64,000 nucleotides of DNA from Crossiella equi. GTDB lineage: Bacteria; Actinomycetota; Actinomycetes; Mycobacteriales; Pseudonocardiaceae. Location of the stretch: contig NZ_JAGIOO010000001.1 in assembly GCF_017876755.1 (NCBI RefSeq), forward strand, positions 7,983,786 through 8,047,785, in the 5' to 3' direction. Both the position numbers and the translations under genes were made by a program. The stretch's first letter is position 1. Each line of letters starts with the position of its first letter. The notes under the pieces were generated by a model. The model searched no databases. It was not told the DNA's origin and saw nothing but the letters and a program-made list of their open reading frames with translations. Of this stretch, positions 1-64,000 are shown in pieces.

Positions 1-600
1 GACAAGGCCCGCGCGCACCTCCGGCAGCTGCTCGACCAGTACCCCGGCCACCCGCTGACCCCGCGCGCCCGGGAGGGCGAGCACAAGGCGGTGCTGGAGA
101 TCGAGCTGCGCACCGTGCGCGGGCTGGTCAAGGGTTCCAGCCCCGCCTACTGCGACAAGCCCGCCCAGTACCAGGCCGCCCCCGAACCCGGCGGCGGGAC
201 CAACCGCACGCTGGTGATCGGCGACGACGAGTACACCAAGCGGCTGCCGGGGGAGTGGAAGGTCGACGACGCCGCGCGGGCCCAGCTGGTCCTGTGCGCG
301 GGCAAGGCCGAGATGGGCACGCCCGTGCGCACCTGCCCGTACCAGGGCAAGGGCGCCTTCGCGAAGTTCCCGCGGGAGGTGACCTTCCGCAAGATCGCCA
401 TCCCGGTGAAGGTCTTCGAGCTGCGCACCGGCAGGCTCGTCAAGGACCAGCGGGTCGAGATCGGCGGCGCGGTCTGCCCGCGCGTGCTGCACTACACGCG
501 GTACACGAACCTGGTCGACATCGGGCCGCCGGGCGAGGTGTACGTCGACGCCAAGGACGACGACGTGCGCGGTGCGTTCCAGGGACTGGTCACCCGGTAG
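1..600 (+). CDS. C-terminal part of an unrecognised protein (5'-truncated by window edge)
   Basis: The reading frame is open from base 1 to the TAG at 598-600, so the true start lies outside the window. About 199 residues are visible. The N-terminal part is helix-rich and charged; the rest is a mixed alpha/beta region with four cysteines. There is no obvious membrane segment or catalytic motif in the visible part and I do not recognise the family. Codon use matches the neighbouring genes. The stop codon is reused as part of the -10 hexamer of the next gene. An internal GTG at 91 could be taken as a start by a gene finder, but the upstream frame reads on without a stop. Confidence 0.6.
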   Translation, partial: DKARAHLRQLLDQYPGHPLTPRAREGEHKAVLEIELRTVRGLVKGSSPAYCDKPAQYQAAPEPGGGTNRTLVIGDDEYTKRLPGEWKVDDAARAQLVLCAGKAEMGTPVRTCPYQGKGAFAKFPREVTFRKIAIPVKVFELRTGRLVKDQRVEIGGAVCPRVLHYTRYTNLVDIGPPGEVYVDAKDDDVRGAFQGLVTR

Positions 601-603
601 CTT
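598..603 (+). promoter_or_regulatory. -10 box (TAGCTT) of a leaderless amidohydrolase gene
   Basis: TAGCTT fits TANNNT and ends 7 nt before the ATG at 611, with no Shine-Dalgarno sequence between. This is the spacing expected when transcription starts at the A of the start codon. The same geometry recurs at several genes in the window. Confidence 0.4.
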
Positions 604-610
604 GCGGGCC

Positions 611-1657
611 ATGACTCGCACCGCGATCTTCAACGTCCGGGTGTTCGACGGCACCGCCCTCACCGAGCCGGGCACGGTCGTCCTGGACGGCCCGGTGTTC
701 GGCCTGGGCACCGACGGCGCGGAGGTCCTCGACGCCGAGGGCGCCACCCTGCTGCCCGGCCTGATCGACACCCACGTCCACCTCGGCGGGGAGGACACGC
801 TGCGCCAGCTGGCCCGGCACGGCGTGACCACCGCGCTGGACATGGCCAGCTGGCCGCCGGAGAAGGTGACCGCGCTGCGCGACCGGCCGGGGGTGACCGA
901 CATCCGCAGCGCGGGCCTGCCCGCGATCGGGCCCGGGGGCGTGCACGCGAAGGTGCTGGGCCTGCCGCCGGAGGCCGTCGTGCTCACGCCGGAGCAGGCC
1001 GAGGAGTTCGTGCGGGCCCGGGTCGCCGAGCGCGTGGACTACGTCAAGGTCGTGCTGGAGGAGCCGGGGGCGGGCGGTCCGGACGAGGAGACCGCGCGGG
1101 CGCTGGTGCGGGCCGCGCACGCCGCCGGGCTGAAGGTGGTCGCGCACGCGGCCTCGGTCGGGGCGTACGCGCTGGCCGCCGAGGTCGGCCCGGACGTGGT
1201 GACCCACCTGCCCTTCGACGGGGTGGTGCGCGAGCAGGACGTGGCCGCGCTGGCCGGGGCGGGCCAGGTCGTGTCCACCACGCTGACCATGGGCCTGGCC
1301 ATGCGGGGACCGGAGGCCCTCGAGGTGATGGCGCCCAGCGTGCTGGCCCTGCACCGCGCCGGGGTGCCGCTGCTGGCAGGCACCGACGCGCACGACCAGG
1401 GCGCGCTGCCCGGCGTGCGGCACGGCAAGAGCCTGTTGCAGGAGCTGGAGCTGCTCGCCCGCTGTGGGCTGAGCCCGGTGGAGGTGCTGCGCGCGGCGAC
1501 CTGGGAACCCGCCAGGCATTTCGGCCTGCTGGACCGCGGCGCGATCCGGCCCGGCCTGCGCGCGGACGCCGTTCTCGTTGCCGGGGACCCGGTTCAGGAC
1601 ATCACCACCGTCCACAATGTCCAGAAAGTCTGGTGTGCCGGACAGTTGGTGAATTGA
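611..1657 (+). CDS. Amidohydrolase family protein
   Basis: This 348-residue protein is a metal-dependent hydrolase of the imidazolonepropionase/prolidase-like amidohydrolase branch. Visible ligands in order are H55 and H57 in the LIDTHVHLGG motif after strand 1, K146 (the likely bridging lysine) in VDYVKVV, H179 in VVAHAAS, H199 in VVTHLPFD and D259 in LLAGTDAH, that is, the complete binuclear set. N- and C-terminal strands form the usual small beta-sandwich. No signal peptide is present, so it is cytosolic. The substrate cannot be read from sequence; cyclic amides or Xaa-Pro-type peptides are typical of the branch. I chose ATG 611 because the -10 box at 598-603 would give a leaderless mRNA there; longer versions run into the upstream gene. 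Confidence 0.85.
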   Translation: MTRTAIFNVRVFDGTALTEPGTVVLDGPVFGLGTDGAEVLDAEGATLLPGLIDTHVHLGGEDTLRQLARHGVTTALDMASWPPEKVTALRDRPGVTDIRSAGLPAIGPGGVHAKVLGLPPEAVVLTPEQAEEFVRARVAERVDYVKVVLEEPGAGGPDEETARALVRAAHAAGLKVVAHAASVGAYALAAEVGPDVVTHLPFDGVVREQDVAALAGAGQVVSTTLTMGLAMRGPEALEVMAPSVLALHRAGVPLLAGTDAHDQGALPGVRHGKSLLQELELLARCGLSPVEVLRAATWEPARHFGLLDRGAIRPGLRADAVLVAGDPVQDITTVHNVQKVWCAGQLVN

Positions 1658-1754
1658 CCACCCGATCGTGTGGCTTGGCTCACGTTCAAGCACCCTGAAA
1701 GGATCATGGGGCGTCTGTGTTGGTGACAGACCGTCGACATGAAGGGGTTGTGTG

Positions 1755-2264
1755 ATGAATTCCAACACCCGACGGGGTGCGGCACTCACTGCCGTGCTCG
1801 CCACCGCCGCGACCAGCGCACTGCTGTTCACCGGTGTGGCCTCCGCGAACCCGACCGACCAGCCGTGCAAGGCCGAACAGCTGGACACCACGCTGGTCGC
1901 GGGTTCGCCCGGTGCGGGCCAGCGCTACGCCTCGCTGCAGTTCACCGCCAAGCCGGGCAACGCCTGCAAGCTGGACGGCCAGGTCGCGGTCGCGCTGACC
2001 GGCGCGCCCGGGGTCGTGGTGGAGCTGGACGGGACCGCCCCGGGGCAGGCGGTGTACCTGACCCAGGGCCGGTTCGCCCACGTGCTGCTGCACTGGACGG
2101 GCATCGGCGCGCCCGAGCAGCAGCAGCGGCCGAGCAGTGTCACCGTGGGCCTGCCCGGCACCAACTCCCTGGAGCTGCCGTGGAACCAGGGCCCGCTGGA
2201 CGCCTTCGACGAGGCGCACACCCTCCGGGTCGGCCCGGTGCAGGCCGGTCCGGCGGAGGCCTGA
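1755..2264 (+). CDS. Exported DUF4232-like protein
   Basis: A 169-residue exported protein. The N-terminus has two arginines, a hydrophobic segment (about residues 10-25) and an A-S-A cleavage site near residue 30. The mature part resembles DUF4232 domains: an early cysteine, a strand-rich core and a C-terminal segment giving a small beta-sandwich of unknown role, common in actinobacterial secretomes. A GAAGGGG Shine-Dalgarno sequence at 1741-1747 is well placed for ATG 1755; GTG 1752 is a less likely alternative. It converges on the minus-strand gene at 2287 with only 22 nt between, so the two share any termination signal. Confidence 0.75.
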   Translation: MNSNTRRGAALTAVLATAATSALLFTGVASANPTDQPCKAEQLDTTLVAGSPGAGQRYASLQFTAKPGNACKLDGQVAVALTGAPGVVVELDGTAPGQAVYLTQGRFAHVLLHWTGIGAPEQQQRPSSVTVGLPGTNSLELPWNQGPLDAFDEAHTLRVGPVQAGPAEA

Positions 2265-2286
2265 CCGAGCACGCGCGGGGCCAGCG

Positions 2287-3273
2287 CTACGCGCAGGTCC
2301 AGTGCAGCGGCCCGACGCCCGCCCCGCCGAAGGCCGTGCCGTTGTCGGATAACAGGTAGACCCTTGAGGTGGACGTGCCCGGCGGGAGCGGCAGGGCGGT
2401 CTCCAGTTCGCCGTCGCGCCACAGTCCGGGCCGACCGTTGTCCACGTCGATGTTGCCGCTGACCAGGTGGCTGCTGTTGACCGCGTGCGCCCCCGCCGCA
2501 CGGTCCAGGTAGGTCACCTGGCCGGACTCGACGTCCCACTGCCAGGCCATGAGCCTGGTCTGGCCGAGGTCCCAGCCGACGGCCAGGCCGTTGCTGATCC
2601 CGGTCGGGTGCAGGCGGGTGCGCAGGCCGTTGTGCGTGTGGATCCGGCCGTCGCGCCAGGTCATCACGTGCCCGCTGGACTCCGACAGCAGCACCGTGCC
2701 GTCCTCGTCGAGGTCGGCCGGGCTGAAGCCGCCGGGCCAGTCGTGGGAGTCCACGACCACGGGCGCATGGGACCCGTCGCGCCACAACAGTCCGACCGGG
2801 ATGTTGCCCGCCAGCCGGGTGCCTTCGGCCAGCACCTCGCCGCGGTCGTTGATCGCGACGGCGTTGCCCGTGCGGTACCCGGTGAGGTCGGGCAGCCGGG
2901 TGTAGGCCCCGGCGCGGGTCTGCGTGTACAGCGCCGGGCCCTCGGCCTGCACGAGCACGGTGCCCGCGCCGTTCTCGTCCACGGCGCGCTGGAACGCCGC
3001 GCCCGGCGGCGTGGCCTGGCGCACCGGCGCGTCGCCGACCCAGCGGTAGAACTCGGCGCCGGGCCGGTTGGGCAGGCGGTGGCCGGAGTAGCCGCCGCGG
3101 TCGTCGGTGCCGCTGACGCGGAAGTCGGCGGCACTGGTCCCGGCCGGGACCGCGACGGCGTGGACCTGCCAGGCGCACGCCGCGGCGGCTGCCGGTGCGC
3201 TGGTGAGCGCCGCGGTGAGCGCGGTCGTGCCGACCGCGACCAGGGCGCGACGGAACGAACTGGTCGAGCGCAT
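2287..3273 (-). CDS. Exported repeat protein, HAF-like beta-propeller type
   Basis: A 328-residue exported protein with a Sec signal peptide (RR at the start, then an Ala/Leu-rich segment ending A-A-A-A near residue 30). The mature part has repeated blocks of the type INDRGEVLAEG, LDEDGTVLLSE and ISNGLAVGW, each about 40-50 residues and followed by WRDG or W.D. That is the pattern of HAF/YD-like extracellular beta-propeller repeats. Binding partner unknown. I prefer ATG 3273 over ATG 3285 because a GGGGGA Shine-Dalgarno lies 6 nt before 3273. The gene is divergent from the HTH gene at 3402, and the large palindrome at 3356-3389 lies between them. Confidence 0.65.
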   Translation of the reverse strand: MRSTSSFRRALVAVGTTALTAALTSAPAAAAACAWQVHAVAVPAGTSAADFRVSGTDDRGGYSGHRLPNRPGAEFYRWVGDAPVRQATPPGAAFQRAVDENGAGTVLVQAEGPALYTQTRAGAYTRLPDLTGYRTGNAVAINDRGEVLAEGTRLAGNIPVGLLWRDGSHAPVVVDSHDWPGGFSPADLDEDGTVLLSESSGHVMTWRDGRIHTHNGLRTRLHPTGISNGLAVGWDLGQTRLMAWQWDVESGQVTYLDRAAGAHAVNSSHLVSGNIDVDNGRPGLWRDGELETALPLPPGTSTSRVYLLSDNGTAFGGAGVGPLHWTCA

Positions 3274-3355
3274 GCGATCCCCCATTTCCCCAGTGAGCCG
3301 CCCATTCTGCTCCCGGCCGGGCCCGTCGCCAGACCGCCAGACAGTCGATCATCGG

Positions 3356-3389
3356 TGTCGACTCACTCGACATGTCGAGTGAGTCGACA
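3356..3389. promoter_or_regulatory. 34-bp perfect palindrome, likely operator
   Basis: The 34 bases are perfectly self-complementary. The palindrome consists of two back-to-back 17-bp dyads, each TGTCGA-N5-TCGACA, with N5 = CTCAC on the left and GTGAG on the right. It sits between divergent genes and abuts the -10 box (3390-3395) of the HTH gene, covering the expected -35 region. A cooperatively bound pair of dimers is the simplest reading, probably the HTH protein encoded directly downstream (autoregulation). Confidence 0.7.
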
Positions 3390-3395
3390 TATGCT
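3390..3395 (+). promoter_or_regulatory. -10 box (TATGCT) of leaderless HTH gene
   Basis: TATGCT fits TANNNT and ends 6 nt before ATG 3402; no Shine-Dalgarno is present. It directly abuts the 34-bp palindrome. Confidence 0.5.
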
Positions 3396-3401
3396 CTGCC
3401 C

Positions 3402-4229
3402 ATGGACACCAAGCTCGTGGCGATGGCCGCCCTGCTGGCCTGGGCCGACCGCCGGGAACGCCTGACCGAGGACCGCGTGGACCTGGTCGCGGCGGCCTGG
3501 CGCGCGGGCGTGCACAACGTGGCGGAGCTGGCCCGGGTGGCCCGGGTCTCGCGCGACACGATCTACGCCGACCTCCGGGCCCGGGAGATCGACCCCAAGT
3601 CGCGGGACGCGGTCGCCCCCGCGCCGCCGTCCCCCGGCCCGGACCCGGCGGCGCTGCGCCAGCTGGCGGGCCTGGTCGACACCGTGGCACACCCGGCTTT
3701 CGCCGCCGCCCCAACGGATCCGCTCACCCGGGTGCTCACCGGCACCCAGCACGTGCTCGGCCTGCTGGCCGACGTGGCCGACCCGCCGCCCGGCCCGGAA
3801 TGGGCCCCGGAGGAGCTGCTGTCCTCCCTGGCGGCCCAGGGCGCCGAGATCACCCACCACGCCCAGCGCGAGCTGGCGGGGCGGCAGACCCCGGCGGAGC
3901 TGGCCCAGCGCACCGACTACCTGCACCGGGCAGCCCTGCACACCGGCAGGCGCGCCTCCGCCACCGAGGTCACGCTGACCGTCGACACCCCCGCCGGAGG
4001 CGAGGTCACCGTCCGCTTCGGCACCGACGTCACGGGTCTGACCACTGTGGACGGTCCCCTGGCCGGTCTGGACGGCCTGGACCACCTGGAGGTCCGGCAG
4101 GCGCTGGCCACGCTCAGCCGGGTGGTCACGCGGCGGCTGGGGGAGGAGTCGTTCCTGGCGCGGCGCAAGGACGCCCTGCCGGGCGGCCCGCCCATCCGCA
4201 CCCGGGTGGTGCCCTCGAACGAGGACTGA
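3402..4229 (+). CDS. HTH protein, probable autoregulator
   Basis: A 275-residue protein. Residues about 1-60 contain a helix-turn-helix: the recognition segment reads NVAELARVARVSRDTIYADLRAR, resembling small TetR/Fis-like or terminase-type HTH units. A Pro-rich linker follows, then a helical domain, a beta-rich stretch near residues 185-220 and a C-terminal helix. I do not recognise the C-terminal domain. The start codon follows the 34-bp palindrome and TATGCT box, so the protein is likely to be made from a leaderless mRNA and to control itself and perhaps the divergent exported protein. The next gene (small membrane protein) follows after 53 nt. Confidence 0.65.
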   Translation: MDTKLVAMAALLAWADRRERLTEDRVDLVAAAWRAGVHNVAELARVARVSRDTIYADLRAREIDPKSRDAVAPAPPSPGPDPAALRQLAGLVDTVAHPAFAAAPTDPLTRVLTGTQHVLGLLADVADPPPGPEWAPEELLSSLAAQGAEITHHAQRELAGRQTPAELAQRTDYLHRAALHTGRRASATEVTLTVDTPAGGEVTVRFGTDVTGLTTVDGPLAGLDGLDHLEVRQALATLSRVVTRRLGEESFLARRKDALPGGPPIRTRVVPSNED

Positions 4230-4282
4230 CGGACGGCACAAATCACCTCCCCGCCCGCGCCCGGCCCCGGCAGGCTCGGGCG

Positions 4283-4480
4283 GTGGCTTCCAAGCGGCGG
4301 GTGTCCAAGAAGCGTGCCCTCATCGGCCTGCTGCTGCTGACCGCCCTCGGCGCGGCCACGATCCCGGTGCTGCTGTGGGCCAAGGTCGACCCGGCCGTGG
4401 CCGGGGGCGTTCCCGCCACTCTGATGACACTCGCGGCCTCGGCCGCGCAGCTGCTCGGGTGGTTCGACGAGCGCGACTAG
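4283..4480 (+). CDS. Small single-span membrane protein (65 aa)
   Basis: A GTG-started ORF of 65 residues. A basic N-terminus (KRRVSKKRA) is followed by a hydrophobic span (residues about 14-32), a short polar turn and a second weaker hydrophobic stretch, ending WFDERD. The positive-inside rule puts the N-terminus in the cytoplasm. No family recognised. Its TAG forms part of the -10 hexamer TAGAGT of the following LysR remnant. It lies 53 nt after the HTH gene on the same strand and may be co-transcribed. Confidence 0.5.
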   Translation: MASKRRVSKKRALIGLLLLTALGAATIPVLLWAKVDPAVAGGVPATLMTLAASAAQLLGWFDERD

Positions 4481-4483
4481 AGT
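4478..4483 (+). promoter_or_regulatory. -10 box (TAGAGT) of leaderless LysR remnant
   Basis: TAGAGT ends 7 nt before ATG 4491 with no Shine-Dalgarno. It reuses the upstream stop codon. Confidence 0.35.
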
Positions 4484-4490
4484 CCGCGCC

Positions 4491-5089
4491 ATGGAGTCCG
4501 GGCGCCTGGAGCACTTCGTCGCCGTCGCCGAGGAGCGCAGCTTCACGCGGGCGGCCGCGCGGTTGCACATCGTGCAGTCCGGCATCTCGGCCTCGGTGCG
4601 GGCGCTGGAGAAGGAGCTCGGCAGCAGGCTGTTCGAGCGCACCATCCAGCACGTCGAGCTCACCGAGGCCGGGCGCGCCCTGGACCTGGCGATCCTGATG
4701 ACCACTGGGCCGCTGCCCGGGCTGCGGCTGAGCACGCTGAGCTCGGAGTCGCTGCGGCTGGCCTGCACCGCCGACCATCCGCTGGCCGCCCGCGAGGAGG
4801 TCGAGCTGGCCGAGGGCTCGAGCACGGGCTCATCGACTTCCCGGTCGGCTGGGGGATCCGGGCCGCGACCGCCGCGCGCGCGGAGTCCAGGGCGGGCACA
4901 CTGTCGTTGTACTTCGTGCTGGGCTACCTCGGCATGGACCTGCCCTCGGTGCTGTTCAGCCTGGGCAGCACGAACTTCGGCCCGCACCCGACGATGGCGT
5001 TGTTCGCGGTGGTCCTGTCGGCGGGCGCGGCGGTGGCCGCCCGGCGCGTCCAACGAACTGCTCCTGCGATAGTTACTATTTTCCGGTAA
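4491..5089 (+). pseudogene. Decayed LysR-type regulator fused to a membrane-protein tail
   Basis: Residues 1-60 are a canonical LysR winged HTH (HFVAVAEERSFTRAAARLHI...GSRLFERT). After about residue 68 the sequence jumps to a short effector-domain piece (LRLACTADHPLAAREEVELAE), skipping most of the sensor domain. Near 4820-4825 the coding signal changes frame: the frame starting near 4822 reads EHGLIDFPVGWGIRAAT and runs straight into a hydrophobic, MFS-like stretch (YFVLGYLGMDLPSVLFSL, then FAVVLSAGAAVAARR) before a stop at 5089. An intact LysR is about 300 residues. I read this as a regulator gene with internal deletion and frameshift, joined to the 3' end of a transporter gene. The transporter assignment is tentative. 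Confidence 0.6.
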
Positions 5090-5135
5090 GGTCCCCGGCA
5101 GGCAACCACCACACGCGGGAAAGGATTCCGGGGCC

Positions 5136-5576
5136 ATGCCACTGACCGGCGAGTACGAGCCGAGCCCAATGGAGTGGGCGGCCAACCAGGTCGCACTGTA
5201 CGAGAGCTCCGGCGGCACCGAGGGCACGGAGATGCAGGGCAAGCCGGTGATCATCCTGACCACCAAGGGCGCCAAGTCCGGCAAGATCCGCAAGTCCCCC
5301 CTGATGCGCGTCGAGCACGAGGGCCGCTACGCGGTCGTGGCCAGCCTGGGCGGTGCCCCCAAGCACCCGGTCTGGTATCACAACGTCAAGGCCAGCCCGA
5401 CCGTCATGCTCCAGGACGGCCCGGTAATCAAGGACTACGTGGCCCGCGAGGTCACCGGCCAGGAGAAGGCCGACTGGTGGGAGCGCGCCGTGGCGGCGTG
5501 GCCGGACTACGCGGAGTACCAGAAGAAGACCGACCGGGAGATCCCGGTGTTCGTGCTGGACCCCGTGGCGGGCTGA
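5136..5576 (+). CDS. Deazaflavin (F420)-dependent nitroreductase family protein
   Basis: 146 residues, the usual length for the Ddn-like family (F420H2-dependent reductases with a split beta-barrel fold). The diagnostic core is present: [24 protein letters not shown], then [24 protein letters not shown], followed by [38 protein letters not shown]. The K/S/G residues of the first block and the PxWYHN block contact F420 phosphate and deazaflavin in characterised members. No signal peptide; cytosolic. The substrate is unknown (quinones, nitroaromatics or other electrophiles in the family). A GGAAAGGA ribosome-binding site precedes ATG 5136. A strong hairpin follows the stop. Confidence 0.9.
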
Positions 5577-5594
5577 GCCCGGGGGAGTGGGTGC

Positions 5595-5628
5595 GGCGGC
5601 GGGTGCCTTTCGCGGGGCACCCGCCGCC
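5595..5628 (+). terminator. Hairpin terminator after the F420 gene
   Basis: Perfect 13-bp arms at 5595-5607 and 5616-5628 with an 8-nt loop lie 18 nt after the stop codon at 5576. No U-tract follows, as is usual in high-GC actinobacteria. Confidence 0.6.
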
Positions 5629-5695
5629 GTCGTGTTCGGGACCGGTCCCGGCCCGGCTGGGGAACGTGGACGCCGACACCTGACGCCCACCGGGG

Positions 5696-7996
5696 ATGGA
5701 CACCGCCTTGGACAACACCGCCGCGTCGTTCCCCGAGCGGGACGAGCTGGACCGGCAGCTGCCCGGGTACCGGTTCACCGAGCGCATCTCGGCCACCGAC
5801 ATGAGCGAGGTGTGGCTGGCCGAGGAGCTCGCCATGCACGGCAGGCGGCTCGCGGTGAAGATCCTGCCCCAGGACCTGGCGGAGCGGCGGCAGTTCCGGC
5901 ACCGGTTCCTGCGGGAGGTGCAGGTGCTCTGCCAGCTCCAGCACCCGCACATCATCCCCATCTCGGCCACGACCGCTCCCGGGGAGAAGCTGCTCTACCT
6001 GGCCATGCCGTTCGTGGACGGGCCCAACCTGCGGCAGCTCATCCGGGAGAAGGGCGGGCTCGACCCCGGGCGGGCGTTGCGGATCGTGGTGCAGCTGGCC
6101 GCCGCCCTGGACCACGCGCACCGCAACGGGATCGTGCACCGGGACGTCAAGCCCGGCAACGTCCTGGTGGCCGGGCCCACCGACCACGTGTACCTGTGCG
6201 ACTTCGGGATCGCCGCCGAGGTGGCCGGGGAGCCGCTCACGCACACCGGGCTGTCGGTCGGCACGCGCGGGTACATGGCGCCCGAGCGGTACCGGGGGCG
6301 CGCCGACACGCCCGCCACCGACATCTACGGGCTCGGGGTGGTGCTGCACGAGTGCCTCACCGGGCGCGTGCCCTTCCGCGACTCCGACCCCGACGCCCTG
6401 GAGTGGGCGCAGCGGGCCGGGGAGCCCGAGCCGGTGAGCGCCGTGCGGCGGGACGTGCCGCGGGCCGTGGACGCCGTGGTGCGCAAGGCCATGGCACCCG
6501 AGCCCGGGGACCGCTACCGCAGCGCGGGGGAGCTGGCGGAGGCACTGCGGGATGCGCTCACGCCCCGGCGGTCGTTGCGGCTGCCCCGGTTCGGGCGGCG
6601 CACCCTGCTCACCGCCGCCGCCACGGCCGCCGTGCTCACCGCCGCCGTGGTCGTGGTGCCCCGGCTCGGATCCGGCATCGGGGACACGCCCGGGGCCGAG
6701 CAGCTCGCCCGGGTGCCGGAGGCCCTGCGTGGGGAGTGTGTCATCGCCGGACCCACCACACTGTCCTGTGTGGACGGTGGCAGGCGGGTCCGGGTCGAGA
6801 TGCTGGCCGATGCCGCCGCCACCGAGAACGCCTACCAGCAGGCGCTGCGCGAGTCCGGGGTGCCCCGTGCCACCGGGGACTGCGCCGTGGCCACCCGTGC
6901 CGAGCACCGCTACCCGGCGGCGGGCCGGCCCAAGGGGCGGGTGCTGTGCTGGACCACCGGCGGGCGCACCACCGTGCTGTGGACCGACGAGGCCGCGCGT
7001 ACCCTCGCCCGTGCCGAGACCCCCGACACCCAGGAGCTGGACCTGCGCCGGGCCTGGCAGCGCTGGGCCGCCCTGCCCGCCTTCCCCGGCCCGGCCGAGG
7101 ACCAGCTGGCCAACCTGCTCGGGCTCGCCGACTGCCGCCGCCCGCTGGCCGCCTCGCTGGACGCCTACGCCGGACTGGCCGCCTCGCTGGACTGCGAACC
7201 CGACCGCAAGGGCGTCACCAGCGTGACCTACCACCGCTTCGACGACGTGGACCGCCTGCGCGCGGCCTTCGACCGCGAGGCCACCCCGGTCAACGCCCCC
7301 GCCGAGGTCTACTGCGACGAGCCGGACAAGTACTTCGGCAACGACACCCTCGACATCCGCAGTGTCGAGCTGGGCAGGCGCCTGTGCTACGCCGACAAAG
7401 GCCAGCCGGTGCTGGTCTGGACGATGGAGCCGTTCCGGCTGCTGGCCCGCGTCACCGGTACCGACGCCAAGGCGATGATCTCCTGGTTCAACAACAACTT
7501 CGGCGAGCACCCCTCCGCCACCGCGATCGCCAAGGCGGTCAACGAGCAGGCCGACCCGGCCTTCCCGAACCCGGGCGAACGGGAGCTGCTCCAGCGCATC
7601 CCGGAACCGACCCGGGTCAACTGCATGCGCCCGCCCCGCAGGCAGGTCACGCTGAACGTGGGCCAGTCCGAGGTGACCGCCCTGGTGTGCGGCCCGGGCC
7701 GCGGCGCCCCGATCGTCTTCTACTACCGGTTCCGCGACCTGGCGGCGATGCAGGCCCAGTTCGGCAAGGCCAGCGAGGCCAAGGGCGCGGACTGCACCGG
7801 TTTCCCCGCCGACTTCCGGGGCAACGCCGCCTACGCCAAGGAGGGTGGCCGGGGCGCGCTGGTGTGCGCGCTCAACGGCAAGGGCCCGTACCTGGCGTGG
7901 AGCAACGAGGACCTCAACATCGTGGCCATGGCCTTCGGCGCCACCGACCGGCAGGTGCTCGTGGACTGGTGGCGCACCGAGGCCGGACCCCGCTGA
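5696..7996 (+). CDS. Transmembrane Ser/Thr protein kinase with repeat ectodomain
   Basis: 766 residues. The cytoplasmic kinase domain spans about 25-290: K55 in LAVKIL, HRD-type loop HRDVKPGN (D150), DFG at 169-171 and APE-like MAPERY. The glycine-rich loop is degenerate (ISATDMSEVW instead of GxGxxG), which is unusual. One transmembrane helix lies at about 302-322. The outside part of about 440 residues shows three related blocks of roughly 120-150 residues, each with a Cys pair (for example LSCVDGGRR, LDCEPDRKG, ALVCGPGRG) followed by a YYRF/YHRFDD-like segment, so it is probably a sensor built of repeated disulphide-bonded units. It stands alone, before the FHA/kinase/vWA/PP2C cluster, and could be the membrane input for that cluster. 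Confidence 0.9.
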   Translation: MDTALDNTAASFPERDELDRQLPGYRFTERISATDMSEVWLAEELAMHGRRLAVKILPQDLAERRQFRHRFLREVQVLCQLQHPHIIPISATTAPGEKLLYLAMPFVDGPNLRQLIREKGGLDPGRALRIVVQLAAALDHAHRNGIVHRDVKPGNVLVAGPTDHVYLCDFGIAAEVAGEPLTHTGLSVGTRGYMAPERYRGRADTPATDIYGLGVVLHECLTGRVPFRDSDPDALEWAQRAGEPEPVSAVRRDVPRAVDAVVRKAMAPEPGDRYRSAGELAEALRDALTPRRSLRLPRFGRRTLLTAAATAAVLTAAVVVVPRLGSGIGDTPGAEQLARVPEALRGECVIAGPTTLSCVDGGRRVRVEMLADAAATENAYQQALRESGVPRATGDCAVATRAEHRYPAAGRPKGRVLCWTTGGRTTVLWTDEAARTLARAETPDTQELDLRRAWQRWAALPAFPGPAEDQLANLLGLADCRRPLAASLDAYAGLAASLDCEPDRKGVTSVTYHRFDDVDRLRAAFDREATPVNAPAEVYCDEPDKYFGNDTLDIRSVELGRRLCYADKGQPVLVWTMEPFRLLARVTGTDAKAMISWFNNNFGEHPSATAIAKAVNEQADPAFPNPGERELLQRIPEPTRVNCMRPPRRQVTLNVGQSEVTALVCGPGRGAPIVFYYRFRDLAAMQAQFGKASEAKGADCTGFPADFRGNAAYAKEGGRGALVCALNGKGPYLAWSNEDLNIVAMAFGATDRQVLVDWWRTEAGPR

Positions 7997-8016
7997 CACC
8001 GCCCAACCCCACCGCC

Positions 8017-8191
8017 GTGTTGGCCGCCCCCGTACCCCGTGTTGGCCGTCGTCGTACGTCGTGTTTGCCCGTCCCGTACCCCGTGTTGGCCGCTCCCGGC
8101 GTCCCCAGCCGGGCTGCCCAACCAGGCCGTACCAGTTCGGCAAACACGAGGTACGGGAGCGGCCAACACGGGGTACGAACTCGGCCAACAC
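8017..8191. repeat. Cluster of GTGTTGGCC repeats in both orientations
   Basis: The gap between two convergent genes is filled with short repeats. GTGTTGGCC occurs at 8017-8025, 8039-8047 and 8083-8091, with the variant GTGTTTGCC at 8061-8069. The reverse complement occurs at 8139-8147 (variant), 8161-8169 and 8183-8191. Several copies are followed or preceded by GTAC-containing spacers, so the left and right halves can pair into a long imperfect hairpin. It may act as a bidirectional terminator or be a REP-like mobile repeat. Confidence 0.7.
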
Positions 8192-8197
8192 GGCGGG

Positions 8198-8989
8198 TTA
8201 GTCCTCGTCGAGCAGGCGCAGGTCCGCCGGGGACAGGGTCACCGTCTTGAGCAGCTCCTGGATGAGGTTGTGGTTGATGGTGTTGCCCACCGGCTGGCCG
8301 ACCTCCGCCAGCGTCAGCCCGCGCACGCCCTCGCGGTGCAGGCGCCTGCGCACGGCGTCCACGGTGTTGGCCGGGCGCTGCGACCGCGCGCCCCGGCCGT
8401 CCGGCAGCTCGTCCAGGTCCGCCGCCACCTGGGCCCACGCCACCGGCTGCGCGTGCCGCTCCTGGCGCAGGTAGCGCTGGGCCAGGGCGGTCAGCACCAG
8501 CCGTTCCTCCGCCGAGAGCACGTGTCCCGGGGGCAGCACGGTCGACTCGCCCGAGGTGTGGTCGGCCTCGGTGCCGGGCAGCCCGACGACGCGGACCTCC
8601 AACAGGTGCTCCCGGGCGTTGGCCCGGCCGAGGAACACCGGCAGGTAGCCCGCCTCCAGGCGCAGGTCGCGGCCGGACAGCAGCAACCGGTCGCCGGGCA
8701 GGCGGATGGGCAGCTTGCCGTCGTTGCGCAGCCACCAGTCCCGGCCGTCGCAGCACAGGCGCCCGTGCCTGCGGCTGATGTGCGGGTCCCCGGCACCGAT
8801 CGGCACGTGCACCTGGTAGGCCTCGTCCTGGCTGCCCCGGCCGAAGTGCAGGGTGAACTCGCGGCGCGGGACGGCGTAGCCGCCGCTCGCGCCCAGGGCG
8901 AACAGGGTGCCCGGCGGGGCGGGCAGGGGCGCGCCCGCGGCGAGGCCGCGCGGGGACGGTTCCAGGACCTGGGGCGGGAAGGTCTGCAC
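8198..8989 (-). CDS. FHA domain protein
   Basis: About 263 residues. The forkhead-associated domain covers roughly residues 30-120 and contains the phosphothreonine-binding signatures FGRG (49-52) and the SRRHG block (72-76), followed by WLRNDGK. It should read phospho-Thr marks left by the adjacent kinases. The C-terminal part (about 155-263) is helical and resembles a winged-helix-like unit (ERLVLTALAQRYLRQ..., then TVDAVRRRLHREGV). The start is uncertain: GTG 8989 is the first plausible start before the divergent gene and has no clear Shine-Dalgarno; the frame is open further upstream. It is divergent from the kinase/DUF4407/vWA/PP2C operon, with 96 nt between the starts. Confidence 0.8.
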   Translation of the reverse strand: MQTFPPQVLEPSPRGLAAGAPLPAPPGTLFALGASGGYAVPRREFTLHFGRGSQDEAYQVHVPIGAGDPHISRRHGRLCCDGRDWWLRNDGKLPIRLPGDRLLLSGRDLRLEAGYLPVFLGRANAREHLLEVRVVGLPGTEADHTSGESTVLPPGHVLSAEERLVLTALAQRYLRQERHAQPVAWAQVAADLDELPDGRGARSQRPANTVDAVRRRLHREGVRGLTLAEVGQPVGNTINHNLIQELLKTVTLSPADLRLLDED

Positions 8990-9072
8990 GGGCGCCAGTA
9001 CAGCACCGCGGGCCCGGGAGGGTTCCCGACCTGCGTCTTCCCTGGTGGGGACCCCTCCCGGTGACCGCTGCC

Positions 9073-9078
9073 TAACCT
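9073..9078 (+). promoter_or_regulatory. -10 box (TAACCT) of the leaderless kinase operon
   Basis: TAACCT fits TANNNT and ends 7 nt before GTG 9086; no Shine-Dalgarno intervenes. It would drive the four-gene operon 9086-13504. Confidence 0.5.
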
Positions 9079-9085
9079 CGGGGCC

Positions 9086-10450
9086 GTGATCACGGTGTCG
9101 CGCCAGGACCTCGGTCCGCTCGGTGCCAAGCTGGGCGAGGGCGGGGAGGCCGTGGTGCGCGAGCTGACCCGGTTCCGGCTGCCGGATGTCGCCGGACCGT
9201 TGGTGTACAAGCAGTTCCGCGACCCGCACGTGGCCCCGGTGACCCTGGAGCGTGTGGTCGGCGCCCGGCTGCGCCTGGCCCCGGCCGACCGCGCCCACCT
9301 GGACCGCGTCACGGTGTGGCCGGTGCGGGTGGTGCGCGAGCACCACGACACCGTCGGCGTGCTGCTGCCGCGCATCCCGGCGCCGTTCGTGGACTCCGTC
9401 CAGCGCCTGGGCAGCGGCGGTACCCGCGAGGCGCTGCGCGAGGTGCAGAACCTGTTCGTCGCCGACGACACGCTGCGCCGCATCGGCCGCGCCGTGCCCG
9501 AACCCGAGCAGCGCCTGGCCGTGTGCCGGGACTTCGCCGCCGTGCTGGCCTTCCTGCACGACCGGGTCGGCGTGGTCTTCGGCGACATCAACCCCCGCAA
9601 CGCCGTCTACCGCCTCGACACCAGCCCGCACGTGCTGTTCCTGGACTGCGACGGCGTGCGCACCCGGGGCACCGTCTCGGCCGCCCGCCAGCTCAACGCC
9701 CCGGACTGGTTCCCGCCCGAGGACGGCACGCTCAGCCTGGCCACCGACCTGTACAAGCTGGGCCTGTTCATCCTGCGCTGCCTGTGCCCCGGCCCCGGCT
9801 CCTCGGTGCTGGCGGACCCGGCCGCGGCCACCACCCTGGACGCGGTCGGCCAGCAGATGCTGCACGCCGCGCTCAAGGGCGACCCGCGCCGCCGCCCCAC
9901 CGCCCGGGACTGGCAGGTGCACCTGGCCCGCCTGTCCGGCCACCCGGTCGAACCGCCGCTGCTCACCTCGGCCCGCCTGGACCGCGAGGTCACCCCCGTG
10001 GGCCTGCCGGTGCAGCTGACCTGGACCGCCCGCGACGCGCTGCGCCTGCACGTGCACCTGCCCAACGGCGCGTTCGTGGACCTGCCCGCCGACCGCGGCG
10101 AGGGCTCGGTGCTGCTGCACCCGGAACGGCCCGGGTTCGTCAAGGTCTACGCGGTCAACGAGGTCGGCCACTCCTGGCTGGACCTGGGCCCGGTCGCCGT
10201 GGTCGAACCGCCGTGCCTGCACGAGCTGCCCGTACCGCTGCCGGTCGCACCCAACCCGGCCCAGCACTGGCCCACCCCGCCGGTGCCGGTCGGCGCGGTC
10301 CCGCCGGTCCTGGAACCGGCGCACCTGCTCGGCCTGCACCACGGCCTGCCGCCGGTGCCCCGCCCGGTCACCGACTGCCCGCACGACCTCGCCGAGCTGA
10401 TGTTCGGCCTGGACATCACCCACCACACCCCACTGGGAGAGCTCCCATGA
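9086..10450 (+). CDS. Atypical protein kinase of a TerY-P-like cluster
   Basis: 454 residues. The kinase-like domain has a glycine loop (KLGEGGEAVV, 15-24), the VAIK-type lysine K42 (VYKQF), a catalytic loop written FGDINPRNAVY (D167, no HRD) and a metal loop LDCDGVR (D189-G190, replacing DFG). The divergent loops match kinases found beside TerY-type vWA proteins and PP2C phosphatases rather than Hanks-type STPKs. The C-terminal part (about 300-454) is beta-rich then Pro-rich, perhaps an adaptor. Its ATG-overlapping stop (ATGA at 10447-10450) couples it to the DUF4407 gene. Role inferred: phosphorylates a partner read by the divergent FHA protein and reversed by the PP2C. Confidence 0.8.
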   Translation: MITVSRQDLGPLGAKLGEGGEAVVRELTRFRLPDVAGPLVYKQFRDPHVAPVTLERVVGARLRLAPADRAHLDRVTVWPVRVVREHHDTVGVLLPRIPAPFVDSVQRLGSGGTREALREVQNLFVADDTLRRIGRAVPEPEQRLAVCRDFAAVLAFLHDRVGVVFGDINPRNAVYRLDTSPHVLFLDCDGVRTRGTVSAARQLNAPDWFPPEDGTLSLATDLYKLGLFILRCLCPGPGSSVLADPAAATTLDAVGQQMLHAALKGDPRRRPTARDWQVHLARLSGHPVEPPLLTSARLDREVTPVGLPVQLTWTARDALRLHVHLPNGAFVDLPADRGEGSVLLHPERPGFVKVYAVNEVGHSWLDLGPVAVVEPPCLHELPVPLPVAPNPAQHWPTPPVPVGAVPPVLEPAHLLGLHHGLPPVPRPVTDCPHDLAELMFGLDITHHTPLGELP

Positions 10451-11868
10451 AGCCGCGCAAGACCGAGGACCGCGAGGACCCGGCGACGCCCCGCCCGGGA
10501 CCGGTGCGCGACGTGCTGGCGCGCCTGGCCGGAGGCCGCGTGGACCTGCTCGCGCGCGCCCCCGGCGACCGCGCCCGGTACAGCACGATGGGCGGGGTGC
10601 TGGTGGCCACCGCCGCGGTCGCGGGCGTCTCGGCCTTCTTCGCCCTGTACTCGGTGCTGGAGCTGGCCTGGCCGCTCGCCGCCCTGGCCGGACTGGGCTG
10701 GGCCGCGCTCATCCTCACCCTGGACCGCATGCTCGTGGTGAGCATGTCCGACAGCGGCTCGGCCGGCCGCAACCTGCTCATGGCCCTGCCGCGCGTGCTG
10801 CTCGCGCTCGTGCTGGGCACCGTGGTGTCCACCCCGCTGGTGCTGCGCGTCTTCCAGCAGGAGATCAACGCCGAGCTGACCACCATGCACGCCGAGCAGG
10901 TGCGGGCCGCCCGCACGACCCTGGACGCCACCTACGCCCGCGTGGGCGTGCTGGCCGAGGAGGAGCGCGAGCTCCAGGACCTCGCCTCCGGCCGCGCCAC
11001 CCGCCCGGTCAGCGAGGACCCGGACGTCAAGGCCGCGCAGGGCGAGTACGACGGCGCCAACCGCACCTACCAGGAGGCGCAGCGGCAGGCCCAGTGCGAG
11101 CTGGACGGCACCTGCGGCACCGGACGGCCCGGCACCGGCGGCTCGTACAAGCAGAAGCAGGCCGCCGCCGACGACGCGCGCCGGGTGCGCGATGCCGCCA
11201 AGGCCAAGCTGGACCGCACCACCGGCGAGGCCGAGCAGCGGCTCCGCGCCGGGGCGGCCAGCGAGATCGCCGCGGCCCAGGCGAAGCTGCCGCGGGTGCG
11301 GCGCGACCTGGCCGCCGAGCAGGAGCGCGCCCGCATCGCCGACGAGACGGTGAACAAGACCGCCTCGGAGAACTCCGGTGTGCTGGCCCGGCTGGAGGCG
11401 CTGGGCCGCGTCACCGGCGGGCACCTCACCGGCCAGCTCACCCACCTCATGGTGTTCCTGCTGTTCCTGGGCATCGAGATCCTGCCGGTGCTGGTGAAGC
11501 TGCTCAACGCCCTGGGCCCCAAGACCCTCTACGACCACCTCGTCGCCGAGGACGACCGGCGCCGCCGTGAGCAGGACACCCGGCACGCGGCACAGGAGCT
11601 GGAGCTGGCCGACATCAAGGCGGCCGGACGGCGCGCGCTCACCGAGTACCAGGTGCGCGCGCAGCAGGAAGCCGCGCAGGAGGCCGCCGAGGAGCTGGTG
11701 GTGCACCAGAAGCGCATGACCCTCAACGCGATCCGCACCTGGGGCAATGTCGCGGTGGCGCACACCGACCGCCAGCTCGGCCACTGGATGCACCAGCAGG
11801 CCAGGGAGCTGGAGGACAAGACCATCCCCATCCCGAGGATCATCGACCCGGAAGGAACCCGCCCGTGA
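10447..11868 (+). CDS. DUF4407 membrane protein
   Basis: 473 residues. Predicted membrane helices at about 49-70, 74-97, 112-134 and 333-354. A loop of about 200 residues between helices 3 and 4 is charged and coiled-coil-like (many E/Q/A/R heptads) with two Cys near 217-223. A second helical tail of about 110 residues follows helix 4. This is the DUF4407 architecture, of unknown biochemical role. It overlaps the kinase stop by 4 nt and the vWA start by 4 nt, so translation is probably coupled. In this context it is the likely membrane anchor or sensor of the phosphorylation module. Confidence 0.85.
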   Translation: MKPRKTEDREDPATPRPGPVRDVLARLAGGRVDLLARAPGDRARYSTMGGVLVATAAVAGVSAFFALYSVLELAWPLAALAGLGWAALILTLDRMLVVSMSDSGSAGRNLLMALPRVLLALVLGTVVSTPLVLRVFQQEINAELTTMHAEQVRAARTTLDATYARVGVLAEEERELQDLASGRATRPVSEDPDVKAAQGEYDGANRTYQEAQRQAQCELDGTCGTGRPGTGGSYKQKQAAADDARRVRDAAKAKLDRTTGEAEQRLRAGAASEIAAAQAKLPRVRRDLAAEQERARIADETVNKTASENSGVLARLEALGRVTGGHLTGQLTHLMVFLLFLGIEILPVLVKLLNALGPKTLYDHLVAEDDRRRREQDTRHAAQELELADIKAAGRRALTEYQVRAQQEAAQEAAEELVVHQKRMTLNAIRTWGNVAVAHTDRQLGHWMHQQARELEDKTIPIPRIIDPEGTRP

Positions 11869-12602
11869 GCACGGCCAAGGGAAAGCTGCTCCCGTTCTAC
11901 CTGGTGATGGACGTCTCCTATTCGATGCAGGGCGACAAGCTCGCCTCGGCCAACCAGATCATGCCCACCGTGCTGGACGCGCTGGCCACCGCGCCGATCC
12001 TGTCGGACAAGGTGCGCTTCGCCGTGCTGGACTTCGCCGACGACGCCCGGGTCCGGCTGCCGCTGTGCGACCTGCTCGCCGAGGACGTCGAGCTGCCCGA
12101 GCTCCTGCCGCGCGGGGCCACCTCCTACGCGGCCGCGTTCCGCCTGCTGCGCAAGGAGATCGGCGAGAACCTCAGCCAGCTCAAGGCCGACGGCTTCGCC
12201 GTGCACCGGCCGGTGGTGTTCTTCCTCAGCGACGGCGTGCCCACCGACGCCGACGAGGACTGGCGGGGCGCCTTCGCCGAGCTCACCGGCTACGACCGCG
12301 AGCGCGGCACCGGGTTCGCGATGTACCCGAACTTCGTGCCCTTCGGCGTGGCCGAGGCCGACCCGGCGACCATGCGCGAGCTGATCCACCCGCCACACGG
12401 GAACAAGCGGATGCGCATGTACCTGATGGCCGAGGGCCAGGACCCGGCCAGGGCGATCACCGCGATGGCCGAGATCCTGGTCTCCAGCGTGCTCGCCTCC
12501 GGCAACAGCCTGGCCGCCGGGAGCTCGGGGGTGCTGCTGCCGGACCAGCGGGACGTGCCGCCGGGCGTGCGCGCCCACACCGCCGACGACGACTTCGTGT
12601 GA
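11865..12602 (+). CDS. TerY-like vWA domain protein
   Basis: 245 residues forming a single von Willebrand A domain of the TerY type. The complete MIDAS metal site is visible: DxSxS at D16, S18, S20; T86 in the RGATSY block; D123 in LSDGVPTD. The C-terminal part (VSSVLASGNSLAAG) is typical of TerY proteins from tellurite/stress-linked systems. No signal peptide, so it acts in the cytosol, probably as a metal-dependent scaffold. Its stop overlaps the PP2C start by 1 nt (TGATG at 12600-12604). Confidence 0.88.
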   Translation: MSTAKGKLLPFYLVMDVSYSMQGDKLASANQIMPTVLDALATAPILSDKVRFAVLDFADDARVRLPLCDLLAEDVELPELLPRGATSYAAAFRLLRKEIGENLSQLKADGFAVHRPVVFFLSDGVPTDADEDWRGAFAELTGYDRERGTGFAMYPNFVPFGVAEADPATMRELIHPPHGNKRMRMYLMAEGQDPARAITAMAEILVSSVLASGNSLAAGSSGVLLPDQRDVPPGVRAHTADDDFV

Positions 12603-13504
12603 TGGGCGGCCCGTTCGCCATCGGCGACCCCGGCCGCGCCCCGTCCCGGGTGGTGCCGGTGCCGGACCCGGCGGTGCCGGACCGCCCGGACACCGTGCTG
12701 GACGGCTTCACCCTGCGCGGGGTGCGGGTGCGCGCGGCCAGCGTGCGCGGCCTGGCCCACCGCTGTTACGGCCGCACCCGCCAGGACGACTACGCGTGGC
12801 GGCTGACCCCGGACGGCCGGTACCTGGTGCTGGCGGTGGCCGACGGGGTCTCCGCCGGGCCGCACTCCCACCAGGCCGCGCGGATCGCCACCGGGGTGGG
12901 CACGGACCTGGTGTGCCAGAACCCGGCGTACCCGCACTGGCCCACCGTGCTGCACCGGGTGGCGGTGGCGGTCATCCAGGCCGCCCGGGCCCTGGGCGGG
13001 GCGGAGCTGGACGCGGCCGGGGCGGCGGAGCTGATGGCCACCACCGTGCTGTACGCGGTGCTGGACCTGGTACCGGACGAGCGGGGCGGGCACGCGCTGG
13101 AGCTGTGCTCGGTCGGCGACACCTCGGCCTGGCTGCTCTCCGCCGAGGGCCGCTGGTGGCCGCACCAGCCGGTCAAGGGCGCGGGGGAGGAGGTGTACTC
13201 CGCCGCGGTGCGCGCCCTGCCGCTGGCCGACCCCCTGGAGTGCACCCTGGTCCGGGACCGGCTGCGGCCCGGTCAGGCGCTGTTCCTGATGACCGACGGG
13301 GTGGGCGATCCCCTGGGCGACGGCACCGGCGAGGTCGGCGAGGTGCTGGCCGGGCTGTGGCGCGAACCGCCGGGGGAGCTGGACTTCGCCACCCAGGTGG
13401 GGTTCGCGCGGCGCAGCTTCGACGACGACCGCACGGTGCTCGGGGTGTGGCCGGTCAGCCCACCGCCTGCCTCCGCCGGGCCGGGATCAGCAGGGCCAGG
13501 CTGA
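12602..13504 (+). CDS. PP2C-type protein phosphatase
   Basis: 300 residues. PP2C metal-binding motifs are in order: D63 after the RTRQDD block, D81-G82 in AVADGVS, D232 in MTDGVGD and D275/D276 in FDDDRT. The Gly-rich Ser/Thr motif MATTVL and the VGDTSAW block are also present. It should remove phosphate placed by the cluster kinase. The last 15 or so residues are Pro/Gly/Ala-rich and antisense to the end of the next, convergent gene (50-nt overlap). It is the final gene of the four-gene operon. Confidence 0.88.
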   Translation: MGGPFAIGDPGRAPSRVVPVPDPAVPDRPDTVLDGFTLRGVRVRAASVRGLAHRCYGRTRQDDYAWRLTPDGRYLVLAVADGVSAGPHSHQAARIATGVGTDLVCQNPAYPHWPTVLHRVAVAVIQAARALGGAELDAAGAAELMATTVLYAVLDLVPDERGGHALELCSVGDTSAWLLSAEGRWWPHQPVKGAGEEVYSAAVRALPLADPLECTLVRDRLRPGQALFLMTDGVGDPLGDGTGEVGEVLAGLWREPPGELDFATQVGFARRSFDDDRTVLGVWPVSPPPASAGPGSAGPG

Positions 13505-13874
13505 GCAGCAGCACCGTGCCGAGCGCGATCACGTTCAGCACCTGGTCCAGCGGCTGGTAGACGTGCAGGTGCCGGAGGTGGAAGACCAGGTGCGGCAGGT
13601 TGAACGCCGACCAGGCCAGCCCGGTCAGCTGCACCACCCGCACCCGGTCGGCGTGCACGAAGGCGAAGGCGCTGAGCACGAACAGCCCCAGGTAGGTGGA
13701 GCCGACATCGCTGACCAGGTGCAGGTTGAACGGCCCGAGCGGGGGCAGCCACTGCCTCCCGAAACCGGGGAAGTTGGCGTACCAGTGCTCGGGCGCGAAG
13801 TACGCCCAGAACCCGACGGGCAGCGCGGACAGGCCGAGCAGCAGGATCAGGACGCGGTGCGGAGTGATCGGCAT
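13455..13874 (-). CDS. Small four-helix membrane protein
   Basis: 139 residues with four predicted membrane helices: about 7-27, 50-73 (VSDVGSTYLGLFVLSAFAF), 80-98 and 112-133. The short loop NFPGFGRQWLPPLGPFN between helices 1 and 2 is distinctive. Overall it resembles small DUF4345/DoxX-like membrane proteins, but I do not assign a family. Its start lies 4 nt after the stop of the ADP-ribosylglycohydrolase gene, so the two form an operon. Its 3' end overlaps the PP2C gene on the other strand by 50 nt. Confidence 0.7.
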   Translation of the reverse strand: MPITPHRVLILLLGLSALPVGFWAYFAPEHWYANFPGFGRQWLPPLGPFNLHLVSDVGSTYLGLFVLSAFAFVHADRVRVVQLTGLAWSAFNLPHLVFHLRHLHVYQPLDQVLNVIALGTVLLLSLALLIPARRRQAVG

Positions 13875-13878
13875 ACCC

Positions 13879-14754
13879 CTAGGACGAGCCGCCCCCGCCA
13901 GGTGTGACCGCCCCGGCCCAGCCGAGCAGCCGCCCGTCCAGTTCGCGCAGGTAGCCCCGCCCGAACTCCCCGTCCTCCAGCCCGTCCACGAGCACGGGCG
14001 GCAGGTCGTGGTGGTACTCGGCGGAGCGGGAGGCGGCGGCCAGGGCGACGGTGGCCACGGTGTCCACGTCCCCGGTGAAGTCCACGCAGGCCCGCAGCAG
14101 CCCGCGCAGGCTGCGCGTACCGGCGAGCGCGGTGAGGGCGGCCCGCACGCTGTGCCACCCGGGCGAGCCGACCTTGCCCGTCCACGGCTGTGCCCACCGC
14201 GGGTCCTGGAGCTGCCCGCTGATCCACCGCCCGACCTCGGCCACGGGCCCGAGCTGGTGGTGGCAGTAGTGCACGGCCAGCGCGGCGGCGTGCGCGGCAC
14301 TGACCCCCAGGGGGGTGTCGTGGGTGATGCGGGCCTGGACATCGTTGTGGTGCAACACATCCGCCACGGTGGGCAGCAGCCCGAGCGGTGCCGCGCGCAT
14401 GGCCGCCCCGCTCTTGTCGCTGTGCGGCCGCAACGCCCGCAGCAGCTCGGCCCCGTCCCGCACCAGCTCCAGCACCCCGAAGAACCCGGCGGCGTACCCG
14501 GGCCGCGGATCGCGCTTGAACACCCGCACGAACGCCTCGGCCAGGTGCTCCCGCGTCCAGTCCACTTCGGACACCAGCACCTCGGCCACGGCCAGGGTCA
14601 TCTGGGTGTCGTCGGTGTAGGAGCCCGGCCGCAGGCCCAGGTGCCGAGGGTGCTGCGCGTAGCCGTCCAGGGTGTTGTGCGCGTGCACGAACTCCGGTGG
14701 CGAGTACTCGAAACCCGCCCCGTAGGCGTCGCCGATGGCCAGTTCAACCAGCAT
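13879..14754 (-). CDS. ADP-ribosylglycohydrolase family protein
   Basis: 291 residues of the DraG/ARH fold. The signature residues are visible: LAIGDAYGAGFEY at the N-terminus, SYTDDTQMTLAVAE (the two Asp bind Mg), and GDVDTVATVALAAA near residue 230 (the second metal site GD.D). Such enzymes remove ADP-ribose from proteins or small molecules. No signal peptide. The gene is divergent from the histidine kinase (53 nt between starts) and heads a two-gene operon with a small membrane protein. Physical closeness to the kinase/PP2C cluster is suggestive but not evidence of a shared pathway. Confidence 0.88.
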   Translation of the reverse strand: MLVELAIGDAYGAGFEYSPPEFVHAHNTLDGYAQHPRHLGLRPGSYTDDTQMTLAVAEVLVSEVDWTREHLAEAFVRVFKRDPRPGYAAGFFGVLELVRDGAELLRALRPHSDKSGAAMRAAPLGLLPTVADVLHHNDVQARITHDTPLGVSAAHAAALAVHYCHHQLGPVAEVGRWISGQLQDPRWAQPWTGKVGSPGWHSVRAALTALAGTRSLRGLLRACVDFTGDVDTVATVALAAASRSAEYHHDLPPVLVDGLEDGEFGRGYLRELDGRLLGWAGAVTPGGGGSS

Positions 14755-14795
14755 GCGGTGAACCTACTACCGCGTCCGCGCCTCCCGGTGCTGCG

Positions 14796-14801
14796 TATAG
14801 T
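14796..14801 (+). promoter_or_regulatory. -10 box (TATAGT) of leaderless histidine kinase gene
   Basis: TATAGT is a strong -10 hexamer ending 6 nt before GTG 14808; there is no Shine-Dalgarno. A clear -35 is not visible. Confidence 0.6.
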
Positions 14802-14807
14802 GGCGGT

Positions 14808-16046
14808 GTGCGGGCTTCGGGGGGAGAGCGGCGCGGCCGGTGGGCCGCGGTGGGCACGCCGTGGGAGGTGCTGGTCCGCTCGCCGCTGCGCCTGCCGTTC
14901 TCGTCCTGGCCGTGGCGGTCGCTGTGCTACCTGCTCGGCACGCTGCCGATCTCGGTGGTGTGGCTGGCCGCGGTGCTCCCGCTCGGACCGTGGGCCGGGG
15001 TGCCGCTGCGCGCGGTGGAGCGGTGGCGGCTGCTCCTGCTCGACGGCACCGTGCCACCTGCCGACGGACCCCGCCGTTCGCCCCGGCAGCTGCTGCGGGA
15101 GCGGTCCACGTGGTGGGCCCTGCTCTACGGGCTCATGATGATCCCGCTCGGCGTGGTCGACCTCTGTGTCCTGGTGCTCTTCCTCGGCATCCCGCTCACG
15201 CTGCTCGGGCTGCCGCTGTGGCAGGCGGCCGGAGCCGGGGACGAGCTGCGGACCGTCCTCGGCATCAGCACCACGAGCCCGGCCGGGCTGGTCGCGGTGG
15301 TGCTCATCGGCGCCCTGCTCGGCCTGCTGGCCGCCTACCTGCTCACCGCCGTGGCCTGGGGCCGGGCCACCGTCGCGCGGCTGGTGCTGGTCGGCGCACG
15401 GGAGCAGGAGCTCAGCGACCGCGTGGTGGAGCTGCGCTCCTCGCGGCTGCGGCTGGTGGACGCGTTCGAGGTGGAGCGGCGGCGCATCGAGCGCGACCTG
15501 CACGACGGCGCCCAGCAGCGGCTGCTGTCGCTGATCATGACGCTCGGCCTGGTGCGCCTGGAACTGGCCGAGGGCCCGGCACCCGCCCGGGAGCTGGCGG
15601 AGAAGGCCCAGCGGGACGCGCAGTCCGCGCTGGCCGAGCTGCGCGACCTGGTGCACGGCATCCAGCCCGCGGTGCTCATCGACTCCGGCCTGGCCGCGGC
15701 GCTGGTCGAGCTGGCCGAACGCTGCCCGGTCCCGGTCGAGCTGGACCTGGACCTGCCCGCGCGCCTGCCGGGGGTGCTGGAGTCCACCGCCTACTTCAGC
15801 GTCAGCGAGGCCCTGGCCAACGTGGCCAAGCACAGCGCGGCCAGCCGGGCCTGGGTGCTCGCCCGCCGGGAGGCCGGACTGCTGCGAATCACGGTGCGCG
15901 ACAACGGGATCGGCGGTGCCGACCCAGCGGGTGCCGGGCTCACCGGCCTCGCCGACCGGCTCGGCGCGGTGGACGGCGGGCTGACCGTGCACAGCCCGGA
16001 CGGCGGGCCGACCACACTCACCCTGGAGCTGCCGTGCGCGTCGTGA
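14808..16046 (+). CDS. Sensor histidine kinase (NarL-partner type)
   Basis: 412 residues. The N-terminal half is membrane-embedded with about four spans (near 40-70, 110-150 and 170-205). A HisKA_3 dimerisation domain follows, with the phospho-acceptor His in RRRIERDLHDGAQQR, then the HATPase_c domain with N box SEALANVAKHSAA and G boxes VRDNGIGGAD and GAGLTGLADR. It phosphorylates the response regulator encoded by the overlapping downstream gene. GTG 14808 is selected by the leaderless promoter geometry; a longer frame is open upstream but enters the divergent gene's start region. The signal is unknown. Confidence 0.9.
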   Translation: MRASGGERRGRWAAVGTPWEVLVRSPLRLPFSSWPWRSLCYLLGTLPISVVWLAAVLPLGPWAGVPLRAVERWRLLLLDGTVPPADGPRRSPRQLLRERSTWWALLYGLMMIPLGVVDLCVLVLFLGIPLTLLGLPLWQAAGAGDELRTVLGISTTSPAGLVAVVLIGALLGLLAAYLLTAVAWGRATVARLVLVGAREQELSDRVVELRSSRLRLVDAFEVERRRIERDLHDGAQQRLLSLIMTLGLVRLELAEGPAPARELAEKAQRDAQSALAELRDLVHGIQPAVLIDSGLAAALVELAERCPVPVELDLDLPARLPGVLESTAYFSVSEALANVAKHSAASRAWVLARREAGLLRITVRDNGIGGADPAGAGLTGLADRLGAVDGGLTVHSPDGGPTTLTLELPCAS

Positions 16047-16678
16047 TCGCCGAGGACTCGGTGCTCTTCCGCGAGGGCCTGGTCCACCTGCTCGGCCGGT
16101 TCGGGCACGAGGTGGTGGCCACCGTCGGCGACGGTCCGGGCCTGGTCGCGGCCGTGGCGGAGCACCGCCCCGACGTGTCCGTGGTGGACGTGCGCATGCC
16201 GCCCGGTTACGCCGAGGAGGGGCTGCGCGCCGCGCTGGAGGTCCGGGCCCGCCAGCCGGAGGCCGCCGTGCTGGTGCTGTCCCAGTTCCTCGCGCCCGGC
16301 CGCGCCACCGAACTGCTGGAGACCGGCCCCGGCGGCGTCGGCTACCTGCTCAAGGACCGCGTCGCCGAGGTCACCGACTTCGTCGGCGCGGTGCGGCAGG
16401 TGGCCGACGGCGGCACGGTGATCGACCCGGACGTGGTGCGCGACCTGCTGGTGCGCCGCAGGAACAAGCAGCCCCTGGACCGCCTCACCGCCCGCGAGCG
16501 CGAGGTGCTGGGCCTGATGGCCCAGGGCCGCACGAACGCCGCGGTCGCCCAGGCCCTCGTGGTCAGCGAGGCCGCCGTGGCCAAGCACATCAACAGCATC
16601 TTCGCCAAGCTCGGCCTGGCGCGGACCGCCACCGACCACCGGCGGGTGCTCGCCGTGCTCGCCTACCTACAGGCATAG
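16034..16678 (+). CDS. Response regulator, NarL/LuxR type
   Basis: 214 residues. A receiver domain (about 1-120) has the acidic pair in VIAEDS and the phospho-acceptor Asp in SVVDVRMPP. A LuxR-type HTH follows at the C-terminus (LTAREREVLGLMAQGRTNAA, then VSEAAVAKHINSIFAKLGL). It starts 13 nt inside the histidine kinase gene, so the pair is translationally coupled. Its 3' end overlaps the convergent ABC-transporter gene by 12 nt; that transporter is a plausible regulatory target, by analogy with many two-component/ABC pairs. Confidence 0.92.
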   Translation: MRVVIAEDSVLFREGLVHLLGRFGHEVVATVGDGPGLVAAVAEHRPDVSVVDVRMPPGYAEEGLRAALEVRARQPEAAVLVLSQFLAPGRATELLETGPGGVGYLLKDRVAEVTDFVGAVRQVADGGTVIDPDVVRDLLVRRRNKQPLDRLTAREREVLGLMAQGRTNAAVAQALVVSEAAVAKHINSIFAKLGLARTATDHRRVLAVLAYLQA

Positions 16679-19204
16679 GTCCAACGCCTTGGTGCGCAAG
16701 GCCAGCCGGGCGGGCAGTACGCCGCCGACGAGCCCGACCAGCACGGCCGCCCCGCAGATCACCAGGTACTCCCCGAGCGGGATCGGCAGCCACAGCTCGC
16801 CGGTGAAGACGTAGCCGTAGCCCACGAGCACCACGGCGGCCACCGCGGTGCCGGTGAGGATGCCGGAGAGCACGGTGACGCCGACCTCGGTGACGACGGA
16901 GGACACCACGTCGGAGGTGCGGGCCCCGGCCAGGCGCAGCAGCGCGAACCGGTGTCGGCGGGCCATGGCCGAGCCGATCAGCACGTTGACCGCGGCGAGG
17001 CCCGCGTAGCCCGCGATCAGCACCACCACCAGGTACATGATCCAGTTGTCGCCGCTGCTCTGCCGGGCCACGTCGGCCAGGTGCTCCTCGCGGGAGAGCA
17101 CCCGCAGGGCCGGGTACTGGACCCGCAGGGCTTCCAGGCCAGCCACCACCGCCGCGCGGTCCGCGCCGGGTGCCAGGGACACGTACACGCCGCCGTCCAG
17201 GGGCTCCAGCAGGTGTGGGCGCACCACGGACTGGGGCAGCATCGTGGCGGCGAAGGTGACCGAGCCGGACTGGTAGACCACCGCGACCTCGGCCCGCACC
17301 GGCGTGCCGTCGGCCAGCAGGAAGCCGACCTCCTGGCCCGCCTGCCAGCCGTGGTCCTTCGCCACGTTCTCCGACACCGCGATCGAGTCCTCGTCGAAGG
17401 CCTGCCAGCTGCCCGAGCGCGCGGGCAGGTCGAAGACCGCCGGGACCGCACCGGGCTCCACGCCCATGCTGTCCACAATGGATGATGGACGGCCGCCTTC
17501 GAGCGGCAACACGTTGGTGGCCACCGTGCCGGTGGCGGCCCGCACCCCGGGGACCCCGGCCACCGCCTCGGCCACCGAACCGGGCAGGCCCAGCTGTTCG
17601 GTGCCGCCGACCACCACGTCCGCGGTGAGGCGGGCGTCGTAGTTGCGGGCCTTGGCCTGGAAGGTGGCCACGTCCTGGAACAGCATCAGGCAGGCGAAGC
17701 CGACCATCAGTGCCACCGGGGTGGACACGCCGACCGCGCGGTCCAGGTCGCCCCGGATCTCGCGTTCGCCGACGAACCCGCCGAAACAGCGGCGCAGCAG
17801 CGGTCCGAGCAGGGTGAGCAGGCCGCCCAGCAGGTACCGGCCGAGCAGCACCGCGGCCAGCAGCAGGAACGGTGCCGCCAGCACCACCAGCACCGGCGCG
17901 GTCTGCGACGCCGTGGTGCCGCCGACCGACCCGGACACCACACCGGAACCGAGGAACAGCGCGGCCACCACCAGGTTCAGCACACCCCACGGCACCCGGC
18001 CGCGTCTGGGCGGTGCGGGCGGCACCTCGGCGGTGCGCAGGGCCTCGCCGGGGGCGGTGCGCGAGGCGCGCCAGGCGGGCAGCACCCCGGCGAGCACGGC
18101 CGCGAGCACCGCGACCCCGCCGCCGACCAGGAACGGCATCGGCCCCACGACCAGTGCGGTGGTGGCGGGCATCAGGCCCTGCGCGGCGAAGAACCGGATG
18201 GCCAGCTCCGCCACGCCGATCCCGGCCAGCCCGCCGAACGCCCCGGCCAGCACCCCGATCACCCCGGCCTCGCCGAGCACGAGCAGCCGGACGCGGCCGG
18301 TGCTCGCGCCCACCGAGCGCAGCAGGGCCAGCTCGCGGCGCCGGTGCAGCACCGATACCGACAGCGTGCTGGAGATGACGAACACCGCGATGACCAGCGC
18401 ACTCGCGGCGATGGTGCCGATGAAGGTGCCGGTGCCCGAGGACAGTTCGGCCTGGCTCCGGTCCAGCACCAGCGCCCGGCCCTTGTCGGAGCCGCTGTGC
18501 ACCACGGCACCGGGCAGCGCCGCGCGTACACCGTCCACAACGGACTGGAGAACGGTACCCGGGTCCAGTCGCAGCAGGGCCAGGACCGGGGCGCCGCCGA
18601 GCTGGTCGGCCATGGCCGGGGTGAAGAACAGGGCGTGCTCGTAGGTCGAGCCGGGCCAGTCACCGACCCCGCTGACGGTGAACCCGCGCGGCCCCTGGGC
18701 GGTGGTCACCACGACCTCGTCGCCGACCTGCCTGCCCGAGGACCTGCCGACCACCACGTCGGTCGCGGCGGACGGCGCCCGGCCCGCGCTGAGCGTGAAC
18801 GGTTCGGCGGTCGCGGTGGTCCACGGGTGCCCCCAGGACCGCGTGCCCGCACTGCCGACCAAGCTGTCGCCGGTGACGTAGGCGGGGAACGGGTTCTCCC
18901 CGGTCACCTCGCGCACCCCGGGCACCCCGCGCAGCCGGTCCAGCTGCTCCTGGCTCAGCCGGGGCCGTTCGGGCAGCGGCAGGGCGAGCCCGCTGGTGGT
19001 GGTGGCGTCGCTGGGCAGCCGCACCAGGAGGTCGGCCTGCCGGAACCGCCACGAGCTGAGCGTGCCCTGCGCGGCGGCCTGGTCGGCGGACTGCCCGATG
19101 ACCAGCGCGGCCGCCCCGAGCGCGGACCCGACCAGCACGGCCAGCACCGAGGCCAGGGCGGCGCTCCACCGGGCGCGCAGGCTGCGCAGGGCCAGGGTGA
19201 TCAC
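16667..19204 (-). CDS. ABC transporter permease, FtsX/MacB type
   Basis: 845 residues. An N-terminal helix (about 13-35) is followed by a large extracytoplasmic domain, then a first FtsX-like core (three spans near 245-390), further spans, a second extracytoplasmic domain and a final FtsX-like core of three spans at the C-terminus (about 715-835). This two-core, about 850-residue layout is typical of actinobacterial MacB-like permeases that act on lipoproteins, peptides or antibiotics in the membrane rather than classical uptake. Its GTG start overlaps the ATPase stop (GTGA, 19201-19204). Confidence 0.85.
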   Translation of the reverse strand: MITLALRSLRARWSAALASVLAVLVGSALGAAALVIGQSADQAAAQGTLSSWRFRQADLLVRLPSDATTTSGLALPLPERPRLSQEQLDRLRGVPGVREVTGENPFPAYVTGDSLVGSAGTRSWGHPWTTATAEPFTLSAGRAPSAATDVVVGRSSGRQVGDEVVVTTAQGPRGFTVSGVGDWPGSTYEHALFFTPAMADQLGGAPVLALLRLDPGTVLQSVVDGVRAALPGAVVHSGSDKGRALVLDRSQAELSSGTGTFIGTIAASALVIAVFVISSTLSVSVLHRRRELALLRSVGASTGRVRLLVLGEAGVIGVLAGAFGGLAGIGVAELAIRFFAAQGLMPATTALVVGPMPFLVGGGVAVLAAVLAGVLPAWRASRTAPGEALRTAEVPPAPPRRGRVPWGVLNLVVAALFLGSGVVSGSVGGTTASQTAPVLVVLAAPFLLLAAVLLGRYLLGGLLTLLGPLLRRCFGGFVGEREIRGDLDRAVGVSTPVALMVGFACLMLFQDVATFQAKARNYDARLTADVVVGGTEQLGLPGSVAEAVAGVPGVRAATGTVATNVLPLEGGRPSSIVDSMGVEPGAVPAVFDLPARSGSWQAFDEDSIAVSENVAKDHGWQAGQEVGFLLADGTPVRAEVAVVYQSGSVTFAATMLPQSVVRPHLLEPLDGGVYVSLAPGADRAAVVAGLEALRVQYPALRVLSREEHLADVARQSSGDNWIMYLVVVLIAGYAGLAAVNVLIGSAMARRHRFALLRLAGARTSDVVSSVVTEVGVTVLSGILTGTAVAAVVLVGYGYVFTGELWLPIPLGEYLVICGAAVLVGLVGGVLPARLALRTKALDLCL

Positions 19205-19941
19205 GACCGGTCCTCCAGTTCGGCCAGGCGCACGAGCACGGACTCCGCGGTCGGCGCGAGCAGCTCCTCGGTGATCAGGCCGTCCCGCAGGAACAGCACG
19301 CGGTCGGCGTAGGCCGCGGCCACCGGGTCGTGGGTCACCACGACCACGGTCTGCCCGAACTCGGTGACCGCCTGCCGGAAGAACCGCAGCACCCCGGCCC
19401 CGGTCCGCGAGTCCAGGTTGCCGGTGGGCTCGTCGGCGAAGACCAGCTCGGGCCGGTGCACCAGCGCCCGGGCCACGGCCACCCGCTGCTGCTGCCCCCC
19501 GGACAGCTCGGCGGGCCGGTGGTGCAGCCGGGAGCCCAGCCCGAGCACCCCCACCAGGTGGTCTCGCCACGCCGGGTCCAGTGCCCGCCCCCCGAGCCGC
19601 GTGCCCAGGCCGATGTTCTCCTCGGCGGTCAGCGTGGGGATGAGGTTGAACGCCTGGAAGACGAACCCGAGCCGGTCCCGCCGCAGCTTGGTGAGCTCGC
19701 GCTCCGGCAACGCGGTGATGTCGGTCCCGCCGATCACCACCCGCCCCCGGTCGGGCCGGTCCAGCCCGGCCAGGCACTGCAGGAACGTCGACTTCCCCGA
19801 CCCGGAGGGCCCCATGATCGCGGTGAGCTGTCCGCGCCGGAAGCCGGCGTGCACCCCGCGCAGGGCGTGCACCGCCGACTCGCCTTGGCCGTAGAACTTC
19901 TCCAGCCCCTCTGCCGCCGCGGCCGTGCCGTCCTCGTGCAT
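19201..19941 (-). CDS. ABC transporter ATP-binding protein, LolD/MacB type
   Basis: 246 residues. Walker A is GPSGSGKST, the Q-loop region is FVFQAFNLIPTLTAEENI, the signature is LSGGQQQRVAVARAL, Walker B is LVFADEPTGNLDS and the switch His is in VVTHDP. The NLDSRTG block after Walker B marks the LolD/MacB/FtsE subgroup. ATG 19941 is supported by an immediately preceding GGGAGAGGA ribosome-binding site. It is the first gene of the two-gene transporter operon and converges on the two-component system. Confidence 0.92.
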   Translation of the reverse strand: MHEDGTAAAAEGLEKFYGQGESAVHALRGVHAGFRRGQLTAIMGPSGSGKSTFLQCLAGLDRPDRGRVVIGGTDITALPERELTKLRRDRLGFVFQAFNLIPTLTAEENIGLGTRLGGRALDPAWRDHLVGVLGLGSRLHHRPAELSGGQQQRVAVARALVHRPELVFADEPTGNLDSRTGAGVLRFFRQAVTEFGQTVVVVTHDPVAAAYADRVLFLRDGLITEELLAPTAESVLVRLAELEDRS

Positions 19942-20355
19942 TCCTCTCCCGTCCCCGGTGTGCGCGTACTCCTCGATTCCACCGTCCGACGGGGGAAAAG
20001 GCAGTCGCACTGAGAGGAGAACCGGGGGTATAGCCAGCGTTACCACCGAACCGGGCAACCGGGTCGTCGGCGGAGCCTCGATGGTGGACCGGTTGAGTCC
20101 AGGATCTTTTGTCCGCCAACGGGTTCTGTTCAGAAATGCGAACCCGTCGGCATTCGGGCGACGGGGTTGCCGAGGTCTGGTGGCGACGGTAGCCTTCCGT
20201 TCACAGGAAGTTAGGATAGTTTATTAACCATTTCTGCAAACGATGGCTCCACCCTGGCGGAGCCGCTCCCGCCGCACCTGGAACTGCCGCCTGAACATCT
20301 CGAAACCGCCGTCGACCCCTGCCCTCGTCGACCCGAGATCCCGTCAGGAGCCCTG
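19942..20355. other. Intergenic region between divergent genes
   Basis: These 414 bases separate the ABC ATPase start (minus) from the exported beta-helix gene (plus). The stretch around 20205-20235 is unusually AT-rich for this genome and may hold a promoter for the beta-helix gene, but I see no hexamer pair with good spacing. No coding ORF is convincing here. Confidence 0.4.
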
Positions 20356-23334
20356 ATGTCGCGCGTGATCCGTTCGGCCGCACCGGCCGAGCCAGCCAGG
20401 CGCTGGCGCACCGCCATCGCCGCCGCGGCCGCGGCGGTGGCCGCCTCCGCCAGCCTCTCCACCCTCGGCGTGCCCGCCTCGGCCAGTCCGGCCGAGGCGG
20501 GCGCCAGCGCCGCCCTGCCCGATCTGACCAGTGCGAACCGCCGCGCGCCGGTCAGCGGCCTGCCGGACTGGAGCAAGGCCGGGTACCGGGGCGGCGCCGC
20601 GCTGCCCGGACCCTCCGAGCTCAACCCCGACCAGAGCTGCCAGATCACCGCCGCCGAGCTGGCCAGCCAGTACGCGGTGCGCGTCGACGGCAGTGACGCC
20701 ACCACCGGCCTGCAGAAGGCCATCGACGACATCCGCACCCGGTGCTCACCCTCGGCCGGCTACACCAAGCTGTCCTCGATCACCCTGCCCGCCGGGCGGA
20801 TCACCGTCACGCGCCAGCTGGGCGTGGACGCGGACTACCTGCTGATCAAGGGGGCGGGCCGGGGCAACACCACCCTGGTCTTCCGCCCCGACGCCAACAC
20901 CCGGTACGACGCCCTCACCGAGGACGACAGCGACTGGGACGAGGACGGCATGGTGCACGGCGGGTCCGGCAAGGGCGGCTGGATGTGGCCCGGTCGTGGC
21001 CTGCTGCGCGTGCAGACCCGTGAGGTGCACAGCAAGTACGCCGCCGACCACCGCTCCGCCCCGGCCAACCGCAAGGACATCTTCGAGGGCAGTGTCAACC
21101 AGCACTGGGCCGGGGGAGTGCCGTTGCGCGAGGGCTCGGCGCTGGGCACGCGGGAGCTGAAGCTGGCCAACAACGCCAACATGGCCCAGTTCAAGGCAGG
21201 CGGCTACCTGTGGGTGGGCGCGGCCAACACGGTCAAGTTCTACCAGCAGCAGACCGTGACCAACACCGCGCAGTACCTGAACCTGCACATGCGCCAGCAG
21301 ATCTTCCAGATCACCGCGGTCAACACGGGAACGCGCACGGTCACCATCGACAAGCCGCTGGAGTACGACGTCCCGCTCAACTCCACCGCGGACGGCTCAC
21401 CCGCCATCGGCGGCACCGTCTACCCCAGCCGGGTCACCGCGCTGAAGGTGGTGCAGGGCGTCGGCATCGAGGACCTGACCATCACGCAGGACATGACGGA
21501 CATGCCCAAGCTGCGCGGTGGCACCTACAACCTCGACAAGGCCGACGCGGTCAACAACTACGGCAACATGGCACCGGAGTACGAGATGCACGGCATCGTG
21601 CTGAAGTGGGCGGTGAACACCTGGGTCCGGCGCGTGGGCGCGGAGATGACCGGCTCGCACCCCATCGTCACCGAGAACGCGAAGAACATTCAGGTGCAGG
21701 AGTCCGTCCTGGACGGGTCCTGGAACAAGGGCAAGGGCGGCAACGGCTACTTCCGCGGCTCCCGCGTGTGGGACTCGCTCTACGCCTACAACACCACCCG
21801 CAACCTGCGGCACTTCACCTTCCAGTGGTCCGCCTCCGACAACGTGGTGGTGGGCAACGACTTCGACTCCGACCTGAACATGCACGGCGGCTGGGAGCGC
21901 CGGAACCTGTTCGAGAACAACAAGGTCCGGGTCCCCTTCGAGCACGCCTCCAAGAACTGCCGCAGCAACTGCGGTGAGGAGGGCGGCGGTGCGCCGGATG
22001 GCTCCACCTGGTACCCGGTCTGGTGGGCGGCCGGGCCGAAGGCGGCGAAGTGGTCGGGTTCCAGCGGTCCGCAGAACGTCTTCTACAACAACGAGATGAC
22101 CAAGCAGACCAGCAAGGGCGGCGCGTACGAGTCCTTCTACGGTGACCGCCAGCGCCTGTACCAGTTCGGCAGCGACGCCGCTGACGCCGGCAAGTTCAAG
22201 CACCTGGGCGTGGGCGGCACGACCATCCCGGACTGGGCCAGCCGCGAGACCGTGGACTACACCAAGCCCCCGAACTCCGGGGTGAACGCCACCCGCACCG
22301 ACTCCTCGGGCTCGCTGTTCCTGCGGAACCCGGGCCGGGCGGGCACCTTCGGCGCGGAGGCCGCGCTGGTCGAGGTCTCCACCGCAGAGCAGCTCAAGAC
22401 CGCGCTGGCGGGCGCCACCCCGGGCACCACGATCCGCCTGGCCGCCGGGGAGTACCGGGGCTCGTTCGTGGCGCAGAAGGCCGGTACCGCCTCGGCGCCG
22501 ATCACCCTGACCGGCCCGGCGGACGCGGTGCTGGTCAACGACGGCCCGTCCGGCACCGCCCCGTCCTGCCCGGTGCCGACCGCGGGCTGGGACTCCGGGT
22601 ACGGCCTGTGGCTGTACAACGCGCCGTACTGGAAGCTGTCCGGGTTCACGGTGCAGGACTCCAAGAAGGGCATCGTCCTGGACAACTCCCACCACGTGAC
22701 GCTGGACAAGGTCTCCGTGCACCACGTGGACGAGGAGGCCGTGCACTTCCGGCGCTCCTCCGCGGACGGCGTCATCCAGAATTCCAAGATCACCCACGCC
22801 GGGCTCGTGCAGCCCAGCTACGGCGAGGGCGTCTACATCGGCTCGGCGGGCTCGAACTGGAAGTGCCACGGCAACAGCGGCGGCGTGGACAGGTCCGACC
22901 GGGTGAAGGTGCTGGACAACGAGATCGGCCCGGAGGTCGCGGCCGAGCACATCGACGTCAAGGAAGGCACGACCGGGGGCGTGATCCGGGGCAACAGGTT
23001 CAACGGCACCGGCATCAAGGGCCAGAACTCGGCCGACTCCTGGGTCGACGTCAAGGGCAGCGGCTACCTGATCGAGAACAACACCGGCACCTTCGCCAAG
23101 CCGGGCACCTTCGCCAACGGCTACGAGACCCACAACCCGTCCACCACCCCGTCCTTGCCGAACGGCTGCGGCAACACCTGGCGCGGCAACACCTCGGACC
23201 TGGGCGGCGTCGGGAAGTACGCGGTCTACATCCCGTCGGTGTCGAAGTGCTCGGCCGACCCGAACGTCGTGTACGCCTCCAACACCGTGCGGGGCGCCAC
23301 GACCGGGCTGACCAACATCACGGTCACGCCGTAA
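20356..23334 (+). CDS. Exported protein with two right-handed beta-helix modules
   Basis: 992 residues. A long Sec-type signal peptide is present (basic start, Ala-rich core about 20-35, cleavage near 44). Residues about 90-590 form a first pectate-lyase-superfamily module (LPAGRITVTRQLGV at the start of the coils, repeated NN/N-V ladders, KNCRSNC disulphide-like pair near 535). Residues about 660-992 form a second beta-helix unit that begins with the common 'TAEQLKTALAGATPGTTIRLAAGEYRG' type block and contains HHVTLDKVSVHHVDEEAVHFRRSS. Probably a polysaccharide lyase or hydrolase acting outside the cell; the substrate cannot be read. A perfect hairpin follows the stop. Confidence 0.8.
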   Translation: MSRVIRSAAPAEPARRWRTAIAAAAAAVAASASLSTLGVPASASPAEAGASAALPDLTSANRRAPVSGLPDWSKAGYRGGAALPGPSELNPDQSCQITAAELASQYAVRVDGSDATTGLQKAIDDIRTRCSPSAGYTKLSSITLPAGRITVTRQLGVDADYLLIKGAGRGNTTLVFRPDANTRYDALTEDDSDWDEDGMVHGGSGKGGWMWPGRGLLRVQTREVHSKYAADHRSAPANRKDIFEGSVNQHWAGGVPLREGSALGTRELKLANNANMAQFKAGGYLWVGAANTVKFYQQQTVTNTAQYLNLHMRQQIFQITAVNTGTRTVTIDKPLEYDVPLNSTADGSPAIGGTVYPSRVTALKVVQGVGIEDLTITQDMTDMPKLRGGTYNLDKADAVNNYGNMAPEYEMHGIVLKWAVNTWVRRVGAEMTGSHPIVTENAKNIQVQESVLDGSWNKGKGGNGYFRGSRVWDSLYAYNTTRNLRHFTFQWSASDNVVVGNDFDSDLNMHGGWERRNLFENNKVRVPFEHASKNCRSNCGEEGGGAPDGSTWYPVWWAAGPKAAKWSGSSGPQNVFYNNEMTKQTSKGGAYESFYGDRQRLYQFGSDAADAGKFKHLGVGGTTIPDWASRETVDYTKPPNSGVNATRTDSSGSLFLRNPGRAGTFGAEAALVEVSTAEQLKTALAGATPGTTIRLAAGEYRGSFVAQKAGTASAPITLTGPADAVLVNDGPSGTAPSCPVPTAGWDSGYGLWLYNAPYWKLSGFTVQDSKKGIVLDNSHHVTLDKVSVHHVDEEAVHFRRSSADGVIQNSKITHAGLVQPSYGEGVYIGSAGSNWKCHGNSGGVDRSDRVKVLDNEIGPEVAAEHIDVKEGTTGGVIRGNRFNGTGIKGQNSADSWVDVKGSGYLIENNTGTFAKPGTFANGYETHNPSTTPSLPNGCGNTWRGNTSDLGGVGKYAVYIPSVSKCSADPNVVYASNTVRGATTGLTNITVTP

Positions 23335-23350
23335 CCGGTGGGCGGACCGA

Positions 23351-23376
23351 GGGGGCACCCGTCGACGGGTGCCCCC
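23351..23376. terminator. Bidirectional hairpin terminator
   Basis: A 26-bp perfect palindrome starts 17 nt after the beta-helix gene stop (23334) and ends 6 nt before the stop of the convergent regulator gene (23382). It can serve both strands; TTCT follows on the plus strand. Confidence 0.75.
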
Positions 23377-23381
23377 TTCTC

Positions 23382-23918
23382 CTACGCCTGCTCCCCGCTG
23401 GTGGGGAAGAAGATCGCGCTGAACAGGCGCGGCACCCGCTCGGGTGTGGGTTTGTTGTCCGCCCGCGCGCGGAGCACCGCGAGCAGCTCCCGCGCCACCT
23501 CCAGCTGCTCCTCCGGGCTGAGCCAGAGCACGCCCTGCTTGTAGCCGACGAGGTCGGCGGGCGGGTTGGCGCCCTCGCGGTCGAGGTAGGCGTTGAACTC
23601 GGCCAGCAGCACCGCCATCGCCGCGGTGAAGCCCTGCCGGTGCTCCTCCAGGCTCATCGCGCGGGCGGCGTCCTCGGCCACCACGTTGCCGCCCTGGCGC
23701 ATCCGGTAGTGCCGCTCGACCGCGCCGTGCACGCGCCGCTCCTCCACCACCTCCAGGACGCCCGCCTCGGCGAGCAGGCCGACGTGGCGGTACACGCTGG
23801 TCTTGGGCACGTCGGCCAGGCTCGCGCACAGCTGCTGGGTGGTGCGGGTGCGGCCGCCGGACATGGCGTGCGTGATGCGCAGCCGCACCGGGTGCAGGAG
23901 CAGGTCCACCGTGTTCAC
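23382..23918 (-). CDS. Winged-HTH regulator, ArsR-like
   Basis: About 178 residues. An N-terminal winged helix reads LLLHPVRLRITHAMSGGRTRTTQQLCASLADVPKTSVYRHVGLLAEAGVLEVVEERRV, the style of ArsR/HTH_20 regulators that sense small molecules. The C-terminal half is helical (EEHRQGFTAAMAVLLAEFNAYLDR) and would carry the effector pocket and dimer interface. The start is GTG 23918 or GTG 23927; neither has a strong Shine-Dalgarno. It is divergent from the erythromycin-esterase-like gene, with a TTCCCAA-N2-TTGGGAA palindrome between, so it probably represses itself and that gene. Confidence 0.8.
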   Translation of the reverse strand: MNTVDLLLHPVRLRITHAMSGGRTRTTQQLCASLADVPKTSVYRHVGLLAEAGVLEVVEERRVHGAVERHYRMRQGGNVVAEDAARAMSLEEHRQGFTAAMAVLLAEFNAYLDREGANPPADLVGYKQGVLWLSPEEQLEVARELLAVLRARADNKPTPERVPRLFSAIFFPTSGEQA

Positions 23919-23946
23919 CCGGCCCACGATCCCACATCTGGTACTG

Positions 23947-23962
23947 TTCCCAAAGTTGGGAA
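23947..23962. promoter_or_regulatory. Operator palindrome between regulator and esterase genes
   Basis: TTCCCAA-AG-TTGGGAA is a 16-bp inverted repeat with 7-bp arms. It immediately follows and overlaps a possible -10 box TACTGT (23942-23947) for the plus-strand esterase gene. This is the obvious site for the divergent ArsR-like regulator. Confidence 0.65.
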
Positions 23963-23981
23963 TGCGAGCCACGGGGATGAC

Positions 23982-25247
23982 ATGACTTTGACCGCACAGG
24001 CCGTGCGCCCGATTGCCCTGGACCCGGCCGCGCCGTGGGACGACCTGGTCTGGCTGGACGAGGTGGTGGCCGGGGCGCGAGTGGTCGGCATCGGCGAGGC
24101 CTCGCACTACAACCGCGAGTTCTTCCGGCTGCGCCACCGCCTCACCCGCTACCTGGTCGAACGGCACGGCTTCACCTGCTGGACCACCGAGTCCGGGTTC
24201 ACCGAGTCCCGCCTGCTGGCCGGGGCCGACCTGGACGAGGCCCTGGCCAGTGGCCTGAACTCGCTCATGGGCCTGTGGCAGGAGGTGCGCGAGCAACTGG
24301 TGTGGGCGCGCGGGTGCGGGCTGCCCGTGCTGGGCATGGACCTGGGCGGCTCCAACGCCACCGTGCTGCCCGCCCTGGACGCCGTGTACGCCTACCTCGC
24401 CCAGGCCGACCCCGGGCACACGCCCGATCCGGCGCTGCGCGAGACCGTGGCCGCCTTCGCCGCGGCCTCGCCGTTCGGTGTCCCGGCCGCGCTCGGTGCC
24501 TACGCCGCGCTCGGCCAGGACCGGCGCGATGCCGTGACGGCGGGGCTGGCCGACCTCAGCGCCCGGTTCGCCGCCCGCCGCCGGGACTACGAGGCCGTCA
24601 CCGGCCGCGAGGCCTTCGCCTGGACCCGGCACTGCCTGGCCCTGGCCGTCGCGCTGGACACCGTGGTGCGGGAGATGGCCGCCGGGCACGCCGCGCCGCT
24701 GGTGCACAGCATCCGCGACGCCGCCATGGCCGAGTCCCTGGACTGGGTGCTGGCCCGGCACGAGCGCGTGGTGCTGACCGCCCACAACGGCCACCTCCAG
24801 CGCCAGACCGGCCACCTGCCCGGCTCCGCGCCCGTCACCCCGCTCGGCCTGCACCTGGCCGACCGTCTCGGCGAGGCCTACCGGGTCATCGGCACCACCT
24901 CCGGCCCCGGCCAGTACCTCAACCTGGACCCGGTGGAGTTCCTGTCCGGCAAGCTCTTCGCCCCGCTGGACGCGCCCCGGCCGACCTCGCTGGACGGCGT
25001 GCTGGCCGCCTCCTGCGACGGGCCGTTCGGGGTCGACCTGCGCGGGCTGTCCGAGGCCGACGCGGCCGTGCTCGCGGGGGTGGACGGCCAGCGCTTCGCG
25101 GGCGTCTACACCCCGGTGGAGGCCCTGGTCGCCTACGACGCGCTGGTGCACGTACCCGAGCTGACCCCGGCGACCGTGGACGAGGCGGCCCTGGAGTGCT
25201 CCCCGGCCGAGGTGCGCGAGGTCTTCGCGCGGTGGCTGGCGGGCTGA
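23982..25247 (+). CDS. Erythromycin esterase-like protein
   Basis: 421 residues, the length of the EreA/EreB/Bcr136 family. The key motifs are present: GIGEASHYNREFFRLRHRL (the GExxH general-base motif), TTESGFTESR (second Glu) and LTAHNGHLQR (paired His). Known members hydrolyse macrolide lactones or otherwise act as hydrolases without a metal. No signal peptide. A GGGGA ribosome-binding site precedes ATG 23982. A divergent ArsR-like regulator with a palindromic operator suggests ligand-inducible expression, as expected for a resistance or detoxification enzyme. Whether macrolides are substrates is unknown. Confidence 0.85.
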   Translation: MTLTAQAVRPIALDPAAPWDDLVWLDEVVAGARVVGIGEASHYNREFFRLRHRLTRYLVERHGFTCWTTESGFTESRLLAGADLDEALASGLNSLMGLWQEVREQLVWARGCGLPVLGMDLGGSNATVLPALDAVYAYLAQADPGHTPDPALRETVAAFAAASPFGVPAALGAYAALGQDRRDAVTAGLADLSARFAARRRDYEAVTGREAFAWTRHCLALAVALDTVVREMAAGHAAPLVHSIRDAAMAESLDWVLARHERVVLTAHNGHLQRQTGHLPGSAPVTPLGLHLADRLGEAYRVIGTTSGPGQYLNLDPVEFLSGKLFAPLDAPRPTSLDGVLAASCDGPFGVDLRGLSEADAAVLAGVDGQRFAGVYTPVEALVAYDALVHVPELTPATVDEAALECSPAEVREVFARWLAG

Positions 25248-25255
25248 CCGGCCCG

Positions 25256-25261
25256 TACCCT
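25256..25261 (+). promoter_or_regulatory. -10 box (TACCCT) of leaderless MmcQ/YjbR-like gene
   Basis: TACCCT fits TANNNT and ends 6 nt before ATG 25268, with no Shine-Dalgarno. Confidence 0.4.
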
Positions 25262-25267
25262 GCCGCC

Positions 25268-25696
25268 ATGACCGACGCAGGACGCCCGGCCCGGGTGCAG
25301 GACGTGCACACCCTGGCCGCGGCCATGCCGCACGTCACCGTGCAGCGCGGCGGCGGGGACAACCCGGTCTACCAGGTCGGGCGGAAGTCCTTCGTCTTCT
25401 TCCGCACGCCCCGCCCGGACGCCGTCGACCCGGAGACCGGCGAGCGCTACCCGGACGTCATCGTGTTCTGGGTGCCCTCGGAGTCGGACAAGCAGGCCCT
25501 GGTCCAGGACCCCGGCTCGCCGTTCTTCACCACCGACCACTTCCAGGGCCACCGGTCGGTGCTGGTGCGCGCCAGCCGGATCGGCGAGCTCAGCCTCGGC
25601 GAGCTCACCGAGGTGGTGCAGGACGCCTGGCTGTCGCAGGCCTCCAAGGCCCGCGGCCAGGCCTGGCTGCGCGACTCAGGACGGCTTGACCTCTAA
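25268..25696 (+). CDS. MmcQ/YjbR-like (DUF419) protein
   Basis: 142 residues. The fold signature is the run from VQDVHTLAAAMPHVTV through NPVYQVGRKSFVFFRT to a C-terminal VQDAWLSQASKARGQAWL helix, matching the double-wing CyaY-like MmcQ/YjbR domain. Some relatives bind DNA; the role here is not known. It is probably transcribed as a leaderless message. The 3' end overlaps the convergent hydrolase gene by 21 nt. Confidence 0.75.
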   Translation: MTDAGRPARVQDVHTLAAAMPHVTVQRGGGDNPVYQVGRKSFVFFRTPRPDAVDPETGERYPDVIVFWVPSESDKQALVQDPGSPFFTTDHFQGHRSVLVRASRIGELSLGELTEVVQDAWLSQASKARGQAWLRDSGRLDL

Positions 25697-26548
25697 GCGC
25701 CCCAACGGGTTCGCGGCCAGCTCCGCGCGCACCGCGGCCCAGCCCGGCTCGGGCAGCCCGAGGGTCTCGCGCAGGTGGGCCAGGGCCACCCGGCGCAGCA
25801 GGGCCACCCGACCGGGGTGCTCGTCGGTGGTCTCGGCCGCCTCGTAGCCCGCGACCCCGCCCAGGGAGTGCTCGGCCCCCGGCAGCGTCAGCAGGGCGTT
25901 CGCCCCCGGACTGTCGTGGTAGACGTCGGTGAACCAGTCCGGGCCCCGGGTGGACAGCGCGGACTGGTCCCGCTCGCCCCACACCACCAGGGTCGGGGTG
26001 GTCAGACCGGTGAAGTCCGGGTTCATGAACGGGAAGTGCTCGGCCGCGAACGGGCTGAGGTCCGCCCCGCCCCGGCCGGTCGCCGCGAGCAGCACCCCGG
26101 CGGTCACCCGCTTGTCGGACAGGTCGTCCCCGCCGAGCACGCGGGCCCCCAGCAGCAGCCCCGCGGTCTGGGCGCCGAAGGAGTGCCCCGCCACCGCGAT
26201 CCGGCTGTGGTCCACACGTCCGGACAGACCGGGCACCGCGGTTTCGAGCGCCTCCAGGTGGTCCAGGACGTGCACGAGGTCCTCGGCCCGGTAGCGCCAG
26301 ATGTCCGGGGTGCGCGGGTCCTCCGGCGGCACGGCCAGCGTGCGGGAGTCCAGGTGCGTGGGCTGGACGACCACGAACCCGTGTGCCGCCCAGTAGTCGG
26401 TCAGCGGGCCGTAGCCGTGCAGGGAGGAGCCGAAGCCGTGCGAGAACAGCAGCACCGGCAGGTCCTGGCCGGTGGCCGGGGCGGAGACGCGGACCTGGAG
26501 GTCCCGGCCGGGGACCTCCACCGGCTTGGCGGAGAGCACGGTGCTCAT
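25676..26548 (-). CDS. Alpha/beta hydrolase (PAF-acetylhydrolase/chlorophyllase-like)
   Basis: 290 residues. The nucleophile elbow is GHSFGAQT, the acid is probably the Asp of VVWGERDQS and the catalytic His is in LPGAEHSLGG. The early oxyanion region reads LLFSHGFGSSLHGYGPL. No signal peptide, so it is cytosolic. A GGAAGG ribosome-binding site is present 8 nt upstream. The ATG overlaps the stop of the LLM oxidoreductase gene (26545-26548), so the pair is translationally coupled and may act on the same compound, for instance hydrolysis of an ester made or used by the oxidoreductase. That link is inference. Confidence 0.88.
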   Translation of the reverse strand: MSTVLSAKPVEVPGRDLQVRVSAPATGQDLPVLLFSHGFGSSLHGYGPLTDYWAAHGFVVVQPTHLDSRTLAVPPEDPRTPDIWRYRAEDLVHVLDHLEALETAVPGLSGRVDHSRIAVAGHSFGAQTAGLLLGARVLGGDDLSDKRVTAGVLLAATGRGGADLSPFAAEHFPFMNPDFTGLTTPTLVVWGERDQSALSTRGPDWFTDVYHDSPGANALLTLPGAEHSLGGVAGYEAAETTDEHPGRVALLRRVALAHLRETLGLPEPGWAAVRAELAANPLGRLEVKPS

Positions 26549-27423
26549 GCGGAGACCTTCCTCGACTCGGTCACGGGCAGGATCAGTTCCTCGGCGGCCC
26601 AGCGCGCGACGCCCGCCGGGTAGGGGGTGGACAGGCCGAGCACCAGGTGCGGGAACCCGGCGTCCAGGGAGCGGTGGATCTCGCCGCGGGTGGCGGCGGG
26701 ATCGGTGTGGTCGACCGGGATGAACCGCGAGCGCGTGATCTCGGCCGGGTCGCGGCCGATCTCGGTGCAGTAGCGGTCCAGCTGGGCGCTGCGGCGCACG
26801 CAGTCGGCCAGGTCCGGGCTCGGGATGTTCCACAGGTCGGCGTGCTCGGCGGCCACCCGCAGCGTCGCGGCGGCCCGGCCCCCGATGAGGATCGGCGGAC
26901 CGGGGCGCTGCACCGGTTTGGGGTTGCCGAACGCGCCGGTCAGCCGGTGATGCGCGCCCGCGAAGTCGAACGGCGCCTCCTCCGTCCACAGTCGACGGAT
27001 GAGCGTGCACGCCTCGGCCAGGCTGGCCACCGCGTCGCTCGCACCGGCGTAGGGTAGGCCGTGGCCGTCGTACTCCCGGCGCGCCGAGGGCACGTCCGGG
27101 CGGGAGCCCACGCCGATGCCGAAGTCCAGGCGGCCGCCGGAGACCACGTCCACGGTGGTGGCGATCTTGGCCAGGACCGCGGGCGGCCGGAAGCGGTTGC
27201 TGGTGACCATCACCCCCAGGCGCAGGCGGCTGGTCTGGGCGGCCAGCGCGGACAGCAGTGTCCAGCCCTCCAGGATCGGGCCGTCCGGGTCGCCCCAGAT
27301 GGGCATCAGGTGGTCGAACAGCCAGGCGTGCTCGATCTCGGCAATGGCGTCGGCCTCGCGCCAGATCGCCTGTATCTCCTGGTAGGAGGTTTGCTGGGGT
27401 GCGGTCATGATCCCGAAGCGCAT
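26545..27423 (-). CDS. LLM-class F420-dependent oxidoreductase
   Basis: 292 residues with the luciferase-like monooxygenase (beta/alpha)8 fold. Diagnostic segments include MRFGIMTAPQQTSYQE, AWLFDHLMPIWGDP, RLRLGVMVTSNRFRPPAVLAK, GGRLDFGIGVGSRP and PPILIGGRAAATLRVAAEHAD. Actinobacterial members mostly use F420 rather than FMN. ATG 27423 has a GGAGGTG ribosome-binding site at ideal spacing; the ATG at 27447 lacks one. First gene of an operon with the alpha/beta hydrolase and divergent from a TetR regulator that probably controls it. Confidence 0.9.
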   Translation of the reverse strand: MRFGIMTAPQQTSYQEIQAIWREADAIAEIEHAWLFDHLMPIWGDPDGPILEGWTLLSALAAQTSRLRLGVMVTSNRFRPPAVLAKIATTVDVVSGGRLDFGIGVGSRPDVPSARREYDGHGLPYAGASDAVASLAEACTLIRRLWTEEAPFDFAGAHHRLTGAFGNPKPVQRPGPPILIGGRAAATLRVAAEHADLWNIPSPDLADCVRRSAQLDRYCTEIGRDPAEITRSRFIPVDHTDPAATRGEIHRSLDAGFPHLVLGLSTPYPAGVARWAAEELILPVTESRKVSA

Positions 27424-27483
27424 GCTAGGGCACCTCCGTGACATCATGGGAGGAAGAAGCGGAACGTTGCTCCACTAACGTAA

Positions 27484-27498
27484 CGGAACACGGTTCCG
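27484..27498. promoter_or_regulatory. Candidate TetR operator
   Basis: CGGAAC-ACG-GTTCCG has 6-bp arms. It lies between the divergent LLM oxidoreductase (start 27423) and TetR gene (start 27523). A second GGAACGTT half-site occurs just to its left. Confidence 0.5.
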
Positions 27499-27522
27499 GT
27501 TGGCAAGCGGGAGGAGGTCCCA

Positions 27523-28098
27523 GTGGTGAACGAGGCCGCACCGGGCCGGGCGAGGCGGGCGGACGCCCGGCGCAACCAGGAGGCGCTGCTGGACGCGGCG
27601 GCCGCGGTGTTCGTGGAGTCCGGGGTGGACGCCCCGGTGCGCGACATCGCCGCGCGCGCCGAGGTCGGCGTGGGCACGATCTACCGGCACTTCCCGACCC
27701 GCGCGGACCTCATCATCGCGGTGTACCGCCACCAGGTCGACGCCTGCGCCGAGGCGGGGGAGGCCATGCTCGCCGACGGCACCCCGCCGCGTGAGGCCCT
27801 GTCCCGCTGGATCGACCAGTTCGTGGACTTCCTGGTGACCAAGCACGGCCTGGCGGGGGTGCTCCAGTCCGACCGGGCCAGCTTCGACGCCCTGCACACC
27901 GGCTTCCTGGACCGCCTGGTCCCGATCTGCGAACGGCTGCTGGCCGCCGGGGCCGCGGCGGGACAGCTGCGCGGGGACGTGGGCGGGCTGGAGCTGATGC
28001 GCGGTGTGGGCAACCTGTGCCTGACGCTCGGCGCGGACGACCGCTACCAGCCGCGGCGGCTGGTCGCCTTGCTGCTCAACGGGTTGCGCGCGGACTAG
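27523..28098 (+). CDS. TetR family regulator
   Basis: 191 residues. The N-terminal HTH is clear: RRNQEALLDAAAAVFVESGVDAPVRDIAARAEVGVGTIYRHFPTRADLI. The C-terminal ligand domain is helical (KHGLAGVLQSDRASFDALHTGF). GTG 27523 follows a GAGGAGG ribosome-binding site; GTG 27526 is nearly equivalent. Divergent from the LLM oxidoreductase/hydrolase operon with a CGGAAC-N3-GTTCCG dyad between, so it likely represses both directions until a small molecule binds. Confidence 0.9.
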   Translation: MVNEAAPGRARRADARRNQEALLDAAAAVFVESGVDAPVRDIAARAEVGVGTIYRHFPTRADLIIAVYRHQVDACAEAGEAMLADGTPPREALSRWIDQFVDFLVTKHGLAGVLQSDRASFDALHTGFLDRLVPICERLLAAGAAAGQLRGDVGGLELMRGVGNLCLTLGADDRYQPRRLVALLLNGLRAD

Positions 28099-28109
28099 GG
28101 GCGGACACC

Positions 28110-28697
28110 GTGCCGTACACCCCCGCCGAGCTGGCCGCCGCCCGCGACCGCGTGCTGCCGGACGTGATCGCGCCCGAGCTGGACGTGCTGTTCTCCGGCA
28201 TCAACCCCGGGCTGCTGTCCGCGCTCACCGGCCACCACTTCGCCCGGCCCGGCAACCGGTTCTGGCCCGCGCTGCACCGATCCGGGTTCACGCCGAGGCA
28301 GCTCGCGCCTGCCGAGCAGGAGGAGCTGCTGGCCTACCGGCTGGGCATCACGAACGTGGTGGCCCGCACCACCGCGCGCGCCGACGAGCTCAGCCCCGAG
28401 GAGCTGCGCGAGGGTGGGCGACAGCTGGCCGAGCGCGTCGCGCGGTACCGGCCGCGGTTCCTGGCGGTGGTCGGGATCTCGGCCTACCGCACGGCTTTCG
28501 GCCACCCGAAGGCCGTGCTCGGGCCGCAGGAGGAGCGCATCGGCGGCGCGCGGGTGTGGGTGCTGCCCAACCCCAGCGGGCTCAACGCGCACTACCAGCT
28601 CGACCGGCTGGCCGAGGTCTTCGGCGAACTGCGCGCGGCGGCCCAGGGTTGGCCCAGGGCCGAGAGGTCGCGCGGGGAGCGCGGGTCGATCTCGTAG
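28110..28697 (+). CDS. mug: Mismatch-specific uracil/thymine DNA glycosylase (Mug/TDG type)
   Basis: 195 residues. The active-site motif FSGINPGL (G-x-N-P-G, UDG family 2) lies near residue 30 and the second motif NPSGLNAHY near residue 160. In characterised Mug the Asn positions water on mispaired U or T and the second loop intercalates DNA. It begins 11 nt after the TetR stop and may be co-transcribed. The last 35 residues (106 nt) overlap the 3' end of the convergent exported OB-fold gene, and the tail after LRAAAQGW is probably not conserved. Confidence 0.85.
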   Translation: MPYTPAELAAARDRVLPDVIAPELDVLFSGINPGLLSALTGHHFARPGNRFWPALHRSGFTPRQLAPAEQEELLAYRLGITNVVARTTARADELSPEELREGGRQLAERVARYRPRFLAVVGISAYRTAFGHPKAVLGPQEERIGGARVWVLPNPSGLNAHYQLDRLAEVFGELRAAAQGWPRAERSRGERGSIS

Positions 28698-29296
28698 TGG
28701 TCGTCGTACTGGCTGCTGAAGCCGGTCACCCGCACCCACTGGCCCGGGCGGTAGCCGTCCAGGGAGATGCCGGTCTGGGTGTTGACGAAGACGGTCAGCT
28801 CGCCGGAACCGTCGTCCACGAACAGCTTGGCGCCGTAGGGTGGGTCCTGCTTGACCGGCTTGCTTACCTTGGCCACCACGTGCACCAGGCGGCCCTCGGA
28901 GGACTCGTCGACCCGGCCGGTGCGGCGGTGCTCCGGGCGCGGGACCACGCCGTGCCCGCCCAGCTTCACCGTGGCCTTGGTGAGGGTGAGCAGGCCCGAG
29001 CTGTCGGTGAGCACACCCGTGACCGTGGTGCGGCGGCCCGGTTCGACCCCGAGGTCGGTGTCCAGCTTGAGGTAGATGCCCGCGGTGCGGTCCTGGATGG
29101 CGAAACCCTTGTCGTAGAAGCTCGACTCGAACGCCCCTGACGGCGTGGTCGCGACCCCCGACACGGTGACCTCGGTGCCCAGCGGACGGGCGCGGGCCGC
29201 CTGGATGGACAGCACGTCGGAGGCGGCGGCCACCGGGGCGGGCGTCGCGCTGAGCGCGAGGACCGCCACCAGCAGGCGGAACAGCTTGCCGGGCAC
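28592..29296 (-). CDS. Exported OB-fold protein
   Basis: About 234 residues. GTG 29296 is chosen because an AGAGGAG ribosome-binding site lies 7-8 nt upstream; it yields a clean signal peptide (KLFRLLVAVLALSA, cleavage near AAAS). The mature protein has two related OB-fold-like units: one beginning LSIQAARARPLGTEVTVSGVAT and one beginning SEGRLVHVVAKVSKPVKQ, with VTGVLT and VTGFSS closing strands. This is the pattern of extracellular OB-fold domains attached to nucleases or binding nucleic acid or sugar. No catalytic motif. The 3' end overlaps the Mug gene on the opposite strand. Confidence 0.7.
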   Translation of the reverse strand: MPGKLFRLLVAVLALSATPAPVAAASDVLSIQAARARPLGTEVTVSGVATTPSGAFESSFYDKGFAIQDRTAGIYLKLDTDLGVEPGRRTTVTGVLTDSSGLLTLTKATVKLGGHGVVPRPEHRRTGRVDESSEGRLVHVVAKVSKPVKQDPPYGAKLFVDDGSGELTVFVNTQTGISLDGYRPGQWVRVTGFSSQYDDHYEIDPRSPRDLSALGQPWAAARSSPKTSASRSSW

Positions 29297-29374
29297 CGGG
29301 AACTCCTCTCGGAACGGACGAAGCGCGTCCATCCTGCCCGACCGGCGGCCGGACGTGTCCTCGGTCATGCTGGA

Positions 29375-29402
29375 TTGCAAAACTGTATCCAGAGTGTACC
29401 GT
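29375..29402 (+). promoter_or_regulatory. Candidate promoter for the SDR gene
   Basis: TTGCAA (29375-29380) and TACCGT (29397-29402) are separated by 16 nt and precede the SDR start at 29451. The region is locally AT-rich. Confidence 0.35.
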
Positions 29403-29450
29403 CGGTGGGGCGCGGTTCCGCGTGCCACACCTCTTCACACGGGAGCTCCC

Positions 29451-30146
29451 ATGGACATCCAGGGCAGTGCCGCCTTCGTCACCGGCGCCAACCGCGGTAT
29501 CGGGCTCGTGGTGGCCCGCGCGCTGGTCGCGGCCGGGGCCAAGGTCTACGGCGGGGCGCGCGACCCCGAGCTGGTCACCGAGCCGGGGGTCGTGCCGGTG
29601 CGGCTGGACGTCACCGACCCGGCCAGCGCCGACGCGGCCGCCGAACTGGCCTCGGACACCCGGATCCTGGTCAACAACGCCGGGCTCGCCCGCCCCGGCT
29701 CGATCCTCACGGCCGAGGAGGCCGACGTGCGGCGGCAGTTCGAGGTCAACGTCTTTGGCACCTGGGCGGTGACCAGGGCGTTCGCGCCGGTGCTCGGGCG
29801 CAACGGCGGGGGTGCGGTGGTCAACGTGCTGTCCGTGGCGTCCTGGCGGGCCTCACAGATCGGGTTCGGGTATTCGGCCAGCAAGACCGCGCAGTGGGCC
29901 CTGACCAACTCGACCCGGCTGACGTTGCGCGAGCAGGGCACGCTGGTCAGCGGGGTGCACGTCGGGTTCGTCGACACCGACTTGGCCGCCGCGGTGGACC
30001 AGGCCAAGCTGGCACCGGAGGTGGTGGCGGAGGCCATCGTCGAGGGCCTGCGCGCCGACCGTGAGGAGATCCTGGTCGACGAGCTGAGCCGCCAGGTCAA
30101 GGCCAACCTGTCGGCGGACGTGGCCACCATGTACCCGGTCGGCTGA
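29451..30146 (+). CDS. Short-chain dehydrogenase/reductase
   Basis: 231 residues. Rossmann motif TGANRGIG near residue 13, cofactor Asp in VRLDVTDP, NNAG at about 76-79 and the catalytic Ser-Tyr-Lys set in NVLSVASW and YSASKTA. Classical SDR of unknown substrate. An ATG with a GGGAGCTCCC stretch just upstream gives a modest ribosome-binding site. The HxlR regulator begins 43 nt downstream on the same strand, a common SDR/HxlR pair in which the regulator responds to reactive aldehydes or quinones. Confidence 0.9.
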   Translation: MDIQGSAAFVTGANRGIGLVVARALVAAGAKVYGGARDPELVTEPGVVPVRLDVTDPASADAAAELASDTRILVNNAGLARPGSILTAEEADVRRQFEVNVFGTWAVTRAFAPVLGRNGGGAVVNVLSVASWRASQIGFGYSASKTAQWALTNSTRLTLREQGTLVSGVHVGFVDTDLAAAVDQAKLAPEVVAEAIVEGLRADREEILVDELSRQVKANLSADVATMYPVG

Positions 30147-30189
30147 GCGGTAACCTGCTTCACCGGACCACAGGCGAGGAGGCGGTGAC

Positions 30190-30684
30190 ATGACCGGCCG
30201 GGAGCTCCAGGACGAACCGACCTGCTCGATCGAACGCAGCCTCCAGGTCCTGGGCGAGCGCTGGACCCTCCTGATCCTGCGCGAGGTCTTCGGCGGCCGC
30301 CACCGCTTCTCCGAGATGCGCGCCAACCTGGACATCGCCCCGAACCTGCTGAGCACCCGCCTCAGAACCCTGGTCGAGGCGGGCGTCCTGGAAACCCGCA
30401 GCTACCAGGAACCGGGCGCCCGCCCCCGGGACAGCTACCACCTCACCGAGTCGGGCACCGAGCTCCGCCTCATCCTGGCCGCGCTCCAGCAGTGGGGCGA
30501 CCGCCACCGCCCGCGCCCCTCCGGCCCGACCGCGCTCCGCCGCACCAGGGACGACGACCGCCCGGTGCACGTGGCCTTCCAGGACGAGAACGGCAACGAG
30601 GTCCCGATCACCGACGTCACCTTCGTCTGGAACCCGGCGGCGGGCCCGCGCCCGGCCCCGAAGGGCACCAGGGTCAGCCGGTGA
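30190..30684 (+). CDS. HxlR family regulator
   Basis: 164 residues. The HxlR winged helix is complete: CSIERSLQVLGERWTLLILREVFGGRHRFSEMRANLDIAPNLLSTRLRTLVEAGVLE, with the N-terminal Cys (C16) that senses electrophiles in some members. An extra C-terminal stretch of about 50 residues is beta-rich. It has a GAGGAGG ribosome-binding site. The gene lies between the SDR and a Nudix hydrolase whose GTG overlaps its stop (GTGA, 30681-30684). Confidence 0.88.
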   Translation: MTGRELQDEPTCSIERSLQVLGERWTLLILREVFGGRHRFSEMRANLDIAPNLLSTRLRTLVEAGVLETRSYQEPGARPRDSYHLTESGTELRLILAALQQWGDRHRPRPSGPTALRRTRDDDRPVHVAFQDENGNEVPITDVTFVWNPAAGPRPAPKGTRVSR

Positions 30685-31109
30685 CCACCGCCAGGCACTC
30701 GGTCAGCGTCGCCGGGGTGGTCGTGGACCTGGCGGGCCGGGTCATGGTCGTCCAACGCCGCGACAACGGCCACTGGGAGATCCCGGGCGGCGTGCTGGAA
30801 CCAGGTGAGACCTTCGAGGCGGGCGTGCGGCGCGAGATCGCCGAGGAGACCGGCGTCGCGGTCGAGGTCCGACGGCTCACCGGCGTCTACCAGAACCTGC
30901 CCCGCCGGGTCGTCGCCCTGGTGTTCCGCTGCCACCACGTCCACGGCGCCGGGACCGAGACGGCGGAGGCCGCGGCCGTGCGGTGGCTCCCACCGGAGGC
31001 GGCGGCCGGGCTGATGGTGCCCGCCTTCGCGGTGCGGGTGCGGGACGCCTTCGCCGAGGGCACCGCGTACCGGGCGCACGATGGTGTCAACCTTGTGGAG
31101 GGCGGCTGA
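30681..31109 (+). CDS. Nudix hydrolase
   Basis: 142 residues. The Nudix box is intact: G(5x)E(7x)REUxEExGU read as GGVLEPGETFEAGVRREIAEETGV. It binds Mg/Mn and hydrolyses nucleoside diphosphate-linked substrates such as oxidised nucleotides or ADP-ribose. It is translationally coupled to HxlR, completing an SDR-HxlR-Nudix operon that would fit a response to reactive metabolites. Substrate unknown. Confidence 0.9.
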   Translation: MTTARHSVSVAGVVVDLAGRVMVVQRRDNGHWEIPGGVLEPGETFEAGVRREIAEETGVAVEVRRLTGVYQNLPRRVVALVFRCHHVHGAGTETAEAAAVRWLPPEAAAGLMVPAFAVRVRDAFAEGTAYRAHDGVNLVEGG

Positions 31110-31138
31110 GGACGACCCGGTTGTGGCGAAGGGCGTCG

Positions 31139-31462
31139 TCAGCCGCGCCAGGTGGGAGCTGATCGCCAAGGGCTGTCTTCACAGCGGGCGTGCCGAGCAC
31201 GGTCTCCAGCCTGGTGGCTCACCACCACCCGGCCCAGCGGCGCGAGCACCTCGACCCGCCGCACGCCGTCGAGCTGGCGTAGCGCCCGGGCCACGCCGCG
31301 GGCAGCCGACTCGCTGCCCGGCCGGTGCACCCCGCGCAGCTCAAGGTGCACCCGACCGGGCAGGGCCAGCAGCACCCGGTCCGAGCGGACCAGACCACTG
31401 ACGACCTCGGGTACCACCTCCACGACGCGCGAAGCCAGCGACCACAACGATGTCAGCACCAT
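31139..31462 (-). pseudogene. N-terminal remnant of a CtpI-like P-type ATPase
   Basis: The ORF of 107 residues begins LWSLASRVVEVVPEVVSGLV and continues with a domain reading LPGRVHLELRGVHRPG, then ALRQLDGVRRVEVLAPLGRVVVSH. This resembles the heavy-metal-associated-like repeat at the start of large actinobacterial CtpI-type P-type ATPases (about 1,500 residues). Homology-like sequence ends near 31215; after that the frame is unlike protein, and none of the membrane or DKTGT core is in the window. The typical small upstream partner gene is still present at 31493. I read this as a large deletion that removed nearly the whole pump. Confidence 0.5.
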
Positions 31463-31492
31463 CAGGAATCCCGGGCCCCCGTACGAAGGCCG

Positions 31493-31957
31493 TTACTTCC
31501 GGATGCTTGTCGGCGCCTTCGCTCCGCTGGGCTCCATTGCCTTGGTGAGCGGCTCTTGCACGCTGGCAGGTGACACGCCCGGCGACTCCGGCGAGGGCTG
31601 GCGCTGTCGGTCCTTGTCCGGTTCCCCAGCCGGATTCATCACCACATTGCTCAACCCGATGGCCACCGCCACCGGCCATTCGATCAGTTCCACCAGGGCC
31701 ACCAGCCCCAGCCCGGCGAACGCCACCACCTGCCGGGGAGTGGGCAGCACCCACCGCACCACCGCCGCCCCCTTGGCGGCCCATTCCCTGTTCGACGCGT
31801 GCAGCCGGGGAAGCCGCAGGTCGTACAGCCGGACTTGGGCGCGCAGGAACCCGAGGTTGAACGTCACAGCCCGCTCCTCGGGCCGGTCGGCGGCGCTCGC
31901 CTCGGGTTCGGCACCCGCCGGGCGTCTCCGTTCGGTTTTCGTGCTCTCCGCAGACAT
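31493..31957 (-). CDS. Small membrane-associated protein, upstream partner of a lost P-type ATPase
   Basis: 154 residues. The charged N-terminus of about 60 residues is followed by a helical segment (RLYDLRLPRLHASNREWAA), one predicted membrane segment (residues about 86-110, VAFAGLGLVALVELIEWPVAV) and a Pro-rich tail. No enzyme motif. AAAGGGG lies 6 nt before ATG 31957. Genes like this often precede CtpI-type P-type ATPases in actinomycetes; here only 30 nt separate it from the ATPase remnant, so it is probably left without a partner. Confidence 0.6.
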   Translation of the reverse strand: MSAESTKTERRRPAGAEPEASAADRPEERAVTFNLGFLRAQVRLYDLRLPRLHASNREWAAKGAAVVRWVLPTPRQVVAFAGLGLVALVELIEWPVAVAIGLSNVVMNPAGEPDKDRQRQPSPESPGVSPASVQEPLTKAMEPSGAKAPTSIRK

Positions 31958-32324
31958 GGCAACCCCTTTCTGACACTACGGACTACAGCACGGCGAACCT
32001 CAGGTAAACAGGACCTTGCGGGCGCAACGGTGCCCGCCGCCGCGATCCTGACGCGAGCCTTTTGGATCAGCGTGGCAACCAGCGGGAACAGTCGAACTGA
32101 CAGTCCTTTGTGGTCTTACGACAGCCTGTGATACCCAGGGAATCAACTGAACGCGGGCCGGTCCGCACGGCAGACCGAATCGAGAGCGAAGCGGTCCGGC
32201 GGGTGGTGACACTGGTGACGATGTGGACGTCGTGGCGCGCGCTGGTCGTCGGTTCGGCACCCGGGCCGCCGGTCATGCGGTGCCCGCCTCGCACCGGGGT
32301 GAACCGCCCGAGCCCGGGGACGAA
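31958..32324. other. Intergenic region, no gene seen
   Basis: This stretch of 367 bases between two minus-strand genes has no convincing ORF in any frame. It should contain the promoter of the small membrane protein gene at 31957, but no clear -10/-35 pair was identified. Confidence 0.4.
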
Positions 32325-32360
32325 ACGGGGCCCACGACCGTGACCGGTCGTGGGCCCCGT
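32325..32360 (-). terminator. Strong hairpin terminator of the GH87-like gene
   Basis: Arms of 16 bp at 32325-32340 and 32345-32360 are perfectly complementary around a TGAC loop. The hairpin ends 13 nt beyond the minus-strand stop at 32374. Confidence 0.75.
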
Positions 32361-32373
32361 CCGGGATTCCCGG

Positions 32374-35300
32374 TCAGCCGCCAGTGACCTGGAAGCCCGA
32401 GCCCGGTTCGACGACGATGTCACCCTTCGCCGAGTTGGTGATCTGCACGTTGGTCAGGCGCGCGCTGCCCCGGGCACTGCCCTGGGCCAGGATGCCCGCG
32501 CCGTTGTTGGACTTGTCGATGCGGACGTTGGTGATGGTTACGCCCGGCATCTCGCCGCCGCCGCCCTTGAACTGGATGCCGTCGTAGGTGGAGTCCAGGA
32601 TCTCGGTGTCGCGGATGGTCACGCCCGTGATGGAGTGGGTGGCCGCGAACAGGGTGATCGCGCCGAACTCCTGGGCCTCGCCCCAGAAGGCCCCGCCCGT
32701 GCGGTACAGGCCGTTGTTGGCGATCAGGGTCTGGCCGCTGAAGGGCACCGGGCTGTGGTCGGTGGCCAGCATGATGCCCGGGTAGTTCATCGTGTCGTAG
32801 ACCAGGTTGTTCTCGATGCGGTTGTTCGCACCGCCGTAGACGGCGATGCCGTTGGCGCGCCAGGGCAGCTGGATCGTGTTGTTCACGAACGCGTTGTCCC
32901 GGCCGATGTCCACCGACGGGTCCTTCACGTAGGTGCTCGCCCAGACAGCCAGGGCGTCGTCACCGGTGGTGCGGAAGGAGGAGTTGAACACCCGGGAGTG
33001 GTGGCTGCCGTTGGTGAGGTTGATGCCGTCGGCGTAGGTGTTGCGGATGCGCATCCCGCTGAACTCCAGGCCGTCGGCCGGACCCCACAGCTCGGGCAGG
33101 TTGCTGTAGTCCCGGCCGACCCAGGCGCCCACGTTCGCGTGCTCGATCCACACGTTGGTGATCTTGGTGCCGGTGCCGAAGCGGCCGTTCAGCGCGACCC
33201 CGCCCTCGGCGTTGCCGTCCCCGCCCCGGATCCGGCCGGAGCCGAAGATCGCGATGTCGGAGATCTGGGTGTTCTTGTCGATGTCGAAGCCGAAGTTGCC
33301 CTCGTGCGGGTGGTTGATGGTGTTGGCGTTCTGTGGCTCGGTCAGCGAGAACAGCTGCGAGTGCCACATGCCCGCACCGCGGACGCTCACGTTGCTGATG
33401 CCCACCTGGTTGTACCCGCCGCCGCTGCCACGCCGGTCGGTGAGGATCTTCTTCTCCTGTCGCCACTGCCCGGCCGGGATCCACACGCACGGGATCACGC
33501 CGTTCTGGTCGTCGGTGACCGCGCGCTGGATGGCGTCCGCGTCGTCGACGTTGTCGTTGGGCACCGCGCCGTAGTCGGTGATCGACCGGCACTCGGCGGG
33601 CTTGGCCGCCGCGGGTGCGACCTCCTCCAGGTCGATCAGGTCCAGGATGTAGAAGGAGGCGTTGTCCCCGGCGTCCTTCTGCAGCTTGAACCGCGTACCG
33701 GCCGGGTAGGAGCGGGCCAGCAGCGCGTTGGACTCGTCGAACAGGCGCCGCGCGTCCCCGCCCGGCCGGTTGGTCAGGCACTCCGGGTCGTCGCAGCTGC
33801 CGTACAGCCAGCTGTGCCGGGAGGACAGGGTCAGCTTCCGCACGAACTGGTCATTGGCGTACAGGCTGATCGTGGCCTCCTGCCCGCCACCGCCCGCCGC
33901 GTCCGGGATCGAGTTGCGCACCACGATCGAGTTCGCCTGGTTCACCGAGGTGATCTCCACGAACTGGCCCTGCTGGGTCAGCCGCACCGAGGACCGCCCC
34001 GAGGACTCGGTGGCGAAGTTGGTGTGCCCGAACGTGCGCAGTGGGTCGGTCCGCAGCACCTCGCCCTGGTAGCGCCCGGCCTCGGCCTCGTAGGAGGTGT
34101 ACGGCACGGCCGCGCCCCGCCCGACCACGATGCCGCGCGAGAAGCCGTTGTTGGTCTCGTTGGTCTCGGTGACCGCGCCGGTGGCATCGGCCGTGGCGGT
34201 CAGCGTCGCGCCGCCGTTGGTGGCGGTCCAGGTGCCGGAGACGGTGACCGCGGCGGTCTGGCCCGCCCCGATCGCCGGGGTGTCGCCGGAGAGCGTGCTG
34301 CCGCCGACCGCGACCCGGGTCACCGAGGCGCCCGCCTGCGTGGTGCCGCGGTTGTGCACCGAGACGGTGAAGCCGACCTGCTGGCCCGCGGCCGGGTTGG
34401 CCGGGTTCGTGGTCACGCCGGTGACCTGCAGGTCCGGGCCGGGCGCCTGGCCGACCACGAGCTGGTTGGGCGAGGTGGCGGTGTTGTTGCCCTCGTTCTG
34501 CTCGGCCACGGTGTTGGCCGGGTCGACCGTCGCGGCCACCGGGTACTCACCCTGCGCGCGACGGCCCGCGTCCACGGTCACCGTGGCCGAGGCGCCGGGG
34601 GCGAGCGCGCCGACCGGGGCGCTGCCCGCGCCGGTCCCGCCGATCTTGACCTCGACCGAGGTGGCCGCGGCGGCGACGGTACCGGCGTTGCGCACGGTCG
34701 CGCGCACGCTCACCGCGTCGGTCTCCGACGGGCTGGCCGGGGTCCAGGACAGGTCGCCGACCACGAGGTCCGGGGTGGGCGCGGCGTTGCCGAAGACCTG
34801 GACCTCGGCGACCTGGCCGCCCGGGGCGCCGGAGTTGGCGGCGAAGGCCAGCCGCAGGTCCGAGGCCCGGCCGGTGACCGGGATGCTGACGGTGTTCTGG
34901 TTGCCGGAGGGGGTGAACGCGTAGTCCGCGCGCGCCTTCAGCGAGGTGAAGCCGGAGGCGGTCGACTCGCGCCCGAGCACCTCGATGGCCTGCGTACGCG
35001 GGCCCCAGGCGCTGTCCGGGTTCAGCTTGACCACCACGCGGGTCAGGTCGGCGTTGGCGCCCAGCTTCACGGTGAGGTTGGCGGGGTTGCCGTTGCCCTC
35101 CCAGTACGTGCCCAGGTTGCCGTCGTTGGCGTTGGCCGCGACGAAGTTGAACACGTGCGAGCTGGCCTCGACCGGCTTGCCGCTGGCCAGGTCGGCCTCG
35201 ACCGGGTCGTTGCCGCCGCTGCCGTAGACCTCCAGCTCGCTGATCTGCGCGGCGGGCCAGCCGGTGTTGGCCGACAGGTGCACGCGCAGGTAGCGGGCCG

Positions 35301-35721
35301 CGGTGGCCGGGAAGCTGATCGTGACCGCGTTGCCCGAGGCCGGGTCGAAGCGGCGTTCGGCTGAGGCGGCCAGGGTGGTGAAGCTGTCGCCGTTGTCGCT
35401 GGCCTGCACGCTCAGCGTCTGCGTGCGCGCCTCCCAGGAGCCGGGCACCTTGAGCACGGCCTGCTCCACGCGGGCACCCGTGCCCAGGTCGAGCTGGACC
35501 CACTGCGGGAAGGCGTTGTTCGGGCTCTCCCAGTAGGTGGCGGGATTGCCGTCGTTGACGTGGGCGGCGGGGAAGCCGCCGTTGGCGCCGCTGGTGCTGA
35601 CCGCCTTGCCGAGGGCGAGGTTGGGTCCGGCGGCGAAGGCCGCGGTCGGGGACAGGCCTAACGCGGCGAGGGCGGCTGTCAGGAGGCCGCCGACCAGCCG
35701 CAGGCCGATCTTGCGAGTCAT
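32374..35721 (-). CDS. Exported multi-domain glycanase, GH87-like (alpha-1,3-glucanase/mycodextranase type)
   Basis: 1115 residues. Signal peptide 1-31. Then two discoidin/F5-8C domains (about 33-167 and 176-311, each with the HVNDGNPATYW-type block), two CARDB adhesion domains (about 318-423 and 429-533), a CBM6/35-like domain (about 540-700, YTSYEAEAG start) and a right-handed beta-helix catalytic domain (about 710-1110, SITDYGAVPNDNVDDADAIQRAV). Three aspartates line up on neighbouring coils: D898 in YADGIN and D921/D922 in TGDDAL, the spacing and context expected for GH87 inverting enzymes. It would bind and cut alpha-1,3-glucan of fungal walls or biofilm. ATG 35721 has a GAGGA ribosome-binding site; a longer frame upstream lacks one. 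GH87 is my best guess; another pectate-lyase-like GH/PL family is possible. Confidence 0.75.
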   Translation of the reverse strand: MTRKIGLRLVGGLLTAALAALGLSPTAAFAAGPNLALGKAVSTSGANGGFPAAHVNDGNPATYWESPNNAFPQWVQLDLGTGARVEQAVLKVPGSWEARTQTLSVQASDNGDSFTTLAASAERRFDPASGNAVTISFPATAARYLRVHLSANTGWPAAQISELEVYGSGGNDPVEADLASGKPVEASSHVFNFVAANANDGNLGTYWEGNGNPANLTVKLGANADLTRVVVKLNPDSAWGPRTQAIEVLGRESTASGFTSLKARADYAFTPSGNQNTVSIPVTGRASDLRLAFAANSGAPGGQVAEVQVFGNAAPTPDLVVGDLSWTPASPSETDAVSVRATVRNAGTVAAAATSVEVKIGGTGAGSAPVGALAPGASATVTVDAGRRAQGEYPVAATVDPANTVAEQNEGNNTATSPNQLVVGQAPGPDLQVTGVTTNPANPAAGQQVGFTVSVHNRGTTQAGASVTRVAVGGSTLSGDTPAIGAGQTAAVTVSGTWTATNGGATLTATADATGAVTETNETNNGFSRGIVVGRGAAVPYTSYEAEAGRYQGEVLRTDPLRTFGHTNFATESSGRSSVRLTQQGQFVEITSVNQANSIVVRNSIPDAAGGGGQEATISLYANDQFVRKLTLSSRHSWLYGSCDDPECLTNRPGGDARRLFDESNALLARSYPAGTRFKLQKDAGDNASFYILDLIDLEEVAPAAAKPAECRSITDYGAVPNDNVDDADAIQRAVTDDQNGVIPCVWIPAGQWRQEKKILTDRRGSGGGYNQVGISNVSVRGAGMWHSQLFSLTEPQNANTINHPHEGNFGFDIDKNTQISDIAIFGSGRIRGGDGNAEGGVALNGRFGTGTKITNVWIEHANVGAWVGRDYSNLPELWGPADGLEFSGMRIRNTYADGINLTNGSHHSRVFNSSFRTTGDDALAVWASTYVKDPSVDIGRDNAFVNNTIQLPWRANGIAVYGGANNRIENNLVYDTMNYPGIMLATDHSPVPFSGQTLIANNGLYRTGGAFWGEAQEFGAITLFAATHSITGVTIRDTEILDSTYDGIQFKGGGGEMPGVTITNVRIDKSNNGAGILAQGSARGSARLTNVQITNSAKGDIVVEPGSGFQVTGG

Positions 35722-35987
35722 GGGGTCCTCGTTCTGTGAGCGCAGACAGGGACGGCGAAGGACCCGGGCAGCCGAGGCGTGCCGGGTTGCGCGAAGGAGG
35801 GGCAAGGGCAGGGCGGCGGCGCAGGTCAGGGGAAACCTGCCGTGAACTTTCCCGTCAAGATGCGCAAGTTGCGCACTTGCAGTCGAGTTCTTGCGTTGGT
35901 GGGCTCAAAGGTTGCAGACTCATGACCGCCACGTCAACGGCTCGGACCGAACGGAGACCTCGGCGCTCAGCTGCGGACACAAAAAAA

Positions 35988-36013
35988 CGCGGAGCCGACG
36001 AATCGGCTCCGCG
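35988..36013 (-). terminator. Intrinsic terminator with T-tract (minus strand)
   Basis: Stem arms of 11 bp (35988-35998 with 36003-36013) and a tetraloop are followed on the minus strand by seven T residues (35987-35981). It is the most textbook intrinsic terminator in the window and ends the TPR gene transcript. Confidence 0.85.
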
Positions 36014-36154
36014 TGGGGTGGACTTCGGGCCCGGGCGGCGATGGCCGCGGACGGCGGGCTCGGGTTCGTCGACTACCGGCTGCCACTGGCGTGGTGTGGC
36101 GCCGGAGGCGACACCCCGCCCCTCGGCTGGTTTGGGTGTTCTCGCGAGGTCACA

Positions 36155-37213
36155 TCAGGAGCGAGAACACCCGCGCGCGGAGCGCGCCAAGGTCACCGCG
36201 GCTCCTGTCAGTTCGGCCAGCAACGCCGCGCTCGCCCGGGTGTGGCGGTGTTCGGCGCCGAGCACCTCCGTGCGCACCGGCAGCAGCTCCCGCAACCGCG
36301 TCACCGCGCTCTCCCGCAGCCCGGCCTGGCTCTCCCAGTACGCCAGCTCGTGCAGGGTGAGCAGTGTGCGCGGGTGCACCGGCCCCTGTACGCGCAGACG
36401 CCGTTCGACCAGCTCGGCCAGCAGTGCCACCGCGCGCTCCGGCTCGCCCGCCAGGCCCTCGAAGCGCGCCAGCTCGTGCAGGGTGGACAGCGTGTGCGGG
36501 CTGTCATCGCCCTGTACGCGGCGGCGGGCCGTGCGCACCGCGCGCAGCTGGAGCACCGCGGTGCGCGGGTCGCCCGACTCGCCGATGCGGCGGGCCAGCT
36601 CGTGCGCGGTGGTCAGGGTGTCGGGGTGGTTGCGGCCCATGGCCCGGCCGCGCAGTGGCAGCAGCTCGCGCAGCAGCGCCACGGCCTCGGCCAGCTGTCC
36701 GGACTCGGCCAGCCAGTAGGCCAGGCGGTGCTGGGTGCGCAGGGTGTCGGGGTGGTCGTGGCCCAGCACCTCACGGCGCGTGGCCAGCAGCGAGCGCGAC
36801 AGCTCCGCGGCCTGCGCCGGGTCACCGGCCTCGCCGGTCCAGTAGGACAGGCTGTGCCAGGCGCGCAGGGTCACCGGGTGCGCCGGGCCCAGGGCGGCGC
36901 GCAGCTGTGGCAGGATCTCGCCGAACTCCCGTGCCGCCCGCACCGGCTGGCCCGCCTCGCCGCACCAGCGCGCCCACAGCTCGCGGGTGAGCAGCACCTC
37001 CAGGCTGGGCACGTCGGCACGGCCCTGGCACTCCAGCAGCAGGGCGTGCAGGGAGGACACCGCCGCCTCCGGCTGGCCCGCCCAGCCCAGTGCCTCGGCC
37101 AGGTCCCGGCGTGCGGCGAACGGGTCGGTTTCAGGCGGGTGCACGGCGTGTGGTCCCTCTCCGTCGAGTGGCCTCGGCCCTTCGTGGCCGAGCGGTCCGA
37201 TGCAGGCTGACAT
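36155..37213 (-). CDS. Tetratricopeptide repeat protein
   Basis: About 352 residues made of repeated helix pairs of about 42-44 residues, each reading like LGxxHPDTLRTxHxLAYWxxESGQxxxAxxLxRxLLxxRxxxLG. At least five such units are visible between residues 60 and 345, the Clr/NB-ARC-associated TPR type. No NB-ARC or other effector domain is present, so this is a stand-alone scaffold. ATG 37213 is chosen because GGGATGGA lies upstream at good spacing; ATG 37237 is an alternative. A strong T-tract terminator follows. Confidence 0.75.
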   Translation of the reverse strand: MSACIGPLGHEGPRPLDGEGPHAVHPPETDPFAARRDLAEALGWAGQPEAAVSSLHALLLECQGRADVPSLEVLLTRELWARWCGEAGQPVRAAREFGEILPQLRAALGPAHPVTLRAWHSLSYWTGEAGDPAQAAELSRSLLATRREVLGHDHPDTLRTQHRLAYWLAESGQLAEAVALLRELLPLRGRAMGRNHPDTLTTAHELARRIGESGDPRTAVLQLRAVRTARRRVQGDDSPHTLSTLHELARFEGLAGEPERAVALLAELVERRLRVQGPVHPRTLLTLHELAYWESQAGLRESAVTRLRELLPVRTEVLGAEHRHTRASAALLAELTGAAVTLARSARGCSRS

Positions 37214-38013
37214 TGTTGGTCCATCCCGGTGAAGCATGCATACAGACGGGGCTTCTATCGGATAACGGTGTCCAGGCAACTCACCGTCCACAAAGGACTG
37301 GCGAGCACGGTCGGCAGGGGTGGGACCCTCATGAGTATCAACGATCCGTCCATTTTGCCCGTCTGGGGCTCGCCGTCGAGGCGGCCCTCGTTCCCGGTTG
37401 CCCGTCCTGTGCTGCCGCGTCCGCACCCTGAACATCAATCCGGCTTACCCAGTTGCCCCCGGTTGGCGCAACCCCGCTGTGACGCTCTGGATGGATCCCG
37501 GGGGGCTGACCGGGGGCGCTGGCGGCTGTCCGGAGTGTGCCACTGGGCCACTCGGGGGATCCGGTCCGTGGTGAACGGTCGTCACCCGGGTGGAGCAGCG
37601 TGAGGGTTCACCGGGTAACCCGCCGTACATCGTCCACAGTGGAGGGTTGGCGCCCGGACAGCTCTGGAGACCCGTGGATGGCACTTCCCCGGTGCCGGGT
37701 GCGCCCGCCGTCGTTCGGGCGCGGCACACCCCGCGCCGGAGCCGACCAGTCGCGCGTGCCCGCGTACGGCGTGCCGCGCGGCCCGAGGACCACCTCGGTG
37801 TGGTTCGGCGCCGGTGGAGGTGGTGCCGTCGCGGCTGACCTCGGCGGCGCGTCGGCGCTGAAGGCCAGGTCCCCCGCCCCGGCACGACCGCGCCAGGTGA
37901 GCAGTGGTGAGCAGGTACTGGACAGCCGCTGGTCTGGGGACTGAGCACCCGGTGGCCGCACTCTTTGCCCATCACCGGCCGAGAGGGGCCGGGGCCGACA
38001 CCAGGAGTCAACG
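37214..38013. other. Long intergenic region upstream of the exported trio
   Basis: About 800 bases between divergent genes. ORFs exist in several frames but have biased composition (Pro/Arg/Gly-rich) and no ribosome-binding sites, so I do not call them. The promoters of the TPR gene and of the exported-protein array must lie here, but I cannot assign hexamers with confidence. A CAGGAGT ribosome-binding site precedes 38014. Confidence 0.4.
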
Positions 38014-38520
38014 ATGGGAATTGCGAACAAGCGGATCGCCTCGGCCGTGCTGGGCGCCGCGGTCCTCGGCGGCCTGCTGATCCCCGGCGCCGCGATGGCC
38101 GCCCCGGCGGGCGGCACCGCCGTGCGGTCCCCGGTCGGCATCGCCAGCGCACAGGGCGGCAGCGTGGACATCATCTCCGGCACCGTGGAGACCGGGGCCA
38201 AGATCGCGAAGATCATCATCGACGCGGTGGCGCACGCCCAGAACCGCGAGGGCTACGTCAAGAGCATGGTCGAGGGCACCTTCTACGAGATGGGCCAGCA
38301 CCTCAACGTCCTGGTCATCAAGGACAAGCACCCCAAGCAGGTCAACGTGAACGGCCTGGCCTTCCAGGGCCGCGCCCACGGGGACGGCTACCCGGACTAC
38401 ATGATCTACGCCTTCGAGTCCGGCCACGTGGTCAACCAGGGTGACGGCGGCTACATCAACTGGGGCTTCCGCGGCTGGTTCGACAAGAACGGCAACACCG
38501 TCGACTTCCGCAAGCCCTGA
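38014..38520 (+). CDS. Small exported protein 1 with GDGGY.NW C-terminal motif
   Basis: 168 residues. Signal peptide with a basic start (NKR), hydrophobic core and cleavage around A-M-A-A-P (residue about 30). A variable, polar region (about 31-80) precedes a compact C-terminal domain (about 90-168): LNVLVIKDKHPKQVNVNG, then DYMIYAFESGHVVNQGDGGY, INWGFRGWF and VDFRKP at the very end. No cysteines in the mature part and no catalytic motif recognised. The same C-terminal pattern recurs in the next two genes, which follow at 33 and 27 nt, so the three form one operon of paralogues. Confidence 0.8.
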   Translation: MGIANKRIASAVLGAAVLGGLLIPGAAMAAPAGGTAVRSPVGIASAQGGSVDIISGTVETGAKIAKIIIDAVAHAQNREGYVKSMVEGTFYEMGQHLNVLVIKDKHPKQVNVNGLAFQGRAHGDGYPDYMIYAFESGHVVNQGDGGYINWGFRGWFDKNGNTVDFRKP

Positions 38521-38553
38521 CCCCCCAGCCGAACTCCCGAGGAGACACCACCC

Positions 38554-39024
38554 ATGAAGATCAAGACCATGCTCGCCGCCCTGCCCCTGGCCGCCCTCGC
38601 CCTGCTGGGCGTGGCCGCCTCGCCCGCGCTCGCCGACACCGCCTCGGTGGCCTCGGTCCAGGGCAAGCGGGCCTCCCTGGACGTCAACTTCGACACCGAC
38701 AACATCGGCGTCCGCCTGGGTGACGCGCTCAGCAAGATCAACACCGACAACCGCGACCAGTTCGTGCGCCAGGCCGTGGACAAGGCCTTCGAGGTCGCGG
38801 GCGGCCGGTACAACGTGATGCTGTTCAACCTCTCCGTGGGCTACCAGCGCCAGCTGCAGGGTGAGCACTTCTACGGCGGCGTCAAGTGGGACGGCGTCTA
38901 CTACGGCCTGTGGATCTTCGAGGCCGGGCACTTCGAGAACCTCGGTGACGGTGGCTACATCAACTGGGGCTTCAAGGGCTGGTTCACCAAGAACGTCGGC
39001 AAGGTCGACTTCCGCCGCCCCTGA
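38554..39024 (+). CDS. Small exported protein 2 with GDGGY.NW C-terminal motif
   Basis: 156 residues. Signal peptide (KIK start, A-L-A-D cleavage near 27). The C-terminal domain (about 85-156) parallels protein 1: YNVMLFNLSVGYQRQ, YGLWIFEAGHFENLGDGGY, INWGFKGWF and VDFRRP. It is closer to protein 1 than to protein 3 over the last 40 residues. A GAGGAGA ribosome-binding site precedes ATG 38554. Its function is unknown; the fold is likely a small beta-sandwich or barrel given the alternating aromatic/polar pattern. Confidence 0.8.
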   Translation: MKIKTMLAALPLAALALLGVAASPALADTASVASVQGKRASLDVNFDTDNIGVRLGDALSKINTDNRDQFVRQAVDKAFEVAGGRYNVMLFNLSVGYQRQLQGEHFYGGVKWDGVYYGLWIFEAGHFENLGDGGYINWGFKGWFTKNVGKVDFRRP

Positions 39025-39051
39025 ACGACCCCTCACGACAAGGAGACAACG

Positions 39052-39444
39052 ATGAAGCTGCGCCACCGCCTCGCCGCCCTGGCCGTCACGACCGTCGCCG
39101 CCGCCACCATGATCGGTGGGGTGCTGCCCAGCACCGCCTTCGCCTTCCCCTCCTGCGACCTCAGCGAGAAGGTCAAGGAGCTCCAGGCCTGGGACCACAA
39201 CGGCAAGTACAACATCCTGGTCTGGAAGGACACCGCCGACGGCGGCAAGGACCTCCGCGGCATCGAGCACCAGGGTTCGGAGTGGTTCCACGAGTGCAAG
39301 TTCCTCGGCAAGAGCTCCACCTACCACTGGGCCGTCTTCAAGGAAGGCTGGTTCCTGCACAAGGGCGACGGCGGCTACCGCAACTGGGCCTACTACGGCC
39401 TGGTCACCCGCGAGGGCGAGAAGGTCAACTTCTTCCCCCGGTAG
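39052..39444 (+). CDS. Small exported protein 3 with GDGGY.NW C-terminal motif
   Basis: 130 residues, the shortest of the three. Signal peptide (KLRHR start, A-F-A cleavage near residue 31). The mature part has two cysteines (in PSCDLSEK and HECKFLG) that could form one disulphide, absent from proteins 1 and 2. The shared motif reads WAVFKEGWFLHKGDGGYRNW, followed by YYGLV and VNFFPR. An AAGGAGA ribosome-binding site precedes ATG 39052. Last gene of the exported-protein array. Confidence 0.8.
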   Translation: MKLRHRLAALAVTTVAAATMIGGVLPSTAFAFPSCDLSEKVKELQAWDHNGKYNILVWKDTADGGKDLRGIEHQGSEWFHECKFLGKSSTYHWAVFKEGWFLHKGDGGYRNWAYYGLVTREGEKVNFFPR

Positions 39445-39603
39445 TCCCCCGCAGCGGGGTGTGGCCCACCCGGGCCGCGCCCCGCAGGGGCGTGTGACTG
39501 TCCACAGTGCACAAAACGGACACCATCCGAGAGCGGGCTGTCGGAAAGTGCCCGCGAGTGCGCTTCCCCGGCGTCCTGAGGTCCTCACCGGCCACCGCGA
39601 GGT

Positions 39604-41625
39604 GTGACCGGTGTTTTGCTGTTTCCCGTGAACCGCCCCATCGTGCTGGCCGACCGCCTGCGGGACAAACGCAGGAGCGAGTTCGTCGGCCGCGAAGCCG
39701 AGCTCGCCGAGTTCGCCGCCATGCTCGACGGCGACCCCGGCGCGCCCACCATCCTGTACCTGCACGGTCCCGGCGGGATCGGCAAGTCCACTCTGTTGCG
39801 CAACTACGCGGAACTGGCCCTGGCCCACGGCCGCTCAGTCGTGCAGGTGCGCGGCGGCAGTGTCGGCGCCTCCCCGCAGCGCTTCCTGGACGCGGCGGCC
39901 CCGGTGCTGGAGCAGCCGGACGCGGTGCTGCTGGTCGACTCCTTCGAGGACTGCCAGGAGCTGGCCTCCTGGCTGGAGGAGTCGTTCCTGCCCGAGCTGC
40001 CGGTGACCGCGCTGGTCGTGCTCGCCGGGCGCTACGCCCCCAACCCGCGCTGGGCCGCCGCGCCCGGCTGGGACCAGGTGCTGCGCGTACGGGCGCTGCG
40101 GGACCTGCCCCAGGAGACCGCCGAGGCGCTGCTGGCCGCCCGGGGCGTGCCGGAGGCCCAGCGCGGCGCGGTGCTGCGCTTCGCGGGCGGACACCCCCTG
40201 GCCCTGCGGCTGGCGGCCGGGATCGTGTTGGCGGGTCCCAGGATCAGCGGTCTGGCCGAACAGCTCGTGGTGGACGCCCTGCTTCCCCACCTGCTGGCCG
40301 GGGACGTGCCCAGCGCGGCGCACCGCCGGGCTCTGGAGGTCTGCGCGCGGGCGCACGTGACCACCGAGGCGCTGCTGCGGGCGGTGCTGCCCGAGCACGA
40401 CGCGGCCGAGCTGTTCCAGTGGCTGCGGCACCTGCCCTTCGTCACCACGGACCGCTTCGGCCTGGTGCCGCACGACGTGGTGCGCGAGGTGCTCTCCGCC
40501 GACCTGCGCTGGCGCGACCCGGCCGGGTTCGCCGACCTGCACCGCCGCCTGCGCACCCACCAGCTGGTGCGGGTGCGCGCGGCCACCGCGGCCACCGAGC
40601 TGCGCGAGGTCGCCGCGCTGCGCTTCCTGTACCGGGACAGTGCGTTCAGTGGCAACCACCACCACTGGCGCCAGGAGGGCGAGGTCGTGGAGGCGCCGTG
40701 CCGGGAGCAGGACCGCGAGGCGGTGCTGGAGCTGGCCCGGCGCGACGGCGAGGAGGAGCACGTCGCGTTCTGGCTGCGCCGCCAGCCCGGCGCCTTCCGG
40801 GTCCTCCGCCGCGCGGACACCCAGGAGCTCGTCGGCTTCGCCGCCTGGCTGCGCCTGGTGAACCCGGACGCGGAGGAGCTGGCCGACCCGGTGGTGGCCG
40901 CGGCCTGGCAGCACACCCGCGACACCCGGCCGCTCCGCGAGGGCGAGCACGTGGGCCTGCTGCGGTTCTGGCTGTGCCAGCCCGGCCACGAGAGCGCCGG
41001 CCCGGCCCGGGACATGATCATGTGGCGGGTCTTCGCGGAGTTCCTGCGCGGCGAGCGCCTGGGCTGGAGCTACCTGCTGGCGGGCGCGGGGGAGAACTTC
41101 CGCCGCTGGATGGCCGACAACGACCTGTACCCGGCGGGCGAGCCGCTGGTGGCGGGCGAGCGCACCGCGGCTCTGTACGGCCACGACTGGCGCACCCGCC
41201 CGGTGGAGGCCTGGCTGGAGTCGGCCGACCAGCGCCTGCTGGAGGGCGCCGAGCCGAGCGAGCCCTCGGTGCTGTGCCGGGCGGAGTTTGACGAGGCGGT
41301 CCGCGAGGCCCTGCGCACCCTGCACCGCCCGGACGCCCTGGCGGTGAGCCCGCTGGTGCGCACGCGCCTGCTGTCCCCGCACGAGGGCCGCAAGGCCGAA
41401 CAGGCGTTGCGCGAGGTGCTGACCGGCGCGATCGAGCGCCTGGCCGCGGACCCGCACAGCGGCAAGGCCCACCGCGCCCTGGTGGTCACCTTCGTCACCG
41501 GTACCGCCACCCGCGAGGCCGCCGCCGCCCGCCTGGGCCTGCCCTTCAGCACCTACCGCCGCCACCTGGCCACCGGCCTGGACCGCCTGTGCGACACGCT
41601 CTGGCACGGGGCGAACGCGGCTTAG
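39604..41625 (+). CDS. STAND/AAA-type ATPase with C-terminal HTH-like region
   Basis: 673 residues. After an N-terminal linker, the ATPase begins with FVGREAELAEFAAML and has a Walker A GPGGIGKST (residues 55-63) and Walker B AVLLVDSFED (about 107-116), the arrangement of STAND/NACHT-like regulators. The sensor-like segment RFAGGHPLALRLAAG (near 200) is typical. The middle (about 340-600) is long and unrecognised; the final 40 residues (TREAAAARLGLPFSTYRRHLATG) look like a sigma-factor/LuxR-type HTH. No signal peptide or membrane helix. The start is GTG 39604; GTG 39628 is an alternative. It follows the three exported proteins on the same strand after 159 nt. Confidence 0.75.
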   Translation: MTGVLLFPVNRPIVLADRLRDKRRSEFVGREAELAEFAAMLDGDPGAPTILYLHGPGGIGKSTLLRNYAELALAHGRSVVQVRGGSVGASPQRFLDAAAPVLEQPDAVLLVDSFEDCQELASWLEESFLPELPVTALVVLAGRYAPNPRWAAAPGWDQVLRVRALRDLPQETAEALLAARGVPEAQRGAVLRFAGGHPLALRLAAGIVLAGPRISGLAEQLVVDALLPHLLAGDVPSAAHRRALEVCARAHVTTEALLRAVLPEHDAAELFQWLRHLPFVTTDRFGLVPHDVVREVLSADLRWRDPAGFADLHRRLRTHQLVRVRAATAATELREVAALRFLYRDSAFSGNHHHWRQEGEVVEAPCREQDREAVLELARRDGEEEHVAFWLRRQPGAFRVLRRADTQELVGFAAWLRLVNPDAEELADPVVAAAWQHTRDTRPLREGEHVGLLRFWLCQPGHESAGPARDMIMWRVFAEFLRGERLGWSYLLAGAGENFRRWMADNDLYPAGEPLVAGERTAALYGHDWRTRPVEAWLESADQRLLEGAEPSEPSVLCRAEFDEAVREALRTLHRPDALAVSPLVRTRLLSPHEGRKAEQALREVLTGAIERLAADPHSGKAHRALVVTFVTGTATREAAAARLGLPFSTYRRHLATGLDRLCDTLWHGANAA

Positions 41626-41759
41626 CCTGTGCCCTGCGGGGAAAGGGCGTCGAGCCCCACCACGACCCATCCCACCACCGGCGAGGTCGTCTCCCGGTAC
41701 CCGTCGCACACCGGCGCGGCGTTCTCCGAGGACTTTCTGGGGCCCCGCGACCCGGTACT

Positions 41760-41775
41760 AGTGATCTGCGTCACT
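41760..41775. promoter_or_regulatory. CRP/GlxR-like binding site
   Basis: AGTGA-N6-TCACT is a 16-bp symmetrical match to the actinobacterial Crp-family consensus TGTGA-N6-TCACA. It lies 54 nt upstream of the GTG at 41830. Confidence 0.5.
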
Positions 41776-41829
41776 CACGCGCCAGAATGGCCTGGTTCCC
41801 GGACGGGGGATCTTGGGCGGAGGTACGGC

Positions 41830-42276
41830 GTGGGCGAGTGGACCCCGGAGGACTACCGGGCATTGGGCTGGCAGGTGCGCGCGGGCGCCGAAGGCATGGT
41901 CCTGTGCTTGGACCAGCGCCTGTCCGCCCTGGTCGTACCGCTGCCCCAGGCCGCTGAGCCGTTGCGCGTGCTGGACGCCTCGGGGGCGCACGCCCCGGTG
42001 CTGCGGCTGCCAGCTGGTACGCACGGTCCGGCGGCGCTGGCCTTCCTGGTCGACCCGGACGGCACCCTGGTCGACCTGAGCGGCCTGCACCCCTACCTGC
42101 GTGCGGTTTCCTGGCCGGGCGAGCTGTGCCTGCCGATGTCGAACACCCCGGATGGCCTGTGCTGGCTGCGCCCACCGCGTGCGGGCCAACCCTGGCTGGC
42201 AACCGCGGCCTCGGTGGTCTCGGCGGTCCGGGCCAGCCTCCGGTCCCCGGCCTCGCCGCACCGCGGGCCCGGCTGA
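41830..42276 (+). CDS. Hypothetical protein behind a CRP-like site
   Basis: 148 residues. GTG 41830 is preferred because GCGGAGG ends 6 nt upstream; the frame is open further 5' (to 41629) but without a ribosome-binding site and with unlikely composition. The protein begins GEWTPEDYRALGWQVRAG and has a beta-rich middle (LVVPLPQAAEPLRVLD) and a conserved-looking end (SWPGELCLPMSNTPDGLCWLRPP). It resembles small SMI1/immunity-like or hypothetical actinobacterial proteins but I assign no family. Confidence 0.5.
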   Translation: MGEWTPEDYRALGWQVRAGAEGMVLCLDQRLSALVVPLPQAAEPLRVLDASGAHAPVLRLPAGTHGPAALAFLVDPDGTLVDLSGLHPYLRAVSWPGELCLPMSNTPDGLCWLRPPRAGQPWLATAASVVSAVRASLRSPASPHRGPG

Positions 42277-42313
42277 GCCGCCGGGTGCCGGCGCTCCTCG
42301 CGCGGCGAAACCC

Positions 42314-42335
42314 TTCGAACTTGCTAAGGTTCGAA
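42314..42335. promoter_or_regulatory. Operator of the ArsR gene overlapping its -10
   Basis: TTCGAAC-N8-GTTCGAA (7-bp arms) encloses the hexamer TAAGGT (42325-42330), a TANNNT -10 box. Binding would block transcription of the ArsR gene starting at 42372. Confidence 0.6.
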
Positions 42336-42371
42336 AGTGTTCAACTACCTCGAGTGGGAGCGCGGGCAGCG

Positions 42372-42770
42372 ATGAGCAAGCCGTTGTACCAGCTCAAGGC
42401 GGAGTTCTTCAAAACTCTGGGGCATCCGGCGCGGATCCGGGTGCTGGAACTGCTCAGCCAGCGTGAGCACGCGGTCGCCGAGATGCTGCCGGAGGTCGGG
42501 ATCGAGGCGGCGAACCTGTCGCAGCAACTGGCGGTGCTGCGCCGGGCGGGTCTGGTGAACACGCGCAAGGAAGGGCCCACCGTCTACTACTCGCTGGTCA
42601 GCCCCTTGTGCGCGGACCTGCTCGCCGTCGCGCGCCGGATCCTGACCGGTGTGCTGTCCGGACAGGTCGAGCTGCTGGAGGACCTGCAGGCGCAGGCATC
42701 CCCGTCGGCGACACCCCGGGAGGGTGGGAAGCCCCCGAGGCGTTCCGCCTCGCGCGGCCAGGCGCGGTAA
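42372..42770 (+). CDS. ArsR family regulator
   Basis: 132 residues. The ArsR winged helix is clear: FFKTLGHPARIRVLELLSQREHAVAEMLPEVGIEAANLSQQLAVLRRAGLVNTRKEGPTVYYSL. No metal-binding ELCVCD motif is present, so the ligand is unlikely to be As/Cd in the classical way; members of this subgroup often sit by SulP transporters or sulfur genes. A GGGCAGCG stretch precedes the ATG. The gene is upstream of the two-ORF unit 42859-43766 and the SulP operon, whose promoters share the TTGCA-N6-YGCAA dyad. Confidence 0.88.
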   Translation: MSKPLYQLKAEFFKTLGHPARIRVLELLSQREHAVAEMLPEVGIEAANLSQQLAVLRRAGLVNTRKEGPTVYYSLVSPLCADLLAVARRILTGVLSGQVELLEDLQAQASPSATPREGGKPPRRSASRGQAR

Positions 42771-42822
42771 CCTCGGACGTCGCGGAGGCACCCGAGGCGC
42801 GGGGCCCCAGCTGGACCAATAC

Positions 42823-42838
42823 TTGCAAGTTTACGCAA
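42823..42838. promoter_or_regulatory. TTGCA-N6-CGCAA operator at the 42859 promoter
   Basis: The dyad lies just before the AT-rich -10 region (TAGATT 42844-42849 or TATAGT 42849-42854) that precedes ATG 42859. The same dyad with the same spacing occurs at the SulP-side promoter (45683-45698). Confidence 0.55.
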
Positions 42839-42858
42839 TTGATTAGATTATAGTCTCG

Positions 42859-43008
42859 ATGAGTGGATTTGAGACAGTGTCGCGCCACGAGGTCCACCTG
42901 CGCGGTGTACGGGTGCGGGATCTGCCCGCCATGGCCGCGCGCCACCGGATCCGCGCCGCCGGATGGGTGGACGAAACCATCCGGGTGACCGCCGCGCTCG
43001 GCTCATGA
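42859..43008 (+). CDS. 49-residue ORF coupled to the Rossmann-like gene
   Basis: A short ORF starting ATG 42859 directly after a good AT-rich promoter region and ending TGA 43006-43008, where the next gene's ATG (43005) overlaps it (ATGA). The protein is basic: MSGFETVSRHEVHLRG, then a helical part (DLPAMAARHRIRAAGWVDETIRVTAALGS). The strong promoter geometry and the coupling argue that it is translated. No family recognised. Confidence 0.5.
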   Translation: MSGFETVSRHEVHLRGVRVRDLPAMAARHRIRAAGWVDETIRVTAALGS

Positions 43009-43766
43009 CCGCGGTGGAGAACCCGGCCAAGGAGATCGCCGTGCTCGGCACGGGCACCGACGGTCCGCTGCGGCGCTACGCGACGTTGATCCAGGAACTG
43101 TCCGGCGTTCCCGCCCGCGTCCTGCGCATCGAGACCGACGAGCTCGTACCGGCGCTGGGTTCACTGCCCGGGAGCACCGCCGCGGTGTTCGTCTCGCACC
43201 TGCCGTCCGGGGCTGCCCTGTCCGCCGCGGTACCGGTGGTGACCGGGCAGCAGTCCACCGCGGTCACCCTCACCGCCGCCGCTCTGACCGCCCTGACCCG
43301 GAGCGGGCGCGCCCCGAACGCCGCCAGGGTCGTCATCGTGGGGGCGGACGCCCTGCCCCCGCTGGGCGTGCTGCTGATGGCCGCCGGAATCGGGGACATC
43401 ACCGCTTGGCGGGAGCGGGACGCGTCGGCCTACCCGTTGACACACGTCACGAGGAACGCGGACGCGGTCATCGACCTGCTCGGTGCCTGCCCGGTCGGCT
43501 CCGTCCCGAACCTGCTCCAGCCGGGTACCGGCGTGGATCGGCTGCTGGCGCTGCCCGGCCTGCTCCGTGCGCTGTGCGGGACCCCCTGGGCCACGGTTGA
43601 GGTCGAGACCTTGCTCGCCTGCGTTTTCGCCCTGGTGATGGCCACCAGGCCGGGGGACCTGTTACCCGCCCGGTTGGACCTCGCCCTGACCGCCGGGGTC
43701 GCCGACGCGGCCTTCGGCGCACTGCCCCGCCGACCGCGCAGGCCCGACCTTCCGCCCACCAGGTAG
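43005..43766 (+). CDS. Rossmann-like protein resembling malic-enzyme NAD domains
   Basis: 253 residues. It opens with a nucleotide-binding-like strand-loop (EIAVLGTGTDGPLRRYATLI), and a second half reads VTGQQSTAVTLTAAALTAL, RVVIVGADALPPLGVLLMAAG and ADAVIDLLG, reminiscent of the NAD(P)-binding part of malic enzymes and related dehydrogenases. The metal/substrate residues of a true malic enzyme are not evident, so the activity is uncertain. Coupled to the 49-residue ORF. Its 3' end overlaps the convergent SulP gene by 105 nt. Confidence 0.6.
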   Translation: MTAVENPAKEIAVLGTGTDGPLRRYATLIQELSGVPARVLRIETDELVPALGSLPGSTAAVFVSHLPSGAALSAAVPVVTGQQSTAVTLTAAALTALTRSGRAPNAARVVIVGADALPPLGVLLMAAGIGDITAWRERDASAYPLTHVTRNADAVIDLLGACPVGSVPNLLQPGTGVDRLLALPGLLRALCGTPWATVEVETLLACVFALVMATRPGDLLPARLDLALTAGVADAAFGALPRRPRRPDLPPTR

Positions 43767-45461
43767 CCCACTCGCGAGGTCCTTGCGGCGCACCAGTTCC
43801 CGGGCGTGCGCGATGGCCTCGGGGGTGCTGGGGAACACGTGGCCGCGTTCCCGCACGCTCTCCAACGTGCCCTGGGCGATCAGTGGTCGCTCGTGGCCCG
43901 ACCGGATGCCGGAGACGAGTACCTCGATGCCCCTGCGTTCGAGCCTGCCGATGGCGTCCCCCAGGACCTGCGCTCCCGTGGCGTCGACGACGTCCACTCT
44001 GGACAGGCGGAGGATGACCACCCGGACGTCCGCGATCTCGCTGAGCTCCAACAGGAACCGGTGCGCGGCGGCGAAGAAGAGGGGCCCGTCCAGGCGGTAG
44101 GCCACGATGTGCTCGGCGAGCAGCGCCCATTCCTCGTCCGCGTGGTCGCCGCCGCTCAGCGGGACCTCCTCCACCCGCGCGGTCCGGGCGATGGTGCGCA
44201 GGGCGAGCGCTCCGGCGACCACCAGGCCGAGGATCACCGCGGTCACCAGGTCCAGGGCCAGGGTGGTGATCGCGGTGACCACCAGTACCAGCGCGTCGGA
44301 GCGGGTCGAGCGCAGCAGCGCGAGCATCGACCCGACCTCGATCATGCGCACCGCCGTGGCGATGAGCGCCCCGGCCAGCGCGGCCAGCGGGATCACCGAG
44401 ACCAGCGGGGCGGCTGCGAAGACCACCAGCGCGAGCACCAGCGCGTGGGTGAGCGCGGCCAGCCGGGACCGCGCGCCCGCCCGCACGTTGACCGCGGTCC
44501 GGGCGATGGCCGCGGTGGCGGGCACCCCGCCGAACAGTGGTGTCACCAGGTTGGCCACGCCTTGGCCGAACAGCTCACGGTCCGGGTCGTGCCGCTGGTC
44601 CACGCTCATCCCGTCGGCCACGCTGGCTGACAACAAGCTCTCCAGCGCCGCCAGCGCGGCCACCGCCACCGCCGAGGGCAGCAGCGCGCCGACGGCACCC
44701 GGGTCGAAGAAGTCCACTGACGGCGTGGGCAGGCCGCTGGGCAGGGCGCCGATCCTCGGCACGGCCAGCCCGGCGACCTCGGCGATGACCGAGGCGGCGA
44801 TGACCGCCAGGAGTGAGAACGGGACCAGGGGCCGCCAGCGGGCCCCCAGGAGCATGACGGCCGCGACACCCGAGGCGAGGGCGAGCGCGGGCCACGAGGG
44901 GTCGCTCGCGAAGTCCGCGACCGCCCTCGCCGCGACCAGGAGGACCGCTTCCCCGTCGGGCAGCGGCACCCCCAGGGCAGCGGGGACCTGCTGCAACGCG
45001 ATGACCGCCGCGATGCCCACGGTGAAGCCCTCGACCACGGGCGTGGGCACGTAGCGCATGTAGCCGCCCGCACGCAGCAGCGCGAGGCCCAGCAGGAGCC
45101 CGCCGGCGAGGAACCCGACGGTGAGGACACCGTCCACCCCGTGCTCGGCCACGATCGGCGCCAGCACCACGGTCATCGCCCCGGTGGGACCGGAGACCTG
45201 GAGGTTGGACCCGCCAAAGACCGCGGCCAGTGCCCCGGCGGCGATCGCGGTGACCAGGCCCGCGGCGGCGCCCAGTCCGGAGGAGATGCCAAAACCGAGC
45301 GCCAGGGGAAGCGCGACGATCGCCACCGTGAGCCCGGCGAGAAGGTCGCGTCGTGGCGCGGAACGCGCGGAGCGCAGATCGGCTGGACCTGGCAACAGGC
45401 TCCGCAGCCGCCGCCAACCCCCGTGCGGACGCTTGCCCGGCCTGGCGGGGCGCTCAGCCAT
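43662..45461 (-). CDS. SulP family anion transporter with STAS domain
   Basis: 599 residues. About 11-14 membrane helices span residues 45-440, with the SulP signature near the start (DLLAGLTVAIVALPLALGFGISSGLG and VFGGSNLQVSGPTGAMTVVLAPIV). A cytoplasmic STAS domain follows (about 465-565, YRLDGPLFFAAAHRFL, then VVILRLSRVDVVDATGAQVLGDAI). Family members move sulfate, bicarbonate or other anions; the substrate is unknown here. ATG 45461 overlaps the end of the preceding 59-residue ORF. The final 35 residues are antisense to the Rossmann-like gene and look non-conserved. Confidence 0.9.
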   Translation of the reverse strand: MAERPARPGKRPHGGWRRLRSLLPGPADLRSARSAPRRDLLAGLTVAIVALPLALGFGISSGLGAAAGLVTAIAAGALAAVFGGSNLQVSGPTGAMTVVLAPIVAEHGVDGVLTVGFLAGGLLLGLALLRAGGYMRYVPTPVVEGFTVGIAAVIALQQVPAALGVPLPDGEAVLLVAARAVADFASDPSWPALALASGVAAVMLLGARWRPLVPFSLLAVIAASVIAEVAGLAVPRIGALPSGLPTPSVDFFDPGAVGALLPSAVAVAALAALESLLSASVADGMSVDQRHDPDRELFGQGVANLVTPLFGGVPATAAIARTAVNVRAGARSRLAALTHALVLALVVFAAAPLVSVIPLAALAGALIATAVRMIEVGSMLALLRSTRSDALVLVVTAITTLALDLVTAVILGLVVAGALALRTIARTARVEEVPLSGGDHADEEWALLAEHIVAYRLDGPLFFAAAHRFLLELSEIADVRVVILRLSRVDVVDATGAQVLGDAIGRLERRGIEVLVSGIRSGHERPLIAQGTLESVRERGHVFPSTPEAIAHARELVRRKDLASGLPGGRKVGPARSAGQCAEGRVGDPGGQGEVQPGG

Positions 45462-45633
45462 CGGCCGGTTCGGGCAGGCGCACGCCGTGCTCGGTGGCCA
45501 GTCGCCGAAGATTGGCGAGGTCGGCCGCATGTGCCTCGGCACGGTGGTCCGCACCGGCCGCCCGCGCTTCCCGTACGGCGGCCTCGGCCGCCGCCACCCG
45601 GCTCCGGAGGTTGTGCACGAACTCTCGGGGCAC
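45454..45633 (-). CDS. 59-residue helical ORF coupled to the SulP gene
   Basis: GTG 45633 has GGGAG six nt upstream and gives a protein PREFVHNLRSRVAAAEAAV...LRRLATEHGVRLPEPADG, predicted to be one long amphipathic helix. Its stop overlaps the SulP start by 8 nt, implying coupling. A longer frame exists upstream with a TTG start, which I do not prefer. It could be a small SulP accessory protein. No family recognised. Confidence 0.5.
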   Translation of the reverse strand: MPREFVHNLRSRVAAAEAAVREARAAGADHRAEAHAADLANLRRLATEHGVRLPEPADG

Positions 45634-45682
45634 GCGACTCCCTGCATCCGGTTCTTTCGTAATAAATTTAGCATGTACCAAG

Positions 45683-45698
45683 TTGCAGGATTGTGCAA
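45683..45698. promoter_or_regulatory. TTGCA-N6-TGCAA operator at the SulP promoter
   Basis: The full dyad is AGTTGCA-N6-TGCAACT (45681-45700). It lies upstream of an AT-rich -10-like segment (45660-45675) on the minus strand. It matches the dyad at 42823-42838. Confidence 0.55.
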
Positions 45699-45754
45699 CT
45701 CATGTGCTGGGGTGGGCGTCCTCCCACGGGCACAACCGGCGCCGGTGAGTCGAG

Positions 45755-45907
45755 GCCTGCGGCTTGGCGGCGGGCCTGGGCGGCCTGGTCGCGGCCGCCC
45801 GCCTGCGCCAGGCCGGGCTGGAACGCATCCACGGGATCGAACGCCGCGACAACTTCCTCGCCCTGGTCAGTGACGGGCAGGCCGAAACCGCCCTCGGCGG
45901 CCGCTGA
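45755..45907 (+). pseudogene. N-terminal remnant of an FAD monooxygenase
   Basis: One frame reads ACGLAAGLGGLVAAARLRQAGLERIHGIERRDN before a stop at 45907. This matches the FAD-binding beta-alpha-beta fingerprint (GxGxxGxxxAxxLxxxG...ER) of Baeyer-Villiger-type monooxygenases, but the first glycine is lost, no start codon is placed and the remaining about 450 residues are absent. I call it a gene fragment. Confidence 0.4.
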
Positions 45908-46050
45908 CCGCCGAGGGCCGCCACCGCCTCAGCGCAGCGATTGGAACGCCGCCCGCAGCTCCTGGCTGAACAGCCAATCAGTTCAACGGCGCATGGACGG
46001 TGCGAGCACGGGTACCGCCTTGGTGACGTTCCCGCACCGAGGAGGAAGCA

Positions 46051-48303
46051 GTGGCTGCGCACAAGCCGGGCAAGCTCGTGAAAGCAGCGCTGGAGAAGGC
46101 GGTGGAGAAGGTCGTCGAACTGACGAACCCGCCGATCCCCGGCGCACCCAGCAGTGAACCCCCGCCTCTCGACGAGCCGACCGTCCCGCGTGGGCCGCTG
46201 CCGCCGAAGGCGGACCAGGACAGCCCCGAGACGGTGTCCCCGACCGGTGCTCCCACCGGCGCGCCGAAGATCGCCAACGGGCAGCAGGGCGAGTTCCTCA
46301 CGACCTCGGCCGGTCTGAGAGTCCACGACACCGACCACTCGCTCAAGGCAGGCGCGCGCGGCCCGACGCTGCTGCAGGACCACCACCTGCGCGAGAAGAT
46401 CACGCACTTCGACCACGAACGCATCCCGGAACGGGTCGTGCACGCCCGCGGCTACGGCGCGCACGGCGTGTTCGTGGGCTACGGCACAGCCGCGAAGGTC
46501 TGCAAGTCCGCCTTCCTGGGCGACGGTGTCGAGACGCCGGTCTTCGTGCGGTTCTCCACCGTCCTGGGCTCGCGGGGATCGGCGGACACCGTACGCGACA
46601 CGCGTGGGTTCGCGACGAAGTTCTACACCGAGGAAGGCAACTTCGACCTGGTCGGCAACAACATCCCGGTGTTCTTCATCCAGGACGGCATCAAGTTCCC
46701 GGACATCATCCACGCGGCCAAGCCGCATCCGGACCGGGAGATCCCGCAGGCGCAGAGCGCACACGACACGTTCTGGGACTTCGTGTCCACGCACACCGAG
46801 GCCACCCACCACGTCATGTGGAACATGTCCGACCGCGGGATCCCCCGTTCCTACCGCACGATGGAGGGCTTCGGCGTCCACACCTTCCGCCTCGTCAACG
46901 CCGCTGGCGAGACGGCGCTGGCGAAGTTCCACTGGAAGCCGAAGCTCGGCGTGCACTCCCTGGTCTGGGAGGAGGCGCAGCTGCTCGGCGGCATCGACCC
47001 CGACTTCCACCGCCGCGACCTCGCCGACGCCATCGAGTCCGGCGCGTACCCCCAGTGGGAGCTCGGCCTGCAGATCATGCCCGACACGCCCAGGCAGACC
47101 TTCGAGAACATCGACCTGCTCGACCCGACCAAGATCGTGCCGGAGGAGCTCGCGCCGGTACAGCCGGTCGGCATCCTCACGCTCAACCGCAACACGACCA
47201 ACTTCTTCGCCGAGACCGAGCAGGTCGCCTTCCACCTCGGCAACCTGGTGCCGGGCATCGACGTGACCGACGACCCGCTGTTGCAGTCCCGGTTGTTCTC
47301 CTACCTGGACACCCAGCTGTCCAGGCTCGCCGGGCCGAACTTCAACCAGATCCCGGTCAACCGCCCGCACGTTCCGGTCAACGACATGCTGCGGGACGGT
47401 TTCCACCAGCACGCGGTGCACGCCGGGGTCGCCCCCTACCGGCCGAACACCCTCGACGGCGGCAACCCGTTCGAGGCAGGTGCCGAGGACCGGCCGTTCG
47501 TCGAGGTGGCGCAGCCGTTGCCCAAGTCGGCGAAGACCAGGCAGTCACCCACCTCCTTCGCCGACCACTACACGCAGCCGAGGCTGTTCTGGCTGAGCCT
47601 GTCCCCGGTGGAGAAGGAGCACGTCGTGCGCGCCTTCACCTTCGAGCTCGGCAAGTGCTACGAGCAGACCATCAAGGAACGCCAGCTGCTCGTGCTGGCC
47701 AACGTCGACCCGACGCTGTGCGCCGAGGTGGCCAGGGGGCTCGGCCTGCCGGCACCGGCCGCCACCGTGCGGCCCAAGAAGGTCGCGCCGAGCCCGGTCC
47801 TGTCCCAGGTCGGGCGGTCGTGGCCGACCGACGGTCGTGTCATCGGGATCGTGGTCGACCCGGCCGATCTCGACGGCGTGCGTACCGTCCGCGAGACCGT
47901 GCTGGCCGGTGGGATGGTGCCCCTGCTGATCGCCCCGACCGGCGGGCCGCTCGACGCCGACAGCGGTCTGGTGGCCCAGCGCAGCTTGCTCACCGCGCGG
48001 TCGGTCGAGTTCGACGCCCTGCTGCTCGCGGGCAGCCCACCCCCCGGAGCCGACGCGCCGGGAGGCTCCGTCGAACCGGCTGACGCGATCGACCCGCGCG
48101 TCATCCGCATGGTCCAGGAGTGCTTCCGCCACGCCAAGGCCATCGGCGCGTGGGGCTCCGGCCGTCTCGCCGTCGAGGCCGCCGGGTACGCCACCCAGCC
48201 GGGAGTCGTGGTCGACGACGACCCGGCGGACGTGCTCAAGGCGTTGACCGTGCTGCTCGGGGAACACCGGGTGTGGGACCGCTTCCCCGCGACGATCGCC
48301 TGA
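46051..48303 (+). CDS. katE: Large-subunit catalase (HPII/KatE type)
   Basis: 750 residues, the length of clade II catalases. The catalytic His is H131 in RVVHARGYGAHG, the distal Asn is in DLVGNNIPVFF (about 203) and the haem-ligand Tyr is in RLFSYLDTQLSR. The extra C-terminal flavodoxin/DJ-1-like domain (about 600-750, VIGIVVDPADLDG, then KAIGAWGSGRLAVEAAG) is complete. The N-terminal about 75-residue extension is Pro-rich. It decomposes H2O2 in the cytosol. GTG 46051 has GGAGGAAG upstream. An ankyrin-repeat gene follows at 11 nt, a recognised catalase partner arrangement. Confidence 0.95.
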   Translation: MAAHKPGKLVKAALEKAVEKVVELTNPPIPGAPSSEPPPLDEPTVPRGPLPPKADQDSPETVSPTGAPTGAPKIANGQQGEFLTTSAGLRVHDTDHSLKAGARGPTLLQDHHLREKITHFDHERIPERVVHARGYGAHGVFVGYGTAAKVCKSAFLGDGVETPVFVRFSTVLGSRGSADTVRDTRGFATKFYTEEGNFDLVGNNIPVFFIQDGIKFPDIIHAAKPHPDREIPQAQSAHDTFWDFVSTHTEATHHVMWNMSDRGIPRSYRTMEGFGVHTFRLVNAAGETALAKFHWKPKLGVHSLVWEEAQLLGGIDPDFHRRDLADAIESGAYPQWELGLQIMPDTPRQTFENIDLLDPTKIVPEELAPVQPVGILTLNRNTTNFFAETEQVAFHLGNLVPGIDVTDDPLLQSRLFSYLDTQLSRLAGPNFNQIPVNRPHVPVNDMLRDGFHQHAVHAGVAPYRPNTLDGGNPFEAGAEDRPFVEVAQPLPKSAKTRQSPTSFADHYTQPRLFWLSLSPVEKEHVVRAFTFELGKCYEQTIKERQLLVLANVDPTLCAEVARGLGLPAPAATVRPKKVAPSPVLSQVGRSWPTDGRVIGIVVDPADLDGVRTVRETVLAGGMVPLLIAPTGGPLDADSGLVAQRSLLTARSVEFDALLLAGSPPPGADAPGGSVEPADAIDPRVIRMVQECFRHAKAIGAWGSGRLAVEAAGYATQPGVVVDDDPADVLKALTVLLGEHRVWDRFPATIA

Positions 48304-48314
48304 GGGGTCCGGCC

Positions 48315-48719
48315 GTGACCGAGGCGCTCACCGACGAGGAACTGGCTTTCCTCAACTCGATGTTCGACCTGGCGCGGGCTGGCGAGACGGCCCGGCTGGC
48401 GGAGGCGGTCGACGCGGGGCTGCCGGTGAACCTCACCAACAGCGCGGGTGACTCCCTGCTGGTCCTCGCCGCCTACCACGACCACCCGGACACCGTCCGG
48501 GCGTTGCTGGCGCGGGGCGCGGACACCGGGCGCGTCAACGACCGGGGGCAGACCGCGCTCGGGGCGGCGGTCTTCCGCCGTTCCGGGCGCACCGCCGGTC
48601 TCCTGCTCGACGCGGGCGCGGATCCCGGGCTCGGTGCGAGGTCGGCGCTCGACGTGGCCAGGCACTTCGACCTGCCCGAGATGCTGGCGCTGTTGGACTT
48701 CCGCACGGCCGCACGATGA
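48315..48719 (+). CDS. Ankyrin-repeat protein, catalase partner (AnkB-like)
   Basis: 134 residues with about three ankyrin repeats: FDLARAGETARLAEAVDAGLPVNLTNSAGDSLLVLAAYHDH, then PDTVRALLARGADTGRVNDRGQTALGAAVF, then GRTAGLLLDAGADPGLGARSALDVARHFDLPEML. Small ankyrin proteins beside catalases (AnkB with KatB in Pseudomonas aeruginosa) are needed for full catalase activity, so a similar role is likely. No signal peptide. The GTG start lies 11 nt after katE. Confidence 0.85.
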   Translation: MTEALTDEELAFLNSMFDLARAGETARLAEAVDAGLPVNLTNSAGDSLLVLAAYHDHPDTVRALLARGADTGRVNDRGQTALGAAVFRRSGRTAGLLLDAGADPGLGARSALDVARHFDLPEMLALLDFRTAAR

Positions 48720-48743
48720 CCACGCGCGTCCTGGGAGCCGGGC

Positions 48744-49742
48744 TTGCCCGCCGCGTGCGCTGACACCGTCGGTGTGGAAGAGGAGTTCCTGCTCGTGGAC
48801 ACGGAGTCCGGGCGCACGGTGCCGCGCGCGGCCTCCGTGCTGGCGCGGGTGCGGGACACCGGGCTGACCGAGTTCCACACCGAACTCGCCGGTACGCAGG
48901 TGGAAGCGGCCACCGGCCCGTGCACGGGTGTCCTCGCGCTTGGCCAGGCACTCCGCCGGGCACGCTCGGACCTCGCCGTGGCGGCCGCGGAGCTGGGCAT
49001 CGGGCTGGTGTCCAGGGGCACGCCGCACGTGCCGTCGACCCGGGTCGTCGTGGGTGCGGAGGAGCGGTACCGAAGGGTGCTCGCCACCTATGCGGGCGTG
49101 GTCGAGGACTACGAGGCCTGCGGCTGTCACGTGCACGTGGGGGTGCCGGACCGCGAGACCGCGGTGGCCGTCGTGAACCACGTGCGGGGGTGGCTGCCCA
49201 CGCTGCTCGCGCTGTCCGTCAACTCCCCCGACCACGGGTACGCGAGCTGGCGGATGGTGTTGCAGTCCCGGTTCCCCGGTGCCGGGGTGCCGCCGGTGTT
49301 CGCCGACGCGGCCGACTACGACGCGCACGTCGCCAGGATGGTGGAGTGCGGAACGCTGGTCGACCCCGCGCAGACGTTCTGGCTCGTGCGGCTGTCCCCG
49401 AAGCTGCCCACCGTGGAGTTCCGCGCGGCCGACGCGGCCGCTGAGGTGGACGACGCCGCACTGCAGGCGGCTTTGTCCCGTGTGCTCGTGCACACCGCGC
49501 ACCAGGACCTGCTCGACGGCAAGCAGGCGCGGCCGGTGCGCGAGGACGTGTGCGCTGCCGCGGTGTGGGCGGCCTCGCGCCACGGACTGCACGGCACGGC
49601 CGTCGACCCGTGGCAGGAACGCCAGGTGCCCGCGATCGAGGTGCTGGACGGGCTCGTGAAGCACGTGACACCGGCCTTGGCGGAACGAGGTGAGCTCACG
49701 CTGGTGCACGACCTGGTGGCCCAGCGGGTGCGGCGCCTCTGA
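48744..49742 (+). CDS. YbdK-type glutamate-cysteine ligase family protein
   Basis: About 332 residues of the carboxylate-amine ligase (GCS2/YbdK) family: TVGVEEEFLLVD near the N-terminus (the Glu triad binds metal/ATP), DYEACGCHVHVGVPDRE (near 130), NSPDHGYASWR and VEFRAADAA. It would join an amino acid to Glu or a similar acid, plausibly for a low-molecular-weight thiol or related compound. The start is a TTG (48744) with GGGAG upstream. An ATG that overlaps the ankyrin stop (48716) is out of frame and stops after 15 codons, so either TTG is used or one frameshift separates the natural start. It may be co-transcribed with the catalase/ankyrin genes. Confidence 0.8.
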   Translation: MPAACADTVGVEEEFLLVDTESGRTVPRAASVLARVRDTGLTEFHTELAGTQVEAATGPCTGVLALGQALRRARSDLAVAAAELGIGLVSRGTPHVPSTRVVVGAEERYRRVLATYAGVVEDYEACGCHVHVGVPDRETAVAVVNHVRGWLPTLLALSVNSPDHGYASWRMVLQSRFPGAGVPPVFADAADYDAHVARMVECGTLVDPAQTFWLVRLSPKLPTVEFRAADAAAEVDDAALQAALSRVLVHTAHQDLLDGKQARPVREDVCAAAVWAASRHGLHGTAVDPWQERQVPAIEVLDGLVKHVTPALAERGELTLVHDLVAQRVRRL

Positions 49743-49841
49743 CCGGCCGCGGGTTCGACCGCTCCACTCCTCGGCCCCCACCGGCCAGCACGTTGACCGC
49801 CGTCCGAGGTCTCCTGCCCGGCGGCACTACCACCAGAGATA

Positions 49842-49862
49842 AAAGCAACGTATCGTTGCTTT
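49842..49862. promoter_or_regulatory. 21-bp TetR-type operator
   Basis: AAAGCAACG-TAT-CGTTGCTTT has perfect 9-bp arms. It lies 31 nt before GTG 49893. It probably binds the TetR protein encoded as the second gene of the operon. Confidence 0.7.
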
Positions 49863-49892
49863 AGTTGGCGTGGTGGTGCGAGAGGAGACCTG

Positions 49893-51008
49893 GTGAAGAT
49901 CTTGGTCAGTGGTGGGGGAGCGGCGGGGCTGAGCGCGGGCATCAACCTCGCACGGGCCGGGCACGCGGTGGAGGTCGTGGAGCGGGCGAGTCACCTGCGG
50001 GTCAACGGCTCGCCCATCGATGTGCGCGGCGACGCACTCGAAACGGCGGAGCGGATGGGCATCCTGGACGCGGTGCGCGAGCGGCGGATCACGATGACCG
50101 AGGAGACGACGTTCGTCGACCGGTCCGGCGTGGTGGTCGCCTCGCTGGCGGTGGAGGAGATCAACGAGTCTTCCGCTGACATCGAGCTGCCCCGCGAGGA
50201 CCTCATGACCATCCTGCGGCGGACCCTGCCCGAGCAGGTCGACCTGCGTTTCGGGGAGTCCGTCGTGGCGCTGGTCGACGACGGAGACCGGGTCGCGGTC
50301 ACCTTCGCCTCCGGCCGCGAGGCCGCCTACGACATCGTCGTCGGCGCGGTCGGGGTGCACTCGGCGGTGCGCCGACTGGTCTTCGGCCCGGAGAAGGAGT
50401 TCACCAAGCCCCTCGGGGTGTACGTGGCGATCGGGGACGCGCCCGGCCAGGTGACGCCCGGCAACACGCGCGTCACCGAGATCCTCAACCTGCCGGGGCG
50501 CTTGGCGGGCGTGGCCCGCTACCGCGACACAGCGCTGGCAATCTTCGAGTTCCGGTCCGACCCGATCGCCTACGACCACCACGACCCGGTCGCCCAGAAG
50601 CGCATCCTGACCGAGGCCTTCGCCGGGATCGAGGACTGGAAGGTCCCCGAACTGATCGAGACCGCCCAGCGCGATCCCGAGCTGTACTTCGACGCGATCA
50701 CCCAGATCCACATGCCGACCTGGCACCGGGGACGGGTCGTGCTGATCGGGGACGCCGCGCACTGCGCGACTCCGATGGCCGGGCGTGGCACCTCGCTTGC
50801 CCTGCTCGGGGCGTGGACGCTCACCGAGGAGCTCGGCCGCCACGGCGACGACCTCGAGGCGGCCTTCCGCGCCTACGAGCGGCGCCAGCGCCCCCACGCG
50901 GCCGCGGCCCAGGAGTTCGCGCGTGGCGGGGCCGACCTCGTCGTCCCGGCCACCGGGGAGGCCATCGAGGCGCGCAACACCCGGCTGCGGGCGGCGCGGC
51001 CGCTATAG
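49893..51008 (+). CDS. FAD-dependent monooxygenase (PheA/TetX-like)
   Basis: 371 residues. FAD-binding fingerprint SGGGAAGLSAGINLARAGHAVEVVE at the N-terminus, the DG-like motif region around IVVGAVGVHSAVRR and the second FAD motif VVLIGDAAHCATPMAGRG with GTSLALLGAWTLTEEL. This is the class A flavoprotein hydroxylase plan (TetX, aromatic hydroxylases), so NAD(P)H and O2 are the expected co-substrates. GTG 49893 has an AGGAGA ribosome-binding site. The next gene, a TetR regulator, follows after 10 nt. Confidence 0.9.
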   Translation: MKILVSGGGAAGLSAGINLARAGHAVEVVERASHLRVNGSPIDVRGDALETAERMGILDAVRERRITMTEETTFVDRSGVVVASLAVEEINESSADIELPREDLMTILRRTLPEQVDLRFGESVVALVDDGDRVAVTFASGREAAYDIVVGAVGVHSAVRRLVFGPEKEFTKPLGVYVAIGDAPGQVTPGNTRVTEILNLPGRLAGVARYRDTALAIFEFRSDPIAYDHHDPVAQKRILTEAFAGIEDWKVPELIETAQRDPELYFDAITQIHMPTWHRGRVVLIGDAAHCATPMAGRGTSLALLGAWTLTEELGRHGDDLEAAFRAYERRQRPHAAAAQEFARGGADLVVPATGEAIEARNTRLRAARPL

Positions 51009-51011
51009 GCT
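51006..51011 (+). promoter_or_regulatory. -10 box (TAGGCT) possible leaderless TetR start
   Basis: TAGGCT fits TANNNT and ends 7 nt before ATG 51019. The TetR gene may thus have its own leaderless promoter as well as read-through from 49893. Confidence 0.35.
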
Positions 51012-51018
51012 GCCGTCC

Positions 51019-51636
51019 ATGGCCGAGGACGGACCCGCACGAGAACCGGCCCGCCGTCCGGGCGGGCGCACCGCACAGGTGCGGCGTCGGATTCTTGATG
51101 CCGCCGCCGAGCTGATCGCCCGCGACGGGATCGGCGGGCTGCGCTACGACCAGGTCGCCGAGCTCGCCGAGGTCAACAAGACCAGCGTCTACCGCAACTG
51201 GCCCCACCGCAACGCACTGGTCGCCGACGCGCTCGCCACCTTCGGCGCCGAGGCCGCACCCCTGCACGACACGGGCGACCTGGACGCCGACCTCGTCGAC
51301 TTCCTCGAAGCCCTCGCCGCGGCCACCGCCAGCCCGGCAGGACGAGCACTGCTGGCCGTGGTCGTCTCGGCGCGGGAGAACCCCGAGCTGCGGGCCGTCG
51401 TCGACGAGGTCTTCGACCGGCGGCTGGCAAGCCTGCGAGCCCGCTTGCGGGCCGCGGTCGAGCGCGGCGAGCTGCCCGAAGTCGACCTTTCCCTGCTCGG
51501 CGCGATGCTCACCGGACCCGTCCAGCAGTTCCTCAGCCGCGGTTCCCGCACGTTCACCCGCCTGGACGCGCACCGGGTGACCGCGGTGGTGCTCGCCGGG
51601 GTGCGAGCCACCGCCACGGCCAACCAGCCCGGCTGA
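51019..51636 (+). CDS. TetR family regulator
   Basis: 205 residues. HTH at about 20-65: AQVRRRILDAAAELIARDGIGGLRYDQVAELAEVNKTSVYRNWPHRNALVADAL. The C-terminal domain belongs to the TetR_C_11/16 style (LVDFLEALAAATASPAGRALLAVV). It is directly downstream of the FAD monooxygenase gene and is the obvious candidate to bind the 21-bp palindrome at 49842-49862, giving inducible expression of both genes. Confidence 0.88.
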   Translation: MAEDGPAREPARRPGGRTAQVRRRILDAAAELIARDGIGGLRYDQVAELAEVNKTSVYRNWPHRNALVADALATFGAEAAPLHDTGDLDADLVDFLEALAAATASPAGRALLAVVVSARENPELRAVVDEVFDRRLASLRARLRAAVERGELPEVDLSLLGAMLTGPVQQFLSRGSRTFTRLDAHRVTAVVLAGVRATATANQPG

Positions 51637-51844
51637 CGGTGTCCGGTCCGCGGCTCTCGCATCCCGAAGGCACCGCCCTCGATGAGCATCAGCGGGCCGA
51701 TGCCGAGGAGCACGACCGGCAGCGGGATGTGCCCCACCGTGACAGCGCCCGCGCGATGGCGGGCCGGGTGGTATGGACACGCCCCAGCTGGTCGGTCCGG
51801 CTGGTCCCCGGTCGCTGTCAGGGGGCCGTGTCACCATCGCCAAC

Positions 51845-52198
51845 ATGACTGCCGCTCGGAACCTCGCCTCGACGGTGGCGCTCGACCCGGTGACGGCGAT
51901 GCTGTCGGCCGTGGCGAGCCGGGCCACCGCACAGTTCACCGACCGCAACCTCACGGTGCGCCGATCCAGGGTCGTGCACGCCGTGGAGCCCACCCCGTGG
52001 CTGGCCGGGGTCGAGCTGCCGGGCCCGGCCTGCCACGTGGGCGTCGCCGGATGGGCCCTGGAGGACCTGCACCCGACCACGGAACCGGTGACCTGCCGCC
52101 GATGCCTGCGCCACCAGGGCCACCGCGTGACCCCTCACCTCCGACTGGCGAACCAGCTGGCCCTCGCTCTCGAAGACGAGCGCGGGCTCATCGCGTAG
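51845..52198 (+). CDS. Hypothetical protein with CH...CxxC zinc-like motif
   Basis: 117 residues from ATG 51845. The second half contains ACHVGVAGWALEDLH and, 10 residues later, TCRRCLRHQGHR, a possible Zn-binding Cys/His set. The N-terminal half is helical (LASTVALDPVTAMLSAVASRATAQF). I do not recognise a family. There is no clear ribosome-binding site; the frame stays open to 51773 upstream. Confidence 0.4.
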   Translation: MTAARNLASTVALDPVTAMLSAVASRATAQFTDRNLTVRRSRVVHAVEPTPWLAGVELPGPACHVGVAGWALEDLHPTTEPVTCRRCLRHQGHRVTPHLRLANQLALALEDERGLIA

Positions 52199-53620
52199 CG
52201 CGACCCGCGCGCGATCCTCCATGGCTTGATCGACCTTCCTCTTGGTCCACGCGATCAGGTCTTTGAGGTCACCCAAGAGGCGGGCGCACGCGACCACCCC
52301 GGGGCGGGCCAGACACTGGCCCGGCACCGGAGGAAGGGGAGCACCCGGCCTGCCGAAATCGCCTTCTGCGGACTGTCAGACCTGCCCGATAGCAGGCGCT
52401 TGCGGGTGGTAGGAGACATGAAGATCTAGATCATCTCTGGGGGTCCCTGGGGGCCGGAGGGTGAGTCACGATGAGTTTCCGCAGGAACCGGTGGGCTCTT
52501 TCGAGCCTTTCAGGTTGATCTTGAATCTTGCGCTGAGCCTGGTGTGGATCGACGTCCGAAATCCGGTCGCGTCGTTCGGAGTGCCTGGCCGCTTGTATAC
52601 CCAGGTGCGGCAAAAGTGCAGGTAGAAAGGGTGGAGCGAGGGTGTCTCCACGACAGTCACCCCTGGGCCGGTGGACCTGGTGCGGGTCAGTCTTCCTTGG
52701 CCGGGCGGGCCTCTGGGGAGGGGGCAGCACGCCCCGGTCGATGAGCTGCTCGGTGAGCTCACCCGGGGACATGTCGTAATGTCCCCATGCAGCCCGTCCG
52801 GTGTAGATGGAACATCAGCGCCGTGTTGACGTCGGGTTGCCGCGCGCCAGTGGAGATCCGGTCCGTGACGGGCAGACGTCTCAGGGCCACACCCTGCTGC
52901 CGGTGTCGCTGCGCGTGGAGGCGCCGCGCGAACAGGTCCGCCTGCCCGGCGCGCCGCTGCGCCACCGGGGCTCGGGACTCGGGCGGGCACTGCTCGTCGG
53001 GCACCGCCCGGTCCCACCGCGGGCCGCTACCGGACCACGGGAGCTCCACCGCTGCCTCGGCGAGTACACCTCGCCGACGTTCAGCCGTACCGTGCGTCCC
53101 GGCCCCGGCCTCTCCCTGGTGATCACCAACCCGTTGCCGGGTCAGGACATCCCGCCGCCCCACCAGGCGGGTGACAGCGTCCGGGCTGACGTCGAAGGTC
53201 GAGCTGTCCGGACGCACGCGCTGGTCTGTCCGGAATGGGGTTGCGCAGCGGGCGCGGTCTCGATCTCGCCCAGGTGTTCGCATGCCATCTGACGGATGTC
53301 GTCACGCACCGCGTCGACGTCCCGGAGTTCGGGACCGGTGAGGTCGCGTGTTCAACTGTCGCGGGTTCGGCATCCGGTTCGAAGTGGACGTCTCGGCAAG
53401 TGGGCGCAGAACGTGAAGAACCGAAACGCTTGATCTTCTTCATGATTTCCCGTGCCTCGCACGATCGGGTGGACCAGGCGTCGGCGGCGCCCGGAACAGC
53501 GATTCGGGTGTTTCACTGATCGATGCTGCCGGGTGCCGATGCAGAGAACTGGCCGCCAGCACGGGTTTCCGCAGTGAAGGTCCTCCCCTGGGCAGATCCG
53601 GGTCTGGAGGACTGATCGAC
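52199..53620. other. Gene-poor, probably decayed region
   Basis: About 1.4 kb with no convincing gene. ORFs of 60-180 codons exist in all frames but lack ribosome-binding sites, family-like motifs or consistent codon bias. GC is locally lower around 52490-52650 and 53390-53520. Given the broken terpenoid genes that follow, this is probably the wreck of one or more genes from the same locus. Confidence 0.45.
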
Positions 53621-54219
53621 GTGACTCCCACGGCCTCTGTGCGCACCGCGCGCCCCGCCGGGCGAACCCTCGAGGAATGCCGTGGATTGTACGAGCCCGT
53701 CTACCGTGCCCTGGTGGCGACGATGCCCGCCGAGATCGCTCGGATCGGCGGCTACCACATCGGGTGGTGGGACGAGAACGGTGGAGCGCCGTCCTCGGGC
53801 GGCAAAGCGGTTCGCCCCGCGCTGGTGCTGGCCACCGCGGCGGCCGTGGGCAACGGCCCCGCGGGCGTCGTTCGTGACCGCACCCAAGGCACCGGACCTC
53901 GGCCTGGGCACTGCCCGAGCCGGCTCGTGCCATCTTGACCGGCGACCTCTTCCTGATCGTCGCCACGCAGATGCTGGCCGCCGAGGACGTCGCCGCCGCG
54001 CGGATCCTGACCCGTGCTCTCCGCGCGCTGTGCCAGGGGCAGAACGCGGACTTGTCTTTCGAGCGACGTCAGCGGGTGTCACTGCGCGAGTGCCCGCACA
54101 TGGTCGAGGGGAAGGCGGCCGCGCCGCTCGGCGCCTCCTGTGAGCTCGGTGCCCGGGCCGGTGGGGCCTGCGCGGAGCCCCTGGCGCTGGCCGAACTGAT
54201 CAACAGGCGGGACCGATGA
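53621..54219 (+). pseudogene. Decayed polyprenyl (GGPP-type) diphosphate synthase
   Basis: The frame from GTG 53621 reads through an N-terminal polyprenyl synthetase segment ending GGKAVRPALVLATAAAVG. It then loses the family pattern and stops at 53938. A second frame from about 53905 resumes with ARAILTGDLFLIVATQMLA, RILTRALRALCQGQNADLSF and MVEGKAAAPLGASCELGA, the region after the first Asp-rich motif. The DDxxD motif and its surroundings are missing, and the C-terminal second Asp motif is also absent. The enzyme cannot be active. It lies immediately upstream of the UbiA-type gene, the usual order of a diterpenoid unit. Confidence 0.65.
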
Positions 54220-54299
54220 CCCGGATGCCGGCTTCACGGGTGCCGGGACTCGCATCGGTGGCAGTCGCGTAGTACATGGCCAGAACGAGGAGCGCCAGG

Positions 54300-55268
54300 A
54301 TGAACGACAAAGCAGGTGAGCCGACCTCGATCGCCGACGAGCTCGTATCGGCATCTCGTGTGCACAGCCCGTTGGCATCGGTCGTGCACTTCCACAAGTC
54401 GCCGATCCGCTGGGTTCGGCGCGAGATCGAGATCACCGCCCGGATGATGGTGAACAACTTCCTCGTCGTCGTCTCCGGGACGCAGATAACCTTGGGTGTT
54501 GCGTTCAAGAACGATTTGACCGGAATCGATCTGATGAAGGTCTACCTGGTCGGCTGGGTTCTTTCGTTCCTCTACACCTACGTCTTCGACGCGGGAAACC
54601 AGGCCAGGGGCGGGCTTGAGGATTCCATCAACAAGCCGTGGAGACCTGTCCCGGCGGGCCTTGTGACCGAACAGGGCTTGCGGGTGCGGTACGTCGTGGG
54701 AAACCTGCTGTACGCTTTCCTGGCGTGGTGGTTCAACGTCCTCGAATGGGCGCTGCTCTGGCAGGTGAGTATGATCGCGCTGAACAGGTTCCAGGGTCGT
54801 TGGTACATCATTTCGAAGCAGATCACCATGCAAGCCGGAGTGGTCGCCATGTTCGCGATCGCCTGGGCGGCTGTCGAACCGGTCAACTCGCTCACCTGGC
54901 AATGGATCTTCTTCGCGGGCGTGCCCTACGTGTTTCCCCTGATCATGGAGGACCTGCGAGATGTCAAGGGCGACGGGGTCATCGGACGCCGCACGCCGAT
55001 CAGTGTGTTCGGCGAGCGGCCGGTGCGGATCTGGTGCGCTGCCTGGACCTTCTGCCTGCCTTTCATTCAACATTTTGGTCTTTACGTCCCCTCGGGGGCG
55101 AGCATGCAACGTATTCTTGTGTGTGACGTCCTCGTCCTCGGGACCTGCTGGCTGGTGTGCTATCGGCTGTTGCGGTACCGGGAGCCGAAGCGGGACGCCA
55201 TCACGTATCTCGTGTTCTACTTGTCGTTCTTCTTGTCGCTGAGCGCCATGCTGGTGCTCTACTTCTGA
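54300..55268 (+). CDS. UbiA-superfamily membrane protein, probable terpene cyclase
   Basis: 322 residues, about eight membrane helices between residues 45 and 322. First UbiA motif region is FDAGNQARGGLED followed by NKPWRPVPAG: N100 and D108 are kept but the middle Asp is replaced by G104, i.e. Nxxx(G/A)xxxD rather than NDxxDxxxD. The second motif EDLRDVKGD keeps D218, D221 and D225. UbiA-type terpene cyclases of fungi and Streptomyces are, as I recall, marked by exactly this first-motif change and cyclise GGPP or related diphosphates in the membrane. ATG 54300 has GAGGAG 7 nt upstream. It is the only intact gene of the locus; the upstream GGPP synthase and a downstream P450 are broken. Confidence 0.75.
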   Translation: MNDKAGEPTSIADELVSASRVHSPLASVVHFHKSPIRWVRREIEITARMMVNNFLVVVSGTQITLGVAFKNDLTGIDLMKVYLVGWVLSFLYTYVFDAGNQARGGLEDSINKPWRPVPAGLVTEQGLRVRYVVGNLLYAFLAWWFNVLEWALLWQVSMIALNRFQGRWYIISKQITMQAGVVAMFAIAWAAVEPVNSLTWQWIFFAGVPYVFPLIMEDLRDVKGDGVIGRRTPISVFGERPVRIWCAAWTFCLPFIQHFGLYVPSGASMQRILVCDVLVLGTCWLVCYRLLRYREPKRDAITYLVFYLSFFLSLSAMLVLYF

Positions 55269-55294
55269 TCGGGGTCGCCGAGTGGTGATGTCCC

Positions 55295-55717
55295 GTGTCC
55301 AGCTGTCGCACCGGCCTCCGCTGCGCTCTCCAGCCCGAGTTCCGGGACGGTTCGCTGATCGCGGCCAAGATCCGCGAGCCTGGGGACGACCTGATCTCGC
55401 GCCTGGGGCGAGCCGACCTGGCCGGGCACGAGGTGGAGTCCGCCGAGCTGCTGCTCGTGGCCGGGGGCTGCGAGACCACGGCCATGCTGCTGCCCCAGGC
55501 GGTGCGGCACCTGTGCGCGCACCCGGGGCAGCGCGCGGAGCTGCTGGCCGTGGCCGCCGCGCTGGTGCTGCTGTCGTGCGCGTCTGGCACGCCCCACTTC
55601 GTCGCCGTGCGCCGCTCGATCCGGCGGCCCTCGCACGAACGCGAACACGAGCCGGACGCCCCGGTCATCCCGGTGCGACGGCAACGGCCCGCCGTCGGTC
55701 CCGGCCGGAAAGCCTGA
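55295..55717 (+). pseudogene. Cytochrome P450 fragment (I-helix region)
   Basis: The frame contains IREPGDDLISRLGRADLAGHEVESAELLLVAGGCETTAMLLPQAVRHLCAHPGQRAELL, an unmistakable P450 I-helix and J-helix segment, with GGCETT in place of the usual AG.ETT. After about 55560 the sequence is no longer P450-like; ExxR and the haem Cys loop are absent. The N-terminal half is also missing. It is a gene remnant on the same strand as the terpene genes. Confidence 0.65.
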
Positions 55718-56437
55718 TCAGCCGGGGGAGTCGCCGGACTGCCGGTCCGCGCGGACCGCGCGCCAGTCTTCGGCCGAGCGGAGCAGGTTCTCGTACACCC
55801 TGGTCAGGAACTCGCCGACATCCTCAAGTCGCTGCCCGGCCGGGCTGTGCGCGCCGAACAGGCGCGCGCCCTCCCTGGCCACCCCGGCCATCTCGCCGTT
55901 GACCTGCGCGCTGGCCAGCATCGCCCGGTACCACACGTCATTGCCGATGAGGTAGCGGTCGCGGCGGGCCCGGCCGTCGCGCTCCCTGGTGATCAGCTCC
56001 TGCTCCTCGAGGAAGCCCACCGCGGCCGAGATCGAGGCCGGGCTGACCTGCAGGCGGCGCACCAGATCGGCGGCGGTGAGACTGCCGGAATCTGTGGTGT
56101 ACAAGCAGGTCAGCACCTTGGCCATCATCCCGGGCATGCCACTGCGCACCATCAACTCGGTGAAGCGCTCGGTGAAGTCCCGGACCGCCGCCGCGTCCTG
56201 GCCGGTCTCCGGCGGCGCGGACAGCCGGTGCACCGGGCGGCGGCGGGCTCGCCGGGTGGCGGCCAGCTGGGCCTGACCGGGCCGGTACTCCCGCGCGCCG
56301 CCGTTGCGGGCGACCTCCCTGGTGATGGTGGAGGGCGGGCGGTCCAGCCGCTTGGCGATCTCGGCGAGGGTGAGTCCCTCGGCCAGCCCCTCAGCGATGT
56401 CGGCGCGATCCTGGTGGGTCAGCCTGGTTCCTGGCAC
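55718..56437 (-). CDS. GbsR/MarR-like regulator with extra N-terminal HTH
   Basis: 239 residues. The N-terminal 50 residues are an IS30/HTH_38-type helix-turn-helix (RADIAEGLAEGLTLAEIAKRLDRPPSTITREVARNG). A GbsR/MarR-like winged helix follows (about 105-165, FTELMVRSGMPGMMAKVLTCLY, then SLTAADLVRRLQVSPASISAAVGFLEEQELITRERDGR), then a helical tail. Two DNA-binding units in one protein are unusual. GTG 56437 fits a leaderless promoter (TTGCAA-N17-CATACT). It is divergent from the P450/DUF4097/DrrAB operon, whose promoter carries the same operator motif, so it is almost certainly the operon's regulator. Confidence 0.82.
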   Translation of the reverse strand: MPGTRLTHQDRADIAEGLAEGLTLAEIAKRLDRPPSTITREVARNGGAREYRPGQAQLAATRRARRRPVHRLSAPPETGQDAAAVRDFTERFTELMVRSGMPGMMAKVLTCLYTTDSGSLTAADLVRRLQVSPASISAAVGFLEEQELITRERDGRARRDRYLIGNDVWYRAMLASAQVNGEMAGVAREGARLFGAHSPAGQRLEDVGEFLTRVYENLLRSAEDWRAVRADRQSGDSPG

Positions 56438-56444
56438 GGGTCCG

Positions 56445-56473
56445 AGTATGCATTCAGCTCTAGGTCATTGCAA
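56445..56473 (-). promoter_or_regulatory. Regulator promoter (leaderless)
   Basis: On the minus strand TTGCAA (56473-56468) and CATACT (56450-56445) are separated by exactly 17 nt, and the GTG start follows 7 nt later. The promoter is covered by operator copy 1 (56449-56476). Confidence 0.7.
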
Positions 56474-56587
56474 ATAACTCGCGCCCTGATTTGCATTCAG
56501 GTTCAGGGTCATTGCAAATACTTGGCGCTGTGATCTGCGGTGATGTGAGTTTTTAGGATCTTCTGATTGACCGTCTTCTGAATGCAA
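56449..56587. promoter_or_regulatory. Three operator copies between regulator and P450 operon
   Basis: Copies 1 (56449-56476) and 2 (56492-56520) are direct repeats of the form TGCATTCAG-N5/6-GGTCATTGCAAATA. Copy 3 (56567-56587) is inverted and shorter: on the minus strand it reads TTGCATTCAG-N6-GGTCAA. Copy 1 lies on the regulator promoter and copy 3 on the P450 promoter; copy 2 lies between. Confidence 0.75.
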
Positions 56588-56595
56588 CTTAGCTT
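56567..56595 (+). promoter_or_regulatory. Promoter of the P450-DUF4097-DrrAB operon
   Basis: TTGACC (56567-56572) and TAGCTT (56590-56595) with a 17-nt spacer. Operator copy 3 fills the -35 and spacer. Confidence 0.75.
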
Positions 56596-56636
56596 TCGGC
56601 TCGTTCTGAATATCAGGCAACCGAACTGGAGCCACT

Positions 56637-57839
56637 ATGACCGAGACCTTCGAGACCCTCCCGGGACTGCCGGTTGACCGGCCTGCGGGCTGTCCCTTCG
56701 ATCCACCGGCCGAACTGGCCGGGCTGCGCGCGCAGCGCCCGCTGACCCGCATGGTCTTTCCTGACGGGCACCACGGCTGGCTGGCCACCAGCCACGAGGT
56801 GATCCGCGCGGTGCTCGCCGACCCGAGGTTCAGCAACCGACGCGAGATCATGCACTCCCCGCTGCCCGGCATGGTCGCGGTGGAAGGCGGGTTTCCGCCC
56901 GCACAGCCCGGCGACTTCCTTGGCATGGACGCCCCCGAGCACACCCGCTACCGCCGTCTGCTCACCGGTAAGTTCACCGTCCGCCGGATGCGCCTGCTCA
57001 CCGAGCGGGTCGAACAGATCACCGCCGAGCACCTGGACCGGATGGCACAGGCCGGCGGCCCGCTGGACCTGGTGGCGCACTACGCCCAGCCCATCCCGGC
57101 GCTGATGATCTGCGAACTGCTCGGCGTGCCTGTCGAGCAGCGCGGGTTCTTCCAGGAGCGCACCGCCACCCTGAACGACTCCAACGCCAGCCCGGAGGAG
57201 CTGATGACCGCGATGAACGAGATCGGCGGCCTGCTCTACAGCCTGGTGCAGGCCAAACGCGCCGAGCCGACCGACGACCTGCTCAGCGACCTGACCACCA
57301 CCGAGCTGACCGACGAGGAACTGGCCAACGTGGCCGCGCTGCTGCTGGGCGCCGGACTGGACACCACCGCCAACCTGCTCGCCCTCGGCGTGTTCGCCCT
57401 GCTCCAGCACCCCGGGCAGCTGGCCGCGCTGCGGGATGGCGCGGTCGGGACGGCCCCGGCGGTGGAGGAGCTGCTGCGCTACCTCAGCATCACGCCGACG
57501 GGCGTGCGCACCGCGACCGCCGATGTCGAACTGGCCGGTCACCTGGTGCGGGCAGGCGAGTCGGTGGCGCTGTCGGTGCAGGCGGGCAACCGCGACCCCC
57601 AGGTCTATCCCGACCCCGACCGGCTGGACCTCGGTCGCCGGGCGGGCGGGCACCTCGGCTTCGGGCACGGCATCCACCAGTGCCTGGGCCAGCAACTGGC
57701 TCGGGTGGAGACGCAGGTGGCCTTCCCCGCCCTGTTCCGCCGGTTCCCCACGCTGCGCCTGGCGGTGCCCGCCGAACAGGTCCCGCTTCGGCTGGGGCAG
57801 GACATCTACGGCGTGCACCAGCTCCCAGTCACCTGGTGA
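56637..57839 (+). CDS. Cytochrome P450
   Basis: 400 residues, a typical soluble bacterial P450. The I-helix oxygen-activation motif GAGLDTT (238-244), ExxR at E278-R281 and the haem-binding loop [11 protein letters not shown] with Cys349 are intact. The early P450 motif [13 protein letters not shown] (about 97-109) is present. The substrate is unknown. It is the first gene of an operon with a DUF4097 protein and an ABC exporter. A GGAG ribosome-binding site precedes ATG 56637. No ferredoxin or reductase gene is adjacent. Confidence 0.95.
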
Positions 57840-57847
57840 GGGCCGCG

Positions 57848-58636
57848 ATGACCGGCTACGACACCCCCGGACCCATCCGCGCCGTGCTCGACCTGTCCGC
57901 CGCCCGCCTGTGGATCAACGCGGGCGCCCGCGCCGACACCCAGGTGCGGATCGACCCGGCCAACCCCGACTCACCAGAGGACGTCAAGGCCGCCCAGCGC
58001 ATCCAGGCCGACTACACCGAGGGCGAACTCACCGTGCGCGGCGCCCAGGGCACCTGGGGCTCCTGGCTGTCCAGCGGCGGCCTGGCCGAGGTGGTGCTCG
58101 ACCTGCCCGCGGGCTCCAGCCTGGAAGTGCGCACCTCGGCCGGGGACATCCGCGCCTACGGTCGTCTCGGCGATGTCACCGCGCACACCTCCCACGGCGA
58201 GATCGCGCTGACCCGCACCGGCAACGCCCGGCTGAGCACCGAGTCCGGCGGCATCCGGCTCGGCGTGGCCCGGGGCGCGGTCGAGCTGCGCGCCCCCGAC
58301 GGCGACATCCACGTGGAGGAGGTCACCGGCGAGCTGAACGCGGGCACAGCGGGCGGGAGCATCACCGTCGGGCGGGCGCACGCCGGTGTCACCGCCAAGA
58401 CCAAGCACGGCGACATCCGCCTGCGCGAGGTCGCTACCGGCACGGTGCTGGCCGAGACCGGCGCGGGCGAGGTGGAGATCGGCTTGCGGCCCGGCGCCGC
58501 CGCCGAACTCCAGCTGACCACCCGCTCCGGCACGGTGCGCGACCACCTCGGCGAGCCGGACACCACACCGGCCGAGTCCACGGTGCTGGTGCGCGCCACC
58601 ACCACGCACGGCGACATCCTGCTGCGCCGGGCCTGA
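57848..58636 (+). CDS. DUF4097 family beta-helix-like protein
   Basis: 262 residues of repeated short strands with the pattern T.G.I.L......V.....DG: for example EVRTSAGDIRAYGRLGDVTAHTSHGEIALTRTG and ELRAPDGDIHVEEVTGELNAGTAGGSITVGRAHAGV. This is the DUF4097/DUF4098 solenoid. No signal peptide, so it is cytosolic or peripheral. Proteins of this type often sit next to ABC exporters and MarR/GbsR regulators in actinomycetes; the role is not established. It begins 8 nt after the P450 stop. Confidence 0.85.
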   Translation: MTGYDTPGPIRAVLDLSAARLWINAGARADTQVRIDPANPDSPEDVKAAQRIQADYTEGELTVRGAQGTWGSWLSSGGLAEVVLDLPAGSSLEVRTSAGDIRAYGRLGDVTAHTSHGEIALTRTGNARLSTESGGIRLGVARGAVELRAPDGDIHVEEVTGELNAGTAGGSITVGRAHAGVTAKTKHGDIRLREVATGTVLAETGAGEVEIGLRPGAAAELQLTTRSGTVRDHLGEPDTTPAESTVLVRATTTHGDILLRRA

Positions 58637-58665
58637 AAACCCACTCTCCCAACAGGAACAAGGAC

Positions 58666-59634
58666 ATGACCAGACATCAGCGGTCCGCCGCGCTCACCGC
58701 GACCGGACTGCGCAAGTCCTACGGCACGTACACCGTGCTGGACGGCATCGATCTCGACATCCCCTCGGGCAGCATCTTCGCCCTGCTCGGCCCCAACGGG
58801 GCAGGCAAGACCACCGTGGTGCAGATCCTGTCCACCCTCATCTCCGCCGACGCGGGGGAGCTGAGCGTGGCCGGCCACGACGTGCTGGGGGAGCCGGACG
58901 CGGTGCGCGCCGCGATCGGCGTCACCGGGCAGTTCTCCGCGGTGGACGGGCTGCTCACCGGCGCGGAGAACCTGCACCTGATGACCCAGCTGCACCGGCT
59001 GCCCCGCCGGGACCGGCAGCCGAAGGTGACGGAGCTGTTGCGCCGCTTCGACCTCGTGGAGGCGGGCGGGCGGCCGGCGGCCACCTACTCCGGCGGCATG
59101 CGCCGCCGACTCGACCTGGCCATGACGCTGGTCGGCGACCCCCGGGTGATCTTCCTGGACGAGCCGACCACCGGACTGGACCCGCGCAGCAGGCACACCA
59201 TGTGGCAGATCGTTCGCGAACTGGTCGCCAAGGACGGGGTAACCCTGTTCCTCACCACCCAGTACTTGGAAGAGGCCGATCAGCTCGCCGACCGGATCGC
59301 CGTGCTACACAGGGGAAAACTGGTCGCCCAGGGCAGCTCCGAGCAGCTGAAGCGGCAGGTCGGCGGCGGGCACATCAGCCTACGCTTCGGCACCGCGCGC
59401 GGCTACCAGCTGGCCGCCGACGCGCTGGAGGTGTTGTCCCGCAACGACGAGGAACTCACCCTCCAGATCCGCGGCAGCGGCTCGGCCAGCTCTCTGCGCG
59501 AGTTGCTGGACTGGCTTGACCGCGCGGAGCTGCCCGTGGCGGAACTGTCGGTGCACACCCCCGATCTGGACGACGTCTTCTTCGCCCTCACCGGCGCCCC
59601 CACCGCGACCTCGGAACAGGAGCCCACCCGATGA
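58666..59634 (+). CDS. ABC exporter ATP-binding protein, DrrA-like
   Basis: 322 residues. Walker A GPNGAGKTT (42-50), signature YSGGMRRRLDLA, Walker B VIFLDEPTTGLDP and switch His-equivalent Q in LFLTTQYLEEADQLADR, the DrrA hallmark (TTQYLEEAD). The C-terminal about 90 residues form the DrrA-type extension (LRFGTARGYQLAADAL). It would power the DrrB-like permease coded by the overlapping next gene to export a hydrophobic compound, possibly the P450 product or a toxic substrate. Confidence 0.92.
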   Translation: MTRHQRSAALTATGLRKSYGTYTVLDGIDLDIPSGSIFALLGPNGAGKTTVVQILSTLISADAGELSVAGHDVLGEPDAVRAAIGVTGQFSAVDGLLTGAENLHLMTQLHRLPRRDRQPKVTELLRRFDLVEAGGRPAATYSGGMRRRLDLAMTLVGDPRVIFLDEPTTGLDPRSRHTMWQIVRELVAKDGVTLFLTTQYLEEADQLADRIAVLHRGKLVAQGSSEQLKRQVGGGHISLRFGTARGYQLAADALEVLSRNDEELTLQIRGSGSASSLRELLDWLDRAELPVAELSVHTPDLDDVFFALTGAPTATSEQEPTR

Positions 59635-60425
59635 GCAGCCTCGCGCACGCCGTCACCGACTCGGCGACCATGCTGCGGCGGCGGATGCGGCACATGCTGC
59701 GTTACCCGTCGCTCACCCTGATGATCGCCGGGATGCCGGTGATCTTCCTGCTGCTGTTCGTCTACGTCTTCGGGGGCACCATGGGCAACGGCCTCGGCGG
59801 CGGGGTCGGCGGCCGGGCGGCCTACGCCAACTACATCGCTCCCGGCATCATCCTGATGACCGTGGCCGGTGCCGCGCAGGGCACCGCGATCTCGGTGGCC
59901 ACCGACATGACCGAGGGCATCGTGGCCCGCTTCCGCACCATGGCCATCGCCAGGGTCTCGGTGCTCACCGGACATGTGCTGGGCAGCCTGATCCAGGCCA
60001 TGCTGAGCATGGCACTGGTGGTCGGCGCGGCGCTGCTGGTGGGTTTCCAGCCCACCGCCGGACTGGGCGACTGGCTGGCCGCGACCGGGGTGCTGGCCAT
60101 GTTCGCCTTCGCGCTCACCTGGCTGTCGGTGGCCCTGGGCATGGTGACCAAGAGCGTGGCCGCGGCCAGCAATCTGCCGCTGCCACTGATGATCCTGCCC
60201 ATGATCGGCAGCGGGTTCGTGCCCACCGGATCCATGCCGGACGCGTTGCGCTACTTCGCCGAGTACCAGCCGTTCACCCCGGTCATCGAAACCCTGCGCG
60301 GCCTGCTGCTGGGCGCGCCGATCCCGGCGCACAGCACCCCGCTGGCCATCGGCTGGAGCGCACTGATCGCCCTGGGCGGCTACCTGTGGGCCAAGCGCCT
60401 CTACAACCGCGAACCCACGCGCTGA
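59631..60425 (+). CDS. ABC-2 type permease, DrrB-like
   Basis: 264 residues with six predicted membrane helices: near 27-50, 68-90, 110-136, 143-165, 172-195 and 230-255. The EGIVARFRTMAIARVSVLTGHVLGSL stretch is the DrrB family signature. It starts inside the DrrA stop (ATGA, 59631-59634). Last gene of the operon. Confidence 0.92.
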   Translation: MSSLAHAVTDSATMLRRRMRHMLRYPSLTLMIAGMPVIFLLLFVYVFGGTMGNGLGGGVGGRAAYANYIAPGIILMTVAGAAQGTAISVATDMTEGIVARFRTMAIARVSVLTGHVLGSLIQAMLSMALVVGAALLVGFQPTAGLGDWLAATGVLAMFAFALTWLSVALGMVTKSVAAASNLPLPLMILPMIGSGFVPTGSMPDALRYFAEYQPFTPVIETLRGLLLGAPIPAHSTPLAIGWSALIALGGYLWAKRLYNREPTR

Positions 60426-60859
60426 CCGGGAGCCCTGTGGTGACAGCGCAGGTTTCACCGTGATTGAACGGGAATCGTCCGCTGCTCACTGAGTCGGTGT
60501 GGGCGAAACCGCAGAAGTCCGGCTTCGTCGTCTACGGTGCCATCCCGGCCTGGTTGCCCACCACGCTGCGCAAGCCGAAACGGCCCGGTTGGTTACCGGG
60601 CACCGGGCACGGCATCGGCGATCCGGACGGCACCGGCATGCCGCTGACCCACTGGAGCGTCATCGGCGACGATTTGCGGGTGGTCCACTTGCCCGGCCCG
60701 CACGTCATCCACCCCACCCCGGCCAACCCCGATCTGCCGCCTACGGGCGGTTCGCGTGCAGCGCGCCGAGGAGCTGCAGGCGTTCGGCGTCAACGGTGCC
60801 GGGTCCGCGGTGTGGACCAACAGCACGGGACCCGGACTCCCGGTGAGCGGGTAGGTGAC
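60426..60859. other. Decayed or intergenic stretch after the DrrB gene
   Basis: One frame (about 60464-60740) reads like a real protein piece (KSGFVVYGAIPAWLPTTLRK, then LTHWSVIGDDLRVVHLPG), and another frame (about 60753-60853) continues in protein-like fashion (QRAEELQAFGVNGAGSAVW) up to a stop. A frameshifted gene remnant is possible, family unknown. Confidence 0.3.
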
Positions 60860-61169
60860 CCGGCCAACCACCGGTCCGTGTCCACCGGGCGGCACGATGG
60901 CGGCGTGGTCGTCGAGGGTGACCTCGCAGGGCTCGTTCGGCGAGTGCCACGCAGTGCCCGCACTCGTCCGGCGATCGCCGGACCGGCGCAGTGCTGTTCC
61001 GGCGGCTGCACGACACCACCGGGAGAGGCGAAGTCGACGGTGGAGCCGGTCTCGGTGCACTTCTCGTGCGCCGCGGCCACCTCCTCCGCCCAGTAGCCAG
61101 TCGGGTGCTCCGACCGTCAGTACGCGTCCAGACCTCGGCAGCCGACATGACGATCAAGACCGTGCCCAT
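60860..61169 (-). pseudogene. Decayed DJ-1/PfpI family gene
   Basis: ATG 61169 with an AAAGGA ribosome-binding site opens MGTVLIVMSAAEVWTRTDG. A 1-nt shift near 61105 is needed to continue into EHPTGYWAEEVAAAHEKCTETGSTVDFASPGGV, and another near 60950 to reach CEVTLDDHAAIVPPGGHGP. The order matches type-1 glutamine-amidotransferase-like DJ-1 proteins (HPTGYWAEE, FASPGG, PGGHG), but the nucleophile-elbow Cys region is missing. Two frameshifts plus a 3' deletion make it a pseudogene. Confidence 0.6.
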
Positions 61170-61391
61170 CTCGCATTCCTTTCGAGTGCGGGGCCGGAGC
61201 GCTCGGTCGTCCGCCGGGCCGCCTGTGCCACAGCGGCTTCGTCGCGCAGGTCGACGGTGATGGGCAGCAGGCGGGTGGTGTCGGCCTCGTCCGCCGGCTC
61301 GCGAGCTGGGCGGGGCACGTGCCGACTCGACACGAGCGGAACCGCTGACGGGGAGCACCTCCCGGGTCGGCGGATCGTGACGTGCCGGTGA

Positions 61392-61718
61392 TCACCGTTC
61401 TGGGGCGTTGCCGAGTTGGCCACGCAGCGCGGCGATCTGGTCGTGCGCGGCGGCGAGGTCGTCTTCCAGACCGATGATCCGGGCGGTCGCGGCCAGGCTG
61501 TGGCCCTCGTCGAACAGGAGGCGGATGCGCGCGGCCAGTTGGAGTTGGCGGCGGCTGTAGCGGCGGTGCCCGCCCTCGGAGCGCTGCGGACGTACCAGGT
61601 TCGCGGTGTCCAGGCTGCGCAGGAACGCCTGCTGCACGCCGAGCAGGTTCGCGGCTTGCCCGGTGGTGAACGCCGGGTAGTCACGATCGTCGAGGTTGTC
61701 GAGGTTGTTCACAGCCAC
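61392..61718 (-). CDS. MerR-like regulator near Hsp20 (HspR-like)
   Basis: 108 residues. MerR winged helix: FTTGQAANLLGVQQAFLRSLDTANLVRPQRSEGGHRRYSRRQLQLAARIRLLFDEGHSLAATARII, then a coiled-coil dimerisation helix (EDDLAAAHDQIAALRGQL). No metal-binding Cys. This small MerR form is often found beside small heat-shock protein genes in actinobacteria. Start GTG 61718 or GTG 61712, with a GAGGAGGAG stretch upstream. It is divergent from the 61872 gene and shares its promoter region. Confidence 0.8.
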   Translation of the reverse strand: MAVNNLDNLDDRDYPAFTTGQAANLLGVQQAFLRSLDTANLVRPQRSEGGHRRYSRRQLQLAARIRLLFDEGHSLAATARIIGLEDDLAAAHDQIAALRGQLGNAPER

Positions 61719-61794
61719 AGGCCAGGCACTCCTCCTCGTTGCCGGACGGCCACGCGGGGTGGCCCAGCCCCTCTAGATTATCTTCAGCGCGCGC

Positions 61795-61823
61795 TTGACA
61801 CAATCTACAGTCGGCGCTATAAG
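61795..61823 (+). promoter_or_regulatory. Near-consensus sigma-70 promoter
   Basis: TTGACA (61795-61800), a 17-nt spacer and TATAAG (61818-61823). It is the best vegetative promoter in the window. A TAGATT...AATCTA inverted repeat and the sequence AGCGCGCGCT overlap its -35, suggesting control by the divergent MerR-like protein. Confidence 0.8.
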
Positions 61824-61871
61824 AAATGCATCGGTCCGGAACCTGGTGAAGGCAACCTGGGAGTGATCGAC

Positions 61872-62255
61872 ATGGACGGCAGATGCGTTGCCCGCCCCGC
61901 GGGAACCGAGCGGGGGCGGCTGCCCGCGACCGAGCGGCGCGGCTTCGCCGAACTGGTCTGCGCCGACCCGGTGTGGGTGCGCGCGGAGTTCGACGCGATC
62001 ATCTCCGCCAACTTCGGTGCCGCCGACGAATGGCCCGAGATCCCCCCGCGCCGTCCAGCGCGCCCCGTGCGAGATCGGCGCGGTCGCCCCGGTGGCGTGG
62101 ACCGCGGGCCCAGTCCGCCGACCTGGGTGCGTCGAGGTGACCTCGCCCGGACAGCCTGCCGGGTCGGGGCTCGGGAGCGGGCGCCTCCGCCACCTCGCCG
62201 CGCAGGCGCCTCGCAGTGTCGCCCATCGAGCGAACGCGAGCGGGAAAGCGAGTGA
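61872..62255 (+). CDS. Hypothetical protein with strong promoter
   Basis: 127 residues from ATG 61872 (GTG 61863 is an in-frame alternative nearer to a ribosome-binding-like GAAGG). The N-terminal 60 residues look like a conserved small domain (RRGFAELVCADPVWVRAEFDAIISANFGAADEWPEIPP); the rest is Pro/Arg-rich and may result from a frame slip, since other frames are also open. No family recognised. It follows the near-consensus promoter at 61795-61823, so it is probably expressed well. Confidence 0.5.
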   Translation: MDGRCVARPAGTERGRLPATERRGFAELVCADPVWVRAEFDAIISANFGAADEWPEIPPRRPARPVRDRRGRPGGVDRGPSPPTWVRRGDLARTACRVGARERAPPPPRRAGASQCRPSSERERESE

Positions 62256-62653
62256 CGGCAAGGAGGTGATGCCAGGAGGGGCGCGGCGCCGAGGCAGGCA
62301 TGAGTCTTCTGTGGACAGTCGCCCCACGTGGCCGCCGGCAAGTCACCCACGGGCAACACCGGCCCGCGTCTCGTGACGCGATCCAGGCGACACGTCCCAG
62401 CACGGGCTCGCGGCTCCGCCGCCACCGAGGCCTTCCAGCGCGAGTTCGCGTCCCCCTTCCGGCAGCTGAGTCCGATCCGCCCGCCACAGTCCCACGCTGC
62501 GGCGGGCATCGGATTGCCCAGGGAGAACCGAGGTGGGCCCACCTCGAACATCTTGCAGTGCTGGGAACAGAAAAATTGAGTGAGTCGTTATCAACAATGC
62601 AGGGCGGGCAGACCGCCGATCCCGACTCGAATGGTGCGGAAGGAGCCTGTGAC
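62256..62653. other. Intergenic region upstream of Hsp20
   Basis: About 400 bases with no convincing gene. A locally AT-rich segment around 62570-62600 contains TTGA-N11-TCAA (62576-62594), a possible heat-shock operator or promoter element for the Hsp20 gene. I cannot assign a -10 with confidence. Confidence 0.4.
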
Positions 62654-63085
62654 ATGTTGATGCGTACCGACCCGTTCCGTGAGCTCGACCGGCTGACCCA
62701 GCAGATCTTCGGTCCCAACGGGACCCCGACCCGCCCGGCGGCGATGCCGATGGACGCCTACCGCGCCGGGGACGAGTACGTGGTGGCCTTCGACCTGCCC
62801 GGTGTGCACCCGGACTCGATCGACCTGGACGTCGAGCAGAACGTGCTCACCGTCAAGGCCGAACGTCCCGGCCCGGCCGCCGACGGCGTCGAGTACCAGG
62901 CCGCCGAACGGCCCCGCGGCGTGTTCAGCCGACAGCTTTTCCTGGGCGAGGCCCTGGACGCCGAACACATCCAGGCCAACTACGAGGCCGGTGTGCTGAC
63001 GCTGCGGATCCCGGTCGCCGAGCGCGCCAAGCCCCGCAAGATCGCCATCAGCGCCAGCAGCGACGCCAAGCGGATCAAAGCCTGA
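62654..63085 (+). CDS. Small heat-shock protein, Hsp20 family
   Basis: 143 residues. The alpha-crystallin domain spans about 30-130: [42 protein letters not shown], then [35 protein letters not shown]. The A-x-x-x-x-G-V-L-T-L-x-I-P signature is intact; the C-terminal IxI-like anchor is KIAIS. ATP-independent chaperone of the Hsp18/HspX type. An AGGAG ribosome-binding site precedes ATG 62654. A MerR-like regulator gene about 1 kb upstream may control it. Confidence 0.92.
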
Positions 63086-63251
63086 CCAGACCAACCCCCG
63101 CCACCCCGGAGGACAGACCCGTTCTCCGGGGCCAGGCCGGAACCGGTGCTGGACGAGACCCGGGACGCGCCGACACCGACCAACGGCGCGTTGGTGGACA
63201 TTCCCGCCGACCTGCGGGCACCACACGGTTGAACGAGAAGGGAGAATCGCG

Positions 63252-63470
63252 ATGAGCTTGGACAAGCCGTGGAACGACGTGGTCGATCAACTCCGCCCGG
63301 CCCGGCCCGATCTCGATTCCTCCGACGACGATCGCCTCGACGACGAACTCGTCGCGGAGCCGGTCACCGAGCCGATCGAGGTCATCGAGGCCGACCCGGC
63401 CGATGTCGCCGACCAGCGCCGCATCGTGCCACTGCCCGACGACCGCCTCGACGAACAGCCGTGGCCCTGA
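63252..63470 (+). CDS. Small acidic protein (72 aa)
   Basis: 72 residues, very acidic (many D/E) with repeated RLDDEL, PVTEPIEVIEADPADV and PDDRLDE elements. AAGGGAGA precedes ATG 63252 at good spacing. Probably disordered. Function unknown; located just downstream of Hsp20 on the same strand, with 166 nt between. Confidence 0.55.
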   Translation: MSLDKPWNDVVDQLRPARPDLDSSDDDRLDDELVAEPVTEPIEVIEADPADVADQRRIVPLPDDRLDEQPWP

Positions 63471-63489
63471 CCGCGGGCGAGGTGCGGCA

Positions 63490-63939
63490 ATGCGCAATTC
63501 CCGGCCACGATCGTCGTCATCCGCGGCGAGCACCCTCACCGAAGCGCTCAACACGGCCACCCGCGCCGTCGAACAGACTGTGCGAGAACGTGTGGAATCG
63601 GACAAGTCACCCCGTCCCGACACCGTGTGTGCCGAAACCTGGCAGCTGCTCCACCTCCTCGGGGCACTCGGCGACCTGACCACCACGCTGGCGCCCCACG
63701 TCGGCAGCTTCCCGCAGCGCTACCAGCTGCGCACCGGCGACGACACCGACCCGGCCCAGCACATCGCGCACGCCTGCCGGGACCTGGCCGCGCTACGGCA
63801 CGCCCTCGATGACGGTCAGCGCGCCGCTCGCGAGATCTACACCGCGCTGAGCCGCCTGAACGCCATGCTCCCCTTGGATGGCCGAAGTCCCCAGCCGCCC
63901 GGGGAGGCGCACCGCACTCCCCGTGGCGAGAAGGGCTGA
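63490..63939 (+). CDS. Hypothetical helical protein
   Basis: 149 residues. Rich in helices: TLTEALNTATRAVEQTVRERVESD, then AETWQLLHLLGALGDLTTTLAPHV and AQHIAHACRDLAALRHALDDGQRAAREIYTALSRLNAML. No membrane segment. ATG 63490 has GGTGCGGC upstream, a weak ribosome-binding site. No family recognised. It is followed after 3 nt by another start at 63943. Confidence 0.55.
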   Translation: MRNSRPRSSSSAASTLTEALNTATRAVEQTVRERVESDKSPRPDTVCAETWQLLHLLGALGDLTTTLAPHVGSFPQRYQLRTGDDTDPAQHIAHACRDLAALRHALDDGQRAAREIYTALSRLNAMLPLDGRSPQPPGEAHRTPRGEKG

Positions 63940-63942
63940 GCG

Positions 63943-64000
63943 ATGCCGCCCTCGGCTTCCCCACCGCCGCGCGATCCCCACCAGACACTCGGCGTCACCC
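63943..64000 (+). CDS. Start of a further ORF (cut by window edge)
   Basis: ATG 63943 begins 3 nt after the previous stop and reads MPPSASPPPRDPHQTLGVT to the window end. Too short to judge. The tight spacing suggests a continuing operon. Confidence 0.3.
   Translation, partial: MPPSASPPPRDPHQTLGVT

Follow-up and report, generated by a model that had tools for sequence, protein, structure and literature searches.

Our main question was whether a small, intact gene of Crossiella equi, set between broken neighbours, encodes a membrane terpene cyclase and, if so, whether such an enzyme might still be at work. The DNA analysed, hereafter the window, is a stretch of 64,000 nucleotides from a 9.44-Mb single-contig genome (G000:C1:7983786-8047785). 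Features are listed in Table 1.

Table 1. Positions of features around the putative cyclase gene, numbered from the first letter of the window.
Feature	Position	Strand	Basis
Prenyl diphosphate (GGPP-type) synthase remnant, N-terminal piece	53603..53818	+	Matches residues 27-102 of the L018 379-residue stop-to-stop frame
Prenyl diphosphate synthase remnant, middle piece and perhaps native tail (by eye), in another frame	53890..54219	+	53890-54165 matches L018 residues 148-241
GAGGAG ribosome-binding site, 7 nt ahead of ATG 54300	54287..54292	+	Read from sequence
Probable UbiA-type terpene cyclase gene, intact, 322 aa	54300..55268	+	ORF, Pfam, motifs, tree, predicted structure
Cytochrome P450 remnant	55295..55717	+	Within the frames searched, recognised only at 55352-55543 (I-helix region, 64 aligned residues)
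Intact cytochrome P450, further downstream	56637..57839	+	Pfam, NCBIfam

An intact gene of the UbiA superfamily

According to the open reading frame list and the letters themselves, the frame has 322 codons, begins at ATG 54300 and stops at 55266-55268. Note that a longer version, starting from an in-frame ATG at 54276, is also possible. We prefer the start at 54300 because the GAGGAG sequence fits this codon. At E values up to 1, the protein has one Pfam match, to UbiA (PF01040; E 1.4e-15). The score of 57.7 bits, against a curated cut-off of 34.2, places it in the UbiA superfamily. Frame and ribosome-binding site are as the first-pass annotation had described them. The AlphaFold model has the UbiA transmembrane fold (pLDDT 92.7). 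Structures of UbiA proteins occupy ranks 1-13 in a Foldseek search with this predicted model, and ranks 1-10 with VIA-align.

Aspartate motifs resemble those of terpene cyclases

In UbiA enzymes, two Asp motifs bind Mg2+ and diphosphate. Motif I of the protein is NQARGGLED (residues 100-108, including N100, G104 and D108) and motif II is EDLRDVKGD (residues 217-225, including E217, D218, D221 and D225). The earlier reading, Nxxx(G)xxxD followed by an intact second Asp motif, is borne out residue by residue. In the accessible part of PMC9835599, motif I of UbiA-type terpene cyclases is defined as Nxxx(G/A)xxxD, and N100, G104 and D108 conform. Prenyltransferases have NDxxDxxxD or DxxxD, with a middle Asp; here, position 5 is G104. 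For motif II, the same part of PMC9835599 gives QDxxDxxxD in fungal UbiA-type terpene synthases. The DxxDxxxD portion is present in our protein and the preceding Q is replaced by E217. Apart from this E, the motif pair agrees with the UbiA-type terpene synthases described there, as had been claimed. Thus, Fma-TC, EriG and Tps1A/Tps2A of fungi share Nxxx(G/A)xxxD and xDxxDxxxD with our protein, and differ in having QDxxDxxxD rather than EDxxDxxxD; here we compare published motif descriptions, not aligned fungal sequences (PMC9835599, accessible part). In Tps1A, alanine at D100, D215, D218 or D222 abolishes the product (same source).

Conservation was assessed in an alignment of 74 rows, drawn from 93 sequences by removing five other UbiA proteins and 14 near-copies. 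The middle Asp of motif I is absent in 74/74 rows, with position 5 being G in 63, S in 9 and A in 2. All rows keep D108, D218, D221 and D225, and N100 is kept in 72/74. Residue 217 is Q in 58 rows and E in 16. Every row with E217 also has D97 (16/16), compared with 3/58 of the Q217 rows. Conservation in the remaining rows reaches 90% or more at 29 columns. Our protein departs at none of these, and its closest relative (L028, from Streptomyces sp. CC53) at one. With 322 open codons and 29/29 highly conserved family columns kept, the frame cannot be put down to chance.

Could the protein be an unusual UbiA prenyltransferase, moving the prenyl group to an acceptor instead of cyclising it? Such an enzyme would have the same fold, and the nearest relatives among solved structures are prenyltransferases of the lipid and chlorophyll kinds. 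With phmmer, the single protein found 0 hits among PDB sequences. The family profile found 6 at E up to 1, led by digeranylgeranylglyceryl phosphate synthase (E 1.8e-14). The E of motif II, where fungal cyclases are stated to have Q, also points this way. Conversely, the lack of a middle Asp throughout the alignment argues against a prenyltransferase, as do the NCBIfam results. Four models match, each at 29.7 bits or less, with cut-offs of 180.8 and more, so the prenyltransferase models fall far below their cut-offs. Archaeal ApUbiA and AfUbiA (4od4 and 4tq3) have DxxxD as motif I, unlike our protein (PMC9835599, accessible part). A third archaeal structure, 6m31, transfers to a lipid acceptor, judging by its molecule name, which differs from the cyclisation we expect here. 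On balance, we consider a prenyltransferase quite improbable.

The gene is rare and groups away from other UbiA proteins

Few genomes carry the gene. A protein search detected it in 1/5 genomes of the genus, this being the source genome. At E 1e-10, it was present in 10/390 genomes of the family (source genome included). A sample of the order gave 3/397, all three from that same family, and sampling the genus to which Streptomyces sp. CC53 belongs gave 5/392 at E 1e-30, CC53 included. Scanning a species collection with the single protein recovered no relative (13 pattern matches). An alignment-based scan of the collection (84,980 genomes) recovered 110 relatives, of which 80 were kept. They are from Actinomycetota, Cyanobacteriota, Chloroflexota, Myxococcota, Bacteroidota and Halomonadaceae. 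By far the closest is L028, with 68% identity over 298 columns and the same motifs and D97/E217 signature. L029 ranks second by score, at 38-40% identity. Another cyclase of the family, L027 (G086:C323, about 9676-10364), is from the same bacterial family as C. equi and is apparently broken over at least two frames.

The tree has 80 rows (93 gathered, 13 near-copies dropped): our protein with 74 relatives, plus the genome's five other UbiA proteins. Broken L027 was left out, and the rows include no characterised cyclase. We take the five to be CtaB, MenA, DPPR synthase and two that we can call only 'UbiA'. Clustering with ordinary UbiA prenyltransferases, named in the first-pass annotation as the result that would count against a cyclase, was not seen. 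Instead, the 75 cyclase-type rows, including our protein, are split from these five by a branch with support of 85/93, which is not starred and is accompanied by long branches in the five. Our protein and L028 pair at 100/100, inside a subclade supported at 93/99 that consists of the 16 rows with E217 and D97. CC53 and G1060 are the only Streptomyces rows within it. Our literature search, which left most subscription journals outside, found no characterised member of this subclade.

Remains of a prenyl synthase and a cytochrome P450

The expected neighbours were a GGPP-type synthase upstream and a P450 downstream, and a remnant of each was found. The upstream remnant was compared with a 379-residue stop-to-stop frame that adjoins the cyclase gene in L018 (taken as L031, Amycolatopsis anabasis). 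The remnant ends eighty bases before the cyclase gene. Its two pieces, in different frames, match this synthase and score on IdsB-like GGPP synthase models. Only the second piece passes the Pfam cut-off; the first has a Pfam E of 0.4 but 7e-16 in NCBIfam. Stretches containing both Asp-rich motifs (the first at L018 residue 137 and the second at 265) are missing. The pieces contain 164 aligned codons with no stop. What distinguishes them from a complete gene is deletions and a change of frame, not scattered damage. The codons before the stop read LAELINRRDR, against LLELITHRTS in the L018 native tail. Since, by eye, these resemble one another, the second loss appears to be internal. The best NCBIfam model for the remnant, NF041169, would suggest an encapsulin cargo. 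We set this aside, as the two pieces reach 58 and 63 bits against a cut-off of 450. Separately, the prenyl synthase at L031:6784-7911, beside a cyclase, has the family 2 encapsulin cargo polyprenyl transferase as its best NCBIfam match (437.2 bits, cut-off 450).

In a single pairwise comparison, the recognisable part of the P450 remnant is 45% identical to the intact P450 downstream (64 residues, E 2e-12). It also matches TIGR04515 at 4e-4, and Pfam p450 gave no match to the remnant. Like the prenyl synthase pieces, the P450 piece is short but clean. The intact P450 is an unproven candidate for membership of the same pathway.

Positions 45000-63900 were used for a DNA search of the five genomes of the genus, with 40 candidates scored per genome. 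Among the matches listed, G003 and G004 share 45974-48712 over almost its full length, at 93% identity. The others listed are copies within the source genome: 50072-51727 (99%, at 666697-668352), 51770-52206 (94%, at 7156840-7157283) and 52641-52779 (92%, at 1914741-1914874). The first two of these copies cover a stretch encoding what we take to be an FAD monooxygenase, together with a TetR protein (by Pfam), and make the flank of the cyclase gene a patchwork of recent duplications. Because the gene lies in such a patchwork, 'cluster' can refer only to three adjacent co-directional genes. No match listed from the five genomes overlaps the cyclase or the remnants.

Partner genes at related loci

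Of the related loci, 29/85 have a prenyl synthase gene within 3.5 kb upstream of the cyclase and co-directional with it. The same arrangement occurs at 7/19 loci of the subclade, with near-copies included and some loci cut by contig ends. In CC53, the L028 cyclase is at a contig end, behind dxs (by Pfam), a gene that is presumably ispG, and a prenyl synthase, all open. We considered this row as an intact version of our locus and rejected it: the prenyl synthase there differs in type from the remnant, with 38% identity over 63 residues (E 5e-4). Hence, the CC53 row is a parallel and not an ancestor. The first-pass annotation proposed a search of relatives for the intact cluster; this yielded the open row of CC53, and an ancestral version of the C. 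equi cluster was not seen among the genus matches listed.

Pfam scans of neighbour genes covered ten proteins at four related loci. Divergent to the CC53 row is a gene for a 701-aa protein with an NDVIDLGYD stretch (L028:1294-3396, minus strand). It has no Pfam match at 0.001 and no NCBIfam match at 0.01, and is possibly an undescribed terpene enzyme. An in-frame TGA interrupts the prenyl synthase immediately upstream of the L021 cyclase (G097), in parallel with our locus. Farther upstream in G097 are ispG-like, dxs-like and second prenyl synthase frames, this second synthase being 7 kb away. The neighbours of the Sciscionella cyclase (L032) are apparently unrelated to terpenes.

Proposed reaction and substrate

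We conclude that the gene product is probably a class I terpene cyclase of the UbiA type, integral to the membrane and most likely using GGPP, and that the gene was orphaned by deletions in its neighbours. By analogy with fungal UbiA-type terpene synthases, Mg2+ held by D218, D221 and D225 of motif II, and D108 of motif I, would bind the diphosphate of a prenyl diphosphate. Ionisation would then produce an allylic cation. With neither an acceptor nor the middle Asp of NDxxDxxxD, the cation would cyclise inside the cavity, and quenching would yield a cyclic diterpene hydrocarbon or alcohol.

An alternative is that the enzyme is a sesquiterpene cyclase, acting on FPP (C15). Fungal UbiA-type enzymes that use FPP are described in the accessible part of PMC9835599. 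Furthermore, since the prenyl synthases adjacent to relatives' cyclases are of mixed type, FPP must be kept as a possible substrate. Nevertheless, the pieces of the adjoining synthase resemble GGPP synthases and the L018 enzyme, and we regard an FPP cyclase as unlikely.

With the adjoining prenyl synthase and P450 lost by deletion, any product would now derive from GGPP made at other loci, without the old P450 step. The genome has 12 PF00348 hits, one being the remnant. Among its hits to IdsB-like models, four are whole (343-359 bits), all below the curated cut-off of 475. Given these other prenyl synthases, GGPP is likely to be available. It is plausible that the cyclase still acts on GGPP from elsewhere.

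Past constraint and present use

Compared over 316 codons, our gene and L028 differ at 98, 59 and 156 first, second and third codon positions. Estimates of dN and dS are 0.267 and 1.575 (NG86) or 0.282 and 1.358 (LWL85). Since dS near 1.5 is close to saturation, only the direction of selection can be used. The substitution pattern indicates constraint on the gene through most of its history; more recent events do not show in this comparison.

The first-pass annotation also raised the possibility of a recent survivor. We take this to mean a cyclase of the same enzyme family, now unexpressed or useless, whose frame has stayed open simply because its neighbours were damaged so lately. Apart from their deletions, the two remnants are clean, suggesting recent decay. 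An open cyclase frame would then be weak evidence for present use. In 2000 simulated runs, with substitutions only, the frame stayed open in 69, 48, 16, 3 and 0.6% at 1, 2, 5, 10 and 20% neutral divergence. The recent duplicates nearby, one 99% identical, fit the same picture. Three points run counter to it, and each is compatible with a recent loss of constraint. The gene is untouched and both neighbours are broken. On the tree, our protein has a branch of 0.23, which does not exceed the 0.28 of L028. Finally, there are no departures at the 29 conserved columns. That the frame is open may owe as much to how recent the loss is as to any present use. We give the recent survivor a little less than an even chance, and it is as open a reading as continued action on GGPP.

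Significance

The UbiA-type terpene cyclase family was reportedly defined by Yang et al. in 2017. It includes StlTC of Streptomyces lydicus, a bacterial diterpene cyclase that makes lydicene (PMC10301674, accessible part). StlTC and our enzyme are likened by description and not by sequence comparison; both are actinomycete UbiA-type proteins that cyclise a prenyl diphosphate, in our case presumably. Hence, the family is already in print, and the gene described here is a new, cleanly kept member orphaned by neighbour decay. Note that, according to the accessible part of PMC10055836, the class I terpene synthase profile PF19086 misses UbiA-related diterpene synthases.

The D97/E217 signature names two residues of interest in the 16-row subclade. 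Tentatively, these could be a rebuilt metal or diphosphate site, making the 16 of 74 rows functionally distinct, with undescribed skeletons as products; the C. equi enzyme might then be a one-gene pathway, using GGPP from other loci after decay of its cluster. Because the gene is small and intact, expression should be straightforward. The locus is an example of a cyclase outliving its partner genes, and the encoded protein is a clear candidate for study in a branch of the membrane terpene cyclases that has been little explored.
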